Source of the DNA: Coriobacteriia bacterium
GTDB lineage: Bacteria; Actinomycetota; Coriobacteriia; Anaerosomatales; Anaerosomataceae
Assembly: GCA_016938135.1 (NCBI GenBank)
Contig: JAFGVD010000015.1
Location: forward strand, 1 to 64,000
Length of the DNA stretch: 64,000 bases
Direction of reading: 5' to 3'
Under the pieces are notes generated by a model. That model saw nothing but the letters and a program-made list of their open reading frames with translations. It did no database searches and had not been told where the DNA came from. A program made the position numbers and the translations under genes. Of this stretch, positions 1 through 64,000 are shown one piece after another. Positions within the stretch are counted from its first letter, which is position 1; each line of letters opens with the position of its first letter.

Positions 1-916
1 CAGGCAGCGAGCCCGCGCCTTCGCCGAAGAACATCGTTTCGCCCACGGAGTCACCGATGACATAGATGGCGTTGTAGACACCGTTCACCTTCGCAAGAGG
101 GTGATCGGCGCGGATCATCGTGGGGTGTACCCGGACATCCACGCTACCGTTCACACGACGCGCGATGGCGATCAGCTTGATCGTGTAGCCCATGTTCTCG
201 GCATAGGCTATATCCTCGGGAGTGATATCCCGTATGCCCTCCACGGGAACCTCACCGAAAACGACCCGCGAGTTGAACGCTATTGATGCAAGGATGGCGA
301 TTTTGGCAGCCGCGTCCAGGCCATCCACGTCGGCGGTGGGGTCCGCCTCGGCAAATCCTTTCGCCTGCGCCTCAGCCAACGCGGAATCGTAGTCCAGTCC
401 GTCCTCGGCCATGCGGGTGAGCATGTAGTTGGTGGTGCCGTTGACGATACCGAGAACGCTTTGGACCTCGTTGCTCACGAGCGCATGCTTGAGCGGACCG
501 ATAATGGGAATGCCGCCGCCGACGCTGGCCTCGAACATGATGTCGACGCCGTGCTCCTCGGCGGTCTCCATGACCTCCTGGCCATGACTGGCCATGAGCG
601 CCTTGTTGGCGGTGACGACGCTCTTACCGGCGCGCAGAGCGTCTAAGACGACCTCACGGGCGACGCCGGTACCGCCGATGAGCTCGACGATAACGTCGAC
701 GTCGGGATCGTTGATGATGTCTGCGGCTTCGGTGGTGAAGCGCTCCATCGGAAGGCCCAGGGACTCGGCACGCGCGGTGTTGCGGTCGGCGAACCGTGTT
801 ATGACGATGTCCACGCCTGCGCGGCGACGGAAATCACCGGCGTGGCGGGTGAATATGTCCGCAACGCCCGAACCGACGGTGCCCAGACCGATAAGACCGA
901 CATTGACCGTACGCAT
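1..916 (-). CDS. hom: Homoserine dehydrogenase (3' end beyond window)
   Basis: Reverse-strand translation MRTVNVGLIGLGTVGSGV...VSANKAL-type, ...VELIGGTGVAREVVLDALRAGKSVVTANKALMASHG...VLGIVNGTTNYML; open at left edge so absent from the ORF track. Confidence 0.93.
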   Translation of the reverse strand, partial: MRTVNVGLIGLGTVGSGVADIFTRHAGDFRRRAGVDIVITRFADRNTARAESLGLPMERFTTEAADIINDPDVDVIVELIGGTGVAREVVLDALRAGKSVVTANKALMASHGQEVMETAEEHGVDIMFEASVGGGIPIIGPLKHALVSNEVQSVLGIVNGTTNYMLTRMAEDGLDYDSALAEAQAKGFAEADPTADVDGLDAAAKIAILASIAFNSRVVFGEVPVEGIRDITPEDIAYAENMGYTIKLIAIARRVNGSVDVRVHPTMIRADHPLAKVNGVYNAIYVIGDSVGETMFFGEGAGSLP

Positions 917-1016
917 TACGTCCCTTTCTGCCGAGAGACCCATCGCGAGATCCTACGATAACGCGAGGTCAGAGTAGTATAGCGCAGGCGTCAGACGCGA
1001 CCACGAGCGGCGCGGG

Positions 1017-2405
1017 CTACTCCACTTCGTTGGCCAGCAAGTCCTCATACGTCTCGCGACGGACGACGAAGCGCCACTCGCCGTCTTTCACGAACACCAC
1101 ACCGGGGCGCACCTGCTTGTTGTAGTTGCTGCTCATCGACTGGCAGTATGCGCCGGTCGCGCACACGCACAGCACATCGCCCACTTCGGGGCTCTGCAAA
1201 GGCGCGTCATTGACCACGATATCGCCGCTCTCGCAGTGCTTGCCCGCGACAGTGGCCACCATCTCACGGGGCTTGTCCGCCTTGTTGGCGATGAGCGCTT
1301 CGTAGTGCGCATCATAAAGCGACGTCCGGATGTTGTCGGACATGCCGCCATCCACCGCCACGTATGTGCGGATGCCGGGGATGACCTTGATCGAGCCCAC
1401 GGTGTAGAGCGTCACGCCCGCGTTGGCGACGATGCTGCGGCCGGGCTCAACGGCCATCGCGGGCACTGTAAGGCTGTGCTTCTCGCACTCCTCCTTGATG
1501 CCGTCCACGACGACCTTGCCGTAGTCTTTGATCGTTGAAGGCTCATCGGGCAATCCGTACGCGATTCCAAGACCGCCGCCCGTATCGAGCATGCGCACCT
1601 CGACGCCGGTCTGAGCCTTTATCTCAGCGATGAACTCCACGATGACCTCGATGGCCTTGGTGAAGCTGTTGAGGGCGAAGATCTGGCTGCCGATGTGCAT
1701 GTGCAGCCCGTCGAAGTCGATGCCCGGCAGCGCTATCGCGCGCTCCACGGCCTGCATGGCAAGGCTCTGGTTGCGGCCGAAGCCGAACTTGGAGTCCTCT
1801 GCGCCGGTCATGATGAAGTCGTGCGTGTCCGCTTCGACGCCCGGCGTAACACGGATGAGTATCTTCTGGCTGACACCCCGCTCGCTCGCCAGCGCCGAGA
1901 GACGCTCCATCTCCTCGAAGCTGTCCACGACGATGCGACCCACACCGGCGTCCAGGCACTCGGCAAGCTCGAGCGGGGTCTTGTTGTTGCCGTGCACGTA
2001 GATACGCTCCATGGGGAAACCCGCTCGCACAGCGAACGCAAGCTCACCACCGCTGGAGACGTCCAGACAACAGCCCTCTTCGGCCACGATCTTCAGCATG
2101 GCAAGCGACATGAACGCCTTGCCCGCGTAGACGACGTCTACGTCTTTCCAGTGGTAAGTGGTCCAGTGGACGTACTCCTGCAGCTGATGGCGGATGGTCG
2201 ACTCGTCCATCACGTAGAGGGCCGTTCCGGCCTCACGGGCCAACTCGACCGTGTCCACCCCGCCGATCCATAACGTGCCGCCTTTGACCTCGGCGGTCAT
2301 GGGCAGTACAGGCGCAAGGTCCGCAGCCGTCTTGAGGTCGGGCGTTGCGGGCGGTCTTGGTGTGGCGGGTCTTCCGGCCATGGGTGCCTCCCCGTGTGTC
2401 GTCAT
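1017..2405 (-). CDS. lysA: Diaminopimelate decarboxylase
   Basis: PLP-dependent decarboxylase fold: YAGKAFMSLAMLKIV, HMHIGSQI, EPGRSIVANAG, CESGDI. Confidence 0.95.
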   Translation of the reverse strand: MTTHGEAPMAGRPATPRPPATPDLKTAADLAPVLPMTAEVKGGTLWIGGVDTVELAREAGTALYVMDESTIRHQLQEYVHWTTYHWKDVDVVYAGKAFMSLAMLKIVAEEGCCLDVSSGGELAFAVRAGFPMERIYVHGNNKTPLELAECLDAGVGRIVVDSFEEMERLSALASERGVSQKILIRVTPGVEADTHDFIMTGAEDSKFGFGRNQSLAMQAVERAIALPGIDFDGLHMHIGSQIFALNSFTKAIEVIVEFIAEIKAQTGVEVRMLDTGGGLGIAYGLPDEPSTIKDYGKVVVDGIKEECEKHSLTVPAMAVEPGRSIVANAGVTLYTVGSIKVIPGIRTYVAVDGGMSDNIRTSLYDAHYEALIANKADKPREMVATVAGKHCESGDIVVNDAPLQSPEVGDVLCVCATGAYCQSMSSNYNKQVRPGVVFVKDGEWRFVVRRETYEDLLANEVE

Positions 2406-2461
2406 CTTTGAAGTATCGAATTAGTATATGCTAAGTCGGCTGGATCGCAATCTGCCGAACG

Positions 2462-4168
2462 CTACATGCGCTCCGGCGCGCCGACGCCCACAAGCGCCAG
2501 GACGCCTGCAAGGGCGATCCTTGTCGCATCCGCAGCGTACAGCCGCGCTGATGTCAGCTCGGGCTTCCCAGGATCGACCACCCTGCACAGCGTGTAGAAC
2601 TGGTGGAAGGACGCAGCAAGGTCCTCCGCGTAACGCGTGAGCTTGGCGGGTGCCAGCTGTGTAGCCGCCACCTCGACGACCTCAGGGAACTCGGCCAGCT
2701 TGCGCATGAGGGCAAGCTCCGGGTCGCTCGCGAGCAAGTCAAGGGGCGCCTCATCGGTGACCAGGCTGGCAATGGTAGCCGAGATGTCCACGGTCTCGTC
2801 GCTCGTATCGGCACCTGCAGCCTTGCGCAGTATCGAGCAGATGCGCGCATGTGCGTACTGTACGTAGTAGACCGGGTTCTCATTGCTCTGCTGCTTGGCG
2901 AGACCGATGTCGAAGTCAAGCGGCTGATCGGTCGAGCGCCTCAGGAAGAAGTAGCGGGCGGCGTCAGGGCCCACCTCGTCGAGAAGGTCCTCGAAGGTGA
3001 CCATCTCGCCGGTGCGCTTGGACATCCGCACGACCTCGCCGTCGCGGAACAGGTTCACGAGCTGGCCGATGACCACGTCCAGCTTGCCGGGATGGCCCAG
3101 TGCCGCCACTGCGGCCTCCATGCGCTTCACGTAACCGTGATGGTCCGCGCCCCAGATATCGATCACGCGGTCGAAACCACGGTCGAACTTGTCTTTGTGG
3201 TACGCGATGTCGGCAGCGAAGTAGGTGTAGCTGCCGTCCGCCTTCTTCAGCACGCGGTCCTTGTCGTCACCAAAAGGCATCGACGCGAACCATGTGGCGT
3301 CGTCCTTCTCGTAGATGTGCCCCGCAGAGCGCAGCGCCTCGATCGTCTTCTCGACCTCGCTGGAACCGTCCACGGACGCATGCAGGGTCCTCTCGGAGAA
3401 CCACACGTCGAAGTCCACGCCCATGCCATGCAGCACGTGCTTGAGATGCTCCAGCACCTGGACGTACGCGGTCTCTTTGAAGTGCGACTCGCGGTCAGCG
3501 GACGCCACATCGGCCCACGCGTCGCCTTCCGCGTCGAAGATCTCGCGTGCTATGTCGGTGATATAGGCGCCGCGATACCAGTCCTCGCCGAAGTCGACTT
3601 CCCGTCCGCACAACTCCAGATACCGCGCGGCAACGGACTTGGCGAAGGTGTCCATCTGGACGCCGGCGTCGTTGACGTAGAACTCGCGCTGGACGCTGTA
3701 GCCGGCATGCTCCAGCACGCGCGCCATGCTGTCGCCCAGCGCGGCCCACCTGCCGTGACCCACATGCATGGGGCCCACCGGGTTGGCCGAGACAAACTCC
3801 ACTTGCACGCGCGCGCCCTTGCCAAGATCGATCCGGCCGAAGCCGGCTCCCCGCTCATGCACTTCTCGCAGCACGCGCTGAAGGGCATTGGCGGAGACAC
3901 GGAGGTTGATGAAGCCGGGACCGGCTATCTCCACCGCGTCGATGTCGGGGTGCGACGACATCTCGTCGGAAAGTATCTGGGCGACCTGACGCGGGTTCAT
4001 ACCCGCGGCCTTCGCGGAGCGCAACGCCACACTGGTGGCCCAGTCTCCGTGCGATGGATCACGAGGACGCTCGACCGCGGGGTCCGGCAGCTCGGGAAGC
4101 ACAAGGCGCCCGCCCTCGACCGCGGAACGCAACGCCTGGGACACGAGCGACTCAATGACCTCTCTCAC
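2462..4168 (-). CDS. argS: Arginyl-tRNA synthetase
   Basis: VEFVSANPVGPMHVGHGRWAALGDS, RMSKRTGEMVTFEDLLDEVG class I motifs. Confidence 0.96.
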   Translation of the reverse strand: MREVIESLVSQALRSAVEGGRLVLPELPDPAVERPRDPSHGDWATSVALRSAKAAGMNPRQVAQILSDEMSSHPDIDAVEIAGPGFINLRVSANALQRVLREVHERGAGFGRIDLGKGARVQVEFVSANPVGPMHVGHGRWAALGDSMARVLEHAGYSVQREFYVNDAGVQMDTFAKSVAARYLELCGREVDFGEDWYRGAYITDIAREIFDAEGDAWADVASADRESHFKETAYVQVLEHLKHVLHGMGVDFDVWFSERTLHASVDGSSEVEKTIEALRSAGHIYEKDDATWFASMPFGDDKDRVLKKADGSYTYFAADIAYHKDKFDRGFDRVIDIWGADHHGYVKRMEAAVAALGHPGKLDVVIGQLVNLFRDGEVVRMSKRTGEMVTFEDLLDEVGPDAARYFFLRRSTDQPLDFDIGLAKQQSNENPVYYVQYAHARICSILRKAAGADTSDETVDISATIASLVTDEAPLDLLASDPELALMRKLAEFPEVVEVAATQLAPAKLTRYAEDLAASFHQFYTLCRVVDPGKPELTSARLYAADATRIALAGVLALVGVGAPERM

Positions 4169-4247
4169 GGGTGATTTCTCCTCGGTAGATACACGGCGAT
4201 ATGGGCAACAAGGATACCCCGCAAGGCCGCATGCGGCAACGCAGGCA

Positions 4248-4676
4248 CTATCTGCGGCGCACGCCGCCGGTGCAGACCGTGAGATACGACGCCAGCGTTC
4301 GCCGCGAGATGCGCTCGATGCGCCGGCGCTCCCACAGAGGTGTGCGGTCCCAGTCGTCAGGGTCCCGTGCGATCTTCAAGTCGAAACGCAGATGCGCCAG
4401 GCCGAGCCACCCGTGCGCGTAGACGTCTTGGAAGCAGTGCAGCGCGCGCCCCAGCGCCTCCAGGTCGCAGTCGCGCTCCGCTCTGCGCTTGTAGACAGCG
4501 CCCCACACCCACGCCGTGGGCGCGAAGTGCCGGCTAGCCGCCGCTACGGATGCTCGCGCGGGAAACTCGACGTCCACGCCAACGTCGGCGCGTCCGATGC
4601 GATCCGCTTCCTCGGCCGAGAAACCCGTCTCGACAGCCCAGTCATACGTCAGCCGGAAGTGTACATACGGGCCCAT
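4248..4676 (-). CDS. Small hypothetical protein, possible phospholipase C/S1-P1 nuclease-like His-rich fragment
   Basis: MGPYVHFRLTYDWAVETGF...ALHCFQDVYAHGWLGLAHL; start trimmed from the longer ORF, which overlaps rlmH out of frame. Confidence 0.6.
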   Translation of the reverse strand: MGPYVHFRLTYDWAVETGFSAEEADRIGRADVGVDVEFPARASVAAASRHFAPTAWVWGAVYKRRAERDCDLEALGRALHCFQDVYAHGWLGLAHLRFDLKIARDPDDWDRTPLWERRRIERISRRTLASYLTVCTGGVRRR

Positions 4677-4680
4677 GAGA

Positions 4681-5145
4681 TCACCTGTGGTAGGGCTCGT
4701 TACGCATGATCTTGAACGCGCGGTAGAGCTGCTCGAGCAAGACGACCCTGGCGAGCTGGTGCGGGAGCGTGATGCGCCCCAGCGAAAGGCGCTCGTCGGC
4801 GCGCGCCAGCACGTCGGGCGACAGTCCCGCTGCGCCGCCCAACACGAACGCCACCGAGCTGCGACCCTCAAGACCGAGCGCGGCCAGGCGATCCGCGATG
4901 TCGGTGGAAGAGTGCAGCTTCCCGCCCACGTCGAGCACAACTACGTGCGCGGCATCCGGGATGGCGCGCAAGACATCGGCGCCCTCCTCGGCCATCGCAC
5001 GCTCCTCATCACGAGTCACGTCGCGGTCGGGTATCTCACTGACTTCAACCGTGGCGTACGGACGCAGGCGCTTTGTGTACTCCTCGGCAGCATCCCGCCA
5101 GTGGCGCTCTTTCATGCGGCCAACCGCGATGACTGAGAGCTTCAC
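4681..5145 (-). CDS. rlmH: 23S rRNA (pseudouridine1915-N3)-methyltransferase
   Basis: MKLSVIAVGRMKERHWRDAAEEYTKRL...FVLGGAAGLS...ISLG-like GRITLPHQLARVVLLEQLYRAFKIMRNEPYH. Confidence 0.95.
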   Translation of the reverse strand: MKLSVIAVGRMKERHWRDAAEEYTKRLRPYATVEVSEIPDRDVTRDEERAMAEEGADVLRAIPDAAHVVVLDVGGKLHSSTDIADRLAALGLEGRSSVAFVLGGAAGLSPDVLARADERLSLGRITLPHQLARVVLLEQLYRAFKIMRNEPYHR

Positions 5146-6371
5146 TGCACGCTCGCATCCGAGCCCAGTGTGACATCCAGCGTCATCCGCTCACCATCGC
5201 GCACTACCTCCACGGGTACGGTCTCGCCCACCGTATGCGCACGCACAACGGTGAACACGTCTTCCACGCTCAGTATCTCCGTACCGTCGATACCCACGAT
5301 GATGTCACCACGCAGAAGTCCCGCGTCTGCAGCAGGCGAACCCCCGGTGATGCTCTGGATGAGCGCTCCGGCGTTGACGCTGAGACCGAAGCGGGCCGCC
5401 ACGCTGGCGTCTACCGTGACCGAGCCCACGCCCATGAAGGGATGAGTCGCGAATCCGGTCTCGATGAGCTCATCCGCGATTCCTATGGCGAAGTCGATAG
5501 GAATGGCAAAACCGATACCTGCCGAGGAACCCGACGTGGACTGGATGAGCGTGTTGATGCCTATCAGCTCACCGGAAGCGTTGCACAGAGCGCCACCAGA
5601 GTTGCCGGGGTTCACCGCCGCATCAGTTTGGATGAGACTCGTGTACACGCTCAACCCTTCGCTGCCTTCCGCCAGGCTGGAACGGCCCAGCGCCGAGACG
5701 ATGCCCACGGTGACCGAACGCTCAAGTCCGAAGGGGCTGCCGATGGCGACCACCGGCTCGCCTACGTTGAGCTCCGAGGAAGAACCAATGTCAACCGCGG
5801 GGAGTCCCGTCATGTCCACTCTGATCACTGCCAGGTCGCTTGAAGGGTCCGTGCCCACCACAGTGGCGGTGACGTCTTCAACGCCCACCGTCACGATGAT
5901 CTCATCGGCGGACTCCACCACATGATTGTTGGTGAGGATGTAGCCGTCCTCACGGATGATGACACCGCTGCCGTTGCCCACGCTCTGCGTGACAGAAGCA
6001 CCGGTGAAGCGATCGATGCCCGTCTGCCCTATCGAGATGTTGACCACCGACGGCGTCACTTTGGTCGCAACGGCCTCGGCGTACGTAGCATCGGTGTCAG
6101 CGACTTCGATCGTCACGTCACCGGTCGTTGCCGCAGGCGTTGACGTCGTCTCGGATGCAGGCAGACCGAAAAGGCCCACGAAGACGGCCGCAAGCAGCAC
6201 CGCACCGATGACACCGCCTGCAACCGCCGAGAGAAACACAGCACCGCCACCGAATCGGCCGGAGCGAGGAGGTTCAGGCTGACGCGCAGGAGCGGGAGGG
6301 GCGTACGCCACCGAAGGACGTTCGTTCACCGGTTCACCTGGCGAGGTCTGCTCGTCATACATGCGTCTCAT
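5142..6371 (-). CDS. HtrA/DegP-type S1C serine protease with TM anchor and PDZ domain
   Basis: LTNNHVVE (His), DLAVIRV (Asp), NPGNSGGAL (Ser) triad, C-terminal PDZ; 4-bp overlap with rlmH. Confidence 0.93.
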   Translation of the reverse strand: MRRMYDEQTSPGEPVNERPSVAYAPPAPARQPEPPRSGRFGGGAVFLSAVAGGVIGAVLLAAVFVGLFGLPASETTSTPAATTGDVTIEVADTDATYAEAVATKVTPSVVNISIGQTGIDRFTGASVTQSVGNGSGVIIREDGYILTNNHVVESADEIIVTVGVEDVTATVVGTDPSSDLAVIRVDMTGLPAVDIGSSSELNVGEPVVAIGSPFGLERSVTVGIVSALGRSSLAEGSEGLSVYTSLIQTDAAVNPGNSGGALCNASGELIGINTLIQSTSGSSAGIGFAIPIDFAIGIADELIETGFATHPFMGVGSVTVDASVAARFGLSVNAGALIQSITGGSPAADAGLLRGDIIVGIDGTEILSVEDVFTVVRAHTVGETVPVEVVRDGERMTLDVTLGSDASVQ

Positions 6372-6444
6372 CCTTGTCTCGGCGTCTATACAAGACTGGA
6401 ATATACCCCCGCTTTGTGGAGAGGTCATGGAGAGGCAGCGTAGG

Positions 6445-7815
6445 TCAGAAGGAGACGCCCAGGTACCCCAGTAGCGGCGATGCCGCGATGCCCATGCCGA
6501 GGGTGGCGACCACCAACAAGACGAGTGCGATGGTGGCCGGGATGCTCCGCTCAACAGCGGGCGTGGACACACGCTCGCCAAAGAAAGCCTCGCGCATGAT
6601 GCGCAGGTAGTATCCGGCAGACACGACGCTCATCAGCACAGCAAGCACGACAAGAGCGCGATACCCGGCGCCGAACGCCGCGGTGAACAGGTACAACTTG
6701 CCGAAGAAGCCCGCCATGGGCGGAATGCCCACGAGGGAGAGCAAGAACACGACAAGCGCCCATGCGGTCCACGGACGACGGTCAACGAGGCCGGAGAGCT
6801 GCTCCACGGCGGAGCCCTCCTCGGCAGCTATCATGACGACGGCCATCGACGGCAGCGCGTAGGCGACCATGTAGAAGACCGCGGCAGCAAGACCGGTGTT
6901 CGTATTGGTGGCCATCGCCAAGATCACGTAACCGATGTGCGCGATGCCGGAGTACGCCATCAGACGACGGAGGTCGAGCTGCGGGTACGCTGCCAGGTTC
7001 CCTAGAACCATGGATGCCACAGCGACGATCGACAGCAGCAACGGAAGCTGCGTTGCACCCGGCGAAAGAGCCTCGACCAGCCGGATCATGGCCACGGTGC
7101 CCGCGATCTTAGGAACAGTGGAGACGAACGCCACCGATGACGTGGGGGCGCCCGCGTACGCGTCGGGCGCCCAGTAATGGAAAGGCGCGGCGGAGAGCTT
7201 TGCCAGCAGTCCCACGAAAACGAAGACAGTCGCCAGCACGCCCAGAACACCGGCGCCGGTCAGGTCCATCTCGGCGTAGCCCGTGACACCTGTGATCCCG
7301 AAGAGGAAGGAGAAGCCGTAAAGCATGATCAGGCTCGTGGTCATTGAGAGCAAGAAGTACTTGAGCGTGCCCTCAAGACCCCGGTCATCGTCCCGTCGGT
7401 AGCCCATGAGCACATAGGCAGGCATGGTGGACAGCTCAATGGCGATGAACAGCGCGACCATGTCCCGCGCACCGCACATCAGCATGCCGCCCACTGCCGA
7501 CAGCAGCACGAGCGCCGTCGCCTCATGGGAGCGCTCAGAACCGGTCCCCCGACCACCCGACCACAGCAGATATACGCTCGTGAGCGCGGCAAGCGAGACG
7601 CGCGCGAACACCGACACTGGATCGAACACCAGCATGCCGCCGAAGAGCGGCTCGGCGGTGCCGATGAACCCGGCGAACGCGGCCGCGGCGAACGCGGCAA
7701 GCGCTCCAAGAATCGCAGAAGAGCGTTCGCCACCCGGCAGCAGGTCACCGAAGAGCGAAACGAGCGCCCCGGCGAGCAGCAGGTACTCGGGTATGAGCAG
7801 CCAGTAGCCTGACAT
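6445..7815 (-). CDS. nuoN: NADH-quinone oxidoreductase subunit N
   Basis: Proton-pumping antiporter-like subunit, position at end of nuo operon. Confidence 0.92.
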   Translation of the reverse strand: MSGYWLLIPEYLLLAGALVSLFGDLLPGGERSSAILGALAAFAAAAFAGFIGTAEPLFGGMLVFDPVSVFARVSLAALTSVYLLWSGGRGTGSERSHEATALVLLSAVGGMLMCGARDMVALFIAIELSTMPAYVLMGYRRDDDRGLEGTLKYFLLSMTTSLIMLYGFSFLFGITGVTGYAEMDLTGAGVLGVLATVFVFVGLLAKLSAAPFHYWAPDAYAGAPTSSVAFVSTVPKIAGTVAMIRLVEALSPGATQLPLLLSIVAVASMVLGNLAAYPQLDLRRLMAYSGIAHIGYVILAMATNTNTGLAAAVFYMVAYALPSMAVVMIAAEEGSAVEQLSGLVDRRPWTAWALVVFLLSLVGIPPMAGFFGKLYLFTAAFGAGYRALVVLAVLMSVVSAGYYLRIMREAFFGERVSTPAVERSIPATIALVLLVVATLGMGIAASPLLGYLGVSF

Positions 7816-9264
7816 CTACGCCCCCATCAAGGCGGTGAGTCCCCTCACCGCGGGATCGACGTACCTGAGAAGCAGGTCCCAATAGATGCCCACGCCCAGC
7901 GTAAGAGCGACAAGCGGCAGGAGCACGGCGATCTCTCGCGGCTCCAGGTCCTCGATCTCTGCGACCGCGTGCGACGGCGAGCCCAGCACCACGCGCTGCA
8001 CGAGCCAGAGCATGTATGCAGCCGCCAGCAAGACGCCCACTGCCGCGATGATGACCCAGCCGGGCCACATGTCCGAACGCCACGCACCGACAAGGCTCAG
8101 GAACTCGCCGACGAAGCCCGACAGGCCCGGCAGACCGAGTGAGGCGATGGAGGCGAAGGCCATCAGGCCGGCAGCCACGGGCACCTGGCTTGAAAGACCG
8201 CGCACGTCTTCGATGACGCGGGTGTGAGTGCGCTCATAGACCATGCCCACCAGCAAGAAGAGCATGCCGGTGACGACGCCGTGGGAGAACATGACGGCTA
8301 CCGCACCGGTGATCCCCTCGGCGGTACCGGCGGCTATCCCAAGCATCACAAAGCCCATGTGCGAGACCGACGAGTACGCCACAAGCTTCTTCATATCGGT
8401 CTGGGCGAATGCGACCGCGGCACCGTAGACGATGGAGATGGCCGCCAAAGCCGCCAGGAACGGCGACCACTGCGCTGCAGCGTCCGGCAGGATAGGAAGC
8501 GAGATCCGGATGAAGCCGTAGGTGCCCATCTTGAGCAACACGCCCGCAAGCAGGACCGATGCAGCCGTAGGAGCCTCGACGTGTGCGTCGGGCAGCCACG
8601 TGTGCAGTGGAAAGACCGGCACCTTGACTGCGAAGCCCAGGAAGAACGCGCCGAAGACCCACCACTGGAAGGTGGGCGAAAGCCCGGCATCGGTGAGCGC
8701 CACGATGTCGAACGTACCGGCCTGCAGGTAGAGAGCGATGATACCGACGAGCATGAACACCGAACCGAACAGCGTGTAGAGGAAGAACTTCATCGCCGCA
8801 TACTCGCGGCGCGGACCGCCCCAGGTCCCGATGAGGAAGTACATCGGAACCAAGACGAGCTCCCAGAACACGTAGAAGAGAACGAAATCCAGCGCCATGA
8901 AGACGCCGTTCATGCCCACCTCGAGCAACAGGATCATCGCGAAGTACGCCTTGGGCTTGACCTCGATCTTCCACGACGCGACGACCGCGACCAGCGTGAG
9001 GAGCGCCGAGAGGAATACCATGGGCAGCGAGATGCCGTCAACACCCAGGTAGTACTGGATCCCCACCCCGGACACCCAGTCGAACTTCTCGATGAACTGC
9101 ATGCCGCCGGTGACATCGAAGTTCACGGCTAGAAGACTCGCCAGTATGAGATCGACGGCCGCGACGGCCGTTGCGATCAACCGTGCTGCACTCTCGCGCT
9201 CTTTGGACAGCATCGCGATCAACACGACGCCGATCAGCGGGAGGAAGACTATGATCGAGAGCAT
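7816..9264 (-). CDS. nuoM: NADH-quinone oxidoreductase subunit M
   Basis: LLEVGMNGVFMALDFVLFYVFWELVLVPMYFLIG, PLHTWLPDAHVEAPTAASVLLAGVLLKMG. Confidence 0.95.
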   Translation of the reverse strand: MLSIIVFLPLIGVVLIAMLSKERESAARLIATAVAAVDLILASLLAVNFDVTGGMQFIEKFDWVSGVGIQYYLGVDGISLPMVFLSALLTLVAVVASWKIEVKPKAYFAMILLLEVGMNGVFMALDFVLFYVFWELVLVPMYFLIGTWGGPRREYAAMKFFLYTLFGSVFMLVGIIALYLQAGTFDIVALTDAGLSPTFQWWVFGAFFLGFAVKVPVFPLHTWLPDAHVEAPTAASVLLAGVLLKMGTYGFIRISLPILPDAAAQWSPFLAALAAISIVYGAAVAFAQTDMKKLVAYSSVSHMGFVMLGIAAGTAEGITGAVAVMFSHGVVTGMLFLLVGMVYERTHTRVIEDVRGLSSQVPVAAGLMAFASIASLGLPGLSGFVGEFLSLVGAWRSDMWPGWVIIAAVGVLLAAAYMLWLVQRVVLGSPSHAVAEIEDLEPREIAVLLPLVALTLGVGIYWDLLLRYVDPAVRGLTALMGA

Positions 9265-9270
9265 GCTCCT

Positions 9271-11175
9271 CTAGACCCCTTTCACAACGATCCACAGCAT
9301 GAGCGCCACAAGCACACCCACGACAAGTCCCTGATAGGTCTGCACGCGACCGACCTGCAGTCTGCGTACGCGGCCTCCGGCGCTCTTCACGAGCTGACCC
9401 AGGCCGTTCACCGCACCATCCACAACGCTCGCGTCAAACCGCCAGCCTACCGCGGCTAGCGCGCGCCAGCTCCGGCCCGCTCCATTCACGACCCCGTCGA
9501 TCACATTGGAATCGAAGCGCCCAAGCCAGGCCGCATGGCGCTGGTACGGACGGACGATGAAGTACTCGTAGGTCAGATCGAGATACAGCTTGTTGACCAG
9601 CGCACCGTACACGTAGTCGACGCGCTGCTTGATTGCCCGCGTGTTGATGACCTTGGTCCGGCGTCCGTACATGAACCAGCCCAGCAACAGGCCTGAGGCG
9701 GCAACCGCGCTGGAGCCCAGCGCCATGCCCAGGGCAGGCCATTCACCCTCGTGACCGAGGAAGTGCGCGAACGCGGGGCTCGCGAAGCCGACCACCACCG
9801 TTACCGCCGCCAGAACACCCATCGGTATGAGCATCTCGTTGTGCGCCTCATGAAGGTCCGAGGTCTGCTGTGGCCCTATGAAGACCCGGAACCACAGGCG
9901 CGCCACGTAATAAGCGGTGACGAACGCGGCCAGCAGCGAGATGGCCAGTGCGACGTAGTGTCCCTCGTGCAGCAGGACGGTGAGTATCTCGTCTTTGCTC
10001 CAGAAGCCCGAGAACGGGAACACTCCCGCCAACGCCAGCGAGCCGATGGTGAAGGTCACCGTGGTCACCTTCAGATGCTTGCCCAGGCCCCCCATCTCGC
10101 GCATGTCCTGGGTATGTGCGGCATGGATGATAACGCCGGCGCCCAGAAACAGCAGCGACTTGAAGAACGCATGTGTGACCAGGTGGAACATGCCTGCGAC
10201 CAGCCCGCCCGCTCCCAGCGCGACGAACATGTAGCCCAGCTGGCTGATAGTGGAGTACGCCAGCACCTTCTTGATGTCATGCTGCACCGAGGCGAGCAGG
10301 CCTGCGGCAAGCGCGGTGACCGACCCCACGATGAGCGTCACCGTGAGCGCTACCCCGCTGGCCTCGAAGATGGGCAGAGCACGCGCCACCAGGTAGACAC
10401 CCGCCGCGACCATCGTGGCCGCGTGGATGAGCGCCGAAGCGGGTGTGGGACCCGCCATCGCATCAGGCAGCCACACGTGCAACGGGAACTGCGCGGACTT
10501 GCCCATCGCCCCGAACAAGAACAGAAGGGCGATGGCCGTGGCCGTCTGCGGAGCCCACTCCATGCCATGCAGCACGGTGGCGAAGTCGAAGGTGCCCGCC
10601 GTGTTGAACATCACCAGCAGGCCGATGGCAAAGCCTATATCACCCACGCGGGTGGTCAGAAACGCCTTGAGCGACGCCTTGCGCGGCGCCTCCTGCTCGT
10701 GCCAGAAGCCGATAAGCAGGTAGCTGCACAGGCCCATGACCTCCCACGCGGCATACAGCTGCAAGAAGTTGTCCGAGAGGACCAGCGTGAGCATCGCCGC
10801 CGTGAACAGCGACAGCACAGCGTAGTACCAGCCGATGCGCTCGTCCCGGTGCATATAGCCTATCGAGTAGACCTGCACGCACAGACTCACAAGGGTCACG
10901 ACCAACAGCATGCTGGCCGAGATGGGATCGAGCAGAAGCCCCGCGCCCAGGACCGCATCGCCGACATGCGCGAACGGGACGAAAGCGTGATAGGCCGCTT
11001 CGGCCTCATGGCCTCCGGGCAACGTGGCGACAAACGCCACGATCGAGAGCAGAAAGGAGAGCGCCACAGCGCCCACCGAGACAGCGATGGCGCCGTTGCG
11101 CAACCGTCGGGATAGAGGTGCAAGCACCGCAAAGGCCGCGGCCGGAAGGAGCGGTATGGCAAGTACGTATCCCAT
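9271..11175 (-). CDS. nuoL: NADH-quinone oxidoreductase subunit L
   Basis: SLCVQVYSIGYMHRDERIGWYYAVLSLF, PLHVWLPDAMAGPTPASALIHAATMVAAGVYLVAR. Confidence 0.95.
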   Translation of the reverse strand: MGYVLAIPLLPAAAFAVLAPLSRRLRNGAIAVSVGAVALSFLLSIVAFVATLPGGHEAEAAYHAFVPFAHVGDAVLGAGLLLDPISASMLLVVTLVSLCVQVYSIGYMHRDERIGWYYAVLSLFTAAMLTLVLSDNFLQLYAAWEVMGLCSYLLIGFWHEQEAPRKASLKAFLTTRVGDIGFAIGLLVMFNTAGTFDFATVLHGMEWAPQTATAIALLFLFGAMGKSAQFPLHVWLPDAMAGPTPASALIHAATMVAAGVYLVARALPIFEASGVALTVTLIVGSVTALAAGLLASVQHDIKKVLAYSTISQLGYMFVALGAGGLVAGMFHLVTHAFFKSLLFLGAGVIIHAAHTQDMREMGGLGKHLKVTTVTFTIGSLALAGVFPFSGFWSKDEILTVLLHEGHYVALAISLLAAFVTAYYVARLWFRVFIGPQQTSDLHEAHNEMLIPMGVLAAVTVVVGFASPAFAHFLGHEGEWPALGMALGSSAVAASGLLLGWFMYGRRTKVINTRAIKQRVDYVYGALVNKLYLDLTYEYFIVRPYQRHAAWLGRFDSNVIDGVVNGAGRSWRALAAVGWRFDASVVDGAVNGLGQLVKSAGGRVRRLQVGRVQTYQGLVVGVLVALMLWIVVKGV

Positions 11176-11176
11176 G

Positions 11177-11488
11177 CTAGCCCTTCAGCTCCTGCATCGC
11201 GTCCAGCTCCACAGTCTTGCGCAAGCGGTAGATAGCAAGTACAAGCGCCAGGCCGAGTCCTATCTCGGCGGCCGAGACGACCATGGAGAACACCGCGAAC
11301 ATCTGACCGGTCATGAGAGCCGGCGTCCGATAGTGGGAGAAGGCGACAAGGTTGATATTCACGGCATTGGCCATGAGCTCCAGACACATGAGCGTCATGA
11401 TGGTGCTCTTGCGGCTGAGCACGCCGTAGAGCCCCAGACTGAACAGCACTGCGGCAAGCGCCATGAAGTGAAGAGGGCCTACGCTCAT
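11177..11488 (-). CDS. nuoK: NADH-quinone oxidoreductase subunit K
   Basis: LFSLGLYGVLSRKSTIMTLMCLELMANAVNINLVAF; start trimmed to MSVGPLHF. Confidence 0.94.
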   Translation of the reverse strand: MSVGPLHFMALAAVLFSLGLYGVLSRKSTIMTLMCLELMANAVNINLVAFSHYRTPALMTGQMFAVFSMVVSAAEIGLGLALVLAIYRLRKTVELDAMQELKG

Positions 11489-11988
11489 CGGCCATCCCCG
11501 CCTTTCGACCACCACACGGCGCCTACGAGCGCCGCTAGCAACACCAAAGACGCGACCTCGAACGGGAGCATCCATGTGGTGAACATCTCCCGGCCGAAGT
11601 CAGCGACGCCGGGGACCTTCTCGGGCATCTCGGCGATCACCGGAACAAAGCGGGTGATAGCCATATAGAGTGCGCCAAGGAAGAGCGCCGCGATGATCGT
11701 CCCAGCCCAGCTGGGCTCATACGGACGGATGGCGTCCTCGCGGCGGCGCAACGTCAACATGATCACAAAGAGCACGAGCACCGAGACGGCGCCCGCGTAG
11801 ACGAGCACCTGCACCAGCGCAAGGAACTCGGCAGAGAGCAACAGGTACAGGCCTGCAGTGGCGACCATGATCTCCAGCAGCCAGAAGGCCGCATGCACGA
11901 CGTTGCGCGTGGAGAGCATCATCACAGCGCCGCCGATGGTGGCGAATGCGAGTATGAGGAACATGACCGGACTCACGGTCTCAGACAT
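11485..11988 (-). CDS. nuoJ: NADH-quinone oxidoreductase subunit J
   Basis: ARNVVHAAFWLLEIMVATAGLYLLLSAEFLALVQVLVYAGAVSVLVLFVIML. Confidence 0.94.
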   Translation of the reverse strand: MSETVSPVMFLILAFATIGGAVMMLSTRNVVHAAFWLLEIMVATAGLYLLLSAEFLALVQVLVYAGAVSVLVLFVIMLTLRRREDAIRPYEPSWAGTIIAALFLGALYMAITRFVPVIAEMPEKVPGVADFGREMFTTWMLPFEVASLVLLAALVGAVWWSKGGDGR

Positions 11989-12439
11989 CCTCTCCCCCTT
12001 TCGCGGCCGCCTTGGCCTCGCGATGCCTCGCTGCCGAAGCTGCGTCCACATCCTCGATCAGCGACCGGGTCAGCTGCGAGGCATCTGTGACCGCAAGCTC
12101 GTACTCGTGCGTCATCTCGATAGCATCGAACGGGCACGCCTCAACGCACAGGCCGCACATCATGCATGCGCCTATCTCATAGTCGAAGCGCTTGATGTGC
12201 TTGGTCTTGTCCTCGCGGGTCTCAACGTCGAGCGACAGGATGTTATCGGGGCAGACACGCACACAGGTCATGCATGCGGTGCACTTGGGCGAACCGTCCT
12301 CGAAGGACCTAGGACCCACCGCCCAGCGAGCGCGCTCCGGGAGTTCGAGCTTCTCGTAGGGATACTGCACGGTGATAGGTCCCCGCAGCATGTTGCGGAA
12401 CGTTATACGCAGTCCGTTCAGCAGTCCAAGACCCCACAT
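11981..12439 (-). CDS. nuoI: NADH-quinone oxidoreductase subunit I, 2x[4Fe-4S]
   Basis: CTACMTCVRVCPDN and CMMCGLCVEACPFDAI. Confidence 0.95.
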   Translation of the reverse strand: MWGLGLLNGLRITFRNMLRGPITVQYPYEKLELPERARWAVGPRSFEDGSPKCTACMTCVRVCPDNILSLDVETREDKTKHIKRFDYEIGACMMCGLCVEACPFDAIEMTHEYELAVTDASQLTRSLIEDVDAASAARHREAKAAAKGGEDV

Positions 12440-12440
12440 G

Positions 12441-13442
12441 TCAGCCCACCACCTTCACGAACAGGCCGGTGAGCATGATGAGCACCAACGACACGGGGAT
12501 GAGGCGCTTCCAGCCCAACTCCATCAGCTGGTCGATGCGCACACGCGGGAAGGTTCCCCGGATCCACATCATGACCGCAATGCCGATGTAGGCCTTGGCA
12601 ATGAAGATGACCGGCCCGAAAGCGTGGTTCATCTCGGCTGGAATCCAGGGAAGCGTCCAGCCGCCGAAGAAGAGCGTGACGCCAAGCGCCGACATGATGA
12701 ACTGATTGCTGAACTCCGAAAGGAACAGAAGACCGAACTTCATGGCCGAGTACTCGGTGGCGAACCCGGCGACGATCTCCGACTCGCCTTCGGACATATC
12801 GAAGGGCGTCTGATTGATCTCCACCAGGCCCGCGATCATGAACACCAGCAGCGTGGGCCACATGAGCGGATTGAGGGCGAACCACCCGGGTATGAAGCCC
12901 AGCCAGTAGCCCTGTTGCGCCTCGACGATCCCGCCGAGGTTCATCGTTCCGGCAACCAGCACGACCGGGAGCACGGAGAGCAGCAACGGCACCTCGTAGG
13001 CTATCTGCTGTGCGGCGGCACGCATGCCTCCAAGCAGCGACCACTTGTTGGCCGAGGCCCATCCAGCCATCAGGATGCCGATAGGCACCAACGACAGGAC
13101 CGCGAACGTGTAGAGCAGTCCGGTGTCCAGGTCGACGATGCGCCAGGTGTTCGAGAACGGCAGGGCGGCGTAAGCCATGAGCGAAGGCACGAACACCACG
13201 GCGGGCGCGATGCGGAACAACCACCGATCGACCGCGCGCGGGGTGACATCCTCTTTGGTCAGCAGCTTGAGGACGTCCATGAGCGTCTGCATCGTGCCCT
13301 TCCAGCCCACGTGCATCGGCCCGAGGCGGATATGCAGGTGACCCAGGACCTTGCGCAGCATATAGATCATCACCACGCCGTTGACCAGCATGATCCCCAG
13401 AGCTGCGAAGAACTTGAGTACGGCGGACAATACAGGGCTCAT
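12441..13442 (-). CDS. nuoH: NADH-quinone oxidoreductase subunit H
   Basis: RLGPMHVGWKGTMQTLMDVLKLLTKED, EINQTPFDMSEGESEIVAGFATEYS. Confidence 0.95.
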   Translation of the reverse strand: MSPVLSAVLKFFAALGIMLVNGVVMIYMLRKVLGHLHIRLGPMHVGWKGTMQTLMDVLKLLTKEDVTPRAVDRWLFRIAPAVVFVPSLMAYAALPFSNTWRIVDLDTGLLYTFAVLSLVPIGILMAGWASANKWSLLGGMRAAAQQIAYEVPLLLSVLPVVLVAGTMNLGGIVEAQQGYWLGFIPGWFALNPLMWPTLLVFMIAGLVEINQTPFDMSEGESEIVAGFATEYSAMKFGLLFLSEFSNQFIMSALGVTLFFGGWTLPWIPAEMNHAFGPVIFIAKAYIGIAVMMWIRGTFPRVRIDQLMELGWKRLIPVSLVLIMLTGLFVKVVG

Positions 13443-14644
13443 CGGTCGATCTCCCCCAGCATGACGTCGGTGGAGCCGATCATCATGACCACGTCCGCAA
13501 GCAGATGTCCGGGCAGCACGTCCTCAAGCGCCTGCAGCGCATAAAGCGACGGACCGTGGTAGTGCATGCGGTAAGGCTTGTCGGTGCCGTCGGAGACCAG
13601 GTGTACACCGGTCTCGCCGCGCGAGGACTCCACGCTGGCGTAGACCTCCCCTTCGGAGGGACGGATGACCTTGGGCATCTTGGCGGTATGCTCGCCCTCG
13701 GGCATACCCTCCATGAGCTGCCTGATCATTCGCGCGGACTCGCGCATCTCGCCCATGCGGACGGTGTAGCGGTCCCACGCATCGCCCGTGCTGCCCAGCG
13801 GCACCTCAAAATCAAGCTCAGGGTATGCGGCATAAGGGATCTGCTTGCGCACATCGAAGTCGACGCCCGCAGCACGCAGGTTGGCGCCGGTCAGCCCGAA
13901 TGCGAGCGCCTTCTCGCGTCCGATGACACCGATGCCTTTGACACGGTGCTGGAAGATCTCGTTGCCGCCCAGGAGCTGATCGTACTCTTCAAGGTAGGTG
14001 TCGAAGGTATCCGTGAACGCCTTGATCTTCGTGTCCACGCCCACGGGAAGATCCGCGAGCACTCCTCCGGGGCGGACGTAGTTGAACATCATCCGCTGGC
14101 CGGTGATGGCCTCGAGGATATCGAGGAGCGCCTCACGTTCACGCATCGCGTACAGGAACTGGCCCATGGCTCCGGTATCCAGACCGAAGGTGCCGTACCA
14201 GACAAGGTGGCTTCCCAGACGGTTGAGCTCCGAGGTGAGTGAGCGCAGCCAATGCGCCTTGCGCGGGACCTCGACCTCCATGAGCTTCTCGGCAGCCATC
14301 GCGAACGCCAGCTCCCCGTGGATGCCGGACACATAGTCGCCGCGGTCCATGAGCGTGCCCACAGCATCGTAGCGACGATGCTCCGCCAGCTTCTCGATGC
14401 CTCTATGCAGGTAGCCGATGGATGCCTCGGCAGCGATGACTTCCTCGCCATCCACCTCGACGAGCATGCGCAAGACGCCATGCGTAGAGGGATGCTGCGG
14501 ACCCATGTTGATGATGAGGTGCTCGGTGGTGAGTCCGTCCACGCCTTCCGGCGCACGTCGGATCCCTGCCGGAGGCTCACCGGGACTGTGCAGCCCTTCG
14601 CCGAGAAGCCCGACGCCTGTCACATCCATTCGCGGGTCTGTCAC
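13439..14644 (-). CDS. nuoD: NADH-quinone oxidoreductase subunit D
   Basis: NMGPQHPSTHGVLRM, IGYLHRGIEKLAEHR, VMMIGSTDVMLGEIDR; start trimmed to GTG at 14644. Confidence 0.95.
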   Translation of the reverse strand: MTDPRMDVTGVGLLGEGLHSPGEPPAGIRRAPEGVDGLTTEHLIINMGPQHPSTHGVLRMLVEVDGEEVIAAEASIGYLHRGIEKLAEHRRYDAVGTLMDRGDYVSGIHGELAFAMAAEKLMEVEVPRKAHWLRSLTSELNRLGSHLVWYGTFGLDTGAMGQFLYAMREREALLDILEAITGQRMMFNYVRPGGVLADLPVGVDTKIKAFTDTFDTYLEEYDQLLGGNEIFQHRVKGIGVIGREKALAFGLTGANLRAAGVDFDVRKQIPYAAYPELDFEVPLGSTGDAWDRYTVRMGEMRESARMIRQLMEGMPEGEHTAKMPKVIRPSEGEVYASVESSRGETGVHLVSDGTDKPYRMHYHGPSLYALQALEDVLPGHLLADVVMMIGSTDVMLGEIDR

Positions 14645-15096
14645 GGGCGACGCACCTCCTCGTGCGTGCGAATCGGCTGGTCTTTGCGCAACAACGGCGC
14701 AACGCCCTCGGTGGTGAGAAGGCGCTTGGGATTGGGATGGCCCGAGAGAGTCAGGCCGAAGAGTTCGGCCGTCTCGCGTTCGGGCATCAGTGCCGCAGGA
14801 TACAGGTTCCACACCGAGGCCATCTCCGCATCGTAAGGGAGCGTGGTCTTCACGAAGACCTCATGTCCTGCGCTGTAGCTTCTCAGCCTGTACGTCAGTT
14901 CGATACTGGATCCGGTGTCGATGCCATCAAAGTCCACGAGTGACTCGTACCCTTCGGCCAGCAGCGCCGCAAGCGCGTCTATGACCACGCTGATCTGCGT
15001 GCGCACCACAAGACCGAGGGTCGTCTCGGCGACCTCGGCATCATGCGCTCCGCCAGTGGCGAGCGTGCTCTTAACTGTTTGCGCGTCGGGCAGCAA
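14641..15096 (-). CDS. nuoC: NADH-quinone oxidoreductase subunit C
   Basis: [30 protein letters not shown]. Confidence 0.93.
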
Positions 15097-15574
15097 GGCG
15101 CTCCTCCGTCTGTGCGGCTATCTTCTTCTGCAGTTGGATGAACCCGTACTGGACCGACTCCGGCCGAGGAGGACAGCCGGGGATGTAGACATCCACCGGG
15201 ATGATCTGGTCCACACCGAGAACGACGTTGGGATACTCGCGGAACGGGCCGCCCGTGCATGCGCAGGCGCCCATGGCCACAACCCACTTGGGCTCCGGCA
15301 TCTGGTCGTAAAGACGCCTCACGGTCTGGGCCATCTTGTGGTTCACGGTACCGGCCACGATCATGACATCGGTCTGGCGCGGAGAGTTACGGAAGAACAC
15401 GCCCATGCGGTCGAAGTCGAAACGCGGGCCGGATGCACTCATGAGACCCTCGATGGCACAGCATGCGATACCGAAAGCGAGATACCACAGGCTGTTGCGG
15501 CGTGCGTAGTCAAAGAGCTGCTCACTGCGGATGAAGGCGAGAGAGTTCTCACCGGTGAAGCGCTCTATCGCCAT
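15071..15574 (-). CDS. nuoB: NADH-quinone oxidoreductase subunit B
   Basis: [52 protein letters not shown]. Confidence 0.95.
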
Positions 15575-15930
15575 CGGAGCGCCCCTTCCTTCCAGGCATA
15601 TGCCAGGCCCGCAGCAAGGATACCTATGAACACGAACATCTCCACGACAATGAAGATCCCCATCTGTCCGAAAGCCGCGGCCCAGGGGTACAGGAACACC
15701 GTCTCGATATCGAAGACGACGAACAGCAGCGCGTACACGTAGTACCCCACACGGAACTGAACCCATGGCGGGCCCACCGGCTCGCTGCCACATTCGTACG
15801 TGGAGAGCTTGGCCTCATCGTGCTTCGAACGAGCCAGGAGATGTGACGCCGAAAGAGTCGCGATTACGAAGAAGACGCCCACGAAGATGAAGGTGGCGAG
15901 CACGACGTGGTCCGCAGACACAGAGTGCAT
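15565..15930 (-). CDS. nuoA: NADH-quinone oxidoreductase subunit A
   Basis: [44 protein letters not shown]. Confidence 0.94.
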
Positions 15931-16140
15931 CTTCAGCGTCCTCCTTCCACCGGTGTCGGTCATCAGGGGTGTAGCTACCGACCCATAGTATGACAACGCC
16001 CCCGCGGCGGCGAAGTGATACTGCCCGTCCGGGGGTGCAAGGTCGTGACAACGTAACACGGGTTACAAGAACGGTGCAAGCCCCAGGGGGTATTTTGCAG
16101 AACGCGCCCGAACAGGCCGGGCACTGGCCCGGAATATGAA

Positions 16141-16166
16141 GAAAGGGCCCCGCATGGGACCCTTTC
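16141..16166 (-). terminator. Hairpin downstream of tRNA-Thr
   Basis: GAAAGGG...CCCTTTC stem (plus strand gaaagggccccgcatgggaccctttc), located 3' of the tRNA. Confidence 0.6.
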
Positions 16167-16176
16167 GAACTCACTA

Positions 16177-16252
16177 TGGAGCCGACGAGCGGATTCGAAC
16201 CGCTGACCTGCGCATTACGAGTGCGCTGCTCTACCAGCTGAGCTACGTCGGC
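16177..16252 (-). tRNA. tRNA-Thr (anticodon CGU), CCA encoded
   Basis: GCCGACGTAGCTCAGCTGGTAGAGCAGCGCACTCGTAATGCGCAGGTCAGCGGTTCGAATCCGCTCGTCGGCTCCA; all four arms pair, anticodon loop CTCGTAA. Confidence 0.96.
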
Positions 16253-16253
16253 A

Positions 16254-17459
16254 CTACTCGGCCTTATCGGCCGGCTTTCCCTGTCCGCCACTTGACGGAC
16301 GACGCCTGCGACGGCGCCTCGACGTCGAGGGAGTACCCTCGCCGGCCGGTTTGGCCTCACCCTTCTCGCCGCCCTGTTTGGGCTGCGGCTTGGGCTGTCG
16401 TTTCTTCTGCTGCTTCTGCTGTCCTTGCTGCTGTCCCGACTTCTCGGCCTGTTGCGGCTGCTGAGACCCGGCCGCACTCCCGGGCCTACGCTTCCGCGAC
16501 CTGCGCGACCGACGACTCTTGGTCTCGCCTGTCTGACCCGATTCGACACTCTCGCTCTTGGGCGCCTTCGCGACCGGCTTGCTCAGCATGACCGGCTCCG
16601 GGAACTCCGGTTCCGGCGGCTTGATCGCGTCTGCTTTCAACTTGCACGGACAGCCCTTGCCTGCGCTGCAGTCCAGACCTTCCAACGGCACCGTGACCAT
16701 GGTGCCATCCGGAAGACGAAGCGTAACGGCTTCCTTGGGCGTATTCAAGGACAAGATCTTGCCAAGTCCGTCCGGTGTCTCCACCGGAGACCCGCATTTT
16801 GGTGCACGCTGCTTGAAGTCTTTGTATGCCTCATACTCGTAGCGCAGACAGCACATGAGTCTGCCACACAGCCCGCTGATTTTCAACGGGTTCAAAGGCA
16901 GGTCTTGTTCTTTTGCCATCCGGATCGAAACCGGCTGGAACTCACTGCCGAAACGCGTGCAGCAAAGCTGCTCGCCACAGTGTCCCAATCCGCCCACCAT
17001 ACGCGCTTCGTCGCGCACACCTATCTGGCGCATGTCGATGCGTGTATGGAACTCTGAAGCGAGTTCACGGACGAGATCGCGGAAGTCCACGCGCTCCTCG
17101 GCCACGAAGTAGAAGACCATCTTGGAGTCGTCGAACAGGTGCTCCACACCGATGGGCTTCATGTCGAGCTTGTGCTTAGCCACCAGGCGGCGGAACGCGT
17201 CCATCTCCCCGCGCAGGGCGTTATCGTAGCCTTCCACCCTGTCGAGGTCGTTTTGCGTCGCCACACGCAACACCGGCTTGAGCGTGCCCGGGACGGCGTC
17301 GGCCTCGACCTCGCGCGGGCCCATGACGACCTCGCCGAACTCCTGGCCTCGCTCGGTACTGACGATCACGTGATCGCCCTCTGCTGCAGACGTCGCAGCA
17401 GGGTCGAAGTAGAGTACCTTGCCCGCATAGGGCAGTTTGACTCCCACTACCGTGGGCAT
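16254..17459 (-). CDS. ricT: PSP1-domain / RicT (YaaT)-family protein with Q/K-rich C-terminal tail
   Basis: HCGEQLCCTRFGSEFQPVSIRMAKEQDLPLNPLKISGLCGRLMCCLRYE Cys-rich signature. Confidence 0.9.
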   Translation of the reverse strand: MPTVVGVKLPYAGKVLYFDPAATSAAEGDHVIVSTERGQEFGEVVMGPREVEADAVPGTLKPVLRVATQNDLDRVEGYDNALRGEMDAFRRLVAKHKLDMKPIGVEHLFDDSKMVFYFVAEERVDFRDLVRELASEFHTRIDMRQIGVRDEARMVGGLGHCGEQLCCTRFGSEFQPVSIRMAKEQDLPLNPLKISGLCGRLMCCLRYEYEAYKDFKQRAPKCGSPVETPDGLGKILSLNTPKEAVTLRLPDGTMVTVPLEGLDCSAGKGCPCKLKADAIKPPEPEFPEPVMLSKPVAKAPKSESVESGQTGETKSRRSRRSRKRRPGSAAGSQQPQQAEKSGQQQGQQKQQKKRQPKPQPKQGGEKGEAKPAGEGTPSTSRRRRRRRPSSGGQGKPADKAE

Positions 17460-18577
17460 CGTAAGACCTCCTGTATGTCGAACAGCATGGCCTCTACGGC
17501 CAGCTGCGGGCTCACATTATACGAGATACGGCTCCTTGCGCGAGTGACTGACTCCAACGCGCGCACTGCAGCCCTGGGAGTCATGACAGCGGCGACCTCC
17601 GCGATAGCGTCCGCGTCGTCGGCGTTGGCCACCAACTCCGGTGCCCATCCTGACATCACCAAGCAATCCCGAAGCCAGCTCTCGGTCACGCTTAGCACTT
17701 CGGTCACACCTTCGCGCTCACGGGCGGTGAGTTCACGCTTGTGACGCTCCTCCAGCGGCTTGGTGGACTGCTTCTTGCCAAGAAGCTCCTTGCGCTCGGC
17801 AAGCTCACCCGCCTGCGCGGTCTTGAGCAGCTCCACCGGTGCCTTCGCCTCAGAGAGCACTTGGCGCGCGCCGAGCAAGACATCATGACCATCCATGAGC
17901 GGAAGCCGTTTGAGCAGCTCTACGGTGGCGTTGCGAGTCTGACGCCTCACCGGAGAGGCCAGAAAGTCCAGTGCTCGAGAGACGACTCCGTCCGAGGCTG
18001 CAAGCGCCGCTTTCGCCTCGTTGAGGGTGGCGCCGCTGCGCTGCACGAGAACGCCCAAGGCTGCGGACTCAGGTACCGGACGGAAACGCACCACCTGGCA
18101 ACGTGATGCGATCGTGGGGATCACGGCGTCGAAGGTACGCGAGAGCAGCACGATGAGCACATCGTCCGGCGGCTCCTCGAGGGTCTTGAGAAACGCGTTG
18201 GCAGACTCAGCGTTGAAGCGATCCGCTTCTTCGATGATGTATATCTTGTGCGTCGCCTGTACCGGCCTGAGGCTCACATCGTGGATGACCTCACGAATCT
18301 GCTCGACCATGTAGGTGGCAGCACCGGCGGGCTGCAGGATATGGACATCCGGATGCAGCCCGTTGCGCACCCTTCGGCATATCGAACAGACTCCACAGCC
18401 TCCGTCATCGCAGAACAGCGCGCACGCGAGCGCCCGGGCGGCGGTCTTCTTGCCCGCGCCCGTGGGTCCGACGAAGAGGTAGGCGTGCGACACCGTACCG
18501 GTCGTCGCGGCTTGCTTGAGGAAGTCTGCGACCCGTTTCTGTGCGATCAGGTCGTCCCAGACACAGCTGCGTTCCAT
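17447..18577 (-). CDS. holB: DNA polymerase III subunit delta'
   Basis: AYLFVGPTGAGKKTAARALACALFC, Zn-binding Cys cluster, YIIEEADRFNAESANAFLKTLEEPP. Confidence 0.93.
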   Translation of the reverse strand: MERSCVWDDLIAQKRVADFLKQAATTGTVSHAYLFVGPTGAGKKTAARALACALFCDDGGCGVCSICRRVRNGLHPDVHILQPAGAATYMVEQIREVIHDVSLRPVQATHKIYIIEEADRFNAESANAFLKTLEEPPDDVLIVLLSRTFDAVIPTIASRCQVVRFRPVPESAALGVLVQRSGATLNEAKAALAASDGVVSRALDFLASPVRRQTRNATVELLKRLPLMDGHDVLLGARQVLSEAKAPVELLKTAQAGELAERKELLGKKQSTKPLEERHKRELTAREREGVTEVLSVTESWLRDCLVMSGWAPELVANADDADAIAEVAAVMTPRAAVRALESVTRARSRISYNVSPQLAVEAMLFDIQEVLRCPR

Positions 18578-18584
18578 AGTGCGG

Positions 18585-19226
18585 CTATCGTAGCATGCCG
18601 CGCGATTGCAGCGCGGCTTCCACATGCGCCCAGATCGAGGCGGCAACCGCTGCGGGAGCGTCCCGATGTATCAGCCTCACGCGCTCCGGTTCTCGCGCGG
18701 CAAGCTCGGTGAAGCCGAGACGGACACGCTCGTGAAAGTCGAGCTGTTCAAGCTCGAGACGATCCGCACCCTTGGGAGTGGCTGCCGCGACACCCTCGGC
18801 CGGGTCCACGTCCAGGAAGAACGTGAGATCCGGCATCAGCCCACCGGTGGCAGCATCACTCATCGCCTGCACCATGGCAAGATCGAGCCCGCGCCCGTAT
18901 CCCTGATACGCGTACGAGGAGTCAGCGAACCGATCGGTGAGGACGACGGTCCCCTCCTCCAGCGCCGGCCGGATCACCGAACTCACATGATGCGCCCGGC
19001 TTGCCTCATACAAGAAGAGCTCCGCAACAGGGTCAAGCCCCATATGCGTGGGATCGAGCAGGATATCGCGGATCTTGTCGCCAGCAAGAGTGCCTCCGGG
19101 CTCGCGCGCCACTATCGCGTGCAGGCCGAGGGCTTCCAGACGGTCTGCCAGCAGGCGGATCTGGCTCGATTTGCCCGAACCCTCACCGCCCTCGAAGGAG
19201 ATGAACAGGCCCTTTGTCGCGCTCAC
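18585..19226 (-). CDS. tmk: Thymidylate kinase
   Basis: LFISFEGGEGSGKSSQIRLLADRL, REPGGT, TDRFADSSYAYQGYGRGL; GTG start overlaps upstream stop (GTGA). Confidence 0.94.
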   Translation of the reverse strand: MSATKGLFISFEGGEGSGKSSQIRLLADRLEALGLHAIVAREPGGTLAGDKIRDILLDPTHMGLDPVAELFLYEASRAHHVSSVIRPALEEGTVVLTDRFADSSYAYQGYGRGLDLAMVQAMSDAATGGLMPDLTFFLDVDPAEGVAAATPKGADRLELEQLDFHERVRLGFTELAAREPERVRLIHRDAPAAVAASIWAHVEAALQSRGMLR

Positions 19227-19789
19227 CGTTTCTCCACTCCGCGCCATGCCGAAGGCGCTTGCGCGTACAGGTCGCCACCGTGCGCGTCGATGGCCACGAA
19301 CACCGGGAAGTCTTGCAGCTCCATGCGCACGAGGGCCTCGGTGCCCAGTTCGGGCCACGCGATCGTCTCGGCGGAGAGAACATGTGTCGCCAGCAGCGCA
19401 GCCGAGCCGCCTACGGCCGCGAAGTACACAGTACCGGTGCGCTCGCACGCTTCCAGCACCTGCGGTGCGCGGGCACCCTTGCCGATAGTGGCGACGATGC
19501 CGGCATCGAGCAGCGCTGGCGTGTAGGCGTCCATGCGCTTGGCGGTCGTGGGCCCCACAGAACCCACCGCCCGCCCGGCCGCGGAGGGAGTGGGCCCGGC
19601 ATAGAACAGGACTTGCCCGCCCAGCGAGAACGGCAGCTCGCCCGTGGCCTCCAGCGCCTCGGCGATGCGCGCATGTGTTGCATCACGCGCTGTATAGACC
19701 GCGCCGGAAAGCAGCACTTCGTCGCCGGCGCGCAGTCCCGCCAGCGCAGCCACGTCAACTGGTAGCGTCATGCGGATGGGATCAGGCAT
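19223..19789 (-). CDS. Class I fumarate hydratase, C-terminal (beta) domain subunit
   Basis: GDEVLLSGAVYTARDATHARI...FYAGPTPSAAGRAVGSVGPTTAKRMDAYTPALLDAGIVATIGKG. Confidence 0.92.
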   Translation of the reverse strand: MPDPIRMTLPVDVAALAGLRAGDEVLLSGAVYTARDATHARIAEALEATGELPFSLGGQVLFYAGPTPSAAGRAVGSVGPTTAKRMDAYTPALLDAGIVATIGKGARAPQVLEACERTGTVYFAAVGGSAALLATHVLSAETIAWPELGTEALVRMELQDFPVFVAIDAHGGDLYAQAPSAWRGVEKR

Positions 19790-21224
19790 CGGGGCCCTCC
19801 TCGGCGCCACGCCAATTCAGCGTCCGGTAGGCGTACACAGCCGCGGCGATAACGAGCAGCGATGCGAACAGCAGCGTCAGCCGGGGACCGGACAGCCAGA
19901 CCTGATCTAGAGGCAGTCCCTGCTTCTCCACGAACCAGAGTATGAACTTGGCGGTGAGGTCGCCCACCGGAGCGATCACGATCATCGAAAGGAGCAGCGA
20001 CACACGGATCACCGACTCCATCGCAGCGAAAACGCGACCCCGAAGGCTGTCATCGACCGTGCGCACGACGTAGGTATTACCCGAGACGGTCAGCGCCGCG
20101 ATGGAAAAGCCCGCCACGACCGCGAATACGGCAGCGGTCCAGTACGCGGTGCTGAGCGAGAAGATGAACATACCGCCGCCGAAGGCAACGACACCGCCCA
20201 GGAACACGGCCTGCAGCGGGAGCTTCATAGCGATCCGAGGGATCAACAGTGCACCTAAGACCATGCCCAGGGCGATGAACACGAGCATGAACGTCTGAGG
20301 CGCTGCGATCAGCTTCTCAAGCACCTTGACCTTGTCGAGGAACGGCACGCCACCGGAGAGATTCTGCTGCACGTACACCAGCCCGACGGTGATGATGGCG
20401 CCGCCGCCCAGGATCGCCGTACCGATGGTCACAAGTAATCCCCTGAGCTCTCTGTGCGCTCCCAGGAAGCGGAAGGACTCGATCGCGTCCCTGCCGATAA
20501 GGGACAATCCGAGCTTGCCTCTGCTTGAGGGGCGGGCACTGACCTTGATCGAGAGGATGAACGCCGCCGAGACCAAGAACGTCAACGTGTCCAGCGATAC
20601 GCCTGCACGCGGGCCGAGAAGGGCGGGAGCGAGCGGGCCGACGAACTGGTCGACCAATGGGAACCCGCTGGCGAGCACCCATCGCACGATGGCCTCGAAA
20701 CCAGCCAGTATGGCGCCGGACATGGTGAGTCCTATGAGCATGCTCGCCTGCTGGGTCGTGTAGCTGAGGCCGTTTGCAACCGTGATCTCATCATCACTGA
20801 CGAGCGCCGGTATGAGGGCGTTTTTGGCCGGAGTGAAGAATAGCGACGCGATCTCCATGAGCAACACGATCATGTAGATGACAGCCAGGCTGTTGGTGAA
20901 GAGCAGCCCCAGCGCAAGCACCGCGCGCGAGACATCGCATGCGATCATCAGCTTGCGGCGATCAAAGTGGTCGACGAACACGCCCACAAACGAGCTGAGG
21001 AACAGTGACGGCACGATCTTGGCGATCATGATACCGGCCACGGCGAACGAGGAGCCCCCGGACAGAGTGGTGACAAGGGGGATGAGCAGACCGATGACGA
21101 GCCAGTCGCCGGTACCGCTGATGAACTGGCTGAACCAGAGTCTGCGGAAGCGCTTGTTGGACAGAACGGCCGAATACGGGACGTTGCCCTCTGCCGACTG
21201 GCTGATGGAGCTTCCGTTCGCCAT
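19782..21224 (-). CDS. MFS transporter
   Basis: 12-TM-like hydrophobic protein; VFVDHFDRRKLMIACDVSRAVLAL MFS loop motif; start trimmed to MANGSS. Confidence 0.88.
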   Translation of the reverse strand: MANGSSISQSAEGNVPYSAVLSNKRFRRLWFSQFISGTGDWLVIGLLIPLVTTLSGGSSFAVAGIMIAKIVPSLFLSSFVGVFVDHFDRRKLMIACDVSRAVLALGLLFTNSLAVIYMIVLLMEIASLFFTPAKNALIPALVSDDEITVANGLSYTTQQASMLIGLTMSGAILAGFEAIVRWVLASGFPLVDQFVGPLAPALLGPRAGVSLDTLTFLVSAAFILSIKVSARPSSRGKLGLSLIGRDAIESFRFLGAHRELRGLLVTIGTAILGGGAIITVGLVYVQQNLSGGVPFLDKVKVLEKLIAAPQTFMLVFIALGMVLGALLIPRIAMKLPLQAVFLGGVVAFGGGMFIFSLSTAYWTAAVFAVVAGFSIAALTVSGNTYVVRTVDDSLRGRVFAAMESVIRVSLLLSMIVIAPVGDLTAKFILWFVEKQGLPLDQVWLSGPRLTLLFASLLVIAAAVYAYRTLNWRGAEEGPDA

Positions 21225-22060
21225 CACACCACCTCCACGGTGGCAGTGCGCATCGCCGAGCAACCCATATTCACGGCCACAGGCAGCGCTGCGATATGGC
21301 ACGGCGCAGTCAGCACTTTCACGCCAAGCGCTGTGGTGGTGCCACCAAGCCCTGCCGGACCGATACCGGTGGCATTCACCATGCCGAGGAGCTCTCGCTC
21401 CAGGACCCCTGCCCTGCCGGGGCTGTCAGTGTCAAGCGAGGCCAGGAGCGCTCGCTTGGCGAGCCCCGCCACCTTGTCGAAAGTAGATCCGATCCCAACG
21501 CCCACCACGAGGGGCGGGCAGGCACCCGTCGCCTTGGCTTCAACGGTTCTGACAACGAACTCCTTCACGCCTTCGACACCGGCCGATGGGTCAAGCATCG
21601 CAAGTGCTGAGCTGTTGTCTGAGCCGCCGCCTTTGAGCATCACCTGTATGGTTGCCCCGTGGCCGGGCCTGGTCACAAGCTCTACGAACGCAGGCGTGTT
21701 GTCGCCCGTGTTCGACCTGTCAAAGAGGGCGTCGGTTACAACGCTCATACGCAACGCATGCTTCCGATACGCATCACGCACCGCCTGGTCGATGACCGGC
21801 TGCAACGGCTCCCCCAGTCGCTCTTCCACGCCAAGCTCCACCCTGACCCAAACGGTGCCGGTATCCTGGCAGAGCGGGACTCCGTCCGTCTCGGCGATCC
21901 GGGCGTTCTCGATCAACTGGTGCAGAACCCGTCGACCACGCGGGGACGCTTCTGTCTCAGACGCCGCTCGCATCGCTGCGAGCACGTCCGGGCGCAGCGA
22001 CGTAGCCGCTACGCCGATCGCCTCACGGACCGCAGCCGCGACCGTGTGAGCGTCGACCAT
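21224..22060 (-). CDS. Class I fumarate hydratase, N-terminal (alpha) domain subunit
   Basis: LCQDTGTVWVRVELG, MLKGGGSDNSSALAML, GACPPLVVGVGIGSTFDK. Confidence 0.92.
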   Translation of the reverse strand: MVDAHTVAAAVREAIGVAATSLRPDVLAAMRAASETEASPRGRRVLHQLIENARIAETDGVPLCQDTGTVWVRVELGVEERLGEPLQPVIDQAVRDAYRKHALRMSVVTDALFDRSNTGDNTPAFVELVTRPGHGATIQVMLKGGGSDNSSALAMLDPSAGVEGVKEFVVRTVEAKATGACPPLVVGVGIGSTFDKVAGLAKRALLASLDTDSPGRAGVLERELLGMVNATGIGPAGLGGTTTALGVKVLTAPCHIAALPVAVNMGCSAMRTATVEVV

Positions 22061-22064
22061 CGCT

Positions 22065-23000
22065 CTAGCCCTCGATGCCTATGGCAGCGACAGCGTCGGA
22101 AACGCCTGCCGCCGATTCGCGCAGGGTCTCGAGCTCAGCAGCGTCAAGGGGCGCCTCGGGAATGCTCACGACGCCCTGACGACCAAGCGCTGCGGGCACA
22201 GAAAGATACACATCCGAGATGCCGTACTGCCCGTCGAGCAGCACGCACGATGGCATGACCGCACCTGTGTCGTTCAAGATGGCCGAGACCATCGAAGTGA
22301 CCGAAGCCGCCGGGGCGTAGAACGCGCTACCCGTCTTGAGGAACGAGACGACCTCGGCACCGCCGAACACGGTGCGGCGCACCACCTCGGCCACCTCGTC
22401 GGCGGGCAGGATGTCTGTGAGCGGCTTGCCGTCGACGGTGGACAGACGGGGCACGGGCACCATGGCGTCACCGTGAGCGCCCATCACGAGTGCGTCGATC
22501 TGCGATATCGGCGCACCGGTGGCCTGCGCGATGAAGTATGCGAAACGTGCCGAGTCAAGCACGCCGCCCATACCGAGGACACGATCGGAGGGCAGACCGG
22601 AGACCTTCCATGCGAGATAGGTCATCACGTCGAGGGGGTTGGTCACGCACACGAACACCGCATCGGGTGAAGCCTCCGCGGCCTGCGAGATGACGGAGCG
22701 CACGATGGTGCCATTGGCGGCGAGCAGATCATCTCGAGTCATCCCGGGCTTGCGTGGCAGACCCGCGGTCACGACAACGACGTCCGAACCCGCAGTGGCC
22801 GCGTAGTCGTTGCTCCCGGTGACAGTGGAGGCAAACTTCTCCACCGAACGCGAATGCATCATATCGAGAGCCTTGCCCTGCGGTATGCCGTCGGCCACAT
22901 CGATGAGCACGATGTCGGCAAGCCCCTTGATCGCCATCAGAAACGCAGCGGTCGCTCCTACCTGTCCGGCGCCGACCACGGTCACCTTCGGAAGTGCCAT
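22065..23000 (-). CDS. mdh: Malate dehydrogenase (LDH-like type)
   Basis: VTVVGAGQVGATAAFLMAIKGLADIVLIDV, TAGLPRKPGMTRDDLL, VTNPLDVMTYLA, GAHGDAMVP. Confidence 0.93.
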   Translation of the reverse strand: MALPKVTVVGAGQVGATAAFLMAIKGLADIVLIDVADGIPQGKALDMMHSRSVEKFASTVTGSNDYAATAGSDVVVVTAGLPRKPGMTRDDLLAANGTIVRSVISQAAEASPDAVFVCVTNPLDVMTYLAWKVSGLPSDRVLGMGGVLDSARFAYFIAQATGAPISQIDALVMGAHGDAMVPVPRLSTVDGKPLTDILPADEVAEVVRRTVFGGAEVVSFLKTGSAFYAPAASVTSMVSAILNDTGAVMPSCVLLDGQYGISDVYLSVPAALGRQGVVSIPEAPLDAAELETLRESAAGVSDAVAAIGIEG

Positions 23001-23114
23001 GATATCCCCTCTCACACAACGCCGCGTCCCGAGGGGCTGAGCGCCCTGCCGCGACACGGCGAGTATCTACAGACTGACAGCCGGATTCTACCACGAGCAC
23101 GGCTGTCCGCCCTC

Positions 23115-23798
23115 CTATGTGAGGTCTGCGAAGTAGGAGACGTCCAGCTTTCGCCCGCCGTGGGTGGCCAGACGTTGCGCAAGGATGGGGGCCGGCTCGG
23201 GAAGAGACTGGGGCGGCTCAGGTCCCACGAGCGGCATGTCCACGTCGTGCAGCAAGATGTCGTCGCCTGTTCCTGCCTCGGCCATCACCTGTCCGAGATA
23301 GACGATGGCGCTGCCGCCGTGTCCGGGAGAACCGGGCTCGGCGCCGTCGGTCTCAACGACGATCACGAGCGGCGCAACCGAGAGACTCATCGCTATGGCC
23401 AGCTCAAGAAGAGCCTCCGCCTGCAGGTCGGACTCGCTCCGTGGCGCAAGCACCACGACATCGGTGTCTCGCTCGGCCGTCATCTCAAGCACCCGGGGAT
23501 CTATCGCCGCGTCACCCGCAAGCATGGCGACATGTCCGAACCGCTCGAAGTCAGCGGCAAACGCCACCGACCCCGTGTCGGGGCCGACATGTGGGACGAG
23601 CACGTTTGAATGCGGCAGCGCAACGGCCACTCGCTGCCACCATTCGTCCAGCAGCGGGCCGGCGTGGACCGAGGGGACCTCCGGGACGATCACGATATCC
23701 GCCCCCGCCTCAGCAGCCCTGGTCGCCGAGACGATCAGGGCGTCAGCGTCAGCATCAGCGTCCGCACGAAGCAGGTGCTGTAAGACGGCGATACGCAC
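23115..23798 (-). CDS. Carbon-nitrogen hydrolase (nitrilase)-fold protein, apparently lacking the catalytic cysteine
   Basis: MRIAVLQ...AAEAGADIVIVPE core with later strands matching nitrilase layout; no Cys anywhere in the protein. Confidence 0.6.
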   Translation of the reverse strand: MRIAVLQHLLRADADADADALIVSATRAAEAGADIVIVPEVPSVHAGPLLDEWWQRVAVALPHSNVLVPHVGPDTGSVAFAADFERFGHVAMLAGDAAIDPRVLEMTAERDTDVVVLAPRSESDLQAEALLELAIAMSLSVAPLVIVVETDGAEPGSPGHGGSAIVYLGQVMAEAGTGDDILLHDVDMPLVGPEPPQSLPEPAPILAQRLATHGGRKLDVSYFADLT

Positions 23799-23835
23799 GG
23801 CGACCTCCCTGGTCGTGACCGGCGATACCGGTCTC

Positions 23836-26322
23836 CTATGCGTTCTTACCCTCTGTGGCCTCCGGGCTCGCCTTCTTCTCGGGAGCAGCCTTCTTCGCTG
23901 CGGCCGCCTTCTTCGCTGCGGCCGGCTTCTTCGCGGCGGCCTTCTTGGGGGCAGCCTTCTTCGCAGCAGCTTTCTTGGGAGCAGCCTTCTTCTTGGCGCC
24001 TCCCTTGCCCCTGGTCGACGGCGGCTTGAGAGGGCAGTCCGGGTCTATACAGATACGCCACGGACCCTTCCTGGTGTGGACGATGACGATAGGCGCACCA
24101 CACTCGCAGGTATCTTGCGTGGTCTCGATCTCACCACTCTGCGGCAGCGGATAGGAAGTCTTGCAGTTCTCGTAATTGGTACAGCGGACATACCTGTTGC
24201 CGACAGCGGAGTATGCGACCTTGAGATCGCCGCCGTCACCGGTGGGACATCCTGCTGCGCGGATCAGTATCTCTGGGCCCTTCTTCGTGGGACAGACCGG
24301 GCTCAGGCACATCACACGTGGCTTCTTCTTGAACTGGATGATCTTCACCTGAGGAGAGCCGCACACCTCGCACATCTCCTCCACCGCTGCATACTTGGCG
24401 TTCTTCGGCAGAGGATAGGTGACGTCACAGTCCGGATAGCCGGAACAGCCAACGAACGAGCTGCGCGTCTTGGGGGAGAACTTGATGAGCAGGTCGTGAC
24501 CGGACTTGGGACAGATGCCCACCTTCGCGTCCTCATCGGTCGCGTTCTTGAGGAGCTCGCCGACCTCCTCGGCGATGGGAACGAGCTTCTCCATAACGCT
24601 GGCGAGCACCTCTCGCGAATGGCCGACGACCACCTCGCGGGATGCACGGGCATTGGCGATGGCGTCCATCTCGGCCTCAAGCTCGCTTGTCATGTCAGGT
24701 GACGTTATGCGATCCGCATACGTCGTGAGCGCTTCGATGACCGTACGGCCCTTGCACGTGGGCTCTGTGGGATCCTCGCGTATGTACTTGCGGTCGTACA
24801 GGCCCTGGATGATGTCGTGACGCGTCGCCTTGGTGCCCAGGCCCAGCTTCTCCATCTCCTGGATCAGCTTGCCCTGTGAGTACCGCGCAGGCGGCTGCGT
24901 CTGCTTGCCTTCCATCTCCGCGCCCAGAAACGCCACTCGCTCGTCTTCTGTGAACGCCGGGAGCACTTCGTCCTTCTTCAGGCCGTAGTGATACACGGCG
25001 CGGAAGCCGGCTTTGACGACCACATCCCCGCGGGCGAAGAAGGGCTGGCTGGCAACGTCGAAGTCCACCCTGGTGCCCTCGATGATCGCGGCATCCATGA
25101 GCGTGGCCATGAACCGGCGAGAGATCAGGTTGTAGAGCTTGTATGCCTGTGGGTCCACCGACTCCGGATCAAGCGCCCCTGTGGGGTGGATCGGCGGATG
25201 GTCGGTGGTCTCTTTCGCGCCACGCGTCGGTGTGAGAGCGCCTTTGCGCAAGATCGCCTGCACGTGCTCGTGATACGCAGGAACCGCATCAAGCGTCTTG
25301 AGAATGGCGTGCAGGTCGAGACTGGGCGGGTACACCGTGTTGTCCACACGCGGGTAGGAGACATAGCCGCTCATGTAGAGCGATTCAGCCACCCGCATCG
25401 TCTTGGCAGGCGAGAAGCCCTCTGCCGCTGCGGCAGCCATGAGGCTGGTCGTGTTGAACGGCACCGGCGGCTTGACGGTGCGCTTCATGCGCTTCACTCC
25501 GGTGACGACGCCTTCTCGCGCTCCGGCGACCGCGTCCATGACCGCCTTTGCTGCGGCCTCGCTTGTGAAGCGGTCAGTCGCATGGCTGGCCGCCACGCGC
25601 GTACCGTCCTTCTCAAAAGCGCCTTTGACGACCCAGTAATCCTCGGGGACGAACGCTTCGCGAAGCTTCTCGCGATCGACGATCAGCTTGAGCGTAGGCG
25701 TTTGCACCCGGCCGGCCGAAAGGACATCGCCATACGGACGGCGGGTCTTGGTCTGATGCGCGAGCGTGAGATAGCGGGTGACGACGGCACCCCAGATGAG
25801 GTCGATGTCCTGACGGGTCTCGCCGGCCTGCGCGAGTTCCTCGGAGACCACGTCTTGCTCGGCGAACGCACGCTCGATCTCACCTTTGGTGATTGCCGAG
25901 AAGCGCACGCGACGCACCGGCACGGACTTGTTCACCGAAACGACGATGTCACGGGCATCCGAACCGATCAGCTCGCCCTCGCGGTCGAAGTCGGTCGCGA
26001 TGATAACCTCATCGGCCTTCTTCGCCAGGTTCTTCAGCGACTGGATGATGCCACGCTCCTTGGGGAGCTTAAGCACAGGGGCGCGTACCAAAGACGGCAA
26101 CGAGGCTAGATTCCACTTCTTCAGCTCGACATCGTCGAAGGTCTCGGGGAAGTCGACCGCCATGATATGACCCTTGAGGCCGATGCTCACCCAGTCCTCG
26201 CCATCACGCCGGAACGTGTAGACAGGCGTGGTGTAGACCTTCTCGGACTTAGGCTTGCCAACCGCGAGGATCTCAGCGATACGGCGGGCGGCGATATTCT
26301 TCTCGGAGACGATAAGTCGCAT
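23836..26322 (-). CDS. topA: DNA topoisomerase type IA, archaeal-like N-terminus, Zn-finger repeats, K/A-rich tail
   Basis: MRLIVSEKNIAARRIAEILA, ATDFDREGELIG, SYPRVDNTVYPPSLDL, four-Cys modules, AAPKKAAAKKAAPKKAAAKK tail. Confidence 0.92.
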   Translation of the reverse strand: MRLIVSEKNIAARRIAEILAVGKPKSEKVYTTPVYTFRRDGEDWVSIGLKGHIMAVDFPETFDDVELKKWNLASLPSLVRAPVLKLPKERGIIQSLKNLAKKADEVIIATDFDREGELIGSDARDIVVSVNKSVPVRRVRFSAITKGEIERAFAEQDVVSEELAQAGETRQDIDLIWGAVVTRYLTLAHQTKTRRPYGDVLSAGRVQTPTLKLIVDREKLREAFVPEDYWVVKGAFEKDGTRVAASHATDRFTSEAAAKAVMDAVAGAREGVVTGVKRMKRTVKPPVPFNTTSLMAAAAAEGFSPAKTMRVAESLYMSGYVSYPRVDNTVYPPSLDLHAILKTLDAVPAYHEHVQAILRKGALTPTRGAKETTDHPPIHPTGALDPESVDPQAYKLYNLISRRFMATLMDAAIIEGTRVDFDVASQPFFARGDVVVKAGFRAVYHYGLKKDEVLPAFTEDERVAFLGAEMEGKQTQPPARYSQGKLIQEMEKLGLGTKATRHDIIQGLYDRKYIREDPTEPTCKGRTVIEALTTYADRITSPDMTSELEAEMDAIANARASREVVVGHSREVLASVMEKLVPIAEEVGELLKNATDEDAKVGICPKSGHDLLIKFSPKTRSSFVGCSGYPDCDVTYPLPKNAKYAAVEEMCEVCGSPQVKIIQFKKKPRVMCLSPVCPTKKGPEILIRAAGCPTGDGGDLKVAYSAVGNRYVRCTNYENCKTSYPLPQSGEIETTQDTCECGAPIVIVHTRKGPWRICIDPDCPLKPPSTRGKGGAKKKAAPKKAAAKKAAPKKAAAKKPAAAKKAAAAKKAAPEKKASPEATEGKNA

Positions 26323-26440
26323 GTAGTGGTCCTGACTGTGGAATCGGGCACTGCCTAGAGAGTATAGAGGGTGCCGTCAACCCCTAGCCAAACAAAGACC
26401 AACCGGAGACGCTGCAATAAGGGCCGATACGCCGGACTTT

Positions 26441-27001
26441 CTACAGGCCGATATCCGCCGCCCGGGCACGCATAGCGTCAAGCGCCAGCTGCAAGAAATC
26501 GTCACGCGTCATGCCGAGCTCTTCGCATGCAGCCATCTGATCACGGCTCGCTCCGCGCGCGAACGCCTTCTCCTTCCAGCGCTTCTTCAGCGACCGGAGC
26601 TCGACGTTCTCAAGGGACTTGTCGGGACGGACCAGAGCGGCCGCGACGATGAACCCTGTGGTGGGATCCGCCGAGTAAAGCGCGATGTCCATCTGCGACT
26701 CCCGTGGCGCCTTGTCCGCGTGAGCGAGGATAGCGTGCAGCATCTCCTCATCAAGCTCATCCGCGAGCAGCTCAGCAGTCACGACCGCATGGCGCTCGAA
26801 ATCCTCGGCGGTCTCGGCGTAATCAAGATCATGCAGCAGGCCGGCAAGCGCCCAACGCTCGACATCGATTTCTGGCAGCCCGAAGTGGCGCGCGAGCGCC
26901 TCCATGATGATCTCTGTGGCCACACAGTGATTGACGAGATTGTTGTTGCCGATGCGCTCTTTGATGAGCGCAAGTCCTTGCTGCCTGTCCATCATCGCCA
27001 A
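26441..27001 (-). CDS. HD-domain phosphohydrolase
   Basis: NHCVATEIIMEALARHFG...WALAGLLHDLDYAET...RHAVVTAELLADE. Confidence 0.88.
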   Translation of the reverse strand: MAMMDRQQGLALIKERIGNNNLVNHCVATEIIMEALARHFGLPEIDVERWALAGLLHDLDYAETAEDFERHAVVTAELLADELDEEMLHAILAHADKAPRESQMDIALYSADPTTGFIVAAALVRPDKSLENVELRSLKKRWKEKAFARGASRDQMAACEELGMTRDDFLQLALDAMRARAADIGL

Positions 27002-27007
27002 GACCTC

Positions 27008-27670
27008 CTACTCCGCTGCGCGCATCGCTTCGATACGGGCGGTTAGCCAGTCGCACCACGCGTCCACTCCATCGCCCTTGGTGGCAGAGATGGGGAAGAT
27101 CGGCGCGGTCGGGTTGAGTCCCTTGACGACCTCGTCAAACGACTCGCGGTTGAAATCGAAGACACTCATGGTGTCGCATTTGTTGAGGATGACCGCCTCT
27201 GAGATGGCGAAGATACCCGGGTACTTGAGCGGCTTGTCGTCGCCCTCGGGAACGGACAGGATCATCACCTTGGCGTGCTCGCCCAGATCGAAGTCTGTGG
27301 GGCACACGAGGTTGCCCACGTTCTCGATGATGAGCAGGTCGATCTCATCAAGGTCGAGCGCTCCCGCTGCACGACGGATCATCGCGGACTCCAGATGGCA
27401 CGCGCCACCGGTGTTTATCTGCACGGCGGGTATACCGTGCCGCGAGATCTTCTCGGCATCCACACGCGAAGCGATGTCTCCCTCGATCACAGCGATGCGA
27501 TACCTGTCGCGGAGCGCCGCGATGGTGGCCAGGATGGTCGACGTCTTGCCGGCTCCCGGGCTTGCCATAAGGTCGACGACGAAGGTGCCGCTTTCTTTGA
27601 ACAGCTGCCGGTTTTCCTCGGCAAGCGCGTCATTGTGCGCAAGTATGCCTTTTGAGATATCGATCTTCAC
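27008..27670 (-). CDS. hypB: Hydrogenase nickel incorporation GTPase HypB
   Basis: VVDLMASPGAGKTSTIL, VIEGDIASRVDAEKI, INTGGACHLESAMI, LLIIENVGNLVCPTDFDLG. Confidence 0.95.
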   Translation of the reverse strand: MKIDISKGILAHNDALAEENRQLFKESGTFVVDLMASPGAGKTSTILATIAALRDRYRIAVIEGDIASRVDAEKISRHGIPAVQINTGGACHLESAMIRRAAGALDLDEIDLLIIENVGNLVCPTDFDLGEHAKVMILSVPEGDDKPLKYPGIFAISEAVILNKCDTMSVFDFNRESFDEVVKGLNPTAPIFPISATKGDGVDAWCDWLTARIEAMRAAE

Positions 27671-27686
27671 AGAGTTCCCCTCACGG

Positions 27687-28028
27687 TCAGTCGACGTCGA
27701 TGCTGTCGATACGGAGTTCGCGCCCCTGTATCAGCGAGCACAGATAGCTTCCGCACTCCGGGCACTTGACCTCGTAGCGATCGTGCTTGAACTCCGCCGA
27801 GCAGTCCATGCAGCGCGAGCGCCCCTCGAGAATGGTGATACCAAGCGTCGCCTCGGCGGCAATGGTGTCAGCGCGCTGGACCTCGAATGCGAACTGGAGC
27901 GCGTCCTCGACGATCTGCGTGAGCTCGCCGAAGGTCACGTCTATGTGATTGATGCGGGTAGCGCCCTCGGCCTCGGCGGCCTCCAGAGCGGACTTCAGTA
28001 TGCCGTCACAGATGCCCATCTCATGCAT
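27687..28028 (-). CDS. hypA: Hydrogenase nickel incorporation protein HypA
   Basis: MHEMGICDGILKSALEAA...CMDCSAEF...CPECGSYL. Confidence 0.94.
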   Translation of the reverse strand: MHEMGICDGILKSALEAAEAEGATRINHIDVTFGELTQIVEDALQFAFEVQRADTIAAEATLGITILEGRSRCMDCSAEFKHDRYEVKCPECGSYLCSLIQGRELRIDSIDVD

Positions 28029-28049
28029 TGTTCGATCACTCCCGCGTCG

Positions 28050-28808
28050 TCAGTCTTCTCCGAGTTCGAGCTTCTGAGCTCTGATCTTCTTGCGTAGCAG
28101 GACCCTGACCAGCGCCATGCTCCCTTCGAACAGACCGATCATCGCCCCGGCCAGCGCCCCCATGCTCACTGGCGACCAATCGGGCGTTATCATCGCAGAA
28201 ATGATGATGATGACCACCCAAACGGTGCGCCAGTTCTGGCGCAACGTCTTGTAGGGAACGACCTCGAAGTAGACCAGGTAGAACACCACGATCGGCACTT
28301 CGAACGCAACGCCGAAGCCAACCATGAACCACATCGCGAACTGCATCATGCTAGAGGCACGCAACATGAGTTCGAACGTCTCGCCATTCTGCTCCACAAG
28401 CCACTGTGCGCTGGGCTCCAAGATCAACAGGTAGCAAAACGCCACACCTGCGGCAAACAACACGACCGCCGCAAAGAACGTCCACAGGAACCAGCGACGC
28501 TCTTTGGGCTTGAGCGCCGGGACGAAGAACGACAGCGCATGGTAGATGATGACCGGGCTGCCTACGACCAGCGCCGCCCACACGGCCAGACGAAAGCGGT
28601 TGGTCATACCTTCCAGCACGTCAAACGTGAAGCTTCCCTGCGTGCCGATCGCGTTCTGGGCGGGCGCAACGAGCAGGTTGTATATCTCGTCGCTCACAAA
28701 GTAGAGCCCCACAGCCAGGGCACCCAGAACCAAGACGACGATGAACAGCCGACGCCGCAGCTCGGCCATGTGTCCCATGAAGGGCATGCGTTTAGGGGAT
28801 ACAGGCAT
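28050..28808 (-). CDS. tatC: Sec-independent translocase TatC
   Basis: MPFMGHMAELRRRLFIVV, multi-TM, VGFGVAFEVPIVVFYLV. Confidence 0.94.
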   Translation of the reverse strand: MPVSPKRMPFMGHMAELRRRLFIVVLVLGALAVGLYFVSDEIYNLLVAPAQNAIGTQGSFTFDVLEGMTNRFRLAVWAALVVGSPVIIYHALSFFVPALKPKERRWFLWTFFAAVVLFAAGVAFCYLLILEPSAQWLVEQNGETFELMLRASSMMQFAMWFMVGFGVAFEVPIVVFYLVYFEVVPYKTLRQNWRTVWVVIIIISAMITPDWSPVSMGALAGAMIGLFEGSMALVRVLLRKKIRAQKLELGED

Positions 28809-28820
28809 GATTCAGCGCAC

Positions 28821-29234
28821 TCACTCCTCCGTAGAGGTCGAGTGCTCCCCCTCTCGCTGAGTGTGCTCGGACTCCGCAGGTGTATGTTCTGCGGCAGGCT
28901 CCTTGGCAGGCGCCTCGGCAGGCTCCTTGGCAGGTACGTCTTCATCCTTCTGGGCGGCAGGCTCCTTCTCCGCGCGAGCAGCAGCTTCCGCTTCGGCCTT
29001 CTCGGCCTGCACTTTCTCGCGGAAGTTCTTGCCCTTCTTGAACGGGTCGGCACTGGTGCCTTCCGAGGCGTACATCTCCGCTCGGATGGTCGACTCCATC
29101 ATGTCTTGATAGCGCTTGAAATCGCGCAGGAAACGACCGAGGGTCCGAGCGAACTGTGGCAGCTTATCCGGCCCAAAGAGGAACAGCGCCACCATCCCGA
29201 TGATGACGAGCTCTGTACCGCCGATGCCGAACAC
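28821..29234 (-). CDS. Sec-independent translocase TatA/TatB
   Basis: FGIGGTELVIIGMVALFLFGPDKLPQFARTLGRFLRDFKRYQ, acidic/Ala-rich tail; GTG start. Confidence 0.9.
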   Translation of the reverse strand: MFGIGGTELVIIGMVALFLFGPDKLPQFARTLGRFLRDFKRYQDMMESTIRAEMYASEGTSADPFKKGKNFREKVQAEKAEAEAAARAEKEPAAQKDEDVPAKEPAEAPAKEPAAEHTPAESEHTQREGEHSTSTEE

Positions 29235-29338
29235 CGCACCACTCCTCACAGGCGAACGAGAACCGGGCCCTTGCGGCCCCGGAGACATGGGTCACAGTCT
29301 AGGAGGACACACCAGGCAAGACAAGCAAGCCTGCGTCC

Positions 29339-29674
29339 TCAGAATTCAGAGGCTTCCGCCATCGTCGAGAATACAGGGAACACCTTATCCAACCCGGTGA
29401 TCCGGAAGATCTTGAGGATGTTCTCCTTGGTGCAGACTAGGCGCATCGTACCTGAGCGCTCCTTGACCCTGCGAAGGCCGCTCACCAGCACACCCAGGCC
29501 GGAGCTATCGATGAACCCGACTTGCTCCAAGTCAACGACCAGATTAACGCAGCCGTCGTCCACGGCATCGACGATCTCTGCTTTGAGCTGCGGCGCAGTG
29601 TAGACATCCACCTCGCCTTTGAGAAGGATACGGCAGATGCCATCTTCACGTTCAGTGTTGATGTCGAGTTCCAT
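29339..29674 (-). CDS. STAS-domain anti-sigma factor antagonist
   Basis: GEVDVYTAPQLKAEI...NLVVDLEQVGFIDSSGLGVLVSGLRRV. Confidence 0.9.
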   Translation of the reverse strand: MELDINTEREDGICRILLKGEVDVYTAPQLKAEIVDAVDDGCVNLVVDLEQVGFIDSSGLGVLVSGLRRVKERSGTMRLVCTKENILKIFRITGLDKVFPVFSTMAEASEF

Positions 29675-29841
29675 GTGTCACATCCCGCCTCTAGGGCAAT
29701 CATCGCCAGCGAGACGATTGTACCGTGATGCCACGCCCACGACCAGGGGACTTGACGGCAGGAAAACGCCCACCGCAGTGAGAATGCTTCCACGTACGGG
29801 TACTAACACGTCAGTCCAACCAATCCATCGCAGAGGATGCC

Positions 29842-30195
29842 ATGTCGCTGAATATCCAGCTAGATGCCGTCGATGAACTATGGATGCTGACGCTGATCGG
29901 GGATCTGGACTACAGCGAGTGCGCGGCATTCAGGATGACGATCGACCGCATACTGAAGCACTCGCCAAGATCCACCGTGGTCGATCTGTCGAGGCTGGAC
30001 TATCTGGACAGCTCGGGTCTGGGCTTGCTTCTCTCGTTGTCCAAAGAATACGGCGCCCATGGCGGACGTCTTGTACTGGTGACCAACGAGACGGTGGACA
30101 ACATCCTGGAGCTCACCCGGCTTTCGGGGATCTTCTCCACCGCGGACTCGGTGGACCAGGCGTGTGCCATGGTGGCAGACACGGACTCGGACTGA
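29842..30195 (+). CDS. STAS-domain anti-sigma factor antagonist
   Basis: LTLIGDLDYSECAAFRMTI...STVVDLSRLDYLDSSGLGLLLSLSKEY. Confidence 0.88.
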   Translation: MSLNIQLDAVDELWMLTLIGDLDYSECAAFRMTIDRILKHSPRSTVVDLSRLDYLDSSGLGLLLSLSKEYGAHGGRLVLVTNETVDNILELTRLSGIFSTADSVDQACAMVADTDSD

Positions 30196-30223
30196 TCACC
30201 AGCAGAATCGTTGCACAACAAGA

Positions 30224-30250
30224 ACAGCCGGCCCCGTTGGGACCGGCTGT
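30224..30250. terminator. Bidirectional hairpin terminator candidate
   Basis: ACAGCCGG-N11-CCGGCTGT between convergent genes. Confidence 0.7.
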
Positions 30251-30272
30251 CGATGATTCTGAACTCTGATTC

Positions 30273-30830
30273 CTACGGAGTGGTAGGAGCGCTCTCTGTC
30301 GCCGAAGCGCTAGGGGTGACGGCCAGCGTTGAGAGCAGCTCGGTCGCATTGGCCACCTGCCCGGTCGTGTCATCCACGTCTGCGGCGATGAACGCACGTA
30401 GCGCATCGGCAGCTGCCGGGTCATTGGCATATGCGAGAGCGAAACCCTTGTTGCCCAGGACAACGACGTCATCGGGCGTGATCGCCAGGGCTTTGTCGTA
30501 GTAAGCCACCGCCGCGAGCCACAGCGGCACCGATGCAGGCTGCTGACCGGACTCATACAAGGCCACAGCCCACTCGAAGTAACGATGTCCCGCAAACGCG
30601 AGAAGGTCCGGGTTCTCCGGATCGGCAGCCAATGCGGCCACCGCTGCGTCCACAGCCGGCTGATACTGAGCGGTGATGCTGCTATCTGTGGTCGCGTCGC
30701 CCGTGGTGCTCGTCGAGCCAGCGCTGCCGCCAAACCCGACGAACGCCACGCCACCGAACACGAACGACAGGGCTACAAGCCAGATGACGGCCTTCACCCA
30801 CAGGGGTGTATGACTCTTGTCTACGGCCAT
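30273..30830 (-). CDS. Membrane-anchored TPR-like protein
   Basis: N-terminal TM VIWLVALSFVFGGVAFVGFGG; repeats WLAAVAYYDKALAITPDDVVVLGNKGFALAY. Confidence 0.7.
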   Translation of the reverse strand: MAVDKSHTPLWVKAVIWLVALSFVFGGVAFVGFGGSAGSTSTTGDATTDSSITAQYQPAVDAAVAALAADPENPDLLAFAGHRYFEWAVALYESGQQPASVPLWLAAVAYYDKALAITPDDVVVLGNKGFALAYANDPAAADALRAFIAADVDDTTGQVANATELLSTLAVTPSASATESAPTTP

Positions 30831-30903
30831 GCACAACAACTCCTAACACATAGAAGTGCAGGCCTCGCTCGTGTTGGAGCGACCGACCTGCACGAAGGGT
30901 ACT

Positions 30904-31320
30904 CTACTCTGCCGGAGTCGCCTCTTCAGAGGTGGGGACTTCGGTCGTATCGGCGCTCATCCCGCTGATATCGGGATGTCCAGCAGGCAGCTCTTCGGTG
31001 TTGAGTTGGTCCTCGGTAAGCTCAGGCGCAGCAACGTCCGCACCTGTAGAGGTGGCGGGCGTAGTAGCGACCGGGGCCACCGAACTGCCACCTGTGGGAA
31101 TGACTATGCCGATGATGACGCCGATAAGAAGGGCGATAGCCGCCATGAGAGCAGCCACGGTCATGCTGACGTCCTGGCTGAACACCGAGGGAGAGGAAGC
31201 TTGCGCGGCCTTAGGTGTAGGCTTGGGCGCGGGCTTGGAGCCCTTTGCAGAAGCAGCAGCACGCTTCGGCGTCTTTGTTACTTCGTCTTCCTCGTCAAAG
31301 AAGAATTCCTGATCGCTCAC
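30904..31320 (-). CDS. Hypothetical single-TM protein
   Basis: Acidic N-terminus, P/K/A linker, one TM segment MTVAALMAAIALLIGVIIGIVI. Confidence 0.6.
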   Translation of the reverse strand: MSDQEFFFDEEDEVTKTPKRAAASAKGSKPAPKPTPKAAQASSPSVFSQDVSMTVAALMAAIALLIGVIIGIVIPTGGSSVAPVATTPATSTGADVAAPELTEDQLNTEELPAGHPDISGMSADTTEVPTSEEATPAE

Positions 31321-31366
31321 GTGCTCGTACCTCCTGTGTTGATGATGATTCCTGGCTTCCGCGCGT

Positions 31367-31813
31367 TCATCTACGCTCAGAACCCCGCGCGATTATAGCA
31401 CGCACCCGTGGAGACGACGTGTGGCTCTGAGACATCTTGCGCTCGCGGCGTCGCAGGCCGAGAAAGGCCACTACCGCCGCACCGACCGCGCCCATTGCAC
31501 CTGTCGCATCACGGCTGATTCCTACCAACATGCCTAGCAAATCACCAGCCAGGTATCCTCCAAGCAGTGCGGCAATAGGGATGATGTAGAGGGCGAGCGC
31601 CGCAGCCACCTTCACCGACGCGGGGATCTCAACCTCCACCACATCGCCAACCCGGGCGCCCGCAGAGTTCTCGACCTCGCGCATGACCAGAAGCCCGCTG
31701 CCGTCCCTGTCGCACAGAGTGCAGCCTTCGCACTTGGCCGAGAGACCCATCTCCACCTCGATGCGACCGCCCTGTGCTGCGGTCACCGTACCGCGTTCGA
31801 ATTCTGCACTCAT
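31367..31813 (-). CDS. RseC/MucC family (SoxR-reducing/sigma-E regulator) protein
   Basis: GRIEVEMGLSAKCEGCTLCDRDGSG...VGDVVEVEIPASVKVAAALALYIIPIAALLGGYLAG. Confidence 0.85.
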   Translation of the reverse strand: MSAEFERGTVTAAQGGRIEVEMGLSAKCEGCTLCDRDGSGLLVMREVENSAGARVGDVVEVEIPASVKVAAALALYIIPIAALLGGYLAGDLLGMLVGISRDATGAMGAVGAAVVAFLGLRRRERKMSQSHTSSPRVRAIIARGSERR

Positions 31814-31815
31814 GC

Positions 31816-33165
31816 TCAGTCGCGCAGCTTCACGCGAACACGCTCAAGCGCATCGGAGATCTCCTCGGGATCGAGCGTGGTCACACGCCCCTCCTCGAAC
31901 AGGATCCGGCCGTCGACCATGGTCATGAGCACGTCCTCCTGGTTGGCAGTGTGCACCAACGCACCGTACGGGTCCTGCGTGGGAACCTGATGGTTCTGGG
32001 ACAGATCGACGGCTATGATGTCGGCCCGCTTCCCCACCTCGATGGTTCCCACGAGGTGATCGATCTTGAGCGCCTGCGCACCGCCCAACGTAGCCATGCG
32101 AACGAACCTCTGACCCGTGTAGTACGCGGTCTCCCCGCCGATACCACGCTGGGTGAGAAGCCCCACTCGCATCTCGTCAAAGAAGTCGATCGTGGAGTTG
32201 GACGCGGGCGAGTCGGTGCCGATGCCCACGCAGATATCCTTTTCCACGAACGAGTGCAGCGGCGCTATCCCCATACCGAGCTTCAGGTTGCATCGGGGAC
32301 AGTGAGCGATGGCGACCCCGTTGCTTGCCAGGATATCGATGTCCGCGTCATCCACATGAACGCAGTGCACGGCCATGACGTTGGCGACCTCCATCAGGCC
32401 CCACTGGTGCAGGTACTGGACCGGGCTGACACCCGTGGGCATCCACAGCATCTCAGACCAACCGGCTTGATCGCGGAACTCCTGACCCAGCATCGAGCTC
32501 CCGTACTTCACGAAGTCGTACTCGTCTTTGGAGCCCGCCAGGTGGATGGCTACCGGTGTGTCCGTCTCGGCGACGTAGTCAGCCACCGCCTGGAACAGCG
32601 TCGGGTGGCAAGAGTACGGCGAATGCGGCGCGATGCCTATGGTGATGAGCGAGTCATCGACCTTCGCGCGCCACAAGTCCATGTCCGCGATCGCTGAGGC
32701 CATCTCGGCCTCCACCTGGCGCTTGTCCATGGTGGATATCTCGCGGTAGAGCACGCCGCGCAGCCCCGAACGTGCGGCGGCATCCACCGATGCGCCGGAG
32801 TCTGAGATGTCGGCAAACGTGGTGATACCCGAGCGGATCGCCTCGATCGCACCCAGGATGGAGGAATCACGCCAGTCCTGATCGTCGAGAAGCGCCTCTT
32901 TGGCCAGCACTTGCAGCTTCCATTGAGTGTAAGGAAGGTCGTCGACCACGCCGCGGAACGCTGAGTACTCGAAGTGCGTGTGGAGATCGATGAATCCGGG
33001 CATCAGCGCGGCGAGTCCATAGTCGCGCACCTCTTCGTCAGGGTGCGCGCTCAACATCTCCGCGCGCGGCCCCACCGCCACGATCGCGCCGTCTTTGACA
33101 AGAACGCCGCCGTCCTCGATGTGCGCCGAGGAAACAGGAAGCACGTAACGGGCAAGTAGAAGCAT
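31816..33165 (-). CDS. Amidohydrolase/deaminase (MtaD/aminofutalosine deaminase-like)
   Basis: LMPGFIDLHTHFEYSAF, GIAPHSPYSCHPTLF, VHCVHVDDADIDILASNGVAIAHCPRCNLKLGMGIAPL, GIGTDSPASN. Confidence 0.85.
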   Translation of the reverse strand: MLLLARYVLPVSSAHIEDGGVLVKDGAIVAVGPRAEMLSAHPDEEVRDYGLAALMPGFIDLHTHFEYSAFRGVVDDLPYTQWKLQVLAKEALLDDQDWRDSSILGAIEAIRSGITTFADISDSGASVDAAARSGLRGVLYREISTMDKRQVEAEMASAIADMDLWRAKVDDSLITIGIAPHSPYSCHPTLFQAVADYVAETDTPVAIHLAGSKDEYDFVKYGSSMLGQEFRDQAGWSEMLWMPTGVSPVQYLHQWGLMEVANVMAVHCVHVDDADIDILASNGVAIAHCPRCNLKLGMGIAPLHSFVEKDICVGIGTDSPASNSTIDFFDEMRVGLLTQRGIGGETAYYTGQRFVRMATLGGAQALKIDHLVGTIEVGKRADIIAVDLSQNHQVPTQDPYGALVHTANQEDVLMTMVDGRILFEEGRVTTLDPEEISDALERVRVKLRD

Positions 33166-33231
33166 GGCTACCTCCGGGGTGCTGAATTGCCGGTACTCAA
33201 TCGTACACGCTCCAATAGAAGCGCTCCATGG

Positions 33232-33969
33232 TCACTTGACCGCGACATGCACCGCCACTATACCGAACGTCAGGTTATGCCACTCCACCGTAGAGAAGCC
33301 CGCCTTATGCAGCTCGGCAGAAAGGGCGAGCTGCGGGGGAAACGCCAGGATCGACTCGTTGAGGTAGTCGAAGCCCGAGCGATCGCCCGTGAGAGCCCCT
33401 CCCAGAAACGGTATCACCGTTCGCAGGTAGAAGTGGTAGAGCACGCGGAAGGGCTTCAGCGTGGGTCGGCTGAACTCCAGGATCACGTACCTGCCGCCCG
33501 GGCGAAGCACCCTTTGCACCTCTTTGAAGTTGGCGGCGCGATCAGGGAGGTTCCTCACGCCGAAGGCCACAGTGACCCTATCGAACTCCGCATCGTCAAA
33601 GGGCAGGTCTTGCGCATCGACCACTTCGAACAATATCTTGGTCGGGCCTTCGTAGGCGGCAGCCTTCTGCTTGCCTATCTCCAGCATCTGCGGCACGAAG
33701 TCGGTTGAGAGAATCGAGGCAGGCCTCCCCTGTCTGGCCAAAGCCATCGTCAGGTCACCCGTACCGGCCGCAAGATCCAGGACGCGGCTGGTGGAATCGA
33801 GCTTTGCCAGACGAACCGTGCGCCTGCGCCACAGACGGTCGATGCCCATGCTTGACAGCCGGTTGAAGCGGTCGTAGGAGGGTGCTATCGCGCTGAAGAT
33901 GCCCTTGACACGATCGGTGGTGGGCTGCCCGGGAGCCGGCTCGGGAGTCTGCTTGCCTGGGTCGCTCAC
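33232..33969 (-). CDS. menG: Demethylmenaquinone methyltransferase (UbiE/MenG)
   Basis: IAPSYDRFNRLSSMGIDRLWRR, VLDLAAGTGDLTMALA, VAFGVRNLPDRAANFKEVQRVLRPGGRYVILEFSRP. Confidence 0.92.
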   Translation of the reverse strand: MSDPGKQTPEPAPGQPTTDRVKGIFSAIAPSYDRFNRLSSMGIDRLWRRRTVRLAKLDSTSRVLDLAAGTGDLTMALARQGRPASILSTDFVPQMLEIGKQKAAAYEGPTKILFEVVDAQDLPFDDAEFDRVTVAFGVRNLPDRAANFKEVQRVLRPGGRYVILEFSRPTLKPFRVLYHFYLRTVIPFLGGALTGDRSGFDYLNESILAFPPQLALSAELHKAGFSTVEWHNLTFGIVAVHVAVK

Positions 33970-35738
33970 GATTCGTCCTCCATGAAGCGCCCGTCGATCT
34001 TCCGCGTGCCGGGGAAAAGCGTCTCGTAGTTCACGCGGAACCACAGCAACGCGTTGTAGACGAAATGCCTCCAGTTCACGTTGGCAGGCCAGTTCAGCTC
34101 GGTCTTCTCGCAAACCGTCGATTCATTGAGCTGGTCGAGCTCCTTCTTGTAGTCAGCCAGCATGACCTTACGCTCCTCAGGCTCATGCTTCATGATCGCG
34201 TCGATCCGCGCCATCGCCTTGCGCGCCTCCACGATGCGCTCTTCGGTCTGACGTGCGGTCTTGGCATCCGCGATGCCCACCTCGGCCTTGATCGCGTTGA
34301 AGCCCAGCGCCGCCTCATAGGTGCTGTCGACCATCTCGTCGCGCGTCATGCCGTCGGGCTCGTAATTGAGGATGTGCTTCCACGACGGCTCCAACAGCAG
34401 CTGGCGATGCTCCTCGAGCGTCTTCGCGCGCAGCTTGTAGCCGTAACGGTCAGGATCGTCGAACACCATCGATCCGGGATCGAGGAACGGCGCCATGGGG
34501 CCGATGAATGCCAGTAGACGCTTGTCGTCGTTCACGCGCGCATACAACTCGCGCACCGCGGGAACGGTGTCGCGCACGGACTGTGCGGTCTGCGTAGGGA
34601 TACCGGTCATGAAGTAGAGGTCGAAACGCTTGCAGTTGTGCTTGAGTGCCGCCTCGATGCTGTCTGACAGCGTATCCCACGCATAGGGCTTGCCGAAGGC
34701 CTTGCGTACCGCGTCATCATGGCTCTCGGCGGACACCTCCACGGAGTAATCGTTGAGGTTCTCATCAAGGAACTCGTAGAACGCCTCTTCGGGCGGCGAG
34801 AAGAACTCGAAGCCGATGGGATTCTTGAAGTCGATCTTGCGTAGCCCGCTGATGAACGCCTTGACGTACTCGTCTCCGGCCTGGCGGAAGTCATTGAGCA
34901 CGAACACAGGCCCGGGAATGTGCTTGGCGATATGGCCGATGTCACGCACCAACAACTCAGGGTCGCGGAACGCCACGCTCTTGCGCCCGAAATGATTGCG
35001 GAACGCCACCGCCGAGCCACCGCACGTAGCGCACGTCTTGGAGCAGCCCCGGCATGTCAACGAGGCCGAGACGGGATAGCTCAACCAGCCCTTGAACGGC
35101 AGAGCACTCATCATGTCCCGGTCGCGGATGACCGAGCGCATCGAGAAGGAATAGTCGAGTTTGACGTGATCGAACGTGTCGGGCACGCAGTCGATCGGAT
35201 TGGCCACCACAGAGCCGTCAAGCCCCTTGTAGGTCACGTTGGGGAGGTCAGCCACGCTACCGCCGCGCTTCAGCGCATAGATGAGACGCGTGAAGGGCTC
35301 CTCGGTGGAATCACCGCGAACCACGTAGTCAACCCACGGGTAGCTGACAAGCTCCTCATGGAAGTAGCTGGCTGTCAGACCGCCAAAGACGACCGGCGTG
35401 GTGGGATGGTACTTCTTGCAGAGCCTGGCGATCTCTATGGAACCGTGCGCATGCGGCGCCCAGTGCAAGTCGATGCCGAAGACTGCCGGATCCATCTCCC
35501 GGATGGCCTTCTCGACATCGAAGTTCGGTCGGGAAAGCATGAGCACGGCGAGGTTGACGATACGGACAGTCAGCCCGTGGCGCTCCATGTACTCAGCCAT
35601 GGTGGTGAAGCCGAGGGGGTACATCTCGAAGATCGGGCTCGACGGCACAAGGTCCGAGACCGGACCGTACATGATGGAGTTCTCGCGAAAGTCATACACG
35701 CTAGGTGCATGGAGCAGGACCAGGTCGGCCTTTGACAT
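33966..35738 (-). CDS. B12-binding-domain radical SAM protein
   Basis: N-terminal B12-like region plus LTCRGCSKTCATCGGS (Cx3Cx2C radical SAM motif); GTGA overlap with menG. Confidence 0.85.
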   Translation of the reverse strand: MSKADLVLLHAPSVYDFRENSIMYGPVSDLVPSSPIFEMYPLGFTTMAEYMERHGLTVRIVNLAVLMLSRPNFDVEKAIREMDPAVFGIDLHWAPHAHGSIEIARLCKKYHPTTPVVFGGLTASYFHEELVSYPWVDYVVRGDSTEEPFTRLIYALKRGGSVADLPNVTYKGLDGSVVANPIDCVPDTFDHVKLDYSFSMRSVIRDRDMMSALPFKGWLSYPVSASLTCRGCSKTCATCGGSAVAFRNHFGRKSVAFRDPELLVRDIGHIAKHIPGPVFVLNDFRQAGDEYVKAFISGLRKIDFKNPIGFEFFSPPEEAFYEFLDENLNDYSVEVSAESHDDAVRKAFGKPYAWDTLSDSIEAALKHNCKRFDLYFMTGIPTQTAQSVRDTVPAVRELYARVNDDKRLLAFIGPMAPFLDPGSMVFDDPDRYGYKLRAKTLEEHRQLLLEPSWKHILNYEPDGMTRDEMVDSTYEAALGFNAIKAEVGIADAKTARQTEERIVEARKAMARIDAIMKHEPEERKVMLADYKKELDQLNESTVCEKTELNWPANVNWRHFVYNALLWFRVNYETLFPGTRKIDGRFMEDES

Positions 35739-35838
35739 ATTCTATGTTCCTTCATGACGCGGCGCGGCCGTCCGGGGGTACGGTCTGCCGAGGCGGTCGT
35801 GTGAAAACCGCCAGAGTATATCACAGGCAAGTGGACAT

Positions 35839-36495
35839 CTAGCGAGCGCCCACGGCTCCCGGTGACGCAGCGCACTTACACGCCAGCGACTTGATATCGC
35901 AAGGCATGCGTATCTGGCTGATAGACATCCCTTCCGGACGGACGACGCGAACCGCCGGAGTGAGCAGCAGGACGCCCTTCACGCCTGTCTGGCCGAGAAG
36001 ATCCAGCGCGACCTGAACCCACGATGGCGAGCACGCAACTAGCGCGACCTCTATCCCAAGCGCCGGATTCAGATCAGGGAGCTCGGTGATGTGCTGGACC
36101 GTGATGCCGCCAATGACCGTCCCGGCGTCTTCAGGCAGCTCTGAGAAGTAGGCGGCGGGCTTGACGCCATACCTGTCCGGCGGGAAAACGACCTCAAGCG
36201 CGGCAAGCATGGCGGCGCTTCCGATCTTGACGATGGGGTACTCCTCGGAAAGACCAAGGAAGCGCGTGAACTCCTTGAACAGGACCTCCGGCTCATACCC
36301 TGCACCCGGCCTGCCGATGTCGCCCACAAAGGAGATATCGCGACGGACGGTCTCCTCTTTGATGTCGAGCTCCTCGGCGATGGCACGCGACGTGATACGT
36401 GCAGGAGCGCCAACACGGATCAGCTCACTAAGGTAGCAGTGATACAGAGAAAGACGGTACAGGGTGGCATCCGGAGCGGTGCGAGTATCAGACAT
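35839..36495 (-). CDS. Rex-like transcriptional regulator with non-canonical Rossmann motif
   Basis: TSRAIAEELDIKEETVRRDISFVGDIGRPGAGYEPEVLFKEFTRFLGL winged helix; VKIGSAAMLAAL in place of GxGxxG; C-terminal MPCDIKSLACKC. Confidence 0.82.
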   Translation of the reverse strand: MSDTRTAPDATLYRLSLYHCYLSELIRVGAPARITSRAIAEELDIKEETVRRDISFVGDIGRPGAGYEPEVLFKEFTRFLGLSEEYPIVKIGSAAMLAALEVVFPPDRYGVKPAAYFSELPEDAGTVIGGITVQHITELPDLNPALGIEVALVACSPSWVQVALDLLGQTGVKGVLLLTPAVRVVRPEGMSISQIRMPCDIKSLACKCAASPGAVGAR

Positions 36496-36609
36496 GAAGC
36501 CTCCACGGCACGGTGTTCTACTCGCTTGAGTATAGCCGTTAATCGAGAGCTTGGTAACGAACTTTTCGGTTCGACCAGGGGTTTTGCACCCATGGAGTCA
36601 CGCGATCCG

Positions 36610-37071
36610 CTAATTTCCACCGATTTCCAGAGGCTCTGGCCTATCTTCGCTCACATCCCGGGCGTCCAGGACGAACCACTTGTCGCCCTCTGCACCCATG
36701 GTGAAAAGCGTCGCCGCGGGCCACCCGGAAAAAGCGTCATCCGCTACCCATATGACCACGACATCGGTGCTTTCGGTCGTCTCGGAGGACACGTAGATCG
36801 AGTCCCAGGATGGCACCGCGGGCTCACCGCTCTCCCCCGCCGAGTCCGCAAGCTCGGTTGCCAGGGCTGACTCCGAGAAGAAAGGCGCGTACGCGGCTGC
36901 GTCGGAGCTTCCCGCGCGCCTCAGATCGAGGAGTTCTGTAAGAGCGACCACCGCACGGTGGTCGTCAGCGACAGGCTCATCCGGTGAGGACGCCTGCGAG
37001 CAACCCGCAAGCGAAAGCCCTGCTACCGTGAGCAGCGCGATAACCGTGCAATGAACGCGGCAGATCCTCAT
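36610..37071 (-). CDS. Lipoprotein of unknown function
   Basis: Lipobox LSLAGCSQ; overlaps upstream gene by 4 bp. Confidence 0.7.
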   Translation of the reverse strand: MRICRVHCTVIALLTVAGLSLAGCSQASSPDEPVADDHRAVVALTELLDLRRAGSSDAAAYAPFFSESALATELADSAGESGEPAVPSWDSIYVSSETTESTDVVVIWVADDAFSGWPAATLFTMGAEGDKWFVLDARDVSEDRPEPLEIGGN

Positions 37072-37439
37072 GACGGCCGTTCGCCCCACGCACCGAGCCG
37101 TAGCGATATCCTCCGCCATATGACAGCCCCGACGGCTACCCCGCCAAACATCAGGACGTGCTTGATGATCAGCGCCGGAACGATGCCCTTCACTACCGCA
37201 GGGTCCCATTCGTACTGCGAGAAGAAGATCGTGCGTGGTATTCCCCCGATGATGATCCACGCCAGTGAGATCCAGGCGAGCTTCACCAGCCGGGGATATG
37301 CGGCTTCAAGCAGCGAACCCGCGACTCCGTCGCGCGTAACCGCACGGTCGAGCGCCCACAACACCACTGCGCTTGTCACCAGTACTGCCGAGGCGACATC
37401 GTGCAGGTAGTTGTTGATGATGATGACCACAGACATCAT
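37068..37439 (-). CDS. Hypothetical integral membrane protein
   Basis: Multiple hydrophobic helices; 4-bp overlaps on both sides. Confidence 0.65.
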   Translation of the reverse strand: MMSVVIIINNYLHDVASAVLVTSAVVLWALDRAVTRDGVAGSLLEAAYPRLVKLAWISLAWIIIGGIPRTIFFSQYEWDPAVVKGIVPALIIKHVLMFGGVAVGAVIWRRISLRLGAWGERPS

Positions 37440-37930
37440 GGGGTGGGACTCGTCTCTTCGCCGGAGTCAGTTTCATCGAGTGATGTCACGGCGTTGACCA
37501 TCCATTGCCCCTCTTGGAGGAGGAGGTCGTAGCGCAGACGGTACTCGATGCCGGTCTCACTCGCCACCGTCTCACTCGTGTCGAGACTCTCATGGACGTA
37601 GTCCCAGAGTTCGAATGTCGTCACGCTTGCGGTCTCCGGCTCGGGAAATGTGACCTCACCGAACTCGATAGACTTGAGCTCAGCGATCATCCGCACGCGG
37701 CTCTCGCCAAGTGCCGCCATCTGATAGAACTCGGTTAATGCCTGGTCCTCGGTGGCGACAGTGTTGAGTAGATTCATGTCCTGCTGCGCATAGGCCTGGG
37801 CAAGCGCCGTGTTGTATGCGCGCACTACATCCCTCACCTGCAATGCGGCGTCAACCTCCTCGGCACCCGTGCATCCGCCTGCAAACAACGCGACAGCCAG
37901 GACCGCTATGAGAATCCCAAGCCGCCTCAC
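37436..37930 (-). CDS. Lipoprotein, possible NTF2-like fold
   Basis: LFAGGCTGAEE lipobox; VVRAYNTALAQAYAQQDMNLLNTVAT...EYRLRYDLLLQEGQWMVNAV. Confidence 0.7.
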   Translation of the reverse strand: MRRLGILIAVLAVALFAGGCTGAEEVDAALQVRDVVRAYNTALAQAYAQQDMNLLNTVATEDQALTEFYQMAALGESRVRMIAELKSIEFGEVTFPEPETASVTTFELWDYVHESLDTSETVASETGIEYRLRYDLLLQEGQWMVNAVTSLDETDSGEETSPTP

Positions 37931-38757
37931 TGGAAATACACCGCATGGAGCGAATCGGACAAAATCGACGTGCCGAATAGCGAGAACAGAGCCAAAGCGA
38001 CACAGACGATCAGCAGCAGCGCCGCTCGTTTGCCCTCCCATGCGTAGAAACGCCGCACGTGAAGATAGATGCCGAACGCCAACCAGGTGACCAGCGACCA
38101 TGTCTCCACCGGGTCCCAGCCCCAGAAGCGACCCCATGAGTAGTACGCCCATATCGAGCCTGTAAGCATGCCGATCCCCCAGAACGCGAACGCGAGCCCG
38201 CCGAACCGGTACGAGATATCGTCAAGGCTCTCCAAGCTCTGGAATCGACCCGTTGCCTCCAACTCAAGGTCTTTGCCGCGCAAGATCAGAGCGGCACTGG
38301 ATAGCGCGATGACCGCAGTGGCAAAAGCGAGGACATAGAAACAGACATGGATGACCAGCCATATACCGCTGAATGTTGGCGGCAGGTTGTGCACCTCGGC
38401 ACCCGTGTAGAGGCCAAGCGCCATCATCAGGAACACAACGGGGTAGACGATCATGCCCAACACCTGCAGACGATCTCGCCGGTAGACGATGAGAGCGAAC
38501 ATAACGGCGGTCACGAACGCATAAGCGGACAGCATCTCGTACTTGGTCACATACGGCCCATGGCCTGACCCTGCCCAACGCGCACCCAACGCCAGAGCGT
38601 GAACGCCGATCGCGAGCGGAACCACGTTACCGGCCCACCTGACAAGCCCTGGTCTACGCAGGAAGCGACCGCCGATCAACATCATGGCAGCCAGGGCATA
38701 CAGCACTATGGCCACGACATGCACGCGTGTCTCAGCCTGCAGAAGAAACGCGCTCAT
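37927..38757 (-). CDS. ccsB: Cytochrome c biogenesis protein CcsB/CcsA (System II)
   Basis: WGRFWGWDPVETWSLVTWLAFGIYLHVR heme-handling WWD-type domain. Confidence 0.92.
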   Translation of the reverse strand: MSAFLLQAETRVHVVAIVLYALAAMMLIGGRFLRRPGLVRWAGNVVPLAIGVHALALGARWAGSGHGPYVTKYEMLSAYAFVTAVMFALIVYRRDRLQVLGMIVYPVVFLMMALGLYTGAEVHNLPPTFSGIWLVIHVCFYVLAFATAVIALSSAALILRGKDLELEATGRFQSLESLDDISYRFGGLAFAFWGIGMLTGSIWAYYSWGRFWGWDPVETWSLVTWLAFGIYLHVRRFYAWEGKRAALLLIVCVALALFSLFGTSILSDSLHAVYFQ

Positions 38758-40070
38758 GAGCTGCCCTCTTCATCTGAACCGAACAATGCGTCCCTCTCCT
38801 GATCAACCGAACGGGCGAACCTGTAGGCGTTCCAGCGAGCCCATGTCTGTCCGTTTTCATCGGTGCGAAGCCGGACCTCTCGCGGTACTCCAACATAGAG
38901 TGCCGTCGCGCCGAGAAACACCAGGGCGAAACCGGCGAACAGGGGGATGACACTCCATTCACGGGCGAGAACGAACGTCGCCCAACGTCGCCTTCCGTCA
39001 AGTCGCACTGTAACATCATCAAGAGAGACCGTGTCGGTCGTCATAGTCGACTGAGCCACAACCTCGCCATCAAGCTCACGACGAAGCACGAACTCGGGCT
39101 CGTCGCTCATCGACTGAGTTCCCGGATCTTCCACACACTTCAAACGCAAGACACTCCCGTCTTGCAGCGGTATGTCCATGTAGGTGGGATTCCCGACACC
39201 TAGCGGTTGCGACAAATCGGCGCGCTGCATCAACTCCGTACCATCCGGAAAGGCCACAGTCAGGAAGTACGAGTAGCCGAACCTCTGGTCCTGGTATATC
39301 CTCACGCCCCTTACGACACGCGAGCCGTTAATGGAGACCGTCAGCTGCTCCTGTTGAGCTGAGTCGCCCAACAAGATGACAGTCTCCAGCTGACGTACGC
39401 TCCCGTCATCCCAGAACCGCGGCGTCACCGACGCCAACTCCAGAGGCTCTTCAAGACTTAGAGGACTTGCCAGTACTCCATAATCCTGCGCCACGACTTG
39501 GGTGGTCGCGTCAAGGCTTTCGCCTTCCACAAGAACGACCATGCTTCGCGCTGTGGTCAGGATGGTAAGCACTGCGAACGCAAGTGCGATGAGCATACCT
39601 AGATGGAGCAGTGACGCGCCCCATAGATTCCATGGGTTCTTCAGGAACCTCGATTCGTCGCCGATCCGACCCGCAGCCCAGTAACGAAGCGCGGCCATCG
39701 ACTCTTCAAGACCGGGTCGGTCACCGACAACATGCCAACCCGAAAGCCCGGACCACGTCCGCGGTCGAAACGTGCGGCGATAGTCTCGTCTCAACATATT
39801 AAGCGTCGCGAGACCCAGGGTCAGCCAGCACAGCGCCAGCAGGAACGCGAATCCCCAGGTAGAAACCACGTGATCAAGTCCGGCTGCCTTGAGTGCGTCC
39901 ACAAGGAAAGGAGCCTTGGCCTGTAGCGCATCAAGACCATCCGGACTGGTCACACGTTGCGGGACAAGCGCGGCCAGAAGTACGGCTATCCCTAGGCCGG
40001 AAATCAGCAGCAGAACCGTTCTACGAGATAGCATGACTCGCTTCAGTTGACGACCCAGCGTTCGTGGCAT
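38754..40070 (-). CDS. resB: Cytochrome c biogenesis protein ResB (System II)
   Basis: N-terminal TM cluster, GASLLHLGMLIALAFAVLT, large periplasmic domain with FGYSYFLTVAFPDG; overlaps ccsB by 4 bp. Confidence 0.9.
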   Translation of the reverse strand: MPRTLGRQLKRVMLSRRTVLLLISGLGIAVLLAALVPQRVTSPDGLDALQAKAPFLVDALKAAGLDHVVSTWGFAFLLALCWLTLGLATLNMLRRDYRRTFRPRTWSGLSGWHVVGDRPGLEESMAALRYWAAGRIGDESRFLKNPWNLWGASLLHLGMLIALAFAVLTILTTARSMVVLVEGESLDATTQVVAQDYGVLASPLSLEEPLELASVTPRFWDDGSVRQLETVILLGDSAQQEQLTVSINGSRVVRGVRIYQDQRFGYSYFLTVAFPDGTELMQRADLSQPLGVGNPTYMDIPLQDGSVLRLKCVEDPGTQSMSDEPEFVLRRELDGEVVAQSTMTTDTVSLDDVTVRLDGRRRWATFVLAREWSVIPLFAGFALVFLGATALYVGVPREVRLRTDENGQTWARWNAYRFARSVDQERDALFGSDEEGSS

Positions 40071-40089
40071 ACGAGTCACTGGCGCATCA

Positions 40090-43000
40090 TCACCAGCCTG
40101 TATCGGTCCCGTCGTACACAACGTGCGAGCCGCACCCGCTCGCAGTGGTGACGGTGCAGTTGTTCTTGGTCATGAACGTGTAGCTCACTGAATAATTGCT
40201 GACGTACACGGTGGTCTTGTCTCCCAGATAAGCGTATCTGCTGGGCATGGTGCCATTCGCATCAGCAATCAGGCGCCCGAGCTTGCTTCCGTGCGGCACG
40301 ATAGTGTGACAACGATAGCAGGCAGCAGATGCGTGCGCACCGGTCGACGCAGTGTGCGCTCTGTTATCTGAAAATCCATTGTGGCAGTTGTCACAGAGGA
40401 GGCCCGTCTGTGTACCGGCGGCGAGCCCGTTGATCGTGTATGGGGTACCTGTCGAAGTAAAAGGCCAATAACCCTTGAGCATGTGCGGCAAAGACGAACC
40501 GTGCGGCCCAACAGCAGCCGAATCCGTACTACGCGGTCCATGGCAATCAGAACAGTACATCGTCTGAGTCCCCACAGCCTTCCAACCGGTATCCATCCAG
40601 TCTGCGTTGAGCGCCTTCGTGGAGCCAAGAGGCGCAACCACGGGATGATACGAAGCATTGTTCGGGTTGAAGTCCAGCGCAACGTTAGTCCACAGGTTGG
40701 CGCCTGTCCCACCCCACGATGTGACATTCGTATTAGCACCCGAGTGGCACTTGAAGCAGATCTGGTACTCAGCGTACTTCGAGCTTGCGGTCGTCGTCTT
40801 GGTGTAGCCGGTGGGAGCTGTCCAGTTGGCACCCGGCGAGTACGTAGGCTCCTGACCCCATGCGCCCCAAAGCGGCGAACCGCTCGCGATAGTACTGGTA
40901 CCCGTGGTATGGATCGTCGAGCCTGAGACGCCATTTCCCGTGGCGTGCGCATCGTGGCAGTCCTCGCACTCGACGTGTTTGTTCGCGCTTATCTCCGCCT
41001 GTGTCTCGTCCGACTCATGGACGCCCGAGTACGTGCCGACTCCATGCTTCTTGATGGACCAGGGAGAAGTCGTGTTGGCGTACGACGAACCAAAGAGCAG
41101 CGAGACGCTCTGCGACCTCGCACTCATAGTCTTAACGCCGTAGCCGTCGCTCAGCGTAGAACCCGTGTGACAGGCGAAGCACAGGTTCTCCTCGGTGGGC
41201 GAACCGGTTGCCCCAAGTGCTGCCGCTATCCTGCTCTCGGCTGACGTGTGCGTCCCTATCTTGTAGGTGCCGGTCTGGAACCACGCGCTGGTCCCGGCGC
41301 TGTCGGTGTGACACTTAGTGCAGTTGGCCTGGAAGGCCGAGCCATCGTCATAGCCCACCTTGGCTACGCTGTTAACAGCGTAGTCGTGCGCCTTGCCTGC
41401 ATATGTGCTGCCGCTGATCACAGGAGTGGCCTCTGAGCCGCCGACCTTCTGCTGCGTGCTCTTGGTCTGCGCCACATCGTGACAACTCACACAGATACCG
41501 TACGGAGCCGACGACGAGTAATCGGTGCTCGCTGCCGTGCCGGTGTTGTCGTCGATGCTGGTACGCAGGTTAGTGCTCTTGTCAGTGAAGTAGTTGTGAT
41601 CGGTGTGGCAGCTCACGCAGGCGAGCTTATTGTCAGAAATCGGGTACGTGGCGGTCGCTCCGGGAGCCATGTCCGACCCACGCACATCATCCGTGTCCAT
41701 AGCATGATGATACGTGTCCGTGGATGAATCCATGACGCTATACGCTGAGTGGCACAGATAGCAGTCCATACCACCGGGAGAGACGCCACTGCCGGGATTG
41801 TGAACGTTGATGCCGCTGTCTGCGGTCATCGTACCGTGACACGTAAGACAAGATGCCGAGTCATCACGATAGTGCCCGCTCAGCTCCGGGACCTTGAGTC
41901 CTACGACCCCAGACCTGACTGTGCGGTCTATGCCCTCTATCTCTGCTCCCGCCGAGACAACCGCATACGCGCTACCATTCCAACCGTAGGCGTCTGTATT
42001 CCCCGACGAAGACCCGCACGTCGTGTGGCAGGTGAAGCAGAACTCGCGAACGCCCAACGCATCGGTCAGGTCGAGTTCCCCGTTCGAATCACCGACTGCG
42101 ATCGTGGTATCGGCGCTCGTCTGAGTGATGACCAGCAGCCCGTTGGGAGTGGCGGAACCATGGGGGTTATGGCAGTCGTAGCACGGAAGCGCCGACTCAG
42201 CTGGCAGCGTGCCTGTATCGCTCTCGATCTTGTGGCCAAAGCGAGTGCTCGTCGTCTGAGTGGCTCCCCCGCCCGCCGTCGACGGATAGTACTGCTTGAT
42301 GTTGTAGCCCGTCGTCGTTCCATCGTGGCAATCGAAACACAGTGTGAAGTCAGTGGTCGTGAAAGTGGAGACAAGGCCGTCGTAGTCGTTGTCAGCACGA
42401 TGCGAAACGTGACAGTAGAGGCAGTCCCCCTCCACGCGCGCCGGATCGGCTGCTGATGCCGGGATCGTCGCGTGCGGGTTGTTTGCGTCACTCAGGTACC
42501 CCGGGAACGTGCCCACCACGGGATAGCCTGTGGCGTCCCTGGTGGGAGACGTCACGTCGTACGTCTCCGTACCCGAGTACCAATCATTCGTGCCGTTGTG
42601 ACATGCTAGACACCAGTCGTTTCCGACGCTCGCCACGGCAACGCCGTTGACGGTCTGCGCAGGCAACATCGTTCGCGTGGCTGGATCGAGGTGTGGGGAG
42701 TGGCAATTAGTGCATACGTCAGTGAGGTCCCCATCAGTGGCCGCCTCTTCGACCGAATGCCCACTCGGCATGGCGGCATCGAAAGAGTTCTCACCAGACT
42801 CCACGTTCTTCTCGGCAAGGGTGCCGTCATGGCATGTCAGGCACACGGATGTCTGACCCGGCGTACTACCTGTCTGTCGCATCAAGATACCCGCGTCAGC
42901 GGCTTCGTGGACCGAATGGCACATCTTACAGAGCGCCGTCCCTGTCGTATACGTCCCGTGCGGCGATGGCGGCTCCCATGCTGCTGACACCGGACCCGCG

Positions 43001-45441
43001 ACTTCTGACTGAGCCGAGATGTTGCCCGCTGCATCGTACGCCTTCACTGCGTAGTAGTAGTTCTGGCCGGCGACGCCTGATTCATCGTCGAACGACAACG
43101 AGGTAGTGTTGCCGATAGGCGTGAACGGACCGGCAGGGTTAAGGGCACGCAGCACCGTGTAGCCCACAGGGTCGCCGCTTGAAGCGGCCCACGCGATGGT
43201 GGCGATCGTGGGATCTGCTACACCTGCGGTGAGGGTGCTTATGACGGGGATACTTGGCGGAGTGACATCAAACGAGCTATCCGCGCTATAGAACTCCATC
43301 GTCTGGACATCATTGCTGTTGAGGCCGTCAGAGACCGTCCCGGCCGCTACGCCGAGCGTATAGAGTACATCGGCCGTCTGCGCACTCGTTGTCAGCAGAA
43401 CCGTACGTGAATCCGCCTGCAGCACAGCGCTGGAGACGGTGAGCCCACCGGAGAGCGTGAAACCGCTGGCGTTCTCGAGCGTGACGCTCTCGCTGAAGAT
43501 CGCCTGAACCGTGGTCGAGTCCACGGGCACCAGCGACTGCAAGGTGGGCTTCACATTGTCCACAAGTAGAGAGCTAAGTGCCGAAAGCTCATTGCCGGCC
43601 GCATCACTGAAGAGGGCGGAGACGATGAAAGTGACTCCGTCCGCCTCGGGAACAGTGAACTCCGGGTCCCAAGTGGCAAACCCGGGGCTGGTGGCGGTAG
43701 CATCCGTCCAGACACTGGAGAAGACCCACTCGTCACCATCGAAATCCCAATAGGCATCGTCAGTCGAACGTTTGACCGACACCTTGACCGAGACTATGCC
43801 CGACAACGCATCGGCAGCAGTACCGGTGATCTGGTACTTGGAACCGGGACTCGCCGAGATGCTCGTTCCGGACGAGGGCTGGGTAAGAACGCAGCTCGTG
43901 GAATCAGGTGCCACGTTGTCCGTCACGACGCCTTCGCCCGACATCGTCGACGTCAGCGTGCTGAAGGTCGTCACGACGGCAGGGGCGTTCACACCGATCC
44001 CACCATATTCGATCTGCGAGCCTATACCTTCGCTGTGTTCGCATGAGGCCGCCACATCATAGGCAACCCACACGTCAACATGACCAGCATCCGGGACGAC
44101 GACACTGAGACCCGTGAATGCCGCGTTCGCTCCCGAACCATACGCCATGCTGCCAAGAAGCGTGTCCTCGGTCGCATCAAAGGTTCCGTTGCCATCATCC
44201 AGGTAGATCTTCACCAGTGAGACCGCTGCCGAGGTCAGGGTGTCGGGGCGGTGGACCGTTATCTTGTTGACTGTCACTGCGCCCTGTGAGGCCGCCAGCC
44301 TGATGTTGTCGATCAACACGCTGGTGGCCGGCGATTTCACGTACCTTACCGACGACGGGATATGATCCGCATTGCTCACCGTCAACCTAGGCGTCTTCAC
44401 TGCGAAAACGGTAGGCGAAGCGGGCATCGGCAGCCCGGATATCGTCTGGACGTTCGTGGTGGTGGTCGCCGTGACCTTGGCATCCATGGTGGCGCCATCT
44501 GTCGCACCGGAGGCAACGACATAGGTGACCAGGTACTGCTGCGACGTATCGGTGATCGCCTCGTTCACGGACACGGTCGCGTTGGCACCGGAGAACGTAG
44601 CCGCCGTGGCGTTCAGCTTGACATCGGTGCCTGCAGTCAGCGCCCCGTCGCCATTGACGTCTCTGTAGACATAGACACCGGACACATTGGCCTCGGGAGA
44701 GGTCTTGCTGTTATTCACTGTGAGCGTATTGATGACCGGCCCGGAAGTATCCCCTGCAGTCCTACGCAGTGAAAAGCGGTTGACCACGACCTCCTGCGAT
44801 GGCACTACATCGGCCGCCGTAGGCTGTCCGCCTGTATGCGCCGAGAAAGTGACCGTGTTAGGCGTCGTCGCCGTGTACTCCACGACGATCTCCATCTGGG
44901 TCACGCGGAGGCTTGCGGCATTGGTGAAGCTACCGATCACGATACCTTCAAGAGCCTGGACATCGGCCCAGCTCCAGCTGCCACCACCCGGACGTTCAGT
45001 GAGCGCTTGCTCGAAAGTCTGATATGCCGAAGAAACCGATGACGCCGATGCATAGGTCGTAGAACCGCTCAGGGCAAGACCCAGCTGGATGCTGGCGAAA
45101 GGCGTTCCAACACTCTTGTAGCCTCTTGCCACGACCCGCAGCGTCACCTTGCTGATAGTGCCGGTGGCCGAGGGGTCCGCCAGGCTTACACTTAGCGGGC
45201 TCGTTCCTGATGTGGTGACGTAGGTCGTGTCACCGTCGTTAGCGGAGATCGCCGTAGCGATCGTCCCCGTGTTCGCCGTCCATCCCGACGAACTCACAAC
45301 CGCATCCGGAGCGAGGCTCAGCGTGGCCGCTTGAGCCAGGGAGGTCGCAAAGGCCATGGCACCCGCAACCAGCACAACAAGCCCGACGCGTACCGCGCGG
45401 GCTAGCTTGTCTCCCTTGTGGATCCACCGACTCAAGCGCAT
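40090..45441 (-). CDS. Giant secreted multiheme c-type cytochrome (19 CxxCH) with Ig-like and FN3 domains
   Basis: Signal peptide; DNVKPTLQSLVPVDSTTVQAIFSESV Ig-like; PPSIPVISTLTAG...YYYAVKAYDAAGN FN3; 19 CxxCH motifs counted by eye (CKMCH ... CYRCH). Confidence 0.92.
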   Translation of the reverse strand: MRLSRWIHKGDKLARAVRVGLVVLVAGAMAFATSLAQAATLSLAPDAVVSSSGWTANTGTIATAISANDGDTTYVTTSGTSPLSVSLADPSATGTISKVTLRVVARGYKSVGTPFASIQLGLALSGSTTYASASSVSSAYQTFEQALTERPGGGSWSWADVQALEGIVIGSFTNAASLRVTQMEIVVEYTATTPNTVTFSAHTGGQPTAADVVPSQEVVVNRFSLRRTAGDTSGPVINTLTVNNSKTSPEANVSGVYVYRDVNGDGALTAGTDVKLNATAATFSGANATVSVNEAITDTSQQYLVTYVVASGATDGATMDAKVTATTTTNVQTISGLPMPASPTVFAVKTPRLTVSNADHIPSSVRYVKSPATSVLIDNIRLAASQGAVTVNKITVHRPDTLTSAAVSLVKIYLDDGNGTFDATEDTLLGSMAYGSGANAAFTGLSVVVPDAGHVDVWVAYDVAASCEHSEGIGSQIEYGGIGVNAPAVVTTFSTLTSTMSGEGVVTDNVAPDSTSCVLTQPSSGTSISASPGSKYQITGTAADALSGIVSVKVSVKRSTDDAYWDFDGDEWVFSSVWTDATATSPGFATWDPEFTVPEADGVTFIVSALFSDAAGNELSALSSLLVDNVKPTLQSLVPVDSTTVQAIFSESVTLENASGFTLSGGLTVSSAVLQADSRTVLLTTSAQTADVLYTLGVAAGTVSDGLNSNDVQTMEFYSADSSFDVTPPSIPVISTLTAGVADPTIATIAWAASSGDPVGYTVLRALNPAGPFTPIGNTTSLSFDDESGVAGQNYYYAVKAYDAAGNISAQSEVAGPVSAAWEPPSPHGTYTTGTALCKMCHSVHEAADAGILMRQTGSTPGQTSVCLTCHDGTLAEKNVESGENSFDAAMPSGHSVEEAATDGDLTDVCTNCHSPHLDPATRTMLPAQTVNGVAVASVGNDWCLACHNGTNDWYSGTETYDVTSPTRDATGYPVVGTFPGYLSDANNPHATIPASAADPARVEGDCLYCHVSHRADNDYDGLVSTFTTTDFTLCFDCHDGTTTGYNIKQYYPSTAGGGATQTTSTRFGHKIESDTGTLPAESALPCYDCHNPHGSATPNGLLVITQTSADTTIAVGDSNGELDLTDALGVREFCFTCHTTCGSSSGNTDAYGWNGSAYAVVSAGAEIEGIDRTVRSGVVGLKVPELSGHYRDDSASCLTCHGTMTADSGINVHNPGSGVSPGGMDCYLCHSAYSVMDSSTDTYHHAMDTDDVRGSDMAPGATATYPISDNKLACVSCHTDHNYFTDKSTNLRTSIDDNTGTAASTDYSSSAPYGICVSCHDVAQTKSTQQKVGGSEATPVISGSTYAGKAHDYAVNSVAKVGYDDGSAFQANCTKCHTDSAGTSAWFQTGTYKIGTHTSAESRIAAALGATGSPTEENLCFACHTGSTLSDGYGVKTMSARSQSVSLLFGSSYANTTSPWSIKKHGVGTYSGVHESDETQAEISANKHVECEDCHDAHATGNGVSGSTIHTTGTSTIASGSPLWGAWGQEPTYSPGANWTAPTGYTKTTTASSKYAEYQICFKCHSGANTNVTSWGGTGANLWTNVALDFNPNNASYHPVVAPLGSTKALNADWMDTGWKAVGTQTMYCSDCHGPRSTDSAAVGPHGSSLPHMLKGYWPFTSTGTPYTINGLAAGTQTGLLCDNCHNGFSDNRAHTASTGAHASAACYRCHTIVPHGSKLGRLIADANGTMPSRYAYLGDKTTVYVSNYSVSYTFMTKNNCTVTTASGCGSHVVYDGTDTGW

Positions 45442-45464
45442 ACCCCCATGCATGCTCTAATCAC

Positions 45465-45485
45465 CGATGCAACAGTCGTGCATCG
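45465..45485. promoter_or_regulatory. Hyphenated palindrome in leader of the giant cytochrome gene
   Basis: CGATGCA-acagtcg-TGCATCG. Confidence 0.4.
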
Positions 45486-45493
45486 TCACCATA

Positions 45494-45513
45494 GATGTGA
45501 ATCGTGTCACATC
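45494..45513. promoter_or_regulatory. Candidate Rex or CRP/FNR-type operator upstream of the giant cytochrome
   Basis: GATGTGA-ATCGTG-TCACATC; TGTGA-N6-TCACA core; ~53-72 nt upstream of the proposed start. Confidence 0.55.
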
Positions 45514-45579
45514 CCATAGTGACATCTTCGGCAGCTTCTTACCAGGTCTTAACGCTCCTCAGAAGCGCGATGTATCGGT

Positions 45580-46572
45580 CTACTCGGCAACAGGCAAGCG
45601 CACGTTGTAGACCACTATCTTGCCGGTGTCAGCATCTGTCACATATAGACGCTGATCGGCGTCGATCCAGCACGCGTCGCGGGGGCTTGAGAGCGCCGCA
45701 TCCGGGTCCGTCAAATCAGCAGTCCAGATGCGGCGAATGCCGTCGTCGGCCACCACAGAAACACGTTTGCCGAACGTCTCTATCACGAACTCCTCGGAGT
45801 CTATTCCCTGCAAGACTCCGCGTGGCAGCGAGTAGCGCTCAGAGAGGCTACGGACGAGTCTGCCGCTTTGCGCGTCCAACACCACCACGCGTCCCGCGTT
45901 CGAGTCCGCAACATGCAGCCCGTCATCCGCAAGGAACATGCCTCCGCAGTAAGTCAGCGCCGGCATCAGTTCCTGCCCGAGCGTTCGCAGGTACCGACCA
46001 TCATCTGCCGAGAACACCAGGATCGTATGGCTCGCCCCATCGGCGACGAAGAGCTCGCCATCGGCGAATGCGAGAGCCGTTGGCTGCAACGGGACAATCT
46101 CGGCGTCATCTCCCAAGATCATCAGAAGCTCCGCGTTCTTGCGCGTGCTCAACACGAGTACTCGCAACGAAGCGCTGTCAATGACCGCGATACGGTGATC
46201 ATCCAAGACGGCGACGTCTGACGGGTAGGCGCTGCTGGCACCCTCGGCAACCGGGATCTGGATGTCATCCAGCCGTCGGGCATCCAGCGTGAACACCGCG
46301 ACCTTGCCGGCGTCTGACTCGGCTATGTAGAGGTTCTTGCCGTCCGAGTCGATGCCCATGGGGCCCTGCAATGCCGTATCCTCGGGCGCCGGAAATCGAC
46401 CGGCGTACATGATCTCTTCGGTGGAGCCTTCAGGAAACCCGGGGAATTCCACCCCCCCGCCTGCAGGCTGCAGCACCCAATAGAGGAGGGCTGCAGTGCC
46501 AAGAGCGAGCACAAGCGCGAGCGCGACAAGGAATGCCCGGTGCTTGGGAGAGTCGCTCATATTCAGGCGCAT
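45580..46572 (-). CDS. NHL-repeat / six-bladed beta-propeller membrane-anchored protein
   Basis: N-terminal TM, then repeats GPMGIDSDGKNLYIAES.AGKVAVF, LADDGLHVADSNAGRVVVLDAQSG. Confidence 0.85.
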   Translation of the reverse strand: MRLNMSDSPKHRAFLVALALVLALGTAALLYWVLQPAGGGVEFPGFPEGSTEEIMYAGRFPAPEDTALQGPMGIDSDGKNLYIAESDAGKVAVFTLDARRLDDIQIPVAEGASSAYPSDVAVLDDHRIAVIDSASLRVLVLSTRKNAELLMILGDDAEIVPLQPTALAFADGELFVADGASHTILVFSADDGRYLRTLGQELMPALTYCGGMFLADDGLHVADSNAGRVVVLDAQSGRLVRSLSERYSLPRGVLQGIDSEEFVIETFGKRVSVVADDGIRRIWTADLTDPDAALSSPRDACWIDADQRLYVTDADTGKIVVYNVRLPVAE

Positions 46573-46659
46573 GCTGGGCTCCTCGGCAGGTCTAGGCACG
46601 ATTAGTTGATAGTATCGCAAAACGCCGCCGGAGCTCAGGCATGGCGTCCTGGCATCAAC

Positions 46660-46689
46660 GCAGTCAGCCGTCTATCATGAAATGACTGC
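46660..46689. repeat. Inverted repeat GCAGTCA-N16-TGACTGC in divergent promoter region
   Basis: Read directly in the intergenic region between the 45580 (-) and 46732 (+) genes. Confidence 0.4.
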
Positions 46690-46731
46690 TTACCTGACCT
46701 CACTGCGACCAATGTCGCCCGGCGCGGATGG

Positions 46732-47703
46732 ATGCCCTTCAACGTGAGAAAACCGAAGTTCCGCCTGGTTATCTCCATAGCATTGCTCATAGGGTTGCTG
46801 CTCGTTGTGACGGCCATCGTCGGATCGTCACCCACGGCATGTGGCGCGTGCCACACTATGTCTCCTTACACGGAGGCACTACAGGAGTCCGCCCATTCGG
46901 ACATAGCCTGCTACGAATGCCACCTTCCTGCGGGCGCATGGGACTGGCCGGCGTTCAAGACGCATGAAGTCCTTGGGATGTACCCGGCTTCCATCATCAA
47001 GGCAAGGCTCGACGGCGCAGCAACGATGACCTCCCGGACCGCATGTCTGAAGTGCCACTCCGAGGTGCTCGAGGACGTCATCGAAGCCGGGGGTATCCGC
47101 ATCCAGCATGACTCATGCGCGCCTGAGGGCTCGTGCGATAGCTGTCACAGCACCGTAGCGCATGGCGAGAGCACGCGGTGGATCTTGGAACCCGCCATGG
47201 AGGACTGCATCGGCTGCCACCGGGACGAGAAAGCGCCAACCACATGCGACCTGTGCCACGCGGGCAAGACCACCGCAGAGCGCCTCTCAAGGGGCTCATG
47301 GGCGATCACTCACGGTCCGGAGTGGGAGACCACGCACGGCATGGGGGATCTACGTACGTGCGACGCCTGCCACGATGACAAGAAGTGTGCCTCCTGTCAC
47401 GACATCAAGCTGCCCCACCCGATGGACTTCGGGTCCACCCACCCTGCAGTCGCACTAGAGAACCCCGAGTCGTGCGAGACCTGTCACGACAGCGTTGCTT
47501 TGTGCGATGCATGTCACGGCATATCGATGCCTCACCCCGAGGGCTTCTTGTCAGAGCACTCCAAGATTGCCACCGGCACCGACGATGCGGTCTGCATCAG
47601 ATGCCACAAAGAAGCAGACTGCGTACGTTGCCACGTGGCACACACCCATCCGGGATCGACCGACGGACTGATCGGCGCCGGCCTCCCTGAGACGGGGAGG
47701 TGA
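46732..47703 (+). CDS. Membrane-anchored NapC/NrfH-like multiheme cytochrome (12 CxxCH)
   Basis: N-terminal TM; CGACHTMSPYTEALQESAHSDIACYECH; 12 CxxCH counted. Confidence 0.9.
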   Translation: MPFNVRKPKFRLVISIALLIGLLLVVTAIVGSSPTACGACHTMSPYTEALQESAHSDIACYECHLPAGAWDWPAFKTHEVLGMYPASIIKARLDGAATMTSRTACLKCHSEVLEDVIEAGGIRIQHDSCAPEGSCDSCHSTVAHGESTRWILEPAMEDCIGCHRDEKAPTTCDLCHAGKTTAERLSRGSWAITHGPEWETTHGMGDLRTCDACHDDKKCASCHDIKLPHPMDFGSTHPAVALENPESCETCHDSVALCDACHGISMPHPEGFLSEHSKIATGTDDAVCIRCHKEADCVRCHVAHTHPGSTDGLIGAGLPETGR

Positions 47704-47707
47704 CGGG

Positions 47708-48802
47708 GTGCAGGAGTACATCGACCAGATAGCCGACGTCATCGGCAACCCGACATCCAACCTCGTGGTCGCAGCACTGCTCCTGGCGGCTGTCACGCTC
47801 ATCGTGCTGATCCTCATCCTGGTGGCGCTGATCTTCCTCATGCCATCGCGGCACCACGACGAGGACGATGAGGGCGACCAGGACGATGAGGACATTCCCG
47901 AGAAGCCAACGCCTGCTCCTAAGCGAGAGGCACGCAAGCCTCTTCCCCGGAAACTGCAGATCTGGCTGTTTGTCGGCATCACGGCGGCGACAATCGCCAC
48001 TGCGTACGGCGTGACCTCAAGCGATGACTATTGCGCGAACACCTGCCACGTGATGGCGCCTTCGGTGGCCTCCTGGAACGAGGGGGCGCACAGCGGCATC
48101 TCTTGCGTCCGATGCCATGAAGGCAGGCTGGTGGTCTCGGCAGCATCCGGAAGCATGTCGCGGCTGCGCCAGCTTGCCGCACAGCTTGAGGGGAAAGAGC
48201 CCGTCTCGGCAGTCGTGTCATCGCGCACGTGCCTGAGCTGCCACGCAGCGCAGCTAGAGGGCTCGGTGGAGACGTCATCCGGGATCATAGTGAGCCACGC
48301 CGAACCGCTTGAAGCGGGCATGAGCTGCGATACATGCCACACCGCGGTGGCACATGAGCGCGAGGTCGCATCGCAAGCCACCATCATGACGCAGTGCCTG
48401 ACATGCCACGAAGGCACGAAGGCTTCCGCCGAGTGCTCCACGTGCCATACGGGAGATCCGGGAGCCACTCCTGTGTTCGAGCGCATCTACACGAGCACTG
48501 AGCTCCCGCAGCCCACCTGCGGCGGTTGCCATTCCGAGGAGAGCTGCGATGCGTGCCACGGCATACGGATGCCGCATTCGCAGGCATTCATCGAGGGAGA
48601 GCATGCCAAAGATGCCGGCTTCTACCGCAAAGAGGTGTGCTGGAACTGCCACCTGAAGACCGACTGCGGCGCATGCCACGGGGACTTCGACAACTCGCAC
48701 CCCGGGGACTTCTTCCAGACGCACAAGACGCTCTCACGCGAGTCCACGTGCAACACATGCCATCGCAACCATGAAGGTCCGTTCTGCGACAGGTGCCACT
48801 AG
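47708..48802 (+). CDS. Membrane-anchored NapC-like multiheme cytochrome (11 CxxCH + 1 CX3CH)
   Basis: GTG start; two hydrophobic segments; CANTCHVMAPSVASWNEGAHSGISCVRCH; 11 CxxCH plus one CX3CH. Confidence 0.9.
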   Translation: MQEYIDQIADVIGNPTSNLVVAALLLAAVTLIVLILILVALIFLMPSRHHDEDDEGDQDDEDIPEKPTPAPKREARKPLPRKLQIWLFVGITAATIATAYGVTSSDDYCANTCHVMAPSVASWNEGAHSGISCVRCHEGRLVVSAASGSMSRLRQLAAQLEGKEPVSAVVSSRTCLSCHAAQLEGSVETSSGIIVSHAEPLEAGMSCDTCHTAVAHEREVASQATIMTQCLTCHEGTKASAECSTCHTGDPGATPVFERIYTSTELPQPTCGGCHSEESCDACHGIRMPHSQAFIEGEHAKDAGFYRKEVCWNCHLKTDCGACHGDFDNSHPGDFFQTHKTLSRESTCNTCHRNHEGPFCDRCH

Positions 48803-48887
48803 GCGGCTGAACAGCGGCGAGTGGCAGGATCCATCAGGCAACCGGGCCTCGCCCTCAGGAGAGACAAGACGCCACGACATGACAGAA

Positions 48888-48913
48888 ACGGCCCCCTCTT
48901 GCGAGGGGGCCGT
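48888..48913. terminator. Strong bidirectional terminator between convergent cytochrome genes
   Basis: ACGGCCCCCTC-TTGC-GAGGGGGCCGT perfect stem with 4-nt loop; minus strand followed by TTTCTGT. Confidence 0.85.
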
Positions 48914-48945
48914 AACTCTTGTGCTAAAGCCTGTTGAATCCGACT

Positions 48946-49851
48946 CTAGAAGTCGAGACCAACACCTGTGGATGCGTCAGCACGGTGGCACTTCAAGCAC
49001 GCGCCGTCCTCGGAAGGATCGGCCGCACCCGTTGCGCTACCCACTGAAGCGAAGTTGACCGCGCTCAACAGGAAGCGATTGCCGCTCGTGTAGTGCGGGA
49101 AGTTGTCGGCAGCAGAGGCGCCGTCGGTCTCGCCCGCATCGTGACAGCTACGGCAATACGTGCTCGGTGCCCACGCAACAGTCGAATTGGCCGCGATTGT
49201 CGCCTTACTGTTCGCATAGTTGGCTGTGGCGTCACCCATGATGTGCATGTTTGCAGTAGCGTCGTCATCGTAGTCATTGGCCCAGTACGTGTGGCACTGC
49301 GAGCAGAACGCCGTGACGACACCATTGCGATCAGTACCGGTTGTGAAGTCGTAGGTCGTCTCAGCTGCAGTCACAGTACCGGACTGACCTCCGATAGCGG
49401 ACTTCAGGATCTTGGTGTTGATGTCACCTGCCGCGGTCGTTGAGATCGCACCTGCACCGTGAACGGTGTGGCAGTCGACGCACGTAGAACCGGAGCCTGC
49501 ATAGTGGTTGTTCTCGTAGTCGGTGGTGTAGTTTGCAGCGACGCTGTCGTACACCTTGACACTGGACACGGAGTTGGTGATATGGCAATACTCGCACGCG
49601 TTTGCAACCGTACCGCGCAGCAGTACTTCACCGCCGGCAGTCGCACGGTGGACCGCATGGCAGACAGCGCACTTGACGGTAGTCGTGCCATAGCCTGCAT
49701 GCGGGGTCTGAACAGTGGCGTTGGCACCAGTAGTGCCCCAAGCGGAGTACTGGTCGCCGTCAACGCCTGCGACGGCAAGTGCTGTGCCGGCGAACATCAT
49801 GGTGAACGCGCAAGCAAGTACAAGTACGATGGCTAGCTTCTTACTAGTCAT
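48946..49851 (-). CDS. Secreted hexaheme c-type cytochrome, OmcS-like layout (candidate nanowire subunit)
   Basis: Signal peptide MTSKKLAIVLVLACAFTMMFAGTALA; six CxxCH (CAVCH, CEYCH, CVDCH, CSQCH, CRSCH, CLKCH) plus exactly six other His; RBS GAAGGGAG before ATG. Confidence 0.9.
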   Translation of the reverse strand: MTSKKLAIVLVLACAFTMMFAGTALAVAGVDGDQYSAWGTTGANATVQTPHAGYGTTTVKCAVCHAVHRATAGGEVLLRGTVANACEYCHITNSVSSVKVYDSVAANYTTDYENNHYAGSGSTCVDCHTVHGAGAISTTAAGDINTKILKSAIGGQSGTVTAAETTYDFTTGTDRNGVVTAFCSQCHTYWANDYDDDATANMHIMGDATANYANSKATIAANSTVAWAPSTYCRSCHDAGETDGASAADNFPHYTSGNRFLLSAVNFASVGSATGAADPSEDGACLKCHRADASTGVGLDF

Positions 49852-49950
49852 TGAATCTCCCTTCGAATGAATCCCCATCATAATTTGATTTCACCTCCCC
49901 CGTTGAAGAATCAGATACTCGCAAAGCGAGGAATCTCCCCATTCACCCCA

Positions 49951-49970
49951 GCTGTGAATTGCTTCACAGC
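49951..49970. promoter_or_regulatory. Candidate Rex or CRP/FNR-type operator upstream of the hexaheme cytochrome
   Basis: GCTGTGAA-TTGC-TTCACAGC perfect 8-bp inverted repeat; ~100-119 nt upstream of the start codon. Confidence 0.65.
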
Positions 49971-50040
49971 CCTTAAGAACACTATCGGCAGACTACCACT
50001 CACCGATAACGGCAAACAAGCAAAACGACCTATCTACCCA

Positions 50041-51252
50041 TCAGAAATTGTCATCCGGGTGTTCGCCGACCTCCATATTCGAGAGCTCGGACGACTTTCG
50101 ACTCTTGGATACCTTCATCATGACCGCCACGAAAAGCAGCAATACGAGCGGAACCGCGCAGACCCACACTGGTCCCACGAGCGCCCTGCGCACCGTAGGG
50201 CCAAGCTCTGTAGATCCGCTGTCTGGTATGCGAACGATCTGAACCCGAGCGTTGGCGGTGTCAGCCACAACGAACCAATCGCGCTCAGTGTCATAGGCGA
50301 TGCCTGTTGGGTATGCAAAGAGACCGTCGCTTTCGCCGAAATCTCCGTAACGGTCGATTATCGAACCGTCGGTCTTATCGACAACGACCATGTTGAAACC
50401 GAACGGATCCACCAAAACGAGGCGTTCATTTGCATCCATACACATACCGGCGGGCAGCTGAAGCCCTGTGCCGCTGGTCTCCTCGGAGGTCTCCTCACCC
50501 ATGGCCTGATTGCCTCCGCCGGTGATACCTGCATCTGTCGTCCAGAGAAGATCTCCTTCCGAGCTGAAGGCCTTGACCCTGGCGTTAAGAGTGTCTGCAA
50601 CATAGATGACACCGTCGGCGTCAACGACGATTCCTTGCGGCAAATCCAGCTGCTCCAGCGAACTGCCTCTCCCACCCCAGCTCCCCACGGATTCGCCCTC
50701 GACAGTGAACACCGATACACCGGCCGGCCCCGTGACATACACACGGTCTCCCGCCACCTCGCAATCAAGCGGCTGACTGACCTCCCATGATCGAAGCAGT
50801 TCACCTTGCCGACTCAAGACAAGCAGGCGATCAGCGCCGTTGGCGCACACGTAGACCTCGCCGTCCTGACTCACAGAGATGCCCTTGGGCACCACCCAAG
50901 GGATATCCGCGACCACGCCAGAGAGCTCAATTCGGCGTCGAAGCGTGCCGTCGGGCCCAAACTCGAAGATCGAATTCAGCTGGGTGTCACTCACCCAGAT
51001 CGCACCGCCGGAAGATATCTCAACGTGATCGGGCGCGATAAACTGCTCTTCCGCAGACGGGCCGAATCCATAGATCGAACGAACCCACTCCAGACCCTCC
51101 GGCAGACGAACCTCATCAGGACTCCCCACTGGCTCCAGAAGAGTAGCGATGAAGTAGCCCAGCCCACCAAGCAGCATGAGCAATACCAGCAGTATCGCGA
51201 TGAGCCCAGCCCGCAGGCCCATACGATTGCCGCCTGCGCTATGACTACTCAT
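50041..51252 (-). CDS. NHL-repeat beta-propeller, membrane-anchored
   Basis: TM ILLVLLMLLGGLGYFIATLL; blades FIAPDHVEISSGGAIWVSDTQLNSIFEFGPDG, LPQGIVVDADGVIYVADTLNARVKAFSSEG. Confidence 0.88.
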   Translation of the reverse strand: MSSHSAGGNRMGLRAGLIAILLVLLMLLGGLGYFIATLLEPVGSPDEVRLPEGLEWVRSIYGFGPSAEEQFIAPDHVEISSGGAIWVSDTQLNSIFEFGPDGTLRRRIELSGVVADIPWVVPKGISVSQDGEVYVCANGADRLLVLSRQGELLRSWEVSQPLDCEVAGDRVYVTGPAGVSVFTVEGESVGSWGGRGSSLEQLDLPQGIVVDADGVIYVADTLNARVKAFSSEGDLLWTTDAGITGGGNQAMGEETSEETSGTGLQLPAGMCMDANERLVLVDPFGFNMVVVDKTDGSIIDRYGDFGESDGLFAYPTGIAYDTERDWFVVADTANARVQIVRIPDSGSTELGPTVRRALVGPVWVCAVPLVLLLFVAVMMKVSKSRKSSELSNMEVGEHPDDNF

Positions 51253-52021
51253 CGCTACCGCCCCTCTCAAGGGCCGATAGCCCCTCCAGTGCCTGTTGGA
51301 AATCGGGAATCATGCTCAGCGCCTTCTCATAGTCAGCGCGGGCAGCGGCTGTATCTCCAACGGATGACTCAAGATCGCCGCGCCAAGCGAGCACATCTGC
51401 CATCGTGGGGAGCTCTTCTAGGGCACCGTCGAGCGCAGCGATGGCCTCATCAACCCGATCAAGGCCCTCGAGAATCTGCGCCCTCAGCAACCACGCGTCG
51501 ACGATCTCTTCGGAAGAGAACGGCGAGGTGATCCCCATTGCAGCTTGCTTGTCGATGGTTGCCTGTTTCTCTGCTTGCGCTTCAGTCAGCGCACGCTCCG
51601 CAACACCAAGCGCCCCCTCGCTGTCACCGGTCGCATCAAGAAGACGAGCCTCCTCGATCGAGACCACCGCGGAGGCCGTGCTTTCCGCGGCTCGATACGC
51701 ATTCATAACAGACGTCGCCTTCGAGTAACGTTCGACCTCGATGAGCGCGCGCATGTACTGGGCCACTACTGTCGGGTCATTCGGAGTCGCCTTGAAAGAC
51801 CTGTCGAGGGTGGCTATCTCCTTCTCGGCAAGAGTACGTGGCGCCTGTCCGGTCAGGACGCCTGTATAGACGACGTAGATGACAGCGGTCAGCACGAAGA
51901 CCAACATCACAAGCACGGCCACCAACAATCGCCGCACCCAGGGGTCTGCCGCAGGCGCCTTTCTGCTACGACGGGAAGTCTCTTGCTCCATGGATGTAGA
52001 ACCTCGTTCCAATGTCGACAT
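51245..52021 (-). CDS. Membrane-anchored TPR protein
   Basis: TM VAVLVMLVFVLTAVIYVVY; TPR-like VDEAIAALDGALEELPTMADVLAWRGDLESSVGDTAAARADYEKAL. Confidence 0.8.
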   Translation of the reverse strand: MSTLERGSTSMEQETSRRSRKAPAADPWVRRLLVAVLVMLVFVLTAVIYVVYTGVLTGQAPRTLAEKEIATLDRSFKATPNDPTVVAQYMRALIEVERYSKATSVMNAYRAAESTASAVVSIEEARLLDATGDSEGALGVAERALTEAQAEKQATIDKQAAMGITSPFSSEEIVDAWLLRAQILEGLDRVDEAIAALDGALEELPTMADVLAWRGDLESSVGDTAAARADYEKALSMIPDFQQALEGLSALERGGSDE

Positions 52022-52145
52022 GATGAAGAACCCTGCGCGAACTCGAACTCACTTGATACTCACGGGAATGAAAGCGACGGCAAGTCGTCCCTGCGACAGA
52101 AGATGCAACACGCTTCTTTGAGGCCCCCTAGATATTGCACGATCG

Positions 52146-53624
52146 TTAGAAGTCGATGCCTACCTTGTCGTGGCACTGCAGACACTGGCCGTCGAACGGA
52201 TAGCTGTAGTTGCGCAACATGAAGTTCTGACGTGTCCCATGAGGATCGTGACACGTAGACGTACATGTTAGCGGCTTCTGCGCGGCAACGTCATAGTGCT
52301 CGGGCCGAACGGGATGGTTGTTCCGATAAACGGTGGCGCTCGCCTCGTCGTAGTCCGCCGCGGCATGGCACTGCAAGCAGACCTCGGGGTTGGCCTTCAC
52401 GAGTATGGGTGCATAGTCCGAACCGTGTGGCGTATGGCAGCGGATGCACAGGATCCCGTCGTGATCGGATGCATCATACGAGGTCTGGATAGCCTGGGCG
52501 TGACACTGATAGCACATGTCGTTCCCCTCGGCTGCGAGCAAACCGGGATAGTCCGCACCGTGAGGATCGTGGCAGTCACCACAGTTCAGATCGGCGGTAC
52601 CCACCGGGTGGTGACTCGACTTCAAGAAGTCGTCTTGGATGTCCCCGTGGCAGATATAGCATACGTCGGGCTGCTCTTTGATGAGCAGCGGACGATAGTC
52701 CGAGCCGTGCGGCTCATGACATCCGGTGCAGTTGTCGTAGAGGAAGGGCTGGTGCTGCACGGACTTGAGACTGAGCGGCGCCACGCTGGGGTGACAGGTG
52801 AAACAAAGGTCGCGCTGGTTGTCGACCAAGATCCCCTCGTAGCGTGAAGCGTGCGGGTCGTGGCAGTTGGTGCAGTAGCGCCCTTCAACCGGCGGGTGCA
52901 CCTGCTCGCGCGCGAGCTCCGGACCCATCCGATGGCAGGTGATGCACAGGTCTTTCTCGGTGATTTTAAGAAGCGCCTTATTGTCCGACGCGTGCGGGCT
53001 GTGGCAGTTGGTGCAGTACCCACCCACGAACGGAGCATGAGTGTACTCATACGAGCGCATCGGGCCCATGTCGCCATGGCAGATCCAGCACAGCTCGTCT
53101 TTGGAGGTGGTGAAATCCGAGTTGATGCCTTTGACCTGCTCCTCGGTGATGCTCTTGATATCGCCGCCGGCGTCCTCGGCCGTCTGACCCTCTGCCGAAT
53201 AGAACGCGTCGACGATCATCTTGAGCGGAAGCCACTCGACGAGCGTCTTGGTGCGTTCCCATGTGAGCGAAGCGCTCTCGTATACGGTCGTCGTCTGTAG
53301 CTCGCCGTGCGGCGTGTGACAGGTGGTGCAGCCGCGCTGCTCGAACGGCAGGTGGACTGAAGACATCGAGAAGGATGGAATGAGATCGGAATGGCACTGC
53401 AGGCACTCGAGGTTCTCGGTCACGACCTTGATTTCATCGGGACCCTTACTGATCCAGGTCTCAACGATGGTGGTGACCCCAAGTAGAAGGAGGAGCAGTA
53501 TCAGGACGGCGGCGAACGCAGCCCTACCACGCTTAGGGCCACCATCTATGTCCAGTCCCTCCGGGGAAGCGAGTACGCCTTCCTCGAGGATCTCTGGGTC
53601 GCCCAATGAGCCTCCCTCAACCAT
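52146..53624 (-). CDS. Membrane-anchored multiheme cytochrome (14 CxxCH + 1 CX3CH; doubled-CxxCH repeats)
   Basis: TM AFAAVLILLLLLLGVTTIVETW; repeating C..CH...(15-30)...C..CH.PHGSDY units; CTSTCHDPHG is CX3CH. Confidence 0.9.
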   Translation of the reverse strand: MVEGGSLGDPEILEEGVLASPEGLDIDGGPKRGRAAFAAVLILLLLLLGVTTIVETWISKGPDEIKVVTENLECLQCHSDLIPSFSMSSVHLPFEQRGCTTCHTPHGELQTTTVYESASLTWERTKTLVEWLPLKMIVDAFYSAEGQTAEDAGGDIKSITEEQVKGINSDFTTSKDELCWICHGDMGPMRSYEYTHAPFVGGYCTNCHSPHASDNKALLKITEKDLCITCHRMGPELAREQVHPPVEGRYCTNCHDPHASRYEGILVDNQRDLCFTCHPSVAPLSLKSVQHQPFLYDNCTGCHEPHGSDYRPLLIKEQPDVCYICHGDIQDDFLKSSHHPVGTADLNCGDCHDPHGADYPGLLAAEGNDMCYQCHAQAIQTSYDASDHDGILCIRCHTPHGSDYAPILVKANPEVCLQCHAAADYDEASATVYRNNHPVRPEHYDVAAQKPLTCTSTCHDPHGTRQNFMLRNYSYPFDGQCLQCHDKVGIDF

Positions 53625-53728
53625 GCGTGAAGACCGGCGCACAAAGACAGTGCGCCCAGTCAGCAGTCTAACATGCCCCCGATGCCTGTTGAATACTTAA
53701 CGGTACTTCGACGTCGACCACGCATCCC

Positions 53729-54898
53729 CTAGTTGAGCAACCTCACCATCTGCACTCGGTTGTTCTCCTTGTCGGCGACGACAACGAAGTTGCGGTACAC
53801 CTCTACGTCGTTGGAGAAGTTGAACTGACCCGGGTCGACGCCTCGCTCGCCATACATCGCCACCAGCTCACCGTCCGCAGAGATGCGTGTGATGCCGAAG
53901 CGGAATGCATCTGTAACCAGCACGGAACCGTCAGACGCTACCGCCAGACCGCGCGGAAGCTCGATCCCTGTGGTTGAAGCCGCGGCATCAGTCCCGATCG
54001 TTGCAGTGGTCGCGCTAGTTTCAGCGGTTCCGGAGCTCTCGGCGGTCCCGCTCGTCTCGGCAGAGACGAATGACTTGCCGAAGTTCCAAAGCGGCTCTCC
54101 GTCGGGCGTGAACGCGGTCACGCGCGCATGGTTGGAGTCCGAGACATACACCGTGCCGTCCTCGCCAACAGCAAGTCCGTTAGGGTGGTCCAGGTCGCCT
54201 GGTTCAATCCCTGGCTTGCCCCACTGCGTGATGAGCTCGCCTTCCAGGGTGAAGACGAAGATCTGGTACTGGTCGGTGGCGTAGATGCGGTCCTGGTAGA
54301 CAGCCACGTCCGTCACGGCGATCCCGAGACCGTCTTGCCCGGAAGAGCCACGACCAACCACCTGATCCGGCTCCGGGAAACGGCGCAACGGCTTGCCGTC
54401 GGCGTCGAACACCTCGATGGAGTCGTTGCGGAAGCTCGCGACGTAGACGTTGCCCTCATCGTCGGTGTCGATACCCACGGGGAAGTTCAGACTCCCGGGC
54501 TCATAGGTGTTCTGTGCGCCGGCAAGCGGCTTGCCCACTCCAAAGCTGCCGAACTCGAAAAGGAAACGCCCGGAGGAGTCAAAGACGCAGACGCGGTTGT
54601 TCTCGCTGTCGGTGACGTAGACCCTGCCCTCGCTACCGACGGCAACGCCCATGGGACGACCGAACAAGGGGTTCTCCCCTTCGCCGGGACCAAACACCTG
54701 CCACACCGGCTGAACGCCTTGCGTAGGCTCCAGGTCCACCAGGGAGTCCGGCTTGTCCAGCAACACAAGCAGGTAGAGGATCAGCCCCACGAGCGCGATG
54801 GCAAGCATCACCGCCAAAGCGATGAACGCCTGGCGTGGCGTCAACATGAAACGCTTGCGAGGGGCCTTGACGGGGTCGACCGCTGCTGTAGGCATCAT
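53729..54898 (-). CDS. NHL-repeat beta-propeller, membrane-anchored
   Basis: FGRPMGVAVGSEGRVYVTDSENNRVCVFDSSGRFLFEFG; LDHPNGLAVGEDGTVYVSDSNHARVTAF. Confidence 0.9.
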   Translation of the reverse strand: MMPTAAVDPVKAPRKRFMLTPRQAFIALAVMLAIALVGLILYLLVLLDKPDSLVDLEPTQGVQPVWQVFGPGEGENPLFGRPMGVAVGSEGRVYVTDSENNRVCVFDSSGRFLFEFGSFGVGKPLAGAQNTYEPGSLNFPVGIDTDDEGNVYVASFRNDSIEVFDADGKPLRRFPEPDQVVGRGSSGQDGLGIAVTDVAVYQDRIYATDQYQIFVFTLEGELITQWGKPGIEPGDLDHPNGLAVGEDGTVYVSDSNHARVTAFTPDGEPLWNFGKSFVSAETSGTAESSGTAETSATTATIGTDAAASTTGIELPRGLAVASDGSVLVTDAFRFGITRISADGELVAMYGERGVDPGQFNFSNDVEVYRNFVVVADKENNRVQMVRLLN

Positions 54899-55533
54899 TC
54901 GGCTCCAAGAGCAGTGAGGGCGTCACGCGCTTCAAGAAGATCAGGCGCGTAGCGAAGGGCCTCTTCGTAACTTGCTATAGCATCGTCAGTGCGACCGAGC
55001 TTCTCGTAGCAAAGACCGGCCAGATACTGGAGGTCGGCGAGTTCCGGACGGGCCTCCGCAACAGGCTCCACGGCGACCAGCGCGGACTTGTACTGGCCCT
55101 TCTCGATGTAGTACTCACCCAGGGCTTTGGCCGCAAGCGCGTGATCCGGCGCTATCTCAAGCACTTCCCAGAAGGTCTGCTCGGCGAGCTTCTGCTCACC
55201 CGTCTGCATGTAGATGACCGCCTTGTTGTACAGCGCGGCGGTGTTGCCGGGGTCCTCCACCAGCACCAGGTCGTACTGCTCGACGGCCTTGTCGTACTCC
55301 TCGTTCTGTTGATAGGCGAAACCGAGCGAGAGGCGATCGTCGGTGTTGTCCGGATCGGCCGAGACCTTCTGCTCCCAGTCCTCGACGGCATAGGTCTCAG
55401 GGGTCACCGGGCCTTCATCAACGATGAGACCTCGAAGCATCCATCCGCCAAGACCCACAACAGCGAGAAGCAAGATGAGCACAAGCAGCGCGAGCCACGC
55501 GGGAACGAGCTGATCCTCATGATCCGAGGTCAT
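54895..55533 (-). CDS. Membrane-anchored TPR protein
   Basis: TM WLALLVLILLLAVVGLGGWML; YDKAVEQYDLVLVEDPGNTAALYNKAVIYMQTG repeats. Confidence 0.88.
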   Translation of the reverse strand: MTSDHEDQLVPAWLALLVLILLLAVVGLGGWMLRGLIVDEGPVTPETYAVEDWEQKVSADPDNTDDRLSLGFAYQQNEEYDKAVEQYDLVLVEDPGNTAALYNKAVIYMQTGEQKLAEQTFWEVLEIAPDHALAAKALGEYYIEKGQYKSALVAVEPVAEARPELADLQYLAGLCYEKLGRTDDAIASYEEALRYAPDLLEARDALTALGAE

Positions 55534-56171
55534 CGCTCCCCGCCTTGAGCCAGGTAGAACGAGAGTATCTGCAGATCCGTGGACATACAGACCTGCCGCA
55601 CGGCCACGTCATCAGGGACCTGGAGACGCACGGGTGCAAGGTTGAGGATCGCTTTGATGCCTGCACCCACCACGCGGTCCACCAGCGCCTGGGTCTCAGC
55701 GGCAGGCGTGGCCATGATCACGATCTCCACGCCCTCCTCGGCAAGTCCCGCGTCAAGTTCGTCTACCGACCTGATCGTCACGCCGTCAGCATCCGTCCCG
55801 ATCTTATCGGGACTCGCGTCGAACACCGCCACGATGTCAAACCCTCTGTCCGAGAAACCGGTGTAGCTCTTAAGGGCGCCGCCAAGGCGTCCGTAGCCCA
55901 CGATGGCAGCGCGGCGAAGCTCGGATACGCCAAGCGACTTGGAGACGTGCGCGATAAGCGCCTCGACGTCGTAGCCGATGCCACGCGTTCCAAGCTCACC
56001 GAGATATGACAGATCCTTGCGCACCTGCGCGGCGTTGGTTCCCACCATCTCGGCGATCTCCACCGAGCTGATGACCGGCTTGCGATCTTGCTGCGCCTGA
56101 AGCAGGCAGCGCAGATAGACGGGCAGCCTTTGGATCGTTGTCTCAGGTATTTGCGTGCGTTCCATCATCAC
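55530..56171 (-). CDS. rex: Redox-sensing transcriptional repressor Rex
   Basis: RKDLSYLGELGTRGIGYDVEALIAHVSKSLGV, AAIVGYGRLGGALKSYTGF, NLAPVRLQVPDDVAVRQVCMSTDLQILSFYLAQ. Confidence 0.95.
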   Translation of the reverse strand: MMMERTQIPETTIQRLPVYLRCLLQAQQDRKPVISSVEIAEMVGTNAAQVRKDLSYLGELGTRGIGYDVEALIAHVSKSLGVSELRRAAIVGYGRLGGALKSYTGFSDRGFDIVAVFDASPDKIGTDADGVTIRSVDELDAGLAEEGVEIVIMATPAAETQALVDRVVGAGIKAILNLAPVRLQVPDDVAVRQVCMSTDLQILSFYLAQGGER

Positions 56172-56195
56172 TCTCCTGGTTGAGCAAGAACCATG

Positions 56196-58331
56196 CTACT
56201 CGCTGGTGGTCTGGACAGATTGACTCGCCTCAAGCGAGGTTATCAGCTCAATAAGATCGGTCCGGGCGGGCGACACCGCCACAACGCTGCTATACGCATC
56301 TATCGCATCTTGCGTGCGACCTGCAAGGCGGTATGCGTCGCCCAGGATCGCCCGGATCTCCACATAGTTGGGATCAAGCTCGGCGCCGAACTCGGCATGC
56401 TCTATCGCGGCGTCGTAGTCCCCGACATTCATGTAAGCGATGGCCAACTGCAGACGTATCGCCGGTCCGTATTGCTCGACTTCAACACCTGCAAGACCTA
56501 CCCCCACCGCCGAAGAGGCGTACTTGAAATCGAGGTAGTAAGAAGCCTGGTTATAGAGGTTGGCGAGGAACACGTAGTTGTCATACTCCATGGGCGTGAA
56601 GGCTATAGCATCTTTGTACGCCGCCTCCGCCTGCATGAACTGCCCCTCCGTGGTGGAGTACAGCTCGGAGTACGTGGGATCTGCAGGGTCGACCTGCAGC
56701 AGCTGCGCCGCACTTGTCAAGAACATGTCCTTCCACGCCACGCCCAGCTCGGAGACGTACATGTCGTTGTATGGATTCAGTCTCAGGGCCGTCTCCACAT
56801 TGGCAACCCGCTCCAGGCCACTGGAGCCGATGCGCGCCTTCAGATAAGCGTTGTCGGCTGCGATATAGCGCATGTTGCCGTAGGACCCGAAAACCACGAT
56901 GACTGCTACAGGAAGCAAGGCGACTACGTTGAGTGATGGGGCTGAGAACTCCCTGCTCTTGGCCATGGGAGAGACGATCATGCCAAGCGAGAGCCACAAA
57001 AACACGGTTGAACCCGTCACGGACAACCCGAACAGGAGGTGTACCAGGTAGCCCAGAACGGCTGCCCAGAAGCCCACGAGCACGAAGCGTTCCGTGCCCT
57101 TGCCGCGCATGAACACATGCTTGGCCGATGTCGCCAGCGCGTAGCCGAACAGCCCGTAGAAGAGCAGTGCCCCGGGGATGCCAATCGCCGAAGCCAGCTG
57201 AAGCGGATAGTTGTGAACGTTGTCCGCTACCGAAAGGTAGCCAGCATCAGCCACGTACTCGGCAGGCTTGAACTTGGGGAACAGCAACCGGAAGGTGTCC
57301 GGACCCCAGCCAAACAAGGGTCGCTCGGCAGTAGCAGAAAGCGCCGCGTCCCATATCTCGAATCTGGTACGAGCACTCCCCTCCCCGAACTGGAAGATGG
57401 AACTGAGCCGCGCCCAGAAGTTCATGACATCGGATTCGGCGGTCAGGCTTCGCAATACCGCAAACACTGCGGCCGCGCCACCCACGCCGACGAACGACCA
57501 ATCGATGGCAGTGGGACGGTGGCGTACCCTGAACGCCGCGTATACCACGACGAGCAGCGCGACAAAGCCGCCGATCCACGCGCCGCGCACGAACGACACC
57601 AACAGGGTGAAGCCGGTCATGACAAAGATCGCCCAGTACGCGATGCGCCACGATTCGTCTGTCTCGGAAAGCGCAAGGCCGAGAGACACAGCCAACGGGA
57701 AGATGAGATACCCGCCAAGCAAGTCAGGGTTGCCGAAGAAGGAGAAAGCACGATTTGCCTCGAAGGGAAGCGACTGCCACTGGATGGGGTCAAGACCCAG
57801 GTACTGCAGCAGGCCGTAGAAGCTCACGATGGCGCCGGATATCACGAGGGTCCTGCCCAACGAGCGCATCCGCGCGGGAGTACTCACAAGCTGGAGCGTC
57901 AGGAAGAACACCGACGCATAGGTGATAAACGACAGCAGCCCCTCATAGCGGCGGTACTTTCCGAACACCGCGGTGGCGGGATGGACGGAGAGCACGGTGG
58001 CGATCCCCACCCAGACCAGGAACGCCAGAACGAGCCAACCCGCACGCGTGAAGCGGACGCGGCCCCCGCGATACAGCAGGCCCACCAACCACGCGCCCAG
58101 GCCGATAAGAACGAGCCCGCGCTGAAGGAACACTTTCACGATGTCGAACTGGTCGTAAGTGAGCGGCACCTGTTGCGTACCGAAGATGGACGGGTTGGTG
58201 ATGGCTATCGGCACGAGGAACACGAGGAGGTGGAGGCAGACCCACGCGACTCGCTCATACGTGGTCATCACTTCTCGGACGGCCTGTCCGCGAACCGGCG
58301 GTACAGGTCGCTTTGCTTGCTTCTTTCCCAC
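56196..58331 (-). CDS. O-antigen ligase/polymerase (Wzy/WaaL-like) with C-terminal TPR region
   Basis: Multi-TM; LFGWGPDTFRLLFPKF, AHNYPLQ-like VADNVHNYPLQLASAIGIPG; TPR tail IEHAEFGAELDPNYVEIRAILGDAYRLAG. Confidence 0.87.
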   Translation of the reverse strand: MGKKQAKRPVPPVRGQAVREVMTTYERVAWVCLHLLVFLVPIAITNPSIFGTQQVPLTYDQFDIVKVFLQRGLVLIGLGAWLVGLLYRGGRVRFTRAGWLVLAFLVWVGIATVLSVHPATAVFGKYRRYEGLLSFITYASVFFLTLQLVSTPARMRSLGRTLVISGAIVSFYGLLQYLGLDPIQWQSLPFEANRAFSFFGNPDLLGGYLIFPLAVSLGLALSETDESWRIAYWAIFVMTGFTLLVSFVRGAWIGGFVALLVVVYAAFRVRHRPTAIDWSFVGVGGAAAVFAVLRSLTAESDVMNFWARLSSIFQFGEGSARTRFEIWDAALSATAERPLFGWGPDTFRLLFPKFKPAEYVADAGYLSVADNVHNYPLQLASAIGIPGALLFYGLFGYALATSAKHVFMRGKGTERFVLVGFWAAVLGYLVHLLFGLSVTGSTVFLWLSLGMIVSPMAKSREFSAPSLNVVALLPVAVIVVFGSYGNMRYIAADNAYLKARIGSSGLERVANVETALRLNPYNDMYVSELGVAWKDMFLTSAAQLLQVDPADPTYSELYSTTEGQFMQAEAAYKDAIAFTPMEYDNYVFLANLYNQASYYLDFKYASSAVGVGLAGVEVEQYGPAIRLQLAIAYMNVGDYDAAIEHAEFGAELDPNYVEIRAILGDAYRLAGRTQDAIDAYSSVVAVSPARTDLIELITSLEASQSVQTTSE

Positions 58332-58339
58332 ATCTCCTC

Positions 58340-59701
58340 CTAGCGAGCGCCGCGACCGGTGAGCACCACGCGCACGGTCTCGGCGAGTATCTGCACGTCC
58401 ATGAGCAGGTTCTGATGATACATGTAGATGAGGTCGTACTTGAGTTTGCGTTCAGGTGTTGTTGCGTACGAACCGCTGACCTGGGCAAGCCCGGTGGCTC
58501 CCGGCTTCACGCGAAAGCGTTCCCGGTAGGAGGGAACCTCAAGCAGCAGCCGGTCAACGAACTCCGGACGCTCGGGCCGCGGACCCACGAAACTCATGTC
58601 GCCGATGAAGATATTGAGCAGCTGTGGGAACTCGTCTATGCGGTAGCGGCGCAGGAAATGACCCAGCCGGGTGATGCGCGGATCGTCGAGTGCGGCCAGC
58701 ACCGCGCCCGTGTCTTTCTCGGCATCCCTCACCATGGTGCGGAACTTGATGATCCGAAACCGCCCAAGGTCTTTGCCGACGCGCTCTTGCGTGAAGAACA
58801 CCGGGCGACCCATGCTCACCAAGATCGCAAGGATCGCAAGCAGCAGGAGCGGGCTCAACAGCACGAGCAGGAGCAGCGACAAGACGATGTCCAGCACCCT
58901 TTTTGCCGAGACGAACCACGCCGGTGCACCGGAACGCGTGATGTCCATCAGCGGGATGTCGCTCACCGTGCTGTCCACGGTGCCGATGAAGATCTCGTAG
59001 AGCTCCGGGACGATCTCCAGACGCACGTGGCTGGCAAGCGCCATCTGCTCGATGGACTCGCGGCGTGCCGTGGGTGAGGCGATGATGACGCGGTTCGCCT
59101 CGAAGCGGTCCACGACCTCGGTGAGGTCGTGGACGATGCCGACAACGGGAACCGGTCCCGCGTCGGGTTCAGGCGAGAACGAGGCGTCGTCGGCAAGCAG
59201 CCCTACAACGCGGTAGCCCCACTCTCCCCTCTCGGCCAGCTCTGCGGCCAACTCACGCGCCACGGCGTCGGTGCCCACGATCAGGACGCGCTGCTCGGGC
59301 CACTGGATGGGCGTGAAGCGCAACACCACGAGGCGCCAGCCCATCAGGGCGACCAACTCGAAGACCCATGCGAGAACGATCACCAGACGGCTGAAGGAGA
59401 AGAAGCGAGGACCCGCGAAGAAGGCGACCGCCGCGATCAGGACCGTGCCGAGGGTGATGGCTTGTAGCACCGCACGGGCCACGCTCCATGCGCCCTCGGT
59501 GCGCTCCGGCTCGTAGAGTCCGTAGATGTAGCCAGAGACCAGGAAGATCACGGTGATCAGCGGCCACAGCGCCGCATATGCGCTGAAGTTGAACTGGGGG
59601 AGCTCACCGGAGAAACGCACGAAGAACGCACCGATGATGGCGGCGTTGACCAGCACACCATCCAGCACGACCGACAGGGCTATGAAGCGATTACGCTGCA
59701 T
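58340..59701 (-). CDS. Polyprenyl glycosylphosphotransferase (sugar transferase)
   Basis: RVLDIVLSLLLLVLLSPLLLLAILAILVSMGRPVFFTQERVGKDLGRFRIIKFRTM, VKPGATGLAQVSG. Confidence 0.93.
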   Translation of the reverse strand: MQRNRFIALSVVLDGVLVNAAIIGAFFVRFSGELPQFNFSAYAALWPLITVIFLVSGYIYGLYEPERTEGAWSVARAVLQAITLGTVLIAAVAFFAGPRFFSFSRLVIVLAWVFELVALMGWRLVVLRFTPIQWPEQRVLIVGTDAVARELAAELAERGEWGYRVVGLLADDASFSPEPDAGPVPVVGIVHDLTEVVDRFEANRVIIASPTARRESIEQMALASHVRLEIVPELYEIFIGTVDSTVSDIPLMDITRSGAPAWFVSAKRVLDIVLSLLLLVLLSPLLLLAILAILVSMGRPVFFTQERVGKDLGRFRIIKFRTMVRDAEKDTGAVLAALDDPRITRLGHFLRRYRIDEFPQLLNIFIGDMSFVGPRPERPEFVDRLLLEVPSYRERFRVKPGATGLAQVSGSYATTPERKLKYDLIYMYHQNLLMDVQILAETVRVVLTGRGAR

Positions 59702-60831
59702 CAGGCGACTCCAATCGCCTCATCGTAGACTGCCAGCGTCTGTTCGACCATGCGGTCGATCGTGAAATCAGCACGCGCCCGCTCTCTGGCTTGCCTGCCG
59801 AGACGATCCCGAAGCGCATCATCGGTCACCAAACGGCGCAAGGCATCGGCAAGCTCTTGCACGCTGCCCGGCGTGACGGTGAGGCCCGTGACGCCATCGG
59901 GGTTCGCAAAAGGGACCCCGGTGGTGAGTCGGGTGGAGACGACAGGCGTGCCGGATGCATGAGCCTCAAGCTGCACGAGCCCGAACGCCTCGGAGCGCGC
60001 GACCGAAGGGAGGCAGAACACGTCCGCCGCGTTGAACCACGCCACAAGCTCCTCAGAGGCTAGCGTGGGCAACATCAGCACGCGATCTTGCATGCCGAGA
60101 GAAGCGATGCGCGTGCGCAGCTGCGCCTCAAGCGGGCCTGACCCGACGATCACGAGGTCAGCGTCCACAGACGCCATGGCCTCCACGAGGACATCGACTC
60201 CCTTGTAGTAGACGAGCCTACCCACGAACAGCACGACCGGTCGCACGTGCGCCGCGCGGATATCGGCCGCGCGCGCCGCCTGCTCACCGGCAAGATCGAA
60301 GCGGTCAACATCGATGCCGAAAGGCACCACCCGGCACTTCTCGGCTAGAGGGGCGAGAAAGGGGCTGTGCTCCACCATGTCGGGCGAGCTGGCGATGATG
60401 AGATCGACGCGGTCCAGCACGCGTCTGAGCAGCGGAGCATACGCAGCGAGCATCGCCTTCTGCCGCACGATGTCGCTGTGATACGTCATGACTGTGGGGA
60501 TGTCCGAGTTAGCGGCGAGCCAGCTCACCTCACCCCACGGATACGGAAAATGCAGGTGCAGCAAATCCGCAGGCGTGTCGCGGTCCGCCTGCTCCCGGAT
60601 GGCTTTGCGCATGCCCAGCGCCACAGGCGTGGAAGCATACGCGAACGCGCGACCCAGGCGGTGGACCGCCACCCCATCGACTTGCTCATCGAGCGTGCGG
60701 GGCGACTCGTTGGCCACCACGGCACGCACGTCGTGACCCCGCTTTGCCAACGCCGTGGCGAGGTCATGCATGTGATATTCGATTCCGCCCAGGTGCGGCG
60801 GATAGTACTTGTTGACCATCGTCACGCGCAT
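59701..60831 (-). CDS. Glycosyltransferase family 4
   Basis: YYPPHLGGIEYHMHDLATALAKRGHDV, VVLFVGRLVYYKGVDVLVEAM, PSVARSEAFGLVQLEAHASGTPVV. Confidence 0.93.
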   Translation of the reverse strand: MRVTMVNKYYPPHLGGIEYHMHDLATALAKRGHDVRAVVANESPRTLDEQVDGVAVHRLGRAFAYASTPVALGMRKAIREQADRDTPADLLHLHFPYPWGEVSWLAANSDIPTVMTYHSDIVRQKAMLAAYAPLLRRVLDRVDLIIASSPDMVEHSPFLAPLAEKCRVVPFGIDVDRFDLAGEQAARAADIRAAHVRPVVLFVGRLVYYKGVDVLVEAMASVDADLVIVGSGPLEAQLRTRIASLGMQDRVLMLPTLASEELVAWFNAADVFCLPSVARSEAFGLVQLEAHASGTPVVSTRLTTGVPFANPDGVTGLTVTPGSVQELADALRRLVTDDALRDRLGRQARERARADFTIDRMVEQTLAVYDEAIGVA

Positions 60832-60856
60832 CGCGTGGGGCCTTCCGATAGCGGGT

Positions 60857-62254
60857 TCACTCGCCCGTCACGAGCAGCTTGCCTGCATCTAGCAAGTCAT
60901 CTACCACTCCGGCCGATGATGCCTCCGCATACACCCGCACGAGGGGCTCTGTCCCCGATGTACGAAGCAGCAGCCAGGCATCATCAGGCAGGAGGAACTT
61001 CACACCATCGGCCCGCACGATGTCCTGGACCTCAAGTCCGGCGAGCGACTCAGGCGCCAGTGAAGGCATGCGCTTGACGAACGCGTCTTTGACCGCGGGG
61101 TCAAGACGCATGTCCACGCGCAGGTACTCCATGGGCCCCGTGACCTTGAGCAGGTCCTCGACCAGCTCGGCAAGACCCTGCCCGCGCTGGCCCATCATCT
61201 CGGCAAGCAACAAGGCCATCAGCAGACCATCGCGCTCACGGACGTGCGCAGGGATGCCGATGCCGCCGGACTCCTCGCCGCCGATAAGGACGTCGCCTGC
61301 CACCATCTCCTCGTATATCCACTTGAATCCGACAGGCGTGGTGACCACATCAAGACCGAGAGCGGTCCCCAGTCGATCGACCAGCACCGAGGTGGAAAGC
61401 GTCTTGACGACCCTGCCGGTGAGTCCCCGGTCTTCGACGAGGTGACGGGTGATCAGCGCCAGGATGCGGTGCGGGTTCACGAACGCGCCGTTTCGATCGG
61501 CCGCACCGATGCGATCCGCATCGCCGTCGGTGATGAACGCGGCGTCGAGACCCTCACGCTTCACGAGCTCGCGCACCTCATCGATGTGCGGGGGGATCGG
61601 CTCGGGGTGAAGGCCGCCGAAGCCGGGATTGAGCTCATGGTGTATCTCGGTCACCTCAACGCCGAAGGAGCGCAGCGTTTGCGCCAGATAGCCCTGGCCG
61701 GCCCCGTAGAGCGGGTCGACCGCGACACGCAGGCCCGCTTTGGCGATAGCGTCGCCGTCAACGAACGTGCCAAGAGCCGAGAGGTACGGGGTCACGAGGT
61801 CGACCACCTCGTACTCGCCGCGGGCGACGGGTGGCTCGTCTGCGAGGGCGGCCTCCACACGCCTCGTGAACGACACCGGAGACGCGCCTCCATCGGCCAT
61901 GCGCAGCTTGAAGCCCAGATAGGGCGCCGGATTGTGACTGGCCGTCAGCATCACGCCGCCTACGGCGTCCTCGTCCTGCGCGACCGACCAGCACAGACCG
62001 GGCGTTGGCAGGTACCGGTCGCTAACCTGCACGCGCAGGCCGTGTGATGCGAGGACCTCGGCGGCCGCGCGGGCAAAGCTGCCCGCCTCGAATCGCGTGT
62101 CATGACCGACGATCACCAGACCGCCGGGTGCGTCAGCAGCGAACACGCGACCCGCCGCGTCAGCCACTCTGCGAAGACTGTCATACGTGAAGTCCTCGGC
62201 GATAACCGCACGCCATCCGTCAGTCCCGAAGTGGATATCAGTTGTGCCGGCCAT
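60857..62254 (-). CDS. Phosphoglucomutase/phosphomannomutase
   Basis: HFGTDGWRAVIAEDFTYDSLRRVADA, MLTASHNPAPYLGFK, DGDADRIGAADRNG, GGEESGGIG. Confidence 0.93.
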   Translation of the reverse strand: MAGTTDIHFGTDGWRAVIAEDFTYDSLRRVADAAGRVFAADAPGGLVIVGHDTRFEAGSFARAAAEVLASHGLRVQVSDRYLPTPGLCWSVAQDEDAVGGVMLTASHNPAPYLGFKLRMADGGASPVSFTRRVEAALADEPPVARGEYEVVDLVTPYLSALGTFVDGDAIAKAGLRVAVDPLYGAGQGYLAQTLRSFGVEVTEIHHELNPGFGGLHPEPIPPHIDEVRELVKREGLDAAFITDGDADRIGAADRNGAFVNPHRILALITRHLVEDRGLTGRVVKTLSTSVLVDRLGTALGLDVVTTPVGFKWIYEEMVAGDVLIGGEESGGIGIPAHVRERDGLLMALLLAEMMGQRGQGLAELVEDLLKVTGPMEYLRVDMRLDPAVKDAFVKRMPSLAPESLAGLEVQDIVRADGVKFLLPDDAWLLLRTSGTEPLVRVYAEASSAGVVDDLLDAGKLLVTGE

Positions 62255-62342
62255 GAGTCCCCCACCCTTCATACGCACGCTGTGCGTGACGTGTCCAAAT
62301 CCATTCTGCCCTATCGCTCGCTTCAGACAAACCGCGCGGGCC

Positions 62343-62939
62343 CTACTCGCTGATGAGCCGCCTGTATACCGCAAGGTGCTGCTCCACGCTCGCCAGCAAG
62401 TCCTCCGCGCCGGCCGCCGGCGGGTCGAGCAAGACCAGGTCCTGAGGTATGCCCGCCGCCAGTGCCTGCTGTACGAGTCCTTCGCTCTCGGCGAAAACGA
62501 GCCTGGCCCGCCCAAGACCAAGAGCGGCAAAACGATTGCCCAGGATGGAAAGCGTGCGCCGTAGTCCGCCGCCGGTCACAAGTCGAAGAGTGTGCGCGAC
62601 GCGCACCGTCTTCACCCGGCGTGCGGCCCAGCGCAATAGCAGGTCGGCCTCGGCTCCCGTGGAGTGCGCGACCGACGGCTGATAGCGCTTGAGGTACTTG
62701 CGGAGTCGTGAACGCGTACGGACGACGTTCCACTTGTCGAGCATATAGGGGTCGACCTGGAAGCCGAGTTCACGAGCACGCTCGACGATTTCGGTGTTCA
62801 GCGGAGCAAGGAACCGTACCGTCGCACCACGGGCGACCAGCGCCTCCATAAGCGCAAACCACCGGTCCTCGACGCCGCCAGGCTCAAAGGTGTCTTGCGT
62901 GGAGATGAACAAGAAAGTAGCGCGCTGCCATCCTCTCAT
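62343..62939 (-). CDS. Short glycosyltransferase-like protein (N-terminal acceptor-type domain only)
   Basis: FLFISTQDTFEPGGVEDRWFALMEALVARGATVRFLAPL...VAHSTGAEADLLLRWAARRVKTVRVAHTLRLV. Confidence 0.55.
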   Translation of the reverse strand: MRGWQRATFLFISTQDTFEPGGVEDRWFALMEALVARGATVRFLAPLNTEIVERARELGFQVDPYMLDKWNVVRTRSRLRKYLKRYQPSVAHSTGAEADLLLRWAARRVKTVRVAHTLRLVTGGGLRRTLSILGNRFAALGLGRARLVFAESEGLVQQALAAGIPQDLVLLDPPAAGAEDLLASVEQHLAVYRRLISE

Positions 62940-63116
62940 CCCGACACCTCCTTGATGACGCTCGGCACACCGATTACAGGCAACGATACGTTGATCACGC
63001 GTGCTCTCCACTGAACCCGGCCAATACTAGCACGCGCCCTTTCGAGTGGCCGAGGGACAGCTCAGGTCGAGTATACTGTGCTCGGTGCTACCGGACCCTG
63101 AACAGGACACGTGGTC

Positions 63117-64000
63117 GTGTTGGCGAGAGTCATCGAACTCATCAACGAGTATCTGAAGATCAACGCCATCCGGCGAATGTTCTCTATGGTCAACATCCGC
63201 AAGTCGGAGATTCTCGGACTCGTAGGGCTCGCGGCGTTGTTCGCAGTCTTCGAGGGAGTCGGGCTCTCCATGCTGCTGCCGATACTCCAGTACGCCGAGA
63301 GTGGCGAGACGGCTATCACCACCGGCTCAGGCGTGATCTGGTCGAGCGCTGCAAACATCCTTCGTGCGCTGAACCTACCGGTGACCCTTGTGGTGTTGCT
63401 GCTCCTGGCGTTCATCCCGATCCTCTTGCGTCAGGTCGTGTACTACTTCAATGCATGGTATTCGGCGATCGTGGCGAACCGCATCGGCGTGCGCATGCGC
63501 GTGAACACGCTGAACGCCGTTCTTGATGCCGACCCCTCGTTCTTCGATCGCCAGCCCGTCGGTCATCTGGTAGGCATCGCAGTCACGCAGACCGAGGCTG
63601 CCGGCGAAGCGGTCCTGTGGGTGGTCAAGCAACTCTCAGTGTCCCTTCTGATGCTGCTCTACGTCGCGATCATGATCGCGCTCTCGGTCCCCCTGACCGG
63701 TATCACGGTCGTTTTCGCCCTACTGGTCGCAGTCGTGGTCAAGCACAGTATCACGCGCATCCGTGATTTCGGCATCGACGCCGCAGATGTGAACCAGAGG
63801 ATGATGGCAAAGATCGTCGAGCGATTCGGTCTGATGAGGCTTGTGAAGATGCGCGACCAAAAGACCCTCGAATCGCGGCGCATCGAAGAGTACTCCGAGA
63901 CGATGAGGGACATCCGGGTGAAGCAGGCTCGCCTCGGCGCAAGCGTGGAGGTCTATGCTGACCCGCTACTGATGCTCTCGGTGTTCGTCACCCTGTACAT
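63117..64000 (+). CDS. ABC transporter with N-terminal exporter TM domain (3' end beyond window)
   Basis: Plus-strand translation VLARVIELINEYLKINAIRRMFSMVNIRKSEILGLVGLAALFAVFEGVGLSMLLPILQ...; open at right edge; GTG start tentative. Confidence 0.75.
   Translation, partial: MLARVIELINEYLKINAIRRMFSMVNIRKSEILGLVGLAALFAVFEGVGLSMLLPILQYAESGETAITTGSGVIWSSAANILRALNLPVTLVVLLLLAFIPILLRQVVYYFNAWYSAIVANRIGVRMRVNTLNAVLDADPSFFDRQPVGHLVGIAVTQTEAAGEAVLWVVKQLSVSLLMLLYVAIMIALSVPLTGITVVFALLVAVVVKHSITRIRDFGIDAADVNQRMMAKIVERFGLMRLVKMRDQKTLESRRIEEYSETMRDIRVKQARLGASVEVYADPLLMLSVFVTLY

Follow-up and report, generated by a model that had tools for sequence, protein, structure and literature searches.

The monoderm Thermincola ferriacetica carries the ImdcA-CwcA locus, a single run of genes leading from a NapC-like pair with 10 and 12 haems to a hexahaem cytochrome, for which a wire crossing the cell wall was proposed; in the same work, CwcA was modelled on OmcS and suggested to polymerise through the wall (PMC7911101). 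In Thermincola and Carboxydocella genomes, the genes follow the order NapC-like 10-haem, NapC-like 12-haem, 17-haem protein, TPR, NHL and hexahaem, and gene spacing suggests that the Thermincola run corresponds to Tfer_0070 to Tfer_0075. A second described system belongs to Parvivirga hydrogeniphila, a member of the order Anaerosomatales and an obligate reducer of Fe(III) that uses H2 or formate (PMC9686372). Its cluster in strain Es71-Z0120 (MCL4079323-32) was published as a gene list comprising MtrA/OmcH homologues, a putative quinol-oxidising multihaem protein, cytochrome c biogenesis genes and Rex; the paper makes no mention of NHL and TPR partners, of a module structure or of the wire family (PMC9686372). 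Finally, the Gram-positive Dethiobacter alkaliphilus has clusters 1-Fe-T to 3-Fe-T, in which multihaem cytochromes occur with NHL and TPR proteins and with homologues of MtrA/MtoA and CymA (PMC10376724).

The locus described here lies in the window, the whole 64,000-nucleotide stretch of DNA analysed, and is a genuine extracellular electron transfer locus of this already published type rather than a new system (PMC9686372, PMC7911101, PMC10376724). Like the Thermincola locus, it combines a NapC-like pair, an MtrA-like multihaem protein, TPR and NHL proteins and a hexahaem cytochrome, and a membrane-anchored multihaem protein of the NapC/ImdcA type sits beside an OmcS-like hexahaem protein in a single-membrane host. 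Whereas the Thermincola run contains one TPR/NHL pair and a 17-haem protein, the window locus has two such pairs, a third NHL protein and a 15-haem protein; it also adds Rex and ResB/CcsA, carries a giant 19-haem protein instead of OcwA, and has its NapC-like pair inverted. The Parvivirga cluster, compared by its description, is probably the counterpart of the window locus. The Dethiobacter clusters differ from it in gene content and order, and Rex is not mentioned in the accessible parts of that report (PMC10376724). What is new here is a module of five genes, encoding a TPR protein, an NHL protein, an OmcS-family hexahaem cytochrome and two NapC-like 12-haem proteins, which recurs across the order and is present four times in this genome. 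For the reading that the window locus serves extracellular electron transfer in an anaerobic monoderm, working by the electron path proposed below, we estimate a probability of about 0.77.

Gene content of the locus and its host

The locus and its edges comprise the following genes.

55530..56171, minus strand: Rex1, NADH/NAD+-sensing repressor (Pfam PF06971 and PF02629 above cut-off), opening a long minus-strand run
54895..55533, minus strand: TPR-C, membrane-anchored TPR protein (Pfam TPR; one N-terminal TM segment by hydropathy)
53729..54898, minus strand: NHL-C, membrane-anchored NHL-repeat propeller (Pfam NHL, 4.9e-27)
52146..53642, minus strand: MHC15, 15-haem MtrA-like protein (14 CxxCH and one CTSTCH; TM anchor at residues 37-66)
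51245..52021, minus strand: TPR-B, membrane-anchored, assigned to the hexahaem module (Pfam TPR; module position in relatives)
50041..51270, minus strand: NHL-B, propeller of the hexahaem module (Pfam NHL, 1.8e-17; TM-like stretches 15-48 and 360-390)
48946..49881, minus strand: HEXA6, secreted hexahaem cytochrome of the OmcS/CwcA family (6 CxxCH)
47708..48802, plus strand: NC12b, second 12-haem TM protein (11 CxxCH and one CxxxCH; TM; first haem CANTCH)
46732..47703, plus strand: NC12a, 12-haem protein with N-terminal TM at 7-40 (12 CxxCH; Cytochrome_C7; NapC/NrfH-like first-haem motif)
45580..46620, minus strand: NHL-A, membrane-anchored propeller adjoining the giant cytochrome (Pfam NHL, 1.2e-14)
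40090..45453, minus strand: giant exported 19-haem protein, 1787 aa (19 CxxCH)
38754..40121, minus strand: ResB, System II cytochrome c maturation (PF05140, 6.8e-13)
37927..38757, minus strand: CcsA/CcsB-type cytochrome c assembly protein (PF01578, Cytochrom_C_asm, 2e-37)
35839..36495, minus strand: Rex2, second Rex-like regulator at the other locus edge (PF06971 and PF02629)

An earlier note, made from the sequence alone, had listed five multihaem cytochromes with 19, 12, 12, 6 and 15 haem motifs together with three NHL propellers, two TPR proteins, a Rex and ResB/CcsB. The cytochrome reading frames and counts were recovered at the positions it gave, with support from Pfam (Paired_CXXCH_1, Cytochrome_C7 and Cytochrom_c3_2), and the partner genes were likewise present and confirmed by Pfam (NHL repeats in three, TPR in two, Put_DNA-bind_N and CoA_binding in Rex). 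The haem motif counts of the five cytochromes are far above chance: shuffled proteins carried a mean of about 0.1 motifs or fewer, with a maximum of 2. Two placements need correcting. ResB and CcsA exist as claimed, at 37927-40121, just outside the interval 40090-56171 to which they had been assigned, and complex I (subunits A-D and H-N), which had been called adjacent to the locus, lies about 24 kb from it, at 6.4-16.1 kb of the window. No NADH module of complex I was seen within the window.

On the minus strand, transcription would proceed through Rex1, TPR-C, NHL-C, MHC15, TPR-B, NHL-B and HEXA6. NC12a and NC12b lie on the plus strand, opposite to the remaining locus genes, and NHL-A, the giant 19-haem gene, ResB and CcsA (37927-46620) are on the minus strand, divergent from this pair. 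The TPR-C gene overlaps both Rex1 and NHL-C by 4 bases, and TPR-B overlaps NHL-B; since the gene ends overlap, Rex1/TPR-C/NHL-C and TPR-B/NHL-B are each probably one transcript. Scans for promoters and terminators gave chance-level results only. Every NHL and TPR protein of the locus has an N-terminal TM segment by hydropathy, so their repeats should sit outside the membrane.

The host assembly is a 2.13-Mb metagenome-assembled genome, 99% complete, from the order Anaerosomatales (Coriobacteriia), and the window is its contig 40. In sequence searches with the 15-haem protein, the named relatives are Coriobacteriia and Anaerosomatales assemblies of the same kind, the nearest at 84% identity. 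No Omp85 was found in this genome by a search that was positive in seven control genomes, nor was a haem-copper oxidase found in it; with both absent, the host is most likely a monoderm anaerobe. The locus also contains no barrel gene; the earlier note had likewise seen no porin gene, as expected for a monoderm. One molybdopterin oxidoreductase was found in the genome, its gene carrying an in-frame TGA. Multihaem genes number at least 19, close to the figures published for the two isolates of Anaerosomatales, 17 and 18 (PMC9686372). They include genes at L177:5775-10025 (1416 aa, 15 motifs), L180:6178-8496 (772 aa, 11 motifs), L178:7840-9114 (424 aa, 7 motifs), L181:2278-3870 (530 aa, 10 motifs) and L182:6297-7463 (388 aa, 11 motifs). 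Directly upstream of Rex1, at 56196-60831, lie an O-antigen-ligase-like gene and probable sugar-transfer genes, which keep their place next to the locus in 23 of 35 relatives; their product may be a surface polysaccharide surrounding the wires.

Cytochromes of the locus and the proposed electron path

The 15-haem protein MHC15 is, according to its predicted structure, an MtrA-type wire with a TM anchor and without a porin, in line with its earlier description as a membrane-anchored wire. By sequence it matched chain 6r2q_A with a phmmer E-value of 1.2e-18; we take this chain to be MtrA, the entry being the Mtr complex, although the chain is labelled otherwise in the file. An AF2 model built with 36 homologues had a mean pLDDT of 78.8, with most of the core above 90, and its sole significant Foldseek match in the PDB was again 6r2q_A (E 9e-8; TM 0.62 by target length). 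Across the order, the 15 haem motifs, CTSTCH among them, are invariant, and a matching series of further histidines is conserved. MHC15 shares with the MtrA of MtrCAB (6r2q) an extended haem-wire fold, but differs from it in haem number (15 against 10), in its TM anchor and in having no MtrB porin; the locus does not contain a decahaem protein within an outer-membrane barrel. Of 61 relatives, 48 have a homologue. When 149 genomes were drawn from the class, every one of the 48 matches belonged to Anaerosomatales. In one relative (G038:C19:6253-8940), a 932-codon open frame contains several stretches resembling parts of MHC15, as if tandem-duplicated into a longer wire.

Sequence profiles support the placement of HEXA6 in the OmcS/CwcA family. 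Alignment with the CwcA-type hexahaem proteins of Thermincola and Carboxydocella reached an hhalign probability of 99.2%, and a profile of that group alone had OmcS as its top match (1.1e-6). A wider family profile, A3, matched OmcS at 2.8e-16 over profile positions 48-292 of 303, near full length; it takes in four CwcA-type rows, and without those rows the OmcS match reaches only E 0.006. Six CxxCH motifs and exactly six other histidines are invariant among six orthologues, a pattern from which we infer six haems with bis-His ligation. The AF2 monomer had a pLDDT of 42, too low for the model to be used. The family resembles the OmcS filament of Geobacter (6ef8, 6nef) in its six haems and near full-length profile match; it differs in that identity is low and the host of HEXA6 is without an outer membrane.

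That NC12a and NC12b form a NapC-like 12-haem pair is consistent with their topology. NC12a has the CxxCH.M-type first-haem motif CGACHTM directly after its TM segment, and NC12b has CANTCHVM after a further hydrophobic stretch beyond its TM; the Pfam NapC/NirT family (PF03264), in contrast, stayed below cut-off for NC12b (Cytochrom_NNT, 1.8e-4; 21.7 bits against 24.1) and gave no match for NC12a. Homologues of NC12a were found in 36 of 41 relatives.

In the giant protein, the 19 haems are confined to residues 842-1716; the protein has MtrC/MtrF domain II/IV and Paired_CXXCH matches. Searched by sequence against PDB chains, it matched nothing at E 0.01, although the set included 6i5b (OcwA), and the locus was found to lack a terminal reductase of the OcwA type. 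Ahead of the haems, residues 46-830 form a stretch of about 780 residues with no Pfam match. By eye, this haem-free part looks Ig/Fn3-like. The homologue of the giant protein in the same genus is only 46% identical and lacks the stretch (1787 against 1027 aa), a degree of change that could be expected if the locus were a decayed or silent relic in this lineage. Such decay is very improbable, as all frames are open, all haem motifs are intact and the 15-haem protein keeps 84% identity to its counterpart in the genus's other species.

OmcS-type and MtrA-type proteins are known as electron carriers, not enzymes, and none of the five cytochromes matched an octahaem reductase family in Pfam. Both points argue against the possibility that the cluster reduces soluble acceptors outside the membrane (for example sulfite, tetrathionate, humics or Fe(III)-citrate) or stores electrons, with no contact with solids. 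We consider this improbable, although octahaem-type reductases and SmhB have been tied to soluble acceptors in Gram-positives (PMC10376724, PMC7829351).

Under the preferred reading, extracellular electron transfer through the wall, System II (ResB/CcsA) would mature the c-type cytochromes outside the membrane. NC12a and NC12b, judging from their TM segments and first-haem motifs, would exchange electrons with the quinone pool. MHC15, an MtrA-type wire without a barrel, would take electrons from the membrane into the wall, a route suggested by its predicted fold. HEXA6, by virtue of its family, may stack into a polymer of the OmcS/CwcA type through the peptidoglycan, and the exported 19-haem protein could provide the outer contact. 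From gene order and co-diversification, each membrane-anchored NHL or TPR protein may serve a single cytochrome as its dedicated partner in assembly or anchoring, and Rex would couple expression to the NADH/NAD+ ratio. Electrons would probably exit to Fe(III) or a partner; uptake is also conceivable. The core of the electron path across a single-membrane envelope, which the earlier note had sketched, held in all tests available; the locus is accompanied in this genome by others of the kind.

Conservation of the locus and a recurring five-gene module

The note had proposed looking for the gene order in related genomes, and the gene set proved to be kept across the order Anaerosomatales. In 35 related loci, the same-strand partners of MHC15 included TPR-C (26/35), NHL-C (26/35), CcsA (22/35) and Rex1 (16/35); Rex2 (19/35) and NHL-A (17/35) also occurred. 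The large outer cytochrome is the variable part: many genomes have a form of about 1014-1224 aa with 17-19 haems, whereas others have one of about 1312-1381 aa with 33 haems or one of 1623-1754 aa with 37-45. The 37-45-haem proteins near the 15-haem gene were seen in L064 (127-5280), L034, L048, L058 and L060, and the C-terminal end of the L064 protein is an F5/8 type C (carbohydrate-binding-like) domain. Most likely, the conserved set wires the membrane to the outside through the thick cell wall.

Besides the window, three sites in the host genome carry NHL, hexahaem, NC12a and NC12b genes in this order (L179 on C39, L183 on C20 and L184 on C45); the TPR gene is present in the one of these that is uncut by a contig end, and two of the three contain CX4CH haem motifs. 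Requiring a hexahaem and an NHL gene gave a set of 32 modules from the host genome and its relatives, most of them also with TPR and NC12b. The window's own module is the rearranged one among the 32. Counting CX4CH, 31 of the 32 module cytochromes have six haem sites. An OmcE-like tetrahaem class, considered for module cytochromes with an apparent four haems, was dropped, as nearly all have six sites once CX4CH is included.

Across 28 modules, the trees of NC12a, NC12b, the cytochrome and the NHL protein are congruent (Mantel r 0.78-0.87; 0 of 2000 permutations as high, a figure that is not a strict probability because the permutations ignore species relatedness), and paralogues within one genome occupy different clades in the NC12a and NHL trees. 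The module is thus inherited and diversifies as a unit, and since its parts diversified together, the NHL/TPR pair probably serves one wire only. In 28 of 41 distant loci, those of diderms among them, NHL propellers likewise lie close to MtrA-like genes, and a beta-propeller beside large cytochromes was noted earlier in SEEP-SRB1, according to a paper citing that work (PMC12246660). A tentative extension, which we hold to be possible but somewhat short of likely, is that the TPR, NHL, hexahaem and NapC-like pair make up a nanowire module complete in itself, whose membrane-anchored NHL and TPR proteins serve as the dedicated export, polymerisation and anchoring apparatus of one wall-crossing filament. 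Several modules per Anaerosomatales cell would then give several distinct wires, and NHL proteins beside MtrA-type wires in diderms would have the same role.

Expression, direction of electron flow and significance

Two perfect palindromes lie directly upstream of cytochrome genes.

45496..45511, no strand: palindrome TGTGAATCGTGTCACA upstream of the giant cytochrome, candidate Rex/CRP-type operator
49953..49968, no strand: palindrome TGTGAATTGCTTCACA upstream of the hexahaem gene, candidate Rex/CRP-type operator

Perfect TGTGAN6TCACA occurs three times in the 2.13 Mb, two of the copies being these sites; the pattern was picked out after several had been examined. The palindromes are not kept in the same-genus relative and are not common to the family, and scans for the Rex-operator consensus with two mismatches gave chance numbers only.

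Multihaem wires are reversible in principle, and the same machinery might therefore work mainly inward, with electrodes, Fe(II) or partner cells as the electron donors and quinone, hydrogenase or formate dehydrogenase as the recipients. The case for such a direction comes from EMTCatB1, an actinobacterium placed by genome search in the same family as the window's genome: it dominates a biocathode, and under closed circuit five of its multihaem genes are in the top 10% of transcripts, which was interpreted as electron uptake (PMC7943316). By counting minus-strand genes from nuoC (1c0337), one of these genes, 1c0363, falls at the 33-haem or the 15-haem protein of the orthologous locus, and no other multihaem gene was found within 975-1090 kb of the EMTCatB1-type genome. 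By the same kind of counting, 1d0125 very probably corresponds to one of three multihaem genes in a module at 148-151.5 kb, the sole multihaem genes found in the first 220 kb. Very probably, then, going by gene counting, one cytochrome of the orthologous EMTCatB1 locus is among the most abundant published transcripts. Mainly inward flow nevertheless seems rather unlikely for the window locus, given that Parvivirga hydrogeniphila, with its corresponding cluster, is an obligate Fe(III) reducer (PMC9686372). Counting against the preferred reading is Anaerosoma tenue, of the same order: despite its 18 multihaem genes, it is said in the discussion of the paper not to use Fe(III) to grow (PMC9686372).

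The locus bears on two general questions, how electrons cross thick peptidoglycan and how cytochrome filaments come to be assembled. It shows that an MtrA-type wire is retained without a porin in an actinobacterial order, and the compact, recurrent module makes its NHL and TPR members concrete candidate assembly factors for OmcS-like wires.

What the first reader, a model, noticed from the sequence alone, without database searches (positions are those of the whole stretch)
40090..45441. ~1780-aa chimeric cytochrome: N-terminal Ig/FN3 architecture plus a 19-heme C-terminal half
Roughly the first half carries adhesion-like repeats, including an FN3 domain and an Ig-like 'VKPTLQSLVPVDSTTVQAIFSESVTL' domain; the rest carries 19 CxxCH with long Ser/Thr/Gly-rich linkers and variable spacing. 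This suggests an extracellular, possibly cell-wall- or mineral-contacting, electron conduit. No obvious LPxTG or C-terminal TM anchor is present, so attachment is unexplained.
Basis: partly seen in the sequence, partly recalled or inferred. Interest (0 to 1): 0.78.

Follow-up and report, generated by a model that had tools for sequence, protein, structure and literature searches.

The report
Surface electron-wire protein with adhesive stalk
This gene in a subsurface Gram-positive bacterium encodes a real secreted protein that fuses a stack of adhesion-type domains to a conserved 19-heme electron wire; wires of this family grow by whole 14-heme blocks in related bacteria, which may show how cells with thick walls pass electrons to minerals or electrodes.

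Summary
One intact minus-strand ORF (1783-1787 aa) has a signal peptide, about 790 aa without hemes, then exactly 19 CxxCH motifs. It is not an assembly fusion: the Ig/FN3-to-heme junction recurs in giant cytochromes of other Anaerosomatales (OPB41, Coriobacteriia). The heme half is a conserved order-wide cytochrome, usually encoded alone (about 1,050 aa). In 20 aligned members all 19 motifs line up, and 21 of 27 other histidines of the core are invariant, which fits bis-His ligation. It lies in a conserved locus (NHL propellers, 6/7-, 14- and 11/12-heme cytochromes, ResB-CcsA, Rex). The same-genus syntenic ortholog lacks the Ig block, so the block is an optional module. Best explanation: a secreted surface electron conduit whose Ca-loop β-sandwich/Ig/FN3 stalk positions it or attaches it to wall, matrix or mineral. 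The anchor remains unexplained: no LPxTG, CWB2, SLH, lipobox or C-terminal TM. Location and electron transfer are inferred, not shown. It is a new variant of a known kind; FN3- and S-layer-cytochrome fusions are already known.

The parts
40090..45441 (-). 19-heme cytochrome gene with N-terminal Ig/FN3 block (1783 aa from ATG 45441; 1787 aa from ATG 45453)
   Evidence: start chosen from the ortholog in L044
45328..45441 (-). Sec-type signal peptide (MRLSRWIHKG...VGLVVLVAGAMAFATSLAQA), no lipobox Cys
   Evidence: only strongly hydrophobic segment, mean 1.97 at aa 21
44869..45324 (-). D1, aa 44-195, predicted beta domain of unknown family; distant match in giant homologs
44398..44868 (-). D2, aa 196-352, beta-sandwich with DxNxDG (calcium-type) loop, same family as D3; AF2 pLDDT about 60-87; fold resembles N-terminal beta-sandwich of sialidases (Z 12.4, rmsd 2.8, 142 aligned)
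43918..44397 (-). D3, aa 353-512, second copy of the D2 family; repeated up to 3 times in giant homologs and 5 times in L082
43543..43917 (-). D4, aa 513-637, Ig-like region (no Pfam hit of its own)
   Evidence: sequence only
43246..43542 (-). D5, aa 637-736, Big_5 (SbsA-type bacterial Ig-like) domain
42970..43245 (-). D6, aa 737-828, fibronectin type III domain directly before the first heme; present in 20+ homologous ORFs
41167..42930 (-). 14-heme block (hemes 1-14), the unit repeated in giant homologs
40306..40968 (-). 5-heme C-terminal cap (hemes 15-19)
40093..40305 (-). Heme-free C-terminal tail with conserved C...H...W motif (His1778 invariant in 20/20)
45496..45511 (.). Palindrome TGTGAATCGTGTCACA, candidate Rex/CRP-type operator of the 19-heme gene
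49953..49968 (.). Palindrome TGTGAATTGCTTCACA upstream of the 6-heme gene
38754..40121 (-). ResB (cytochrome c maturation System II), directly downstream, conserved neighbour
37927..38757 (-). CcsA (cytochrome c assembly protein)
37436..38152 (-). YvbJ NTF2-like lipoprotein candidate (lipobox FAGGC)
35839..36495 (-). Rex-type redox repressor
45580..46620 (-). NHL beta-propeller protein with N-terminal TM, conserved directly upstream
46732..47703 (+). 12-heme cytochrome with N-terminal TM, NapC/NrfH-like first motif
47708..48802 (+). 11-heme cytochrome with N-terminal TM, NapC/NirT domain hit
48946..49881 (-). 6-heme secreted cytochrome
52146..53642 (-). 14-heme TM-anchored cytochrome (Paired_CXXCH x7), conserved in the locus
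53729..54898 (-). Second NHL beta-propeller protein of the locus
55530..56171 (-). Second Rex-type repressor, at the other end of the locus

Best explanation
A secreted multiheme cytochrome that carries electrons across the outer part of a thick-walled (monoderm) envelope. The chain is exported by Sec, and 19 hemes are attached outside the membrane by the ResB-CcsA pair encoded next to it. The hemes are held by two histidines each and form one continuous wire made of a 14-heme block plus a 5-heme cap. Electrons would arrive from membrane-anchored cytochromes of the same locus (11/12-heme quinol-oxidising type, then 14-heme, then 6-heme) and leave to an outside acceptor such as Fe(III) mineral, electrode or partner cell. 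The Ig/FN3 block is a stalk that sets reach and holds the protein non-covalently to wall polymer, matrix or mineral. Shown: gene, motif count and register, conserved histidines, locus, domain families, absence of known anchors. Inferred: bis-His ligation, direction of electron flow, surface location, stalk or adhesive role.
For: Signal peptide and no other TM. 19/19 motifs aligned in 20 proteins at 37-49% identity, and 21 of 27 non-motif His invariant against 68 of 878 other residues, Fisher p 1e-17. Conserved gene order NHL-7h/6h-14h-NHL-19h-ResB-CcsA-Rex in many genomes. Monoderm genome: no Omp85, two sortases, 54 CWB2 domains. Relatives include EMTCatB1, proposed from its transcriptome to take up electrons on a biocathode (PMC7943316); the order's two cultured members include an obligate Fe(III) reducer whose MHC cluster holds cytochrome biogenesis and Rex genes (PMC9686372). 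Ig block: Big_5, FN3, calcium-type loops, sialidase-like beta-sandwich. Palindromic operators sit upstream of MHC genes.
Against: No structure of the heme half: AF2 pLDDT 42.6, and no solved structure matches the family profile. No expression or localisation data for this gene; in EMTCatB1 the ortholog does not seem to be among the five highly expressed cytochromes (gene numbering inferred and PMC7943316). No anchor found. The same-genus ortholog has no Ig block, so the block is not needed for core function.
Confidence: 0.66

Rival explanations
1. Filament subunit: the 19-heme protein polymerises end to end into an extracellular cytochrome nanowire, with the conserved C-terminal Cys/His/Trp tail or an N-terminal His completing a heme site of the next subunit; the Ig block then decorates the filament or caps it.
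For: There are 21 invariant non-motif His for 19 hemes, so some are spare, and the invariant His1778 lies in a heme-free tail conserved from Anaerosomatales to Geobacterales and Verrucomicrobia. In-chain repetition of 14-heme blocks in giants shows the block can be joined in series.
Against: No structure; known filament cytochromes are small (OmcS 6 hemes, OmcZ 8; own knowledge). A 790-aa N-terminal block would need room on the filament. Giants that lengthen the wire inside one chain make polymerisation less necessary.
Confidence: 0.14
2. Electron store or soluble scavenger: the protein is released into the matrix and works as a capacitor or short-range shuttle rather than a cell-attached conduit.
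For: No anchor of any kind was found; strongly acidic (net -87) and Ser/Thr/Gly-rich, so probably soluble.
Against: The Ig/FN3 block and its conservation in giants suggest retention at a surface. Conserved co-localisation with TM-anchored cytochromes and propellers suggests a physical chain.
Confidence: 0.13
3. The Ig block is a partner- or sugar-recognition device (syntrophy or biofilm), not a stalk: it binds a polysaccharide or a partner cell so that electron exchange is specific. This concerns the block only and is compatible with the conduit role of the heme half.
For: D2 fold resembles the N-terminal beta-sandwich of sialidases (Z 12.4); D3 resembles biofilm proteins Esp and Bap weakly (Z 8.1). 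The fibronectin domain of the SRB cytochrome OetF was proposed to bind matrix or partner (PMC10553843).
Against: Shared fold shows no function; no ligand-site analysis was possible. D4-D6 are common spacer domains.
Confidence: 0.3
4. Assembly error or false fusion of an adhesin and a cytochrome gene.
For: The window comes from a 49-contig assembly, and the same-genus ortholog lacks the block.
Against: Homology runs without a break across the junction in G004, G013, G007 and G026; FN3-heme junction in at least five more genomes; uniform GC3 (0.71 in both halves); no second candidate gene in the genome.
Confidence: 0.01

Closest known systems
Multiheme cytochromes of Anaerosoma tenue and Parvivirga hydrogeniphila (PMC9686372)
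   Same: Same order; a cluster with multihemes, cytochrome biogenesis genes and a Rex-type repressor, as here
   Different: That paper names them only as MtrA/OmcH-like homologs; no Ig/FN3 block, 19-heme register or 14-heme unit is described in the passages read
ANME MHC types A, B and C (PMC9012536)
   Same: Very large surface cytochromes fused to heme-free surface domains (S-layer, peptidase-like, pectin-lyase-like), thought to cross a non-membrane outer layer
   Different: Archaeal; A and B have S-layer domains and C-terminal TM helices, both absent here; homology not tested
OetF of syntrophic sulfate reducers (PMC10553843)
   Same: A cytochrome c carrying fibronectin domains in an electron-transfer conduit
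   Different: Part of a porin-cytochrome system in diderm bacteria; different locus
Geobacter/Geomonas/Verrucomicrobia homologs (L072, L074, L088, L132)
   Same: Homologous to the second half of the heme region with the same C-terminal tail; L072 and L074 also have about 590-640 heme-free N-terminal residues
   Different: 13 hemes; diderm hosts; N-terminal domains only weakly similar
OcwA of Thermincola potens (PMC6703420)
   Same: Surface multiheme cytochrome of a thick-walled bacterium
   Different: Nine hemes, NrfA/HAO-type fold, no adhesion domains
OmpB multicopper oxidase of Geobacter sulfurreducens (reviewed in PMC5566968)
   Same: FN3 domain on a surface redox protein, proposed to help attach to Fe(III) oxide
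   Different: Copper enzyme, not a cytochrome

Membership tests
Extracellular multiheme c-type cytochrome (general class) | Export signal and several CxxCH motifs with candidate distal ligands | tested here: met
   Signal peptide; 19 motifs; 21 invariant non-motif His
Extracellular multiheme c-type cytochrome (general class) | Heme attached and protein exposed on the cell surface | not testable with these tools
   Needs protein chemistry
Anaerosomatales 19-heme cytochrome family (defined here) | 19 motifs in register, conserved tail, locus with NHL and ResB-CcsA | tested here: met
Fibronectin type III domain | Profile match at family level | tested here: met
   the protein alone gives no Pfam hit
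Big_5 bacterial Ig-like domain | Profile match | tested here: met
   8 of 9 aligned family members; this copy itself shows only Big_12 at E 0.089
MtrC/OmcA outer-membrane decaheme family | Ten hemes, lipoprotein anchor in an outer membrane | tested here: not met
   19 hemes, no lipobox, no Omp85 in the genome; only MtrC-F domain II/IV profile hits in the heme half
DmsE decaheme family (TIGR03508) | Curated score 192.2 | tested here: not met
   76.9 bits
[quoted passage not shown]
   No S-layer family in Pfam scan, no C-terminal TM
Sortase-anchored wall protein | C-terminal LPxTG-type signal, TM and basic tail | tested here: not met
   the genome does have two sortases
CWB2 wall-binding protein | CW_binding_2 repeats | tested here: not met
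   54 in the genome, none in this protein
Extracellular cytochrome nanowire (OmcS/OmcE/OmcZ type) | Polymerisation with inter-subunit heme contact | not testable with these tools
   No solved structure matched by the family profile; AF2 model unusable

The most novel reading that the evidence does not exclude
A length-adjustable molecular wire: a family of surface cytochromes in a monoderm lineage whose conducting part grows only in whole 14-heme units between a fixed start and a fixed 5-heme cap (19, 33, 61, 75 hemes), with an exchangeable Ig/FN3 stalk, so that reach through the wall is tuned by counting modules. The window protein is the shortest wire (n = 0) with a stalk.
Probability: 0.35. 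Interest if true: 0.75.

Novelty: new variant of a known kind. Interest (0 to 1): 0.52.

Why it matters
How thick-walled bacteria move electrons to solids is poorly understood, and Actinomycetota are hardly studied in this respect. This family gives a conserved candidate conduit with its own maturation genes, a candidate operator, and natural variants with and without the stalk (same genus) and with 0 to 4 extra 14-heme blocks. These variants make both the function of the stalk and the meaning of heme number testable; heme-number variation in homologous cytochromes was called an unexplored area in PMC7399161.

Tried and rejected
AlphaFold2 of the heme half (25 sequences) gave pLDDT 42.6 and was not used. 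AlphaFold2 of D2-D6 gave confident parts only in D2-D3; D4-D6 there are unusable. Foldseek/VIA hits to integrins, pilins and adhesins (Z about 8 or less) were not used as evidence of kinship, as such Z is common. A profile of the heme family found no solved structure; profiles of D3 and D5 found none either. Assembly fusion: rejected. Sortase, CWB2, SLH and lipobox anchors: none in the protein. A single-protein scan of genome contigs found nothing; the alignment scan worked. Biocathode expression support: I tried to place the EMTCatB1 ortholog on the paper's gene numbering from nuoD and V-ATPase positions; it does not seem to be one of the five highly expressed cytochromes, so I claim no expression support. 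A single origin of the Ig block: the five Ig-bearing cores as one clade are rejected (AU p 0.007), while window + same-genus ortholog is not (p 0.24). Rfam: nothing in 33000-58500. Largest-heme record: 75 is not a record (85 in PMC5566968; over 100 in PMC11475568).

Full report
OBSERVATION. The second start is more likely because the same-genus ortholog begins MRLNRVHK where ours has MRLSRWIHK. The ORF is unbroken. It has exactly 19 CxxCH motifs, the first at aa 842 and the last at aa 1712, and none with wider spacing. The only strongly hydrophobic segment is the signal peptide; there is no LPxTG and no C-terminal TM.

HEME HALF. Pfam sees Paired_CXXCH, Cytochrome_C7 and MtrC/F domain II/IV repeats; DmsE and other decaheme models are far below their cut-offs. 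A search of the window's own genome and 40 relatives found matches in 37 of 41 genomes. In most members of the family the heme half stands alone as a secreted protein of about 1,050 aa. In 20 aligned proteins, 37-49% identical to ours, all 19 motifs fall in register in every row. Of 27 histidines outside the motifs in our core, 21 are invariant, against 68 of 878 other residues (Fisher p 1e-17). This is what 19 bis-His hemes need, with a few histidines to spare. One invariant His (1778) sits in a heme-free tail C...H...W that also ends homologs in Geobacterales and Verrucomicrobia.

ORGANISM. Records that match the relatives are named Coriobacteriia, Anaerosomatales and 'Coriobacteriaceae bacterium EMTCatB1'. 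One relative contig (G003) has exactly EMTCatB1's length (1,838,614 bases), so I place the window in the order Anaerosomatales (OPB41). Its two cultured members are Gram-positive; one reduces Fe(III) obligately and carries a cytochrome cluster with biogenesis genes and a Rex-type repressor (PMC9686372). EMTCatB1 dominated a biocathode and was proposed to take up electrons through multiheme cytochromes (PMC7943316). The window's genome encodes two sortases and 54 CWB2 domains but no SLH and no Omp85, as expected for a monoderm.

LOCUS. Downstream are ResB, CcsA, an NTF2-like lipoprotein candidate and Rex. Upstream are an NHL propeller, 12- and 11-heme cytochromes with one N-terminal TM each, a 6-heme secreted cytochrome, another propeller, a 14-heme TM-anchored cytochrome, a further propeller, TPR proteins and a second Rex. 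The order NHL-7h/6h-14h-NHL-19h-ResB-CcsA recurs across many genomes.

IG BLOCK. The profile work divides it into D1 (44-195), D2 and D3 (196-512, one family with a calcium-type DxNxDG loop), D4 (513-637), D5 (637-736, Big_5) and D6 (737-828, FN3). AF2 is confident only in D2 and part of D3; D2 resembles the N-terminal beta-sandwich of bacterial sialidases (Z 12.4, rmsd 2.8 over 142 residues). The same-genus syntenic ortholog (L044, G001) goes from signal peptide straight to the first heme. Other genomes have FN3 alone before the hemes, and four have one to three [D3-D4-D5] units plus FN3 in front of giant cytochromes. An order-wide search found the block or parts of it in 12 of 69 genomes. 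The five Ig-bearing cores are not one clade (AU p 0.007); our core is not clearly placed next to its syntenic ortholog, although that grouping is not rejected (p 0.24) and its branch is long. The block is therefore an exchangeable module, and I cannot say whether it was gained here or lost in G001.

14-HEME UNIT. Giant homologs carry 33 (two genomes), 61 and 75 hemes, and one copy cut at its start has 72, beginning at heme 4. Each divides into hemes 1-14, n further blocks of 14, and the last five; all blocks but one align 14 of 14 motifs in register with hemes 1-14 of the window protein (the cut first block 11 of 11, the exception 12 of 14), whereas blocks taken 5 or 9 hemes out of step do not. 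Later blocks form their own clade, first blocks group with the 19-heme proteins. One giant (48 hemes) is off by one, and two more distant ones (39 and 44 hemes) do not follow the rule. The window protein is thus the base form: 14 + 5.

REGULATION. The exact palindrome TGTGA-N6-TCACA stands 55 nt upstream of the ATG at 45441 and 72 nt upstream of the 6-heme gene. In 602 kb of related loci there are seven exact copies, six of them within -160 to +20 of a multiheme gene (2.1% of the DNA, binomial P 6e-10); the seventh precedes a TPR gene in front of a giant. Rex (two copies flank the locus) or a CRP-type regulator would fit; which one is not tested. The pattern was suggested by the window itself, so at least the 45496 copy is not independent evidence; the copies in the other loci are.

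MECHANISM. I commit to a secreted surface conduit: Sec export, heme attachment by the adjacent ResB-CcsA, 19 bis-His hemes as one wire, input from the membrane-anchored cytochromes of the locus, output to an outside acceptor, with the Ig/FN3 block as a stalk and non-covalent anchor. Gene structure, conservation, locus and missing anchors are shown; ligation, direction, location and the stalk's job are inferred. The anchor is an open question.

NOVELTY. Cytochromes fused to surface domains are known: ANME S-layer and pectin-lyase fusions (PMC9012536) and the FN3-bearing OetF (PMC10553843). OmpB also carries an FN3 domain (PMC5566968). What I did not find described in the papers read is a 19-heme actinobacterial family with a fixed register, its optional Ig stalk, and the 14-heme counting rule. 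I rate it a new variant of a known kind.

Noticed in passing
L047 600-8555, L071 7325-12934, L048 2623-16710, L049 2041-17334, L069 3-11237: Giant homologs with 33, 33, 61, 75 and at least 72 hemes follow 19 + 14n; blocks align in register with hemes 1-14 of the window protein. L061 (48 hemes) is off by one.
   Followed up: yes
window 45496-45511 and 49953-49968; L037 3937; L038 4221 and 10487; L061 3694; L049 19032: Exact TGTGA-N6-TCACA palindromes sit almost only upstream of multiheme cytochrome genes or operons: a candidate regulon, perhaps of Rex.
   Followed up: partly
window 46732-48802: Two adjacent TM-anchored cytochromes (12 and 11 hemes) with NapC/NrfH-like first motifs, divergent from the 19-heme operon: likely quinol-oxidising entry of the chain.
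   Followed up: partly
window 45580-46620, 50041-51270, 53729-54898: Three membrane-anchored NHL beta-propeller proteins interleaved with the cytochrome genes; two are conserved across the order; role unknown.
   Followed up: no
window 35839-36495 and 55530-56171: Two different Rex-type repressor genes flank the cytochrome locus on both sides.
   Followed up: no
window 56196-63415: O-antigen-ligase-like/TPR protein, sugar transferase, glycosyltransferases and phosphomannomutase directly beside the cytochrome locus: a surface polysaccharide cluster that could supply a binding partner for the stalk.
   Followed up: no
P0001 aa 1766-1787 (window 40093-40158) and C-termini of L072, L074, L088, L132: A heme-free tail with a conserved Cys...His...Trp pattern ends this cytochrome and homologs in other phyla; the function is unknown (sorting, disulfide, or ligand for a neighbouring subunit).
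   Followed up: partly
L146 4298-5161 (G007): The start of the 75-heme giant lies in another frame next to unread bases, so its full length in that assembly is uncertain.
   Followed up: partly

Follow-up and report, generated by a model that had tools for sequence, protein, structure and literature searches.

How electrons leave the quinol pool and cross the wall of a Gram-positive cell is poorly known. Two adjoining genes for multiheme cytochromes on a Coriobacteriia contig offer a handle on this route, as they occur order-wide as a pair with fixed partners and in several versions per genome. We analyzed them in a stretch of 64,000 nucleotides (contig JAFGVD010000015.1, positions 1 to 64,000, forward strand), referred to as the window. 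The first-pass annotation had regarded both proteins, termed A and B in the following, as candidate quinol dehydrogenases functionally comparable to ImcH, an entry point for extracellular electron transfer (EET). Do both of them draw electrons from quinol, or does their NapC-type head serve another role?

Heme content and membrane heads of A and B

A (46732–47703, plus strand, 323 aa) is a cytochrome with a single N-terminal membrane helix, a NapC/NrfH-type head and 12 CxxCH motifs. Its paralog B (47708–48802, plus strand, 364 aa) contains 11 CxxCH motifs and CANTCH, a CX3CH motif that aligns with heme 1 of the other copies; with this motif counted, B has 12 motifs as well. Two adjoining genes with N-terminal membrane anchors and 12 hemes each had been annotated before, and this description holds. 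From its composition (25 cysteines and 24 histidines among 323 residues), A would be expected to contain about 0.14 CxxCH, so its 12 motifs are not due to chance. Moreover, all 12 heme motifs and about ten further histidines are invariant or nearly so in the A family, and count and invariance rule out chance heme motifs in A and B. B is built from an N-terminal hydrophobic segment, an acidic linker and a second hydrophobic segment, followed by the hemes. Two helices were scored in 44 of 46 B relatives; the second segment of window B fell below the threshold used. In two of the four B copies of this genome, the last heme motif is a CX3CH (L010:5473-6684, L020:3470-4681).

The NapC/NrfH-like tetraheme head of A reaches from the helix to heme 4 (46732–47181, plus strand, about residues 1–150), with CGACHTM at heme 1, a lysine near the position of NrfH Lys82, and CDSCHSTVAH at heme 4. 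The corresponding head of B (47960–48358, plus strand, about residues 85–217) has CANTCHVM at heme 1 and CDTCHTAVAH at heme 4 and is without an equivalent of Lys82; the heme-1 strings of both window proteins had been read correctly in the annotation. Both proteins show the layout of NapC/NirT/NrfH heads, i.e., an N-terminal membrane helix and then four CxxCH in conserved spacing. Family profiles gave NrfH (2j7a_C) as best PDB match, at 5.6e-14 for A (48 relatives) and at 3.6e-13 for B (47 relatives), and in both cases the match spans the membrane helix and hemes 1–4. In NCBIfam, the first match of both was NrfH (TIGR03153), with 51.1 bits over residues 26–144 of A and 37.8 bits for B; both lie below the 134.2-bit cut-off of this tetraheme equivalog, and both have 12 hemes. 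Pfam PF03264 did not match A and scored 21.7 bits for B against a cut-off of 24.1 bits, which was passed once neighbouring stretches were summed. As NrfH is the top PDB match of both family profiles, we conclude that the NapC/NrfH-type head proposed for A and B is real, and its homology to NrfH is well supported at the sequence level.

With NrfH from Desulfovibrio vulgaris (PDB 2j7a/2vr0; TIGR03153), A and B share the membrane helix, the order of its four hemes, an SxHxxxxCxxCH stretch between the first two hemes, and CxxCHxxxxH at heme 4. Unlike NrfH, they carry eight more hemes, no nrfA was seen beside the pair, and the quinol-site residues are not conserved across the A/B family. In a tree of the heads only, which included NrfH and the ImcH-like X proteins described below (141 columns), A and B intermixed and NrfH took no supported place; this tree is therefore neutral as to descent from NrfH or ImcH.

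The eight-heme tails of A (47182–47703, plus strand) and B (48359–48802, plus strand) share a C-terminal diheme unit, CxxCH-x3-5-CxxCH-x4-PH-x3-F-x3-4-H, and the common C-terminal signature noted earlier is hence confirmed. The unit is found twice in A, as CxxCHx3-5CxxCHx4PHx3FxxxH, once in B and once in X. Three copies are present in a 707-aa relative with a NapC head and about 24 hemes (L101:4779-6902; 21 CxxCH and further motifs of CX3CH type), in which the tail unit is repeated. In the genome under study, such a NapC-headed relative of about 24 hemes may be split between the end of C9 (L012:8155-9153) and the start of C4 (L019:1-300).

Duplication, pairing and gene neighbourhood

When 50 A and 50 B sequences were placed in one tree (quick search, SH-aLRT support), a single branch with a support of 100 parted A from B. 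This supports an origin of both proteins from one old duplication, as the term tandem paralogs had implied. Also, the pair appears to have been inherited together. The genome contains four A-B pairs (in the window and at C39, C20 and C45), whose A members are 33–39% identical to one another. In each of these pairs, A and B have their closest counterparts from other genomes at one common locus; the A-B versions therefore appear to be older than the split from the genomes with their nearest relatives. The distance matrices of A and B correlate with an r of 0.90 (permutation maximum 0.15), a value that stems partly from shared genome history. B follows A on the same strand in 48 loci of other genomes, which were chosen as pairs, so that 48/48 is not a rate. 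In an unselected list, 12-heme A-type proteins (<400 aa, score >200) precede B, the exceptions being L054 (contig end) and L042 (A frame split); among more distant relatives (L069 onward) the A-B arrangement is often absent. A was found in 56 of the 69 genomes of the order (E ≤ 1e-60), and 28 of 296 genomes of the phylum gave matches (1e-50). Named relatives come from MAGs of Coriobacteriia, Candidatus Aquicultor, Thermoleophilia and unclassified Actinomycetota, and they point to OPB41/Anaerosomatales as the order of the genome under study.

Three further genes accompany the pair. In the window they lie on the minus strand and converge on B, an arrangement also found in L022 and L081. C (48946–49881) is a secreted hexaheme cytochrome with six CxxCH motifs alternating with six further histidines and is OmcS-like by profile. 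N (50041–51270) encodes an NHL beta-propeller protein (Pfam NHL) with a hydrophobic helix at each end, and T (51245–52021) a TPR protein (Pfam TPR) with an N-terminal hydrophobic segment. Since C, NHL and TPR genes are located on the strand opposite to A-B, the five genes do not form one operon in the window. At C39, all five follow each other on one strand in the order T-N-C-A-B, and C20 and C45 have NHL-C-A-B. An NHL gene lies near A-B in 37 and a TPR gene in 39 of the 48 loci; TPR, NHL and C occur together in 32 of the 48, and in 17 of the 19 loci where both flanks exceed 6 kb. The window moreover encodes a 14-heme protein as well as CcsB and ResB for heme attachment. A multiheme EET-type context of the pair is supported. 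NHL and TPR genes within multiheme clusters have also been described for Dethiobacter (PMC10376724).

The pair has probably been noted before. For two cultured Anaerosomatales, both of Gram-positive wall type and one of them reducing Fe(III), a published report gives a cluster of 'two putative quinol oxidizing multihemes' and an MtrA homolog (PMC9686372). These clusters (MCK8115470-72 and MCL4078710-12), with two multihemes beside a third, probably correspond to the present C-A-B triad, as matched by their description. Carboxydothermus ferrireducens has a 20-heme putative quinol-oxidizing multiheme (Ga0395992_02_135863_137242; PMC7829351). In contrast to our analysis, the passages on these multihemes in both reports (PMC7829351, PMC9686372) describe no paired inheritance, TPR/NHL cassette or residue losses. 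The pair is real and conserved, but it is an elaboration of known EET parts.

Quinol-site residues and the ImcH-like X family

The quinol site of NrfH is located at heme 1, with the methionine of CHxM, Lys82 and Asp89 involved. Window A has the heme-1 methionine and the lysine, window B the methionine only. Across the families, ten of the 50 A and eight of the 50 B sequences have the heme-1 methionine, and CHxM was hence ruled out as a family signature. A lysine stands in the Lys82 column of 11 A rows out of 48, which include most of the window sub-clade, whereas the 47 B rows have none; many gaps interrupt the alignment in this region, and single placements are therefore uncertain. In the Asp89 column, there is no acid among the residues of 46 of the 48 A rows. 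At the family level, the CHxM and Lys82/Asp89-type residues of an NrfH/CymA-type quinol dehydrogenase are thus not conserved.

The same genomes contain a distinct family of ImcH-like proteins with 12 hemes, X. Its heme-1 motif is CX3CH, and it was matched in 61 of the 69 genomes of the order. Members in the genome under study are found at C23 and C9. An LKK motif is invariant in five aligned rows, though not in all eight X sequences. In five genome pairs, conservation of X was 63–83% in the head vs. 54–60% in the tail. The corresponding values were 31–55% vs. 51–68% for A and 30–60% vs. 39–63% for B. As a rule, the heads of A and B are hence less conserved than their tails, which is the opposite of X, and the same contrast was obtained with the helix left out, i.e., from heme 1 to heme 3.

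ImcH homologs have three N-terminal helices with a CX3CH beside them, followed by 5–9 CX2CH (PMC6295460, where CymA features are given likewise). Both proteins depart from this description: A has one helix and no CX3CH, and B combines its CX3CH with 11 CxxCH and has no more than two helices. ImcH of Geobacter and X (C23; C9/C4) resemble the pair in their NapC-like part, in the CX3CH beside the membrane (window B) and in the proposed quinol entry to EET. They differ from it, ImcH by its three helices and seven hemes, and X by its strongly conserved head with LKK, its standing alone and its own clade.

Because the head is conserved in X and fast-evolving in A and B, and because the quinol residues are lost from most A and B, X appears to be the most probable quinol entry point in these cells, with window-type A as second candidate and B as the least likely one. 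X cannot serve this role throughout, since four genomes of the order, though drafts, have A without detected X; 52 of the 69 have both, and nine have X without A. A lone X protein of this genome (L013:6298-7464; 12 hemes, ImcH-like, CX3CH at heme 1, strongly conserved head) is its better quinol-oxidase candidate. The contrast with X calls for caution in naming every NapC-headed multiheme a quinol oxidase, as a NapC-type head may persist as anchor and relay after its quinol-site residues are lost.

A proposed heme relay and its rivals

We consider it fairly probable that A and B form a co-inherited, membrane-anchored heme relay of NapC ancestry, which arose by one old duplication and stands at the base of an EET cassette of TPR, NHL, hexaheme C, A and B. 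Each protein would hold its tetraheme head at the membrane, with the eight-heme tail pointing outward. Electrons would enter at the membrane, move from heme to heme through A and B, and then reach the secreted hexaheme C, as the gene neighbourhood suggests, and other surface multihemes. The TPR and propeller proteins may help in placement or assembly. Window A keeps the heme-1 methionine and the lysine near the NrfH Lys82 position and may on this ground draw electrons directly from menaquinol; window B probably does not oxidize menaquinol and is more likely a relay only. The ImcH-like X protein may serve as entry point for other copies. That the window sub-clade retains methionine and lysine is a counterpoint to the relay, and the fast-evolving heads could also reflect partner or quinone switching rather than a loss of quinol oxidation.

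NapC/NrfH heads classically feed reductases of soluble compounds, and A-B might similarly serve a terminal reductase of sulfur, nitrogen or metalloid compounds outside the membrane instead of extracellular transfer. We deem this very improbable, however, as the neighbours of the pair are multihemes, NHL and TPR proteins, with no reductase among those flanking genes that were classified. The view, in line with the first-pass annotation, that A and B are both menaquinol dehydrogenases comparable to ImcH, here with a duplication for different potentials or quinones, fares somewhat better but is still unlikely. The NrfH-type heads on which it was built are present in both proteins, CHxM occurs in both window proteins and the Lys82-like lysine in A. 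Moreover, a CX3CH beside the membrane, as in B, has been described as characteristic of ImcH homologs (PMC6295460). Yet only 7 of 50 B have this CX3CH, and the sparse methionines and lysines of both families, together with heads less conserved than tails, argue against quinol oxidation as a common property of the pair.

Alternatively, A, B and C could make up a filament system of OmcS type in a Gram-positive cell, in which C polymerizes, A-B is the membrane base and the NHL and TPR proteins are assembly factors. This is unlikely. The C profile (28 rows) had OmcS (6ef8) as best PDB match at 3.3e-12, with OmcE at 0.0025, and both C and OmcS have six hemes, each preceded in the sequence by a distal histidine, with CHxxH at the first and third heme and the last heme near the C-terminal end. 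However, other multihemes scored close behind OmcS (8e-11, 3e-10), a PDB search with the single sequence of window C gave neither an OmcS match nor another multiheme of interest, and the profile-profile match of C and OmcS was weak and covered 35 columns only. We therefore take the OmcS likeness as a lead, not as a classification. In Geobacter, a conserved block of maturation and secretion genes accompanies omcS-type genes (PMC12977616), and our loci are alike in that a secreted hexaheme cytochrome has a conserved gene block alongside. They are unlike in that Geobacter is Gram-negative, in that a NapC-headed pair is not described in the passage on this block, and in that the likeness of C is weak and partial. 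It is rather unlikely, too, that the cassette is a self-contained Gram-positive cytochrome wire, in which a paired 24-heme NapC-derived base would feed an OmcS-like hexaheme filament directly, without porin or periplasmic shuttle, in four versions in one 2.1 Mb genome. In the C versions at C20 and C45, six hemes are reached via CX4CH at hemes 3 and 4 (L010:7760-9061, L020:5826-6953).

Apart from the relay that we favor for A and B, further genes of the window are of note. A protein of 1787 aa (40090–45453, minus strand), which has a hydrophobic segment at its N-terminus and carries 19 hemes in the C-terminal half, is a possible surface reductase. Another one of 498 aa (52146–53642, minus strand) has Paired_CXXCH repeats and lies near the cut-off of the DmsE-family decaheme proteins (183 of 192 bits). 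Close to the cytochrome genes lies the gene for a Rex-type redox regulator (55530–56171, minus strand); another protein (35839–36495, minus strand) has the Rex-type DNA-binding N-terminus only. Elsewhere in the genome, an NrfH-like tetraheme gene (L014:4182-4694) is followed by a gene for a 10-heme protein (L014:4929-6047).

Follow-up and report, generated by a model that had tools for sequence, protein, structure and literature searches.

A secreted hexaheme c-type cytochrome encoded in a Coriobacteriia genome, here called HEX, is, by profile comparison, a distant relative of OmcS, the nanowire subunit of Geobacter. Its gene belongs to a module that recurs across relatives and that includes NapC/NrfH-like multiheme cytochromes, NHL-repeat proteins and membrane-anchored TPR proteins. 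The favoured reading (probability about 0.65) is that HEX serves as an extracellular conductor of the OmcS/OmcE superfamily within a module by which monoderm Coriobacteriia export (or import) electrons, a reading that does not take polymerisation as certain. The host is an oxygen-avoiding actinobacterium of the Anaerosomatales/OPB41 lineage, with a genome of 2.13 Mb and a conserved gene set for electron export. The whole stretch of DNA analysed, 64,000 nucleotides, is referred to as the window, and its features are collected in Table 1.

AAGGGAG lies ahead of the ATG start codon of the HEX gene, and an alternative in-frame ATG at 49881, upstream of this start, is no better supported. The N-terminus consists of KK, a hydrophobic stretch and ALA, in the manner of a Sec-type signal peptide; the HEX sequence shows neither a lipobox nor a transmembrane segment nor an anchor at the C-terminus. 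The first-pass annotation had described a secreted protein of about 300 residues with a signal peptide, in which six CxxCH motifs are matched by exactly six further histidines, and the sequence bears this out. The non-motif histidines are PH51, CHAVH68, NNH116, CHTVH131, MH203 and FPH253 (25, 42, 90, 105, 177 and 227 in mature numbering); five of these positions had been given correctly, and the sixth, His116, had been misnumbered as NNH106. Shuffling the residues of HEX yields a mean of 0.02 CXXCH per sequence, compared with the six observed. Conservation is close to complete: when 30 relatives belonging to the order are aligned, His203 is present in 29 and the other 11 histidines in every sequence, and the only histidine below invariance among 39 independently fetched relatives is His116. 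His68, which completes the first-motif CxxCHxxH, is found in every one of the 39. With twelve conserved histidines, two for each of its six hemes, HEX matches the requirement of bis-His ligation at every heme and has the form of a secreted c-type multiheme cytochrome with a distal histidine for each heme.

Homology to OmcS becomes apparent with broad profiles. A search of the PDB with the single HEX sequence did not find OmcS, and a 30-sequence profile placed it at E=0.011; neither was retained as evidence. A wider profile of 53 members, which includes seven-heme relatives, ranks OmcS (6EF8) first among all PDB sequences at E=7.7e-8, with periplasmic NrfB at E=3.4. Soluble periplasmic cytochromes, which the first-pass annotation had named as the closest homologues to be expected if its proposal were wrong, did not emerge as such. 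The same profile compared directly with OmcE gives no significant match (E=0.41). Against OmcS alone, the HEX profile scores 49 and the highest control 46. This margin is thin, and an intermediate family is therefore important to the argument.

Such a family was reached through OmcS itself. When the verified OmcS sequence was searched against 61 genomes of the order, the genome of HEX was negative, and one other genome contained a weak full-length match (E=4.5e-7). Of 397 Actinomycetota genomes searched with this OmcS-matching protein, 11 proved to encode a hexaheme family, here called the bridge family, of which no mention was found in the literature accessible to the analysis. Its profile finds OmcS as the best PDB match, near full length, at 6.3e-14, and OmcE as the second at 1.1e-6; against OmcS alone it scores 121, with controls at or below 71. 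The family retains His2, His16, His110, His147 and His335 of OmcS, together with an RHP histidine that is equated with OmcS His257, the two lying a few columns apart in the multiple alignment. At some loci of the family (L110, L115-L137), the genes occur as tandem copies.

HEX and the bridge family were compared by hhalign with signal peptides removed and OmcS left out. They align across 251 columns with a score of 124. In 200 controls, the inter-motif columns of the bridge family were permuted while heme motifs and their spacing were kept; these gave a mean of 32.5 and a maximum of 47.6, and none of the 200 reached 124. Among comparison families, NapC-like proteins score 43-45, MtrA-like proteins score 75 against HEX, and a repeat of the HEX-bridge comparison with other alignments gave a probability of 98.9 and an E of 1.2e-17. 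HEX is, on these comparisons, homologous to OmcS beyond the heme motifs. The resemblance to OmcS that had at first been proposed is upheld both by the PDB ranking and by the full-length match to an OmcS-like family. The bridge family (L110, L115-L123) shares with HEX this whole-length homology and its TPR, NHL and NapC-like neighbours, but its members are longer (370-550 aa), keep the motif-5 CxxCHxxH, carry an RHRHP motif and are only about 25% identical to HEX. It offers a route to further distant relatives of OmcS beyond the reach of single-sequence searches.

To describe the order of heme ligands, an isolated histidine is denoted h, a CxxCHxxH motif M+ and a CXXCH motif M. In its minimal form the bridge-family layout is then (h M+ M) x3, and that of HEX is h M+ M, h M+ M, h M ... 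h M. Motif 5 of HEX reads CRSCHDAG, and this region contains just one further conserved histidine, FPH253. Five of the six inferred OmcS distal ligands align with HEX, among them His16, which aligns with HEX His68 via the bridge family, so that the first-motif CxxCHxxH is common to both. The complete ligand set, a feature specific to OmcS itself, is not found in HEX, as the motif-5 CxxCHxxH (His335) is absent. The motif order that had been likened to that of OmcS therefore agrees with it, with one exception: at motif 5 the CxxCHxxH histidine is missing and the FPH histidine is used instead. The ligand that OmcS supplies to heme 5 across the subunit boundary is presumably His16, the last residue of the motif-1 CxxCHxxH, and its equivalent in HEX would by homology be His68. 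In the OmcS structure, 11 of the 12 axial ligands are provided by the subunit's own chain and one, that of heme 5, by its neighbour (PMC6584659).

HEX can be set beside several known multiheme cytochromes. Like OmcS of Geobacter sulfurreducens (PDB 6EF8/6NEF), it is a secreted hexaheme protein with the same motif order and CxxCHxxH first. It differs in its mature length of 275 residues, compared with 407, which corresponds to some 46 residues for each heme (275 aa/6) as against 68. Its host is a monoderm with no outer membrane or porin conduit, and HEX is known from sequence, whereas OmcS is known as a polymer. In OmcE of Geobacter (PDB 7TFS), the stretches matched by the bridge-family profile are CxxCHxxH...CxxCH pairs of the kind seen in HEX, but OmcE is a tetraheme protein that has no motif 5. 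In Geoalkalibacter, an OmcE homologue shares its locus with genes for two NHL proteins, an MtoA homologue and a quinol-linked cytochrome (PMC12016550). OmcZ is, like the OmcS/OmcE-type wires, a filament-forming multiheme cytochrome; unlike HEX it is an octaheme protein with a different layout, and all its ligands are intramolecular (PMC9473688). Assignment of HEX to the OmcZ type, with eight hemes and a long motif-1 loop, is ruled out by its six standard CXXCH motifs. The MtrA-like protein of the window opens with a single M ahead of its h M+ M units, whereas HEX begins with CxxCHxxH, and this layout excludes an MtrA/DmsE/NrfB-type assignment.

Structure prediction adds little in either direction. 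AlphaFold (AF2) models of the HEX monomer have a mean pLDDT of 57 (39 sequences) and 67.5 (53 sequences), and in the better model the regions around hemes 4-6 reach 70-94, with the first heme module below 50. Foldseek returned no PDB match for either model, the confidence of both being too low for structure matching. OmcS and OmcE have a common heme geometry but not a common overall fold (PMC9473688), and the blank Foldseek result therefore neither supports nor refutes the proposed relationship.

On the minus strand, the genes are ordered Rex, TPR, NHL, MtrA-like (14 hemes), TPR, NHL and HEX. NapC1 and NapC2 lie beside HEX on the plus strand, followed by an NHL gene, the 19-heme giant cytochrome, ResB and ResC.

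Table 1. Features of the HEX region, with positions numbered along the window
Feature	Coordinates	Strand	Evidence and remarks
ResC/CcsA-like cytochrome c assembly protein	37927..38757	-	PF01578 2e-37
ResB-like cytochrome c maturation protein	38754..40121	-	PF05140 6.8e-13
Giant multiheme cytochrome, 1787 aa, 19 CXXCH	40090..45453	-	Pfam
NHL-repeat beta-propeller NHL1	45580..46620	-	PF01436 1.2e-14
NapC1, NapC/NrfH-like membrane multiheme cytochrome, 12 CXXCH	46732..47703	+	TIGR03153 1.4e-13, below cut-off
NapC2, NapC/NrfH-like membrane multiheme cytochrome, 11 CXXCH	47708..48802	+	PF03264 and TIGR03153, below cut-offs; conserved pair with NapC1
HEX, secreted hexaheme c-type cytochrome, OmcS superfamily	48946..49851	-	301 aa (read from 49851 to 48946); signal peptide; 6 CXXCH and 6 distal His; OmcS homology
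NHL-repeat beta-propeller NHL2	50041..51270	-	PF01436 1.8e-17; TM segments at both ends; directly upstream of HEX; conserved neighbour
Membrane-anchored TPR protein TPR1	51245..52021	-	Pfam TPR; 26-bp overlap with NHL2; conserved neighbour
MtrA/DmsE-type multiheme cytochrome, 14 CXXCH, N-terminal TM	52146..53642	-	PF09699 3e-75; TIGR03508 7e-54, below family cut-off
NHL-repeat beta-propeller NHL3	53729..54898	-	PF01436 4.9e-27
Membrane-anchored TPR protein TPR2	54895..55533	-	Pfam TPR; weak CcmH/CycH TPR match
Rex-type redox-sensing repressor	55530..56171	-	PF06971 and PF02629

The core of this arrangement, TPR-NHL-HEX with NapC1-NapC2, recurs across relatives. Among 29 HEX genes with enough flanking sequence, NHL and TPR genes lie directly upstream in 20 and a NapC-like gene lies within 4.5 kb in 21; nine have no TPR/NHL neighbours. 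Within the source genome, NHL matches at E<=1e-5 are confined to the HEX window and to the end of a contig that carries another HEX-type gene. TPR and NHL genes also neighbour the OmcS-like genes of the bridge family, with NapC-like cytochromes at four of the five loci examined. The companion genes of the osc operon reportedly serve folding, secretion and morphology. A GEMM riboswitch precedes omcS, and none was found in the window. In relatives, the N-terminal heme region of the giant cytochrome matches the HEX and OmcS-like profiles (scores of 91 and 107), and the giant may therefore interact with HEX. A cluster of similar described content is known from Parvivirga hydrogeniphila, an Fe(III)-dependent member of the same order, and comprises Rex, ResBC/cytochrome biogenesis, MtrA-like and quinol-oxidising multiheme genes (PMC9686372); the likeness is one of gene content and implies no gene-by-gene correspondence. 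The description of that cluster makes no mention of OmcS, nanowires, NHL or TPR (PMC9686372).

Together, these components would allow the following route. Electrons from quinol would enter via the NapC-like membrane cytochromes with 11-12 hemes, which would carry them across the cell-wall zone and hand them to HEX, the hemes having been attached by ResB/ResC. The membrane-anchored TPR and NHL proteins may act as chaperones or assembly partners. HEX would then extend the path outside the cell, possibly as an end-to-end polymer in which His68 ligates heme 5 of the neighbouring subunit. Polymerisation of HEX into filaments is plausible, with chances that are roughly even. A more ambitious version is also conceivable, if somewhat short of an even chance: monoderm actinobacteria might build OmcS-type nanowires from HEX, with TPR, NHL and paired NapC-like multiheme wires replacing the outer-membrane conduit of Geobacter, the ligand of the third heme pair rewired, and the giant cytochrome acting as a base or tip adaptor. 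To our knowledge, cytochrome wires solved by cryo-EM come only from diderm bacteria and archaea. With a conserved module of the OmcS superfamily in Coriobacteriia, Gram-positive monoderms would join this class; such a module would also suggest a porin-free crossing of a thick cell wall by electrons, and would supply a defined candidate gene set for cultivated or enriched relatives such as Parvivirga, Anaerosoma and EMTCatB1. Caution is advised by work on Geobacter, where the role of cytochrome filaments as physiological conduits is disputed (PMC11077965, PMC13194489), and by the authors of PMC12977616, in whose view sequence models cannot recognise OmcS wires in other genera.

Other explanations are available for the same observations. 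HEX could be a soluble, non-polymerising member of the OmcS superfamily that shuttles electrons through the cell-wall zone, from the NapC-like cytochromes to another terminal reductase (the giant multiheme protein, for example), with His68 serving as ligand to a heme in the same chain or in a partner protein. This is unlikely; in its favour, OmcT, OscC and OmcJ, OmcS paralogs of the same layout, have no demonstrated filaments (PMC12977616), the smaller number of residues per heme leaves less peptide for subunit interfaces, and the adjoining giant cytochrome has a HEX-related N-terminal region. It accounts less readily for the invariance of His68, and it sits poorly with a PDB ranking in which OmcS is the best relative and periplasmic NrfB falls far outside significance. 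Alternatively, HEX might be an extracellular terminal reductase or electron-uptake protein that works at a mineral or electrode without filaments, an improbable reading. Its secreted, unanchored form would suit such a role, as would the presence of the module in EMTCatB1, an actinobacterium reported from a biocathode (PMC7943316). The homology to OmcS and the ligand order tell against it as they tell for filaments, and, with a conserved second histidine at hand for each heme, HEX shows no sign of a heme of the catalytic (His/vacant) type.

It might also be argued that six ordered CXXCH motifs would give any unrelated multiheme cytochrome some likeness to OmcS, as in paired-CXXCH proteins. The weakness of the single-sequence similarity and the score of the MtrA-like control profile are in keeping with this. 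Already disfavoured, it is now very improbable: motif-preserving permutations never exceeded 48 where 124 was observed, the NapC-like controls stayed low as well, and OmcS heads the PDB ranking of the broad HEX profile. Mere motif coincidence is rejected by the permutation control. The reading of HEX as an OmcS/OmcE-superfamily extracellular conductor remains the preferred one.

Of 200 genomes in the class, 73 contain a match to HEX at E<=1e-3, and all strong matches fall inside the order. Named relatives are Coriobacteriia, several of them labelled Anaerosomatales, and the best 75 HEX loci in the genome collection are actinobacterial wherever titled. The supposition that the DNA came from an actinobacterium-like genome was sound, the close relatives being Coriobacteriia/Anaerosomatales MAGs. 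One carrier of the module is the EMTCatB1 actinobacterium (L049), reportedly the dominant organism on an electromethanogenic biocathode (PMC7943316).

Several variants of HEX and of its surroundings were also observed. The source genome encodes two divergent paralogs (L002, 829-2172; L003, 1495-2619); each adjoins NapC-like and NHL-like genes, and in each CX4CH replaces CXXCH at two of the six heme motifs. Seven-heme relatives occur at L055, L058, L061, L063, L066 and L074, several of them beside NHL, TPR or NapC-like genes. At L056, L070, L082 and L054, the HEX domain is C-terminal in longer open frames of 657-878 aa, which suggests fused or anchored forms. Molybdenum-cofactor riboswitches (Rfam RF01055) lie near OmcS-like and NHL genes at L139 (14383-14502) and L140 (9380-9524). 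Directly beyond Rex, positions 56196-63011 of the window hold surface polysaccharide genes, encoding a Wzy-type ligase with TPR, a sugar transferase, a GT4 protein and a phosphomannomutase; such genes adjoin the module in some relatives too.

Follow-up and report, generated by a model that had tools for sequence, protein, structure and literature searches.

The window analyzed here, a stretch of 64,000 nt from the 2.13-Mb genome of a Coriobacteriia bacterium (genome G000), carries on its minus strand a string of genes in the order O-antigen-ligase-like, rex, TPR, NHL, 14-heme cytochrome, TPR, NHL, and, after a gap, hexaheme cytochrome (cyt6). The features of interest are summarized in Table 1. 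Six CXXCH motifs were counted in the product of the last gene, which bears out its earlier description as a hexaheme cytochrome. The gene has two in-frame ATG starts, at 49881 and 49851, with a Shine-Dalgarno-like sequence before each. Starts about 30 nt apart (window 49840-49881) are also seen at loci L022 to L026 and L042, and relatives also have a short N-terminal extension that ends in K-G-x-S-M ahead of the signal peptide.

The gap between the NHL-repeat gene (50041-51270, minus strand) and cyt6 spans 159 nt (49882-50040). It had been called the only sizeable non-coding gap in the gene string; it is the largest, but it is not the sole one, as gaps of 124 nt (52022-52145) and 86 nt (53643-53728) are also present. 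The NHL-gap-hexaheme order, often with a TPR gene ahead, is common to several genomes of the order, and rex adjoins this arrangement in few of the genomes inspected.

Table 1. Coordinates of the features at and around the palindrome (window positions unless another contig is given)
Feature	Position	Strand	Remark
Giant multiheme cytochrome gene	40090..45453	-	1787 aa; probable second target
Second perfect TGTGA-N6-TCACA	45496..45511	-	before the 1787-aa multiheme cytochrome gene
Tentative -10 GAAGAT	45524..45529	-	17 nt after TTAAGA (45547-45552); suggested by conservation in G001
Probable terminator hairpin GCCCCCTC-TTGC-GAGGGGGC	48891..48910	-	3' of cyt6
Hexaheme c-type cytochrome gene (cyt6)	48946..49881	-	311 aa; probable target of the palindrome
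Leader between palindrome and start	49882..49950	-	CUCGC-UUU-GCGAG hairpin region and Shine-Dalgarno GGGGGAGGTGA
Palindrome GCTGTGAA-TTGC-TTCACAGC	49951-49970		as read on the forward strand
Palindromic operator candidate GCTGTGAA-GCAA-TTCACAGC	49951..49970	-	transcript strand; core TGTGA-N6-TCACA at 49953-49968
Alternative -10 GATAGT	49981-49986	-	putative
Tentative extended -10 TGG-TAGTCT	49990..49995	-	suggested by conservation with G001
Tentative -35 TTGTTT	50014..50019	-	TAGTCT follows after 18 nt; block shared with G001
rex paralogue 1 (Rex1)	55530-56171	-	213 aa; operon upstream; not the favored regulator of the palindrome
CRP-type regulator L016	G000:C26:43793-44560		256 aa; cNMP-binding domain and Crp-type HTH

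Within the gap, the window reads GCTGTGAATTGCTTCACAGC, an 8-bp perfect inverted repeat at exactly the position given in the preliminary description. It lies 99 nt from ATG 49851, in agreement with the roughly 100 nt first reported, or 69 nt from ATG 49881. Two operator likenesses had been proposed for it, and the sequence confirms both. The palindrome is an exact instance of TGTGA-N6-TCACA, the palindromic consensus of CRP/FNR-family operators. Its 16-bp core, TGTGAAN4TTCACA, is also identical to that of the published Rex operator (ROP) consensus TTGTGAAN4TTCACAA (PMC8376106), from which it departs only in its outer pair, C/G instead of T/A. The full 18-bp Rex operator is therefore not present, the palindrome having two mismatches to TTGTGAN6TCACAA.

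Inverted repeats of the 8-4-8 type with perfect arms, whatever their letters, number six in the 64 kb; what is rare here is not the symmetry but the sequence. No other TGTGAAN4TTCACA without mismatches occurs in the window, and allowing up to one mismatch adds only 45496-45511. The genome-wide motif scan proposed earlier was carried out as pattern searches with their controls, and it returned exactly three perfect TGTGA-N6-TCACA sites in the 2.13 Mb, with none for the reversed pattern. With one mismatch allowed, there were 45 sites versus 18 for the control. The everted-control rate (about 0.44 per genome) predicts some 3 × 10−5 perfect sites for a gap of 159 nt. Two of the three perfect sites precede multiheme cytochrome genes, of which the genome has about 11 that are recognizable (Pfam matches plus the window's own).

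The second of these sites is 4.4 kb from the palindrome and 43 nt upstream of the giant cytochrome gene. In G001, the one same-genus genome compared, it is kept with a single mismatch as TGTGGCAGGATTCACA. The tentative -10 of the giant cytochrome gene sits just 5′ of the site, and the geometry (TTAAGA-17-GAAGAT, then the site) is the same as that at cyt6, where a promoter TTGTTT-18-TAGTCT is tentatively placed upstream of the palindrome from two sequences, the window and G001. With either candidate -10 of cyt6, TAGTCT or GATAGT, the palindrome would lie within the transcript, between a few and about 20 nt from its 5′ end. Given the probable terminator hairpin that follows cyt6, a promoter within the gap would yield a one-gene transcript. 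The palindrome was itself considered as an intrinsic terminator and rejected, since no T-run follows it on either strand. The hairpin region and Shine-Dalgarno sequence of the leader are conserved in G001 and similar in G018. In its longer form, AGAU-UC-CUCGC-UUU-GCGAG-U-AUCU (49890-49945), the leader hairpin shows pairing-preserving base changes in G001, G018, and L031, and it could sequester the ribosome site.

Conservation of the palindrome itself is a separate matter. G001 contains no perfect TGTGA-N6-TCACA, and its cyt6 leader has lost the right half of the palindrome with the promoter, leader, and Shine-Dalgarno sequence kept, so the cyt6 site is either recent or was lost there. Among the other cyt6 orthologue leaders inspected, none had a site with fewer than two mismatches, and the site is thus not kept at the orthologous promoter. 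Because it is not conserved in G001, we infer the function of the palindrome from the wider behavior of its motif.

For this purpose, 41 genomes of the order were compared, the named relatives being Coriobacteriia MAGs. They contain 120 perfect TGTGA-N6-TCACA sites, compared with 13 for the reversed pattern and 18 for the everted control TCACA-N6-TGTGA, which has identical half-sites. Many of these sites are intergenic. Within 260 nt of 13 of the 72 sites inspected (14 counting the window's giant cytochrome), a gene begins whose protein has four or more CXXCH motifs; this holds for none of 47 control sites (0/17 everted, 0/30 Rex-type; Fisher P = 0.0015). None was found near 1,273 background positions, which were taken from loci surrounding other motifs and do not represent a random sample. 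Relative to candidate promoters, seven of the 11 cytochrome-linked sites in relatives fall within the core promoter or at the start, with centers at -19, -21, or -27 in five and at about 0 in two (overall -27 to 0), and three lie at -51/-52. The palindrome is best read as an example of a CRP motif that is linked to multiheme cytochrome genes in this order. At one locus in a relative (G014:C1:413045-413082), two perfect sites are paired, with six bases between them.

The genome also encodes a suitable protein. L016 has an R-E-x-x-x-R recognition helix, SRETASR, that is identical in 30 of 30 orthologues, and orthologues of its type are present in nearly all of the 41 genomes. Profile and PDB searches match L016 to E. 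coli CRP and to mycobacterial CRP/FNR-type structures. Among its closest solved structures are 3d0s, 3i54, and 3r6s/4byy, which we take to be the CRP of Mycobacterium tuberculosis (Rv3676) and of the Corynebacterium GlxR type. These actinobacterial CRPs read the same half-site as that of TGTGA-N6-TCACA, and L016 shares their domain architecture; it differs in its E. coli CRP-like helix and in a preferred center of C...G. Around crp itself, one-mismatch sites resembling TGTGnC-N4-GTCACA (TGTGTCTCAAGTCACA is an example) recur in an arrangement of the autoregulatory type. They are close to the gene start in about nine relatives; in other genomes, among them the one studied here and G001, the site directly follows crp. 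The everted control gave no matches around crp genes.

Some genomes with perfect sites, such as G035, lack a close L016 orthologue, and the genome studied here encodes a second CRP/FNR-type protein, L017. Both observations could be accommodated if L017, or an unrelated factor, were the protein that binds TGTGA-N6-TCACA. We consider this very unlikely, as the motif flanks crp genes of the L016 type and the L017 helix, PETLSR, is unlike that of L016. Helices of this E..SR type (FNR/DNR) are expected to read TTGAT-like half-sites.

Based on these data, we predict, with reasonable but not high confidence, that the palindrome is an operator for the CRP-type regulator L016, located downstream of the tentative cytochrome promoter and probably repressing it. 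L016 would bind TGTGA-N6-TCACA through the SRETASR helix, possibly with a cyclic nucleotide as its ligand, which its domain makes plausible. Once bound just downstream of the promoter, it would block initiation or early elongation, acting as a repressor or roadblock, and the blocked product would be the single-gene hexaheme cytochrome transcript. The matching 45496 site would do likewise for the giant cytochrome gene. In Shewanella oneidensis, the cAMP receptor protein (CRP) activates omcA/mtrC from -61.5/-60.5 (PMC4417206). The two systems are alike in placing related TGTGA-N6-TCACA sites for a CRP-family protein at multiheme cytochrome promoters. They belong to unrelated phyla, however, and the position of the window's site at or downstream of the tentative promoter suggests repression rather than the activation seen in Shewanella.

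The center of the palindrome, TGTGAA...TTCACA, coincides with the Rex core, which counts against the CRP reading, and Rex was the regulator preferred in the preliminary description, as a link between cytochrome expression and NADH/NAD+. By that account, Rex1, whose gene lies 5.6 kb upstream on the same strand as first reported, represses the hexaheme cytochrome at high NAD+. Rex1 is a full Rex by NCBIfam with the canonical helix AAQVRKDLSYLGELGTRG, and its gene belongs to the same gene string in both the window and G001. One Anaerosomatales cytochrome cluster has also been found to include a Rex gene (PMC9686372), making the account tempting. The comparative data nevertheless make it unlikely. 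A Rex-domain protein is encoded in 40 of the 41 genomes, most of which have three, but the core TGTGAAN4TTCACA is not enriched in them (three sites versus one control), and three is about what a CRP-type motif with a free center would yield. In a logo of 73 TGTGA-N6-TCACA sites, C accounts for 49% and A for 14% of position 6, A6 and T11 occur together in just three sites, and the T/A pair of the Rex operator does not appear outside the palindrome. The nearest relative, G001, moreover retains a nearly identical rex operon, with a Rex that is 85% identical and has the same recognition helix, but has no such palindrome.

A different motif appears to serve Rex in this clade. TTGTAACN4GTTACAA, with up to one mismatch, occurs at 117 sites in 39 of the 41 genomes, compared with one control site, and its neighbors include rex2, NuoA/NuoB, a formate dehydrogenase, a hydrogenase small subunit, and short-chain dehydrogenases. 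Genes of these NADH-linked kinds are typical Rex targets, and it is this motif, not the palindrome's core, that is found at them. Upstream of the stand-alone rex2, TTGTAAC-N4/5-GTTAC lies inside a promoter-like TTG-17-TACnAT in about 12 genomes. TTGTAACN4GTTACAA occurs twice in the genome studied here, ahead of rex2 and at C11:55080 (G000:C4:6531-6548 and C11:55080-55097; the sites in relatives are at L283 to L312). TTGTAACN4GTTACAA is probably the Rex operator of the clade, differing from TTGTGAAN4TTCACAA. As the motif is tied to rex2, whose product has the helix PAQIRRDLTHFGSFGKRG rather than AAQVRKDLSYLGELGTRG, Rex1 could differ in specificity; the regions just ahead of rex1 and rex3 yielded no recurrent Rex motif. 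The window also encodes Rex3, a divergent third paralogue (35839-36495, helix EETVRRDISFVGDIGRPGAGY), close to ccsA/resB, genes of cytochrome maturation; its Rex N-terminal domain is recognized by Pfam, but the protein falls below every NCBIfam Rex cut-off.

CRP is preferred to Rex because the Rex core is non-enriched and another Rex-type motif is present. The comparative data point to a CRP/FNR homologue at the palindrome with Rex sites elsewhere, an outcome that the preliminary description had named as one that would overturn its view; on these grounds, the CRP/FNR half of its operator reading is retained, as predicted binding, and its preferred Rex half is set aside.

The palindrome may instead act as RNA, with its resemblance to an operator being incidental. 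It would then form a stem-loop in the 5′ leader, closed by a GCAA (GNRA) tetraloop, that stabilizes or regulates the cytochrome mRNA. The stem is strong (local z about -2) and lies at the 5′ end of the putative transcript. The corresponding position holds a different hairpin in G001 and sequence-unrelated hairpins in several relatives. At 45496, A-U pairs of the stem are replaced by G-U in G001, which leaves the stem intact. Across 17 leaders, however, the best local hairpin was on average no stronger than in shuffled sequences (mean z -0.40), and in relatives the motif often falls within the promoter or ahead of it, at positions that are not transcribed. A hairpin would also leave the specific letters, the second site, and the cytochrome association of the motif unexplained. 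We regard this alternative as decidedly unlikely. A riboswitch or other conserved RNA was likewise rejected as the identity of the palindrome: Rfam gave no match, and comparison with shuffled leaders across the clade did not support one.

The switching of the many multiheme cytochromes of uncultured Coriobacteriia is poorly understood. Anaerosomatales isolates have 17 to 18 of them, and one isolate grows on Fe(III) (PMC9686372). The comparative data suggest that such genes are under control of the CRP type, probably gated by nucleotides, and they supply two clade motifs open to testing: TGTGA-N6-TCACA, proposed for CRP, and TTGTAAC-N4-GTTACAA, proposed for Rex. At six cytochrome-linked sites in relatives, the CRP-type motif is followed by a c-di-GMP-II riboswitch above the Rfam gathering score, and the Rfam search found no such riboswitch at the window's own cytochromes. 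It is quite possible, if short of probable, that multiheme cytochrome genes are under a two-layer nucleotide-second-messenger gate, made up of a CRP-type repressor together with, in several relatives, a riboswitch right after its site, and that the window's palindromes represent the DNA layer alone. In Geobacter, cyclic-dinucleotide (cGAMP) riboswitches are likewise reported to precede cytochromes (PMC6456294, PMC8835794). The Coriobacteriia differ from the Geobacter systems so described in that the riboswitch is of the c-di-GMP-II class and is combined with a CRP-type operator, and in that the window's cytochromes have none. Our literature search found no paper joining the terms c-di-GMP-II riboswitch and multiheme cytochrome. 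The riboswitches in question (RF01786, 60 to 71 bits) lie directly between TGTGA-N6-TCACA and the multiheme cytochrome gene at L160, L161, L173, L157, L064, and L070, in the relatives G006, G002, G010, G012, and G004.
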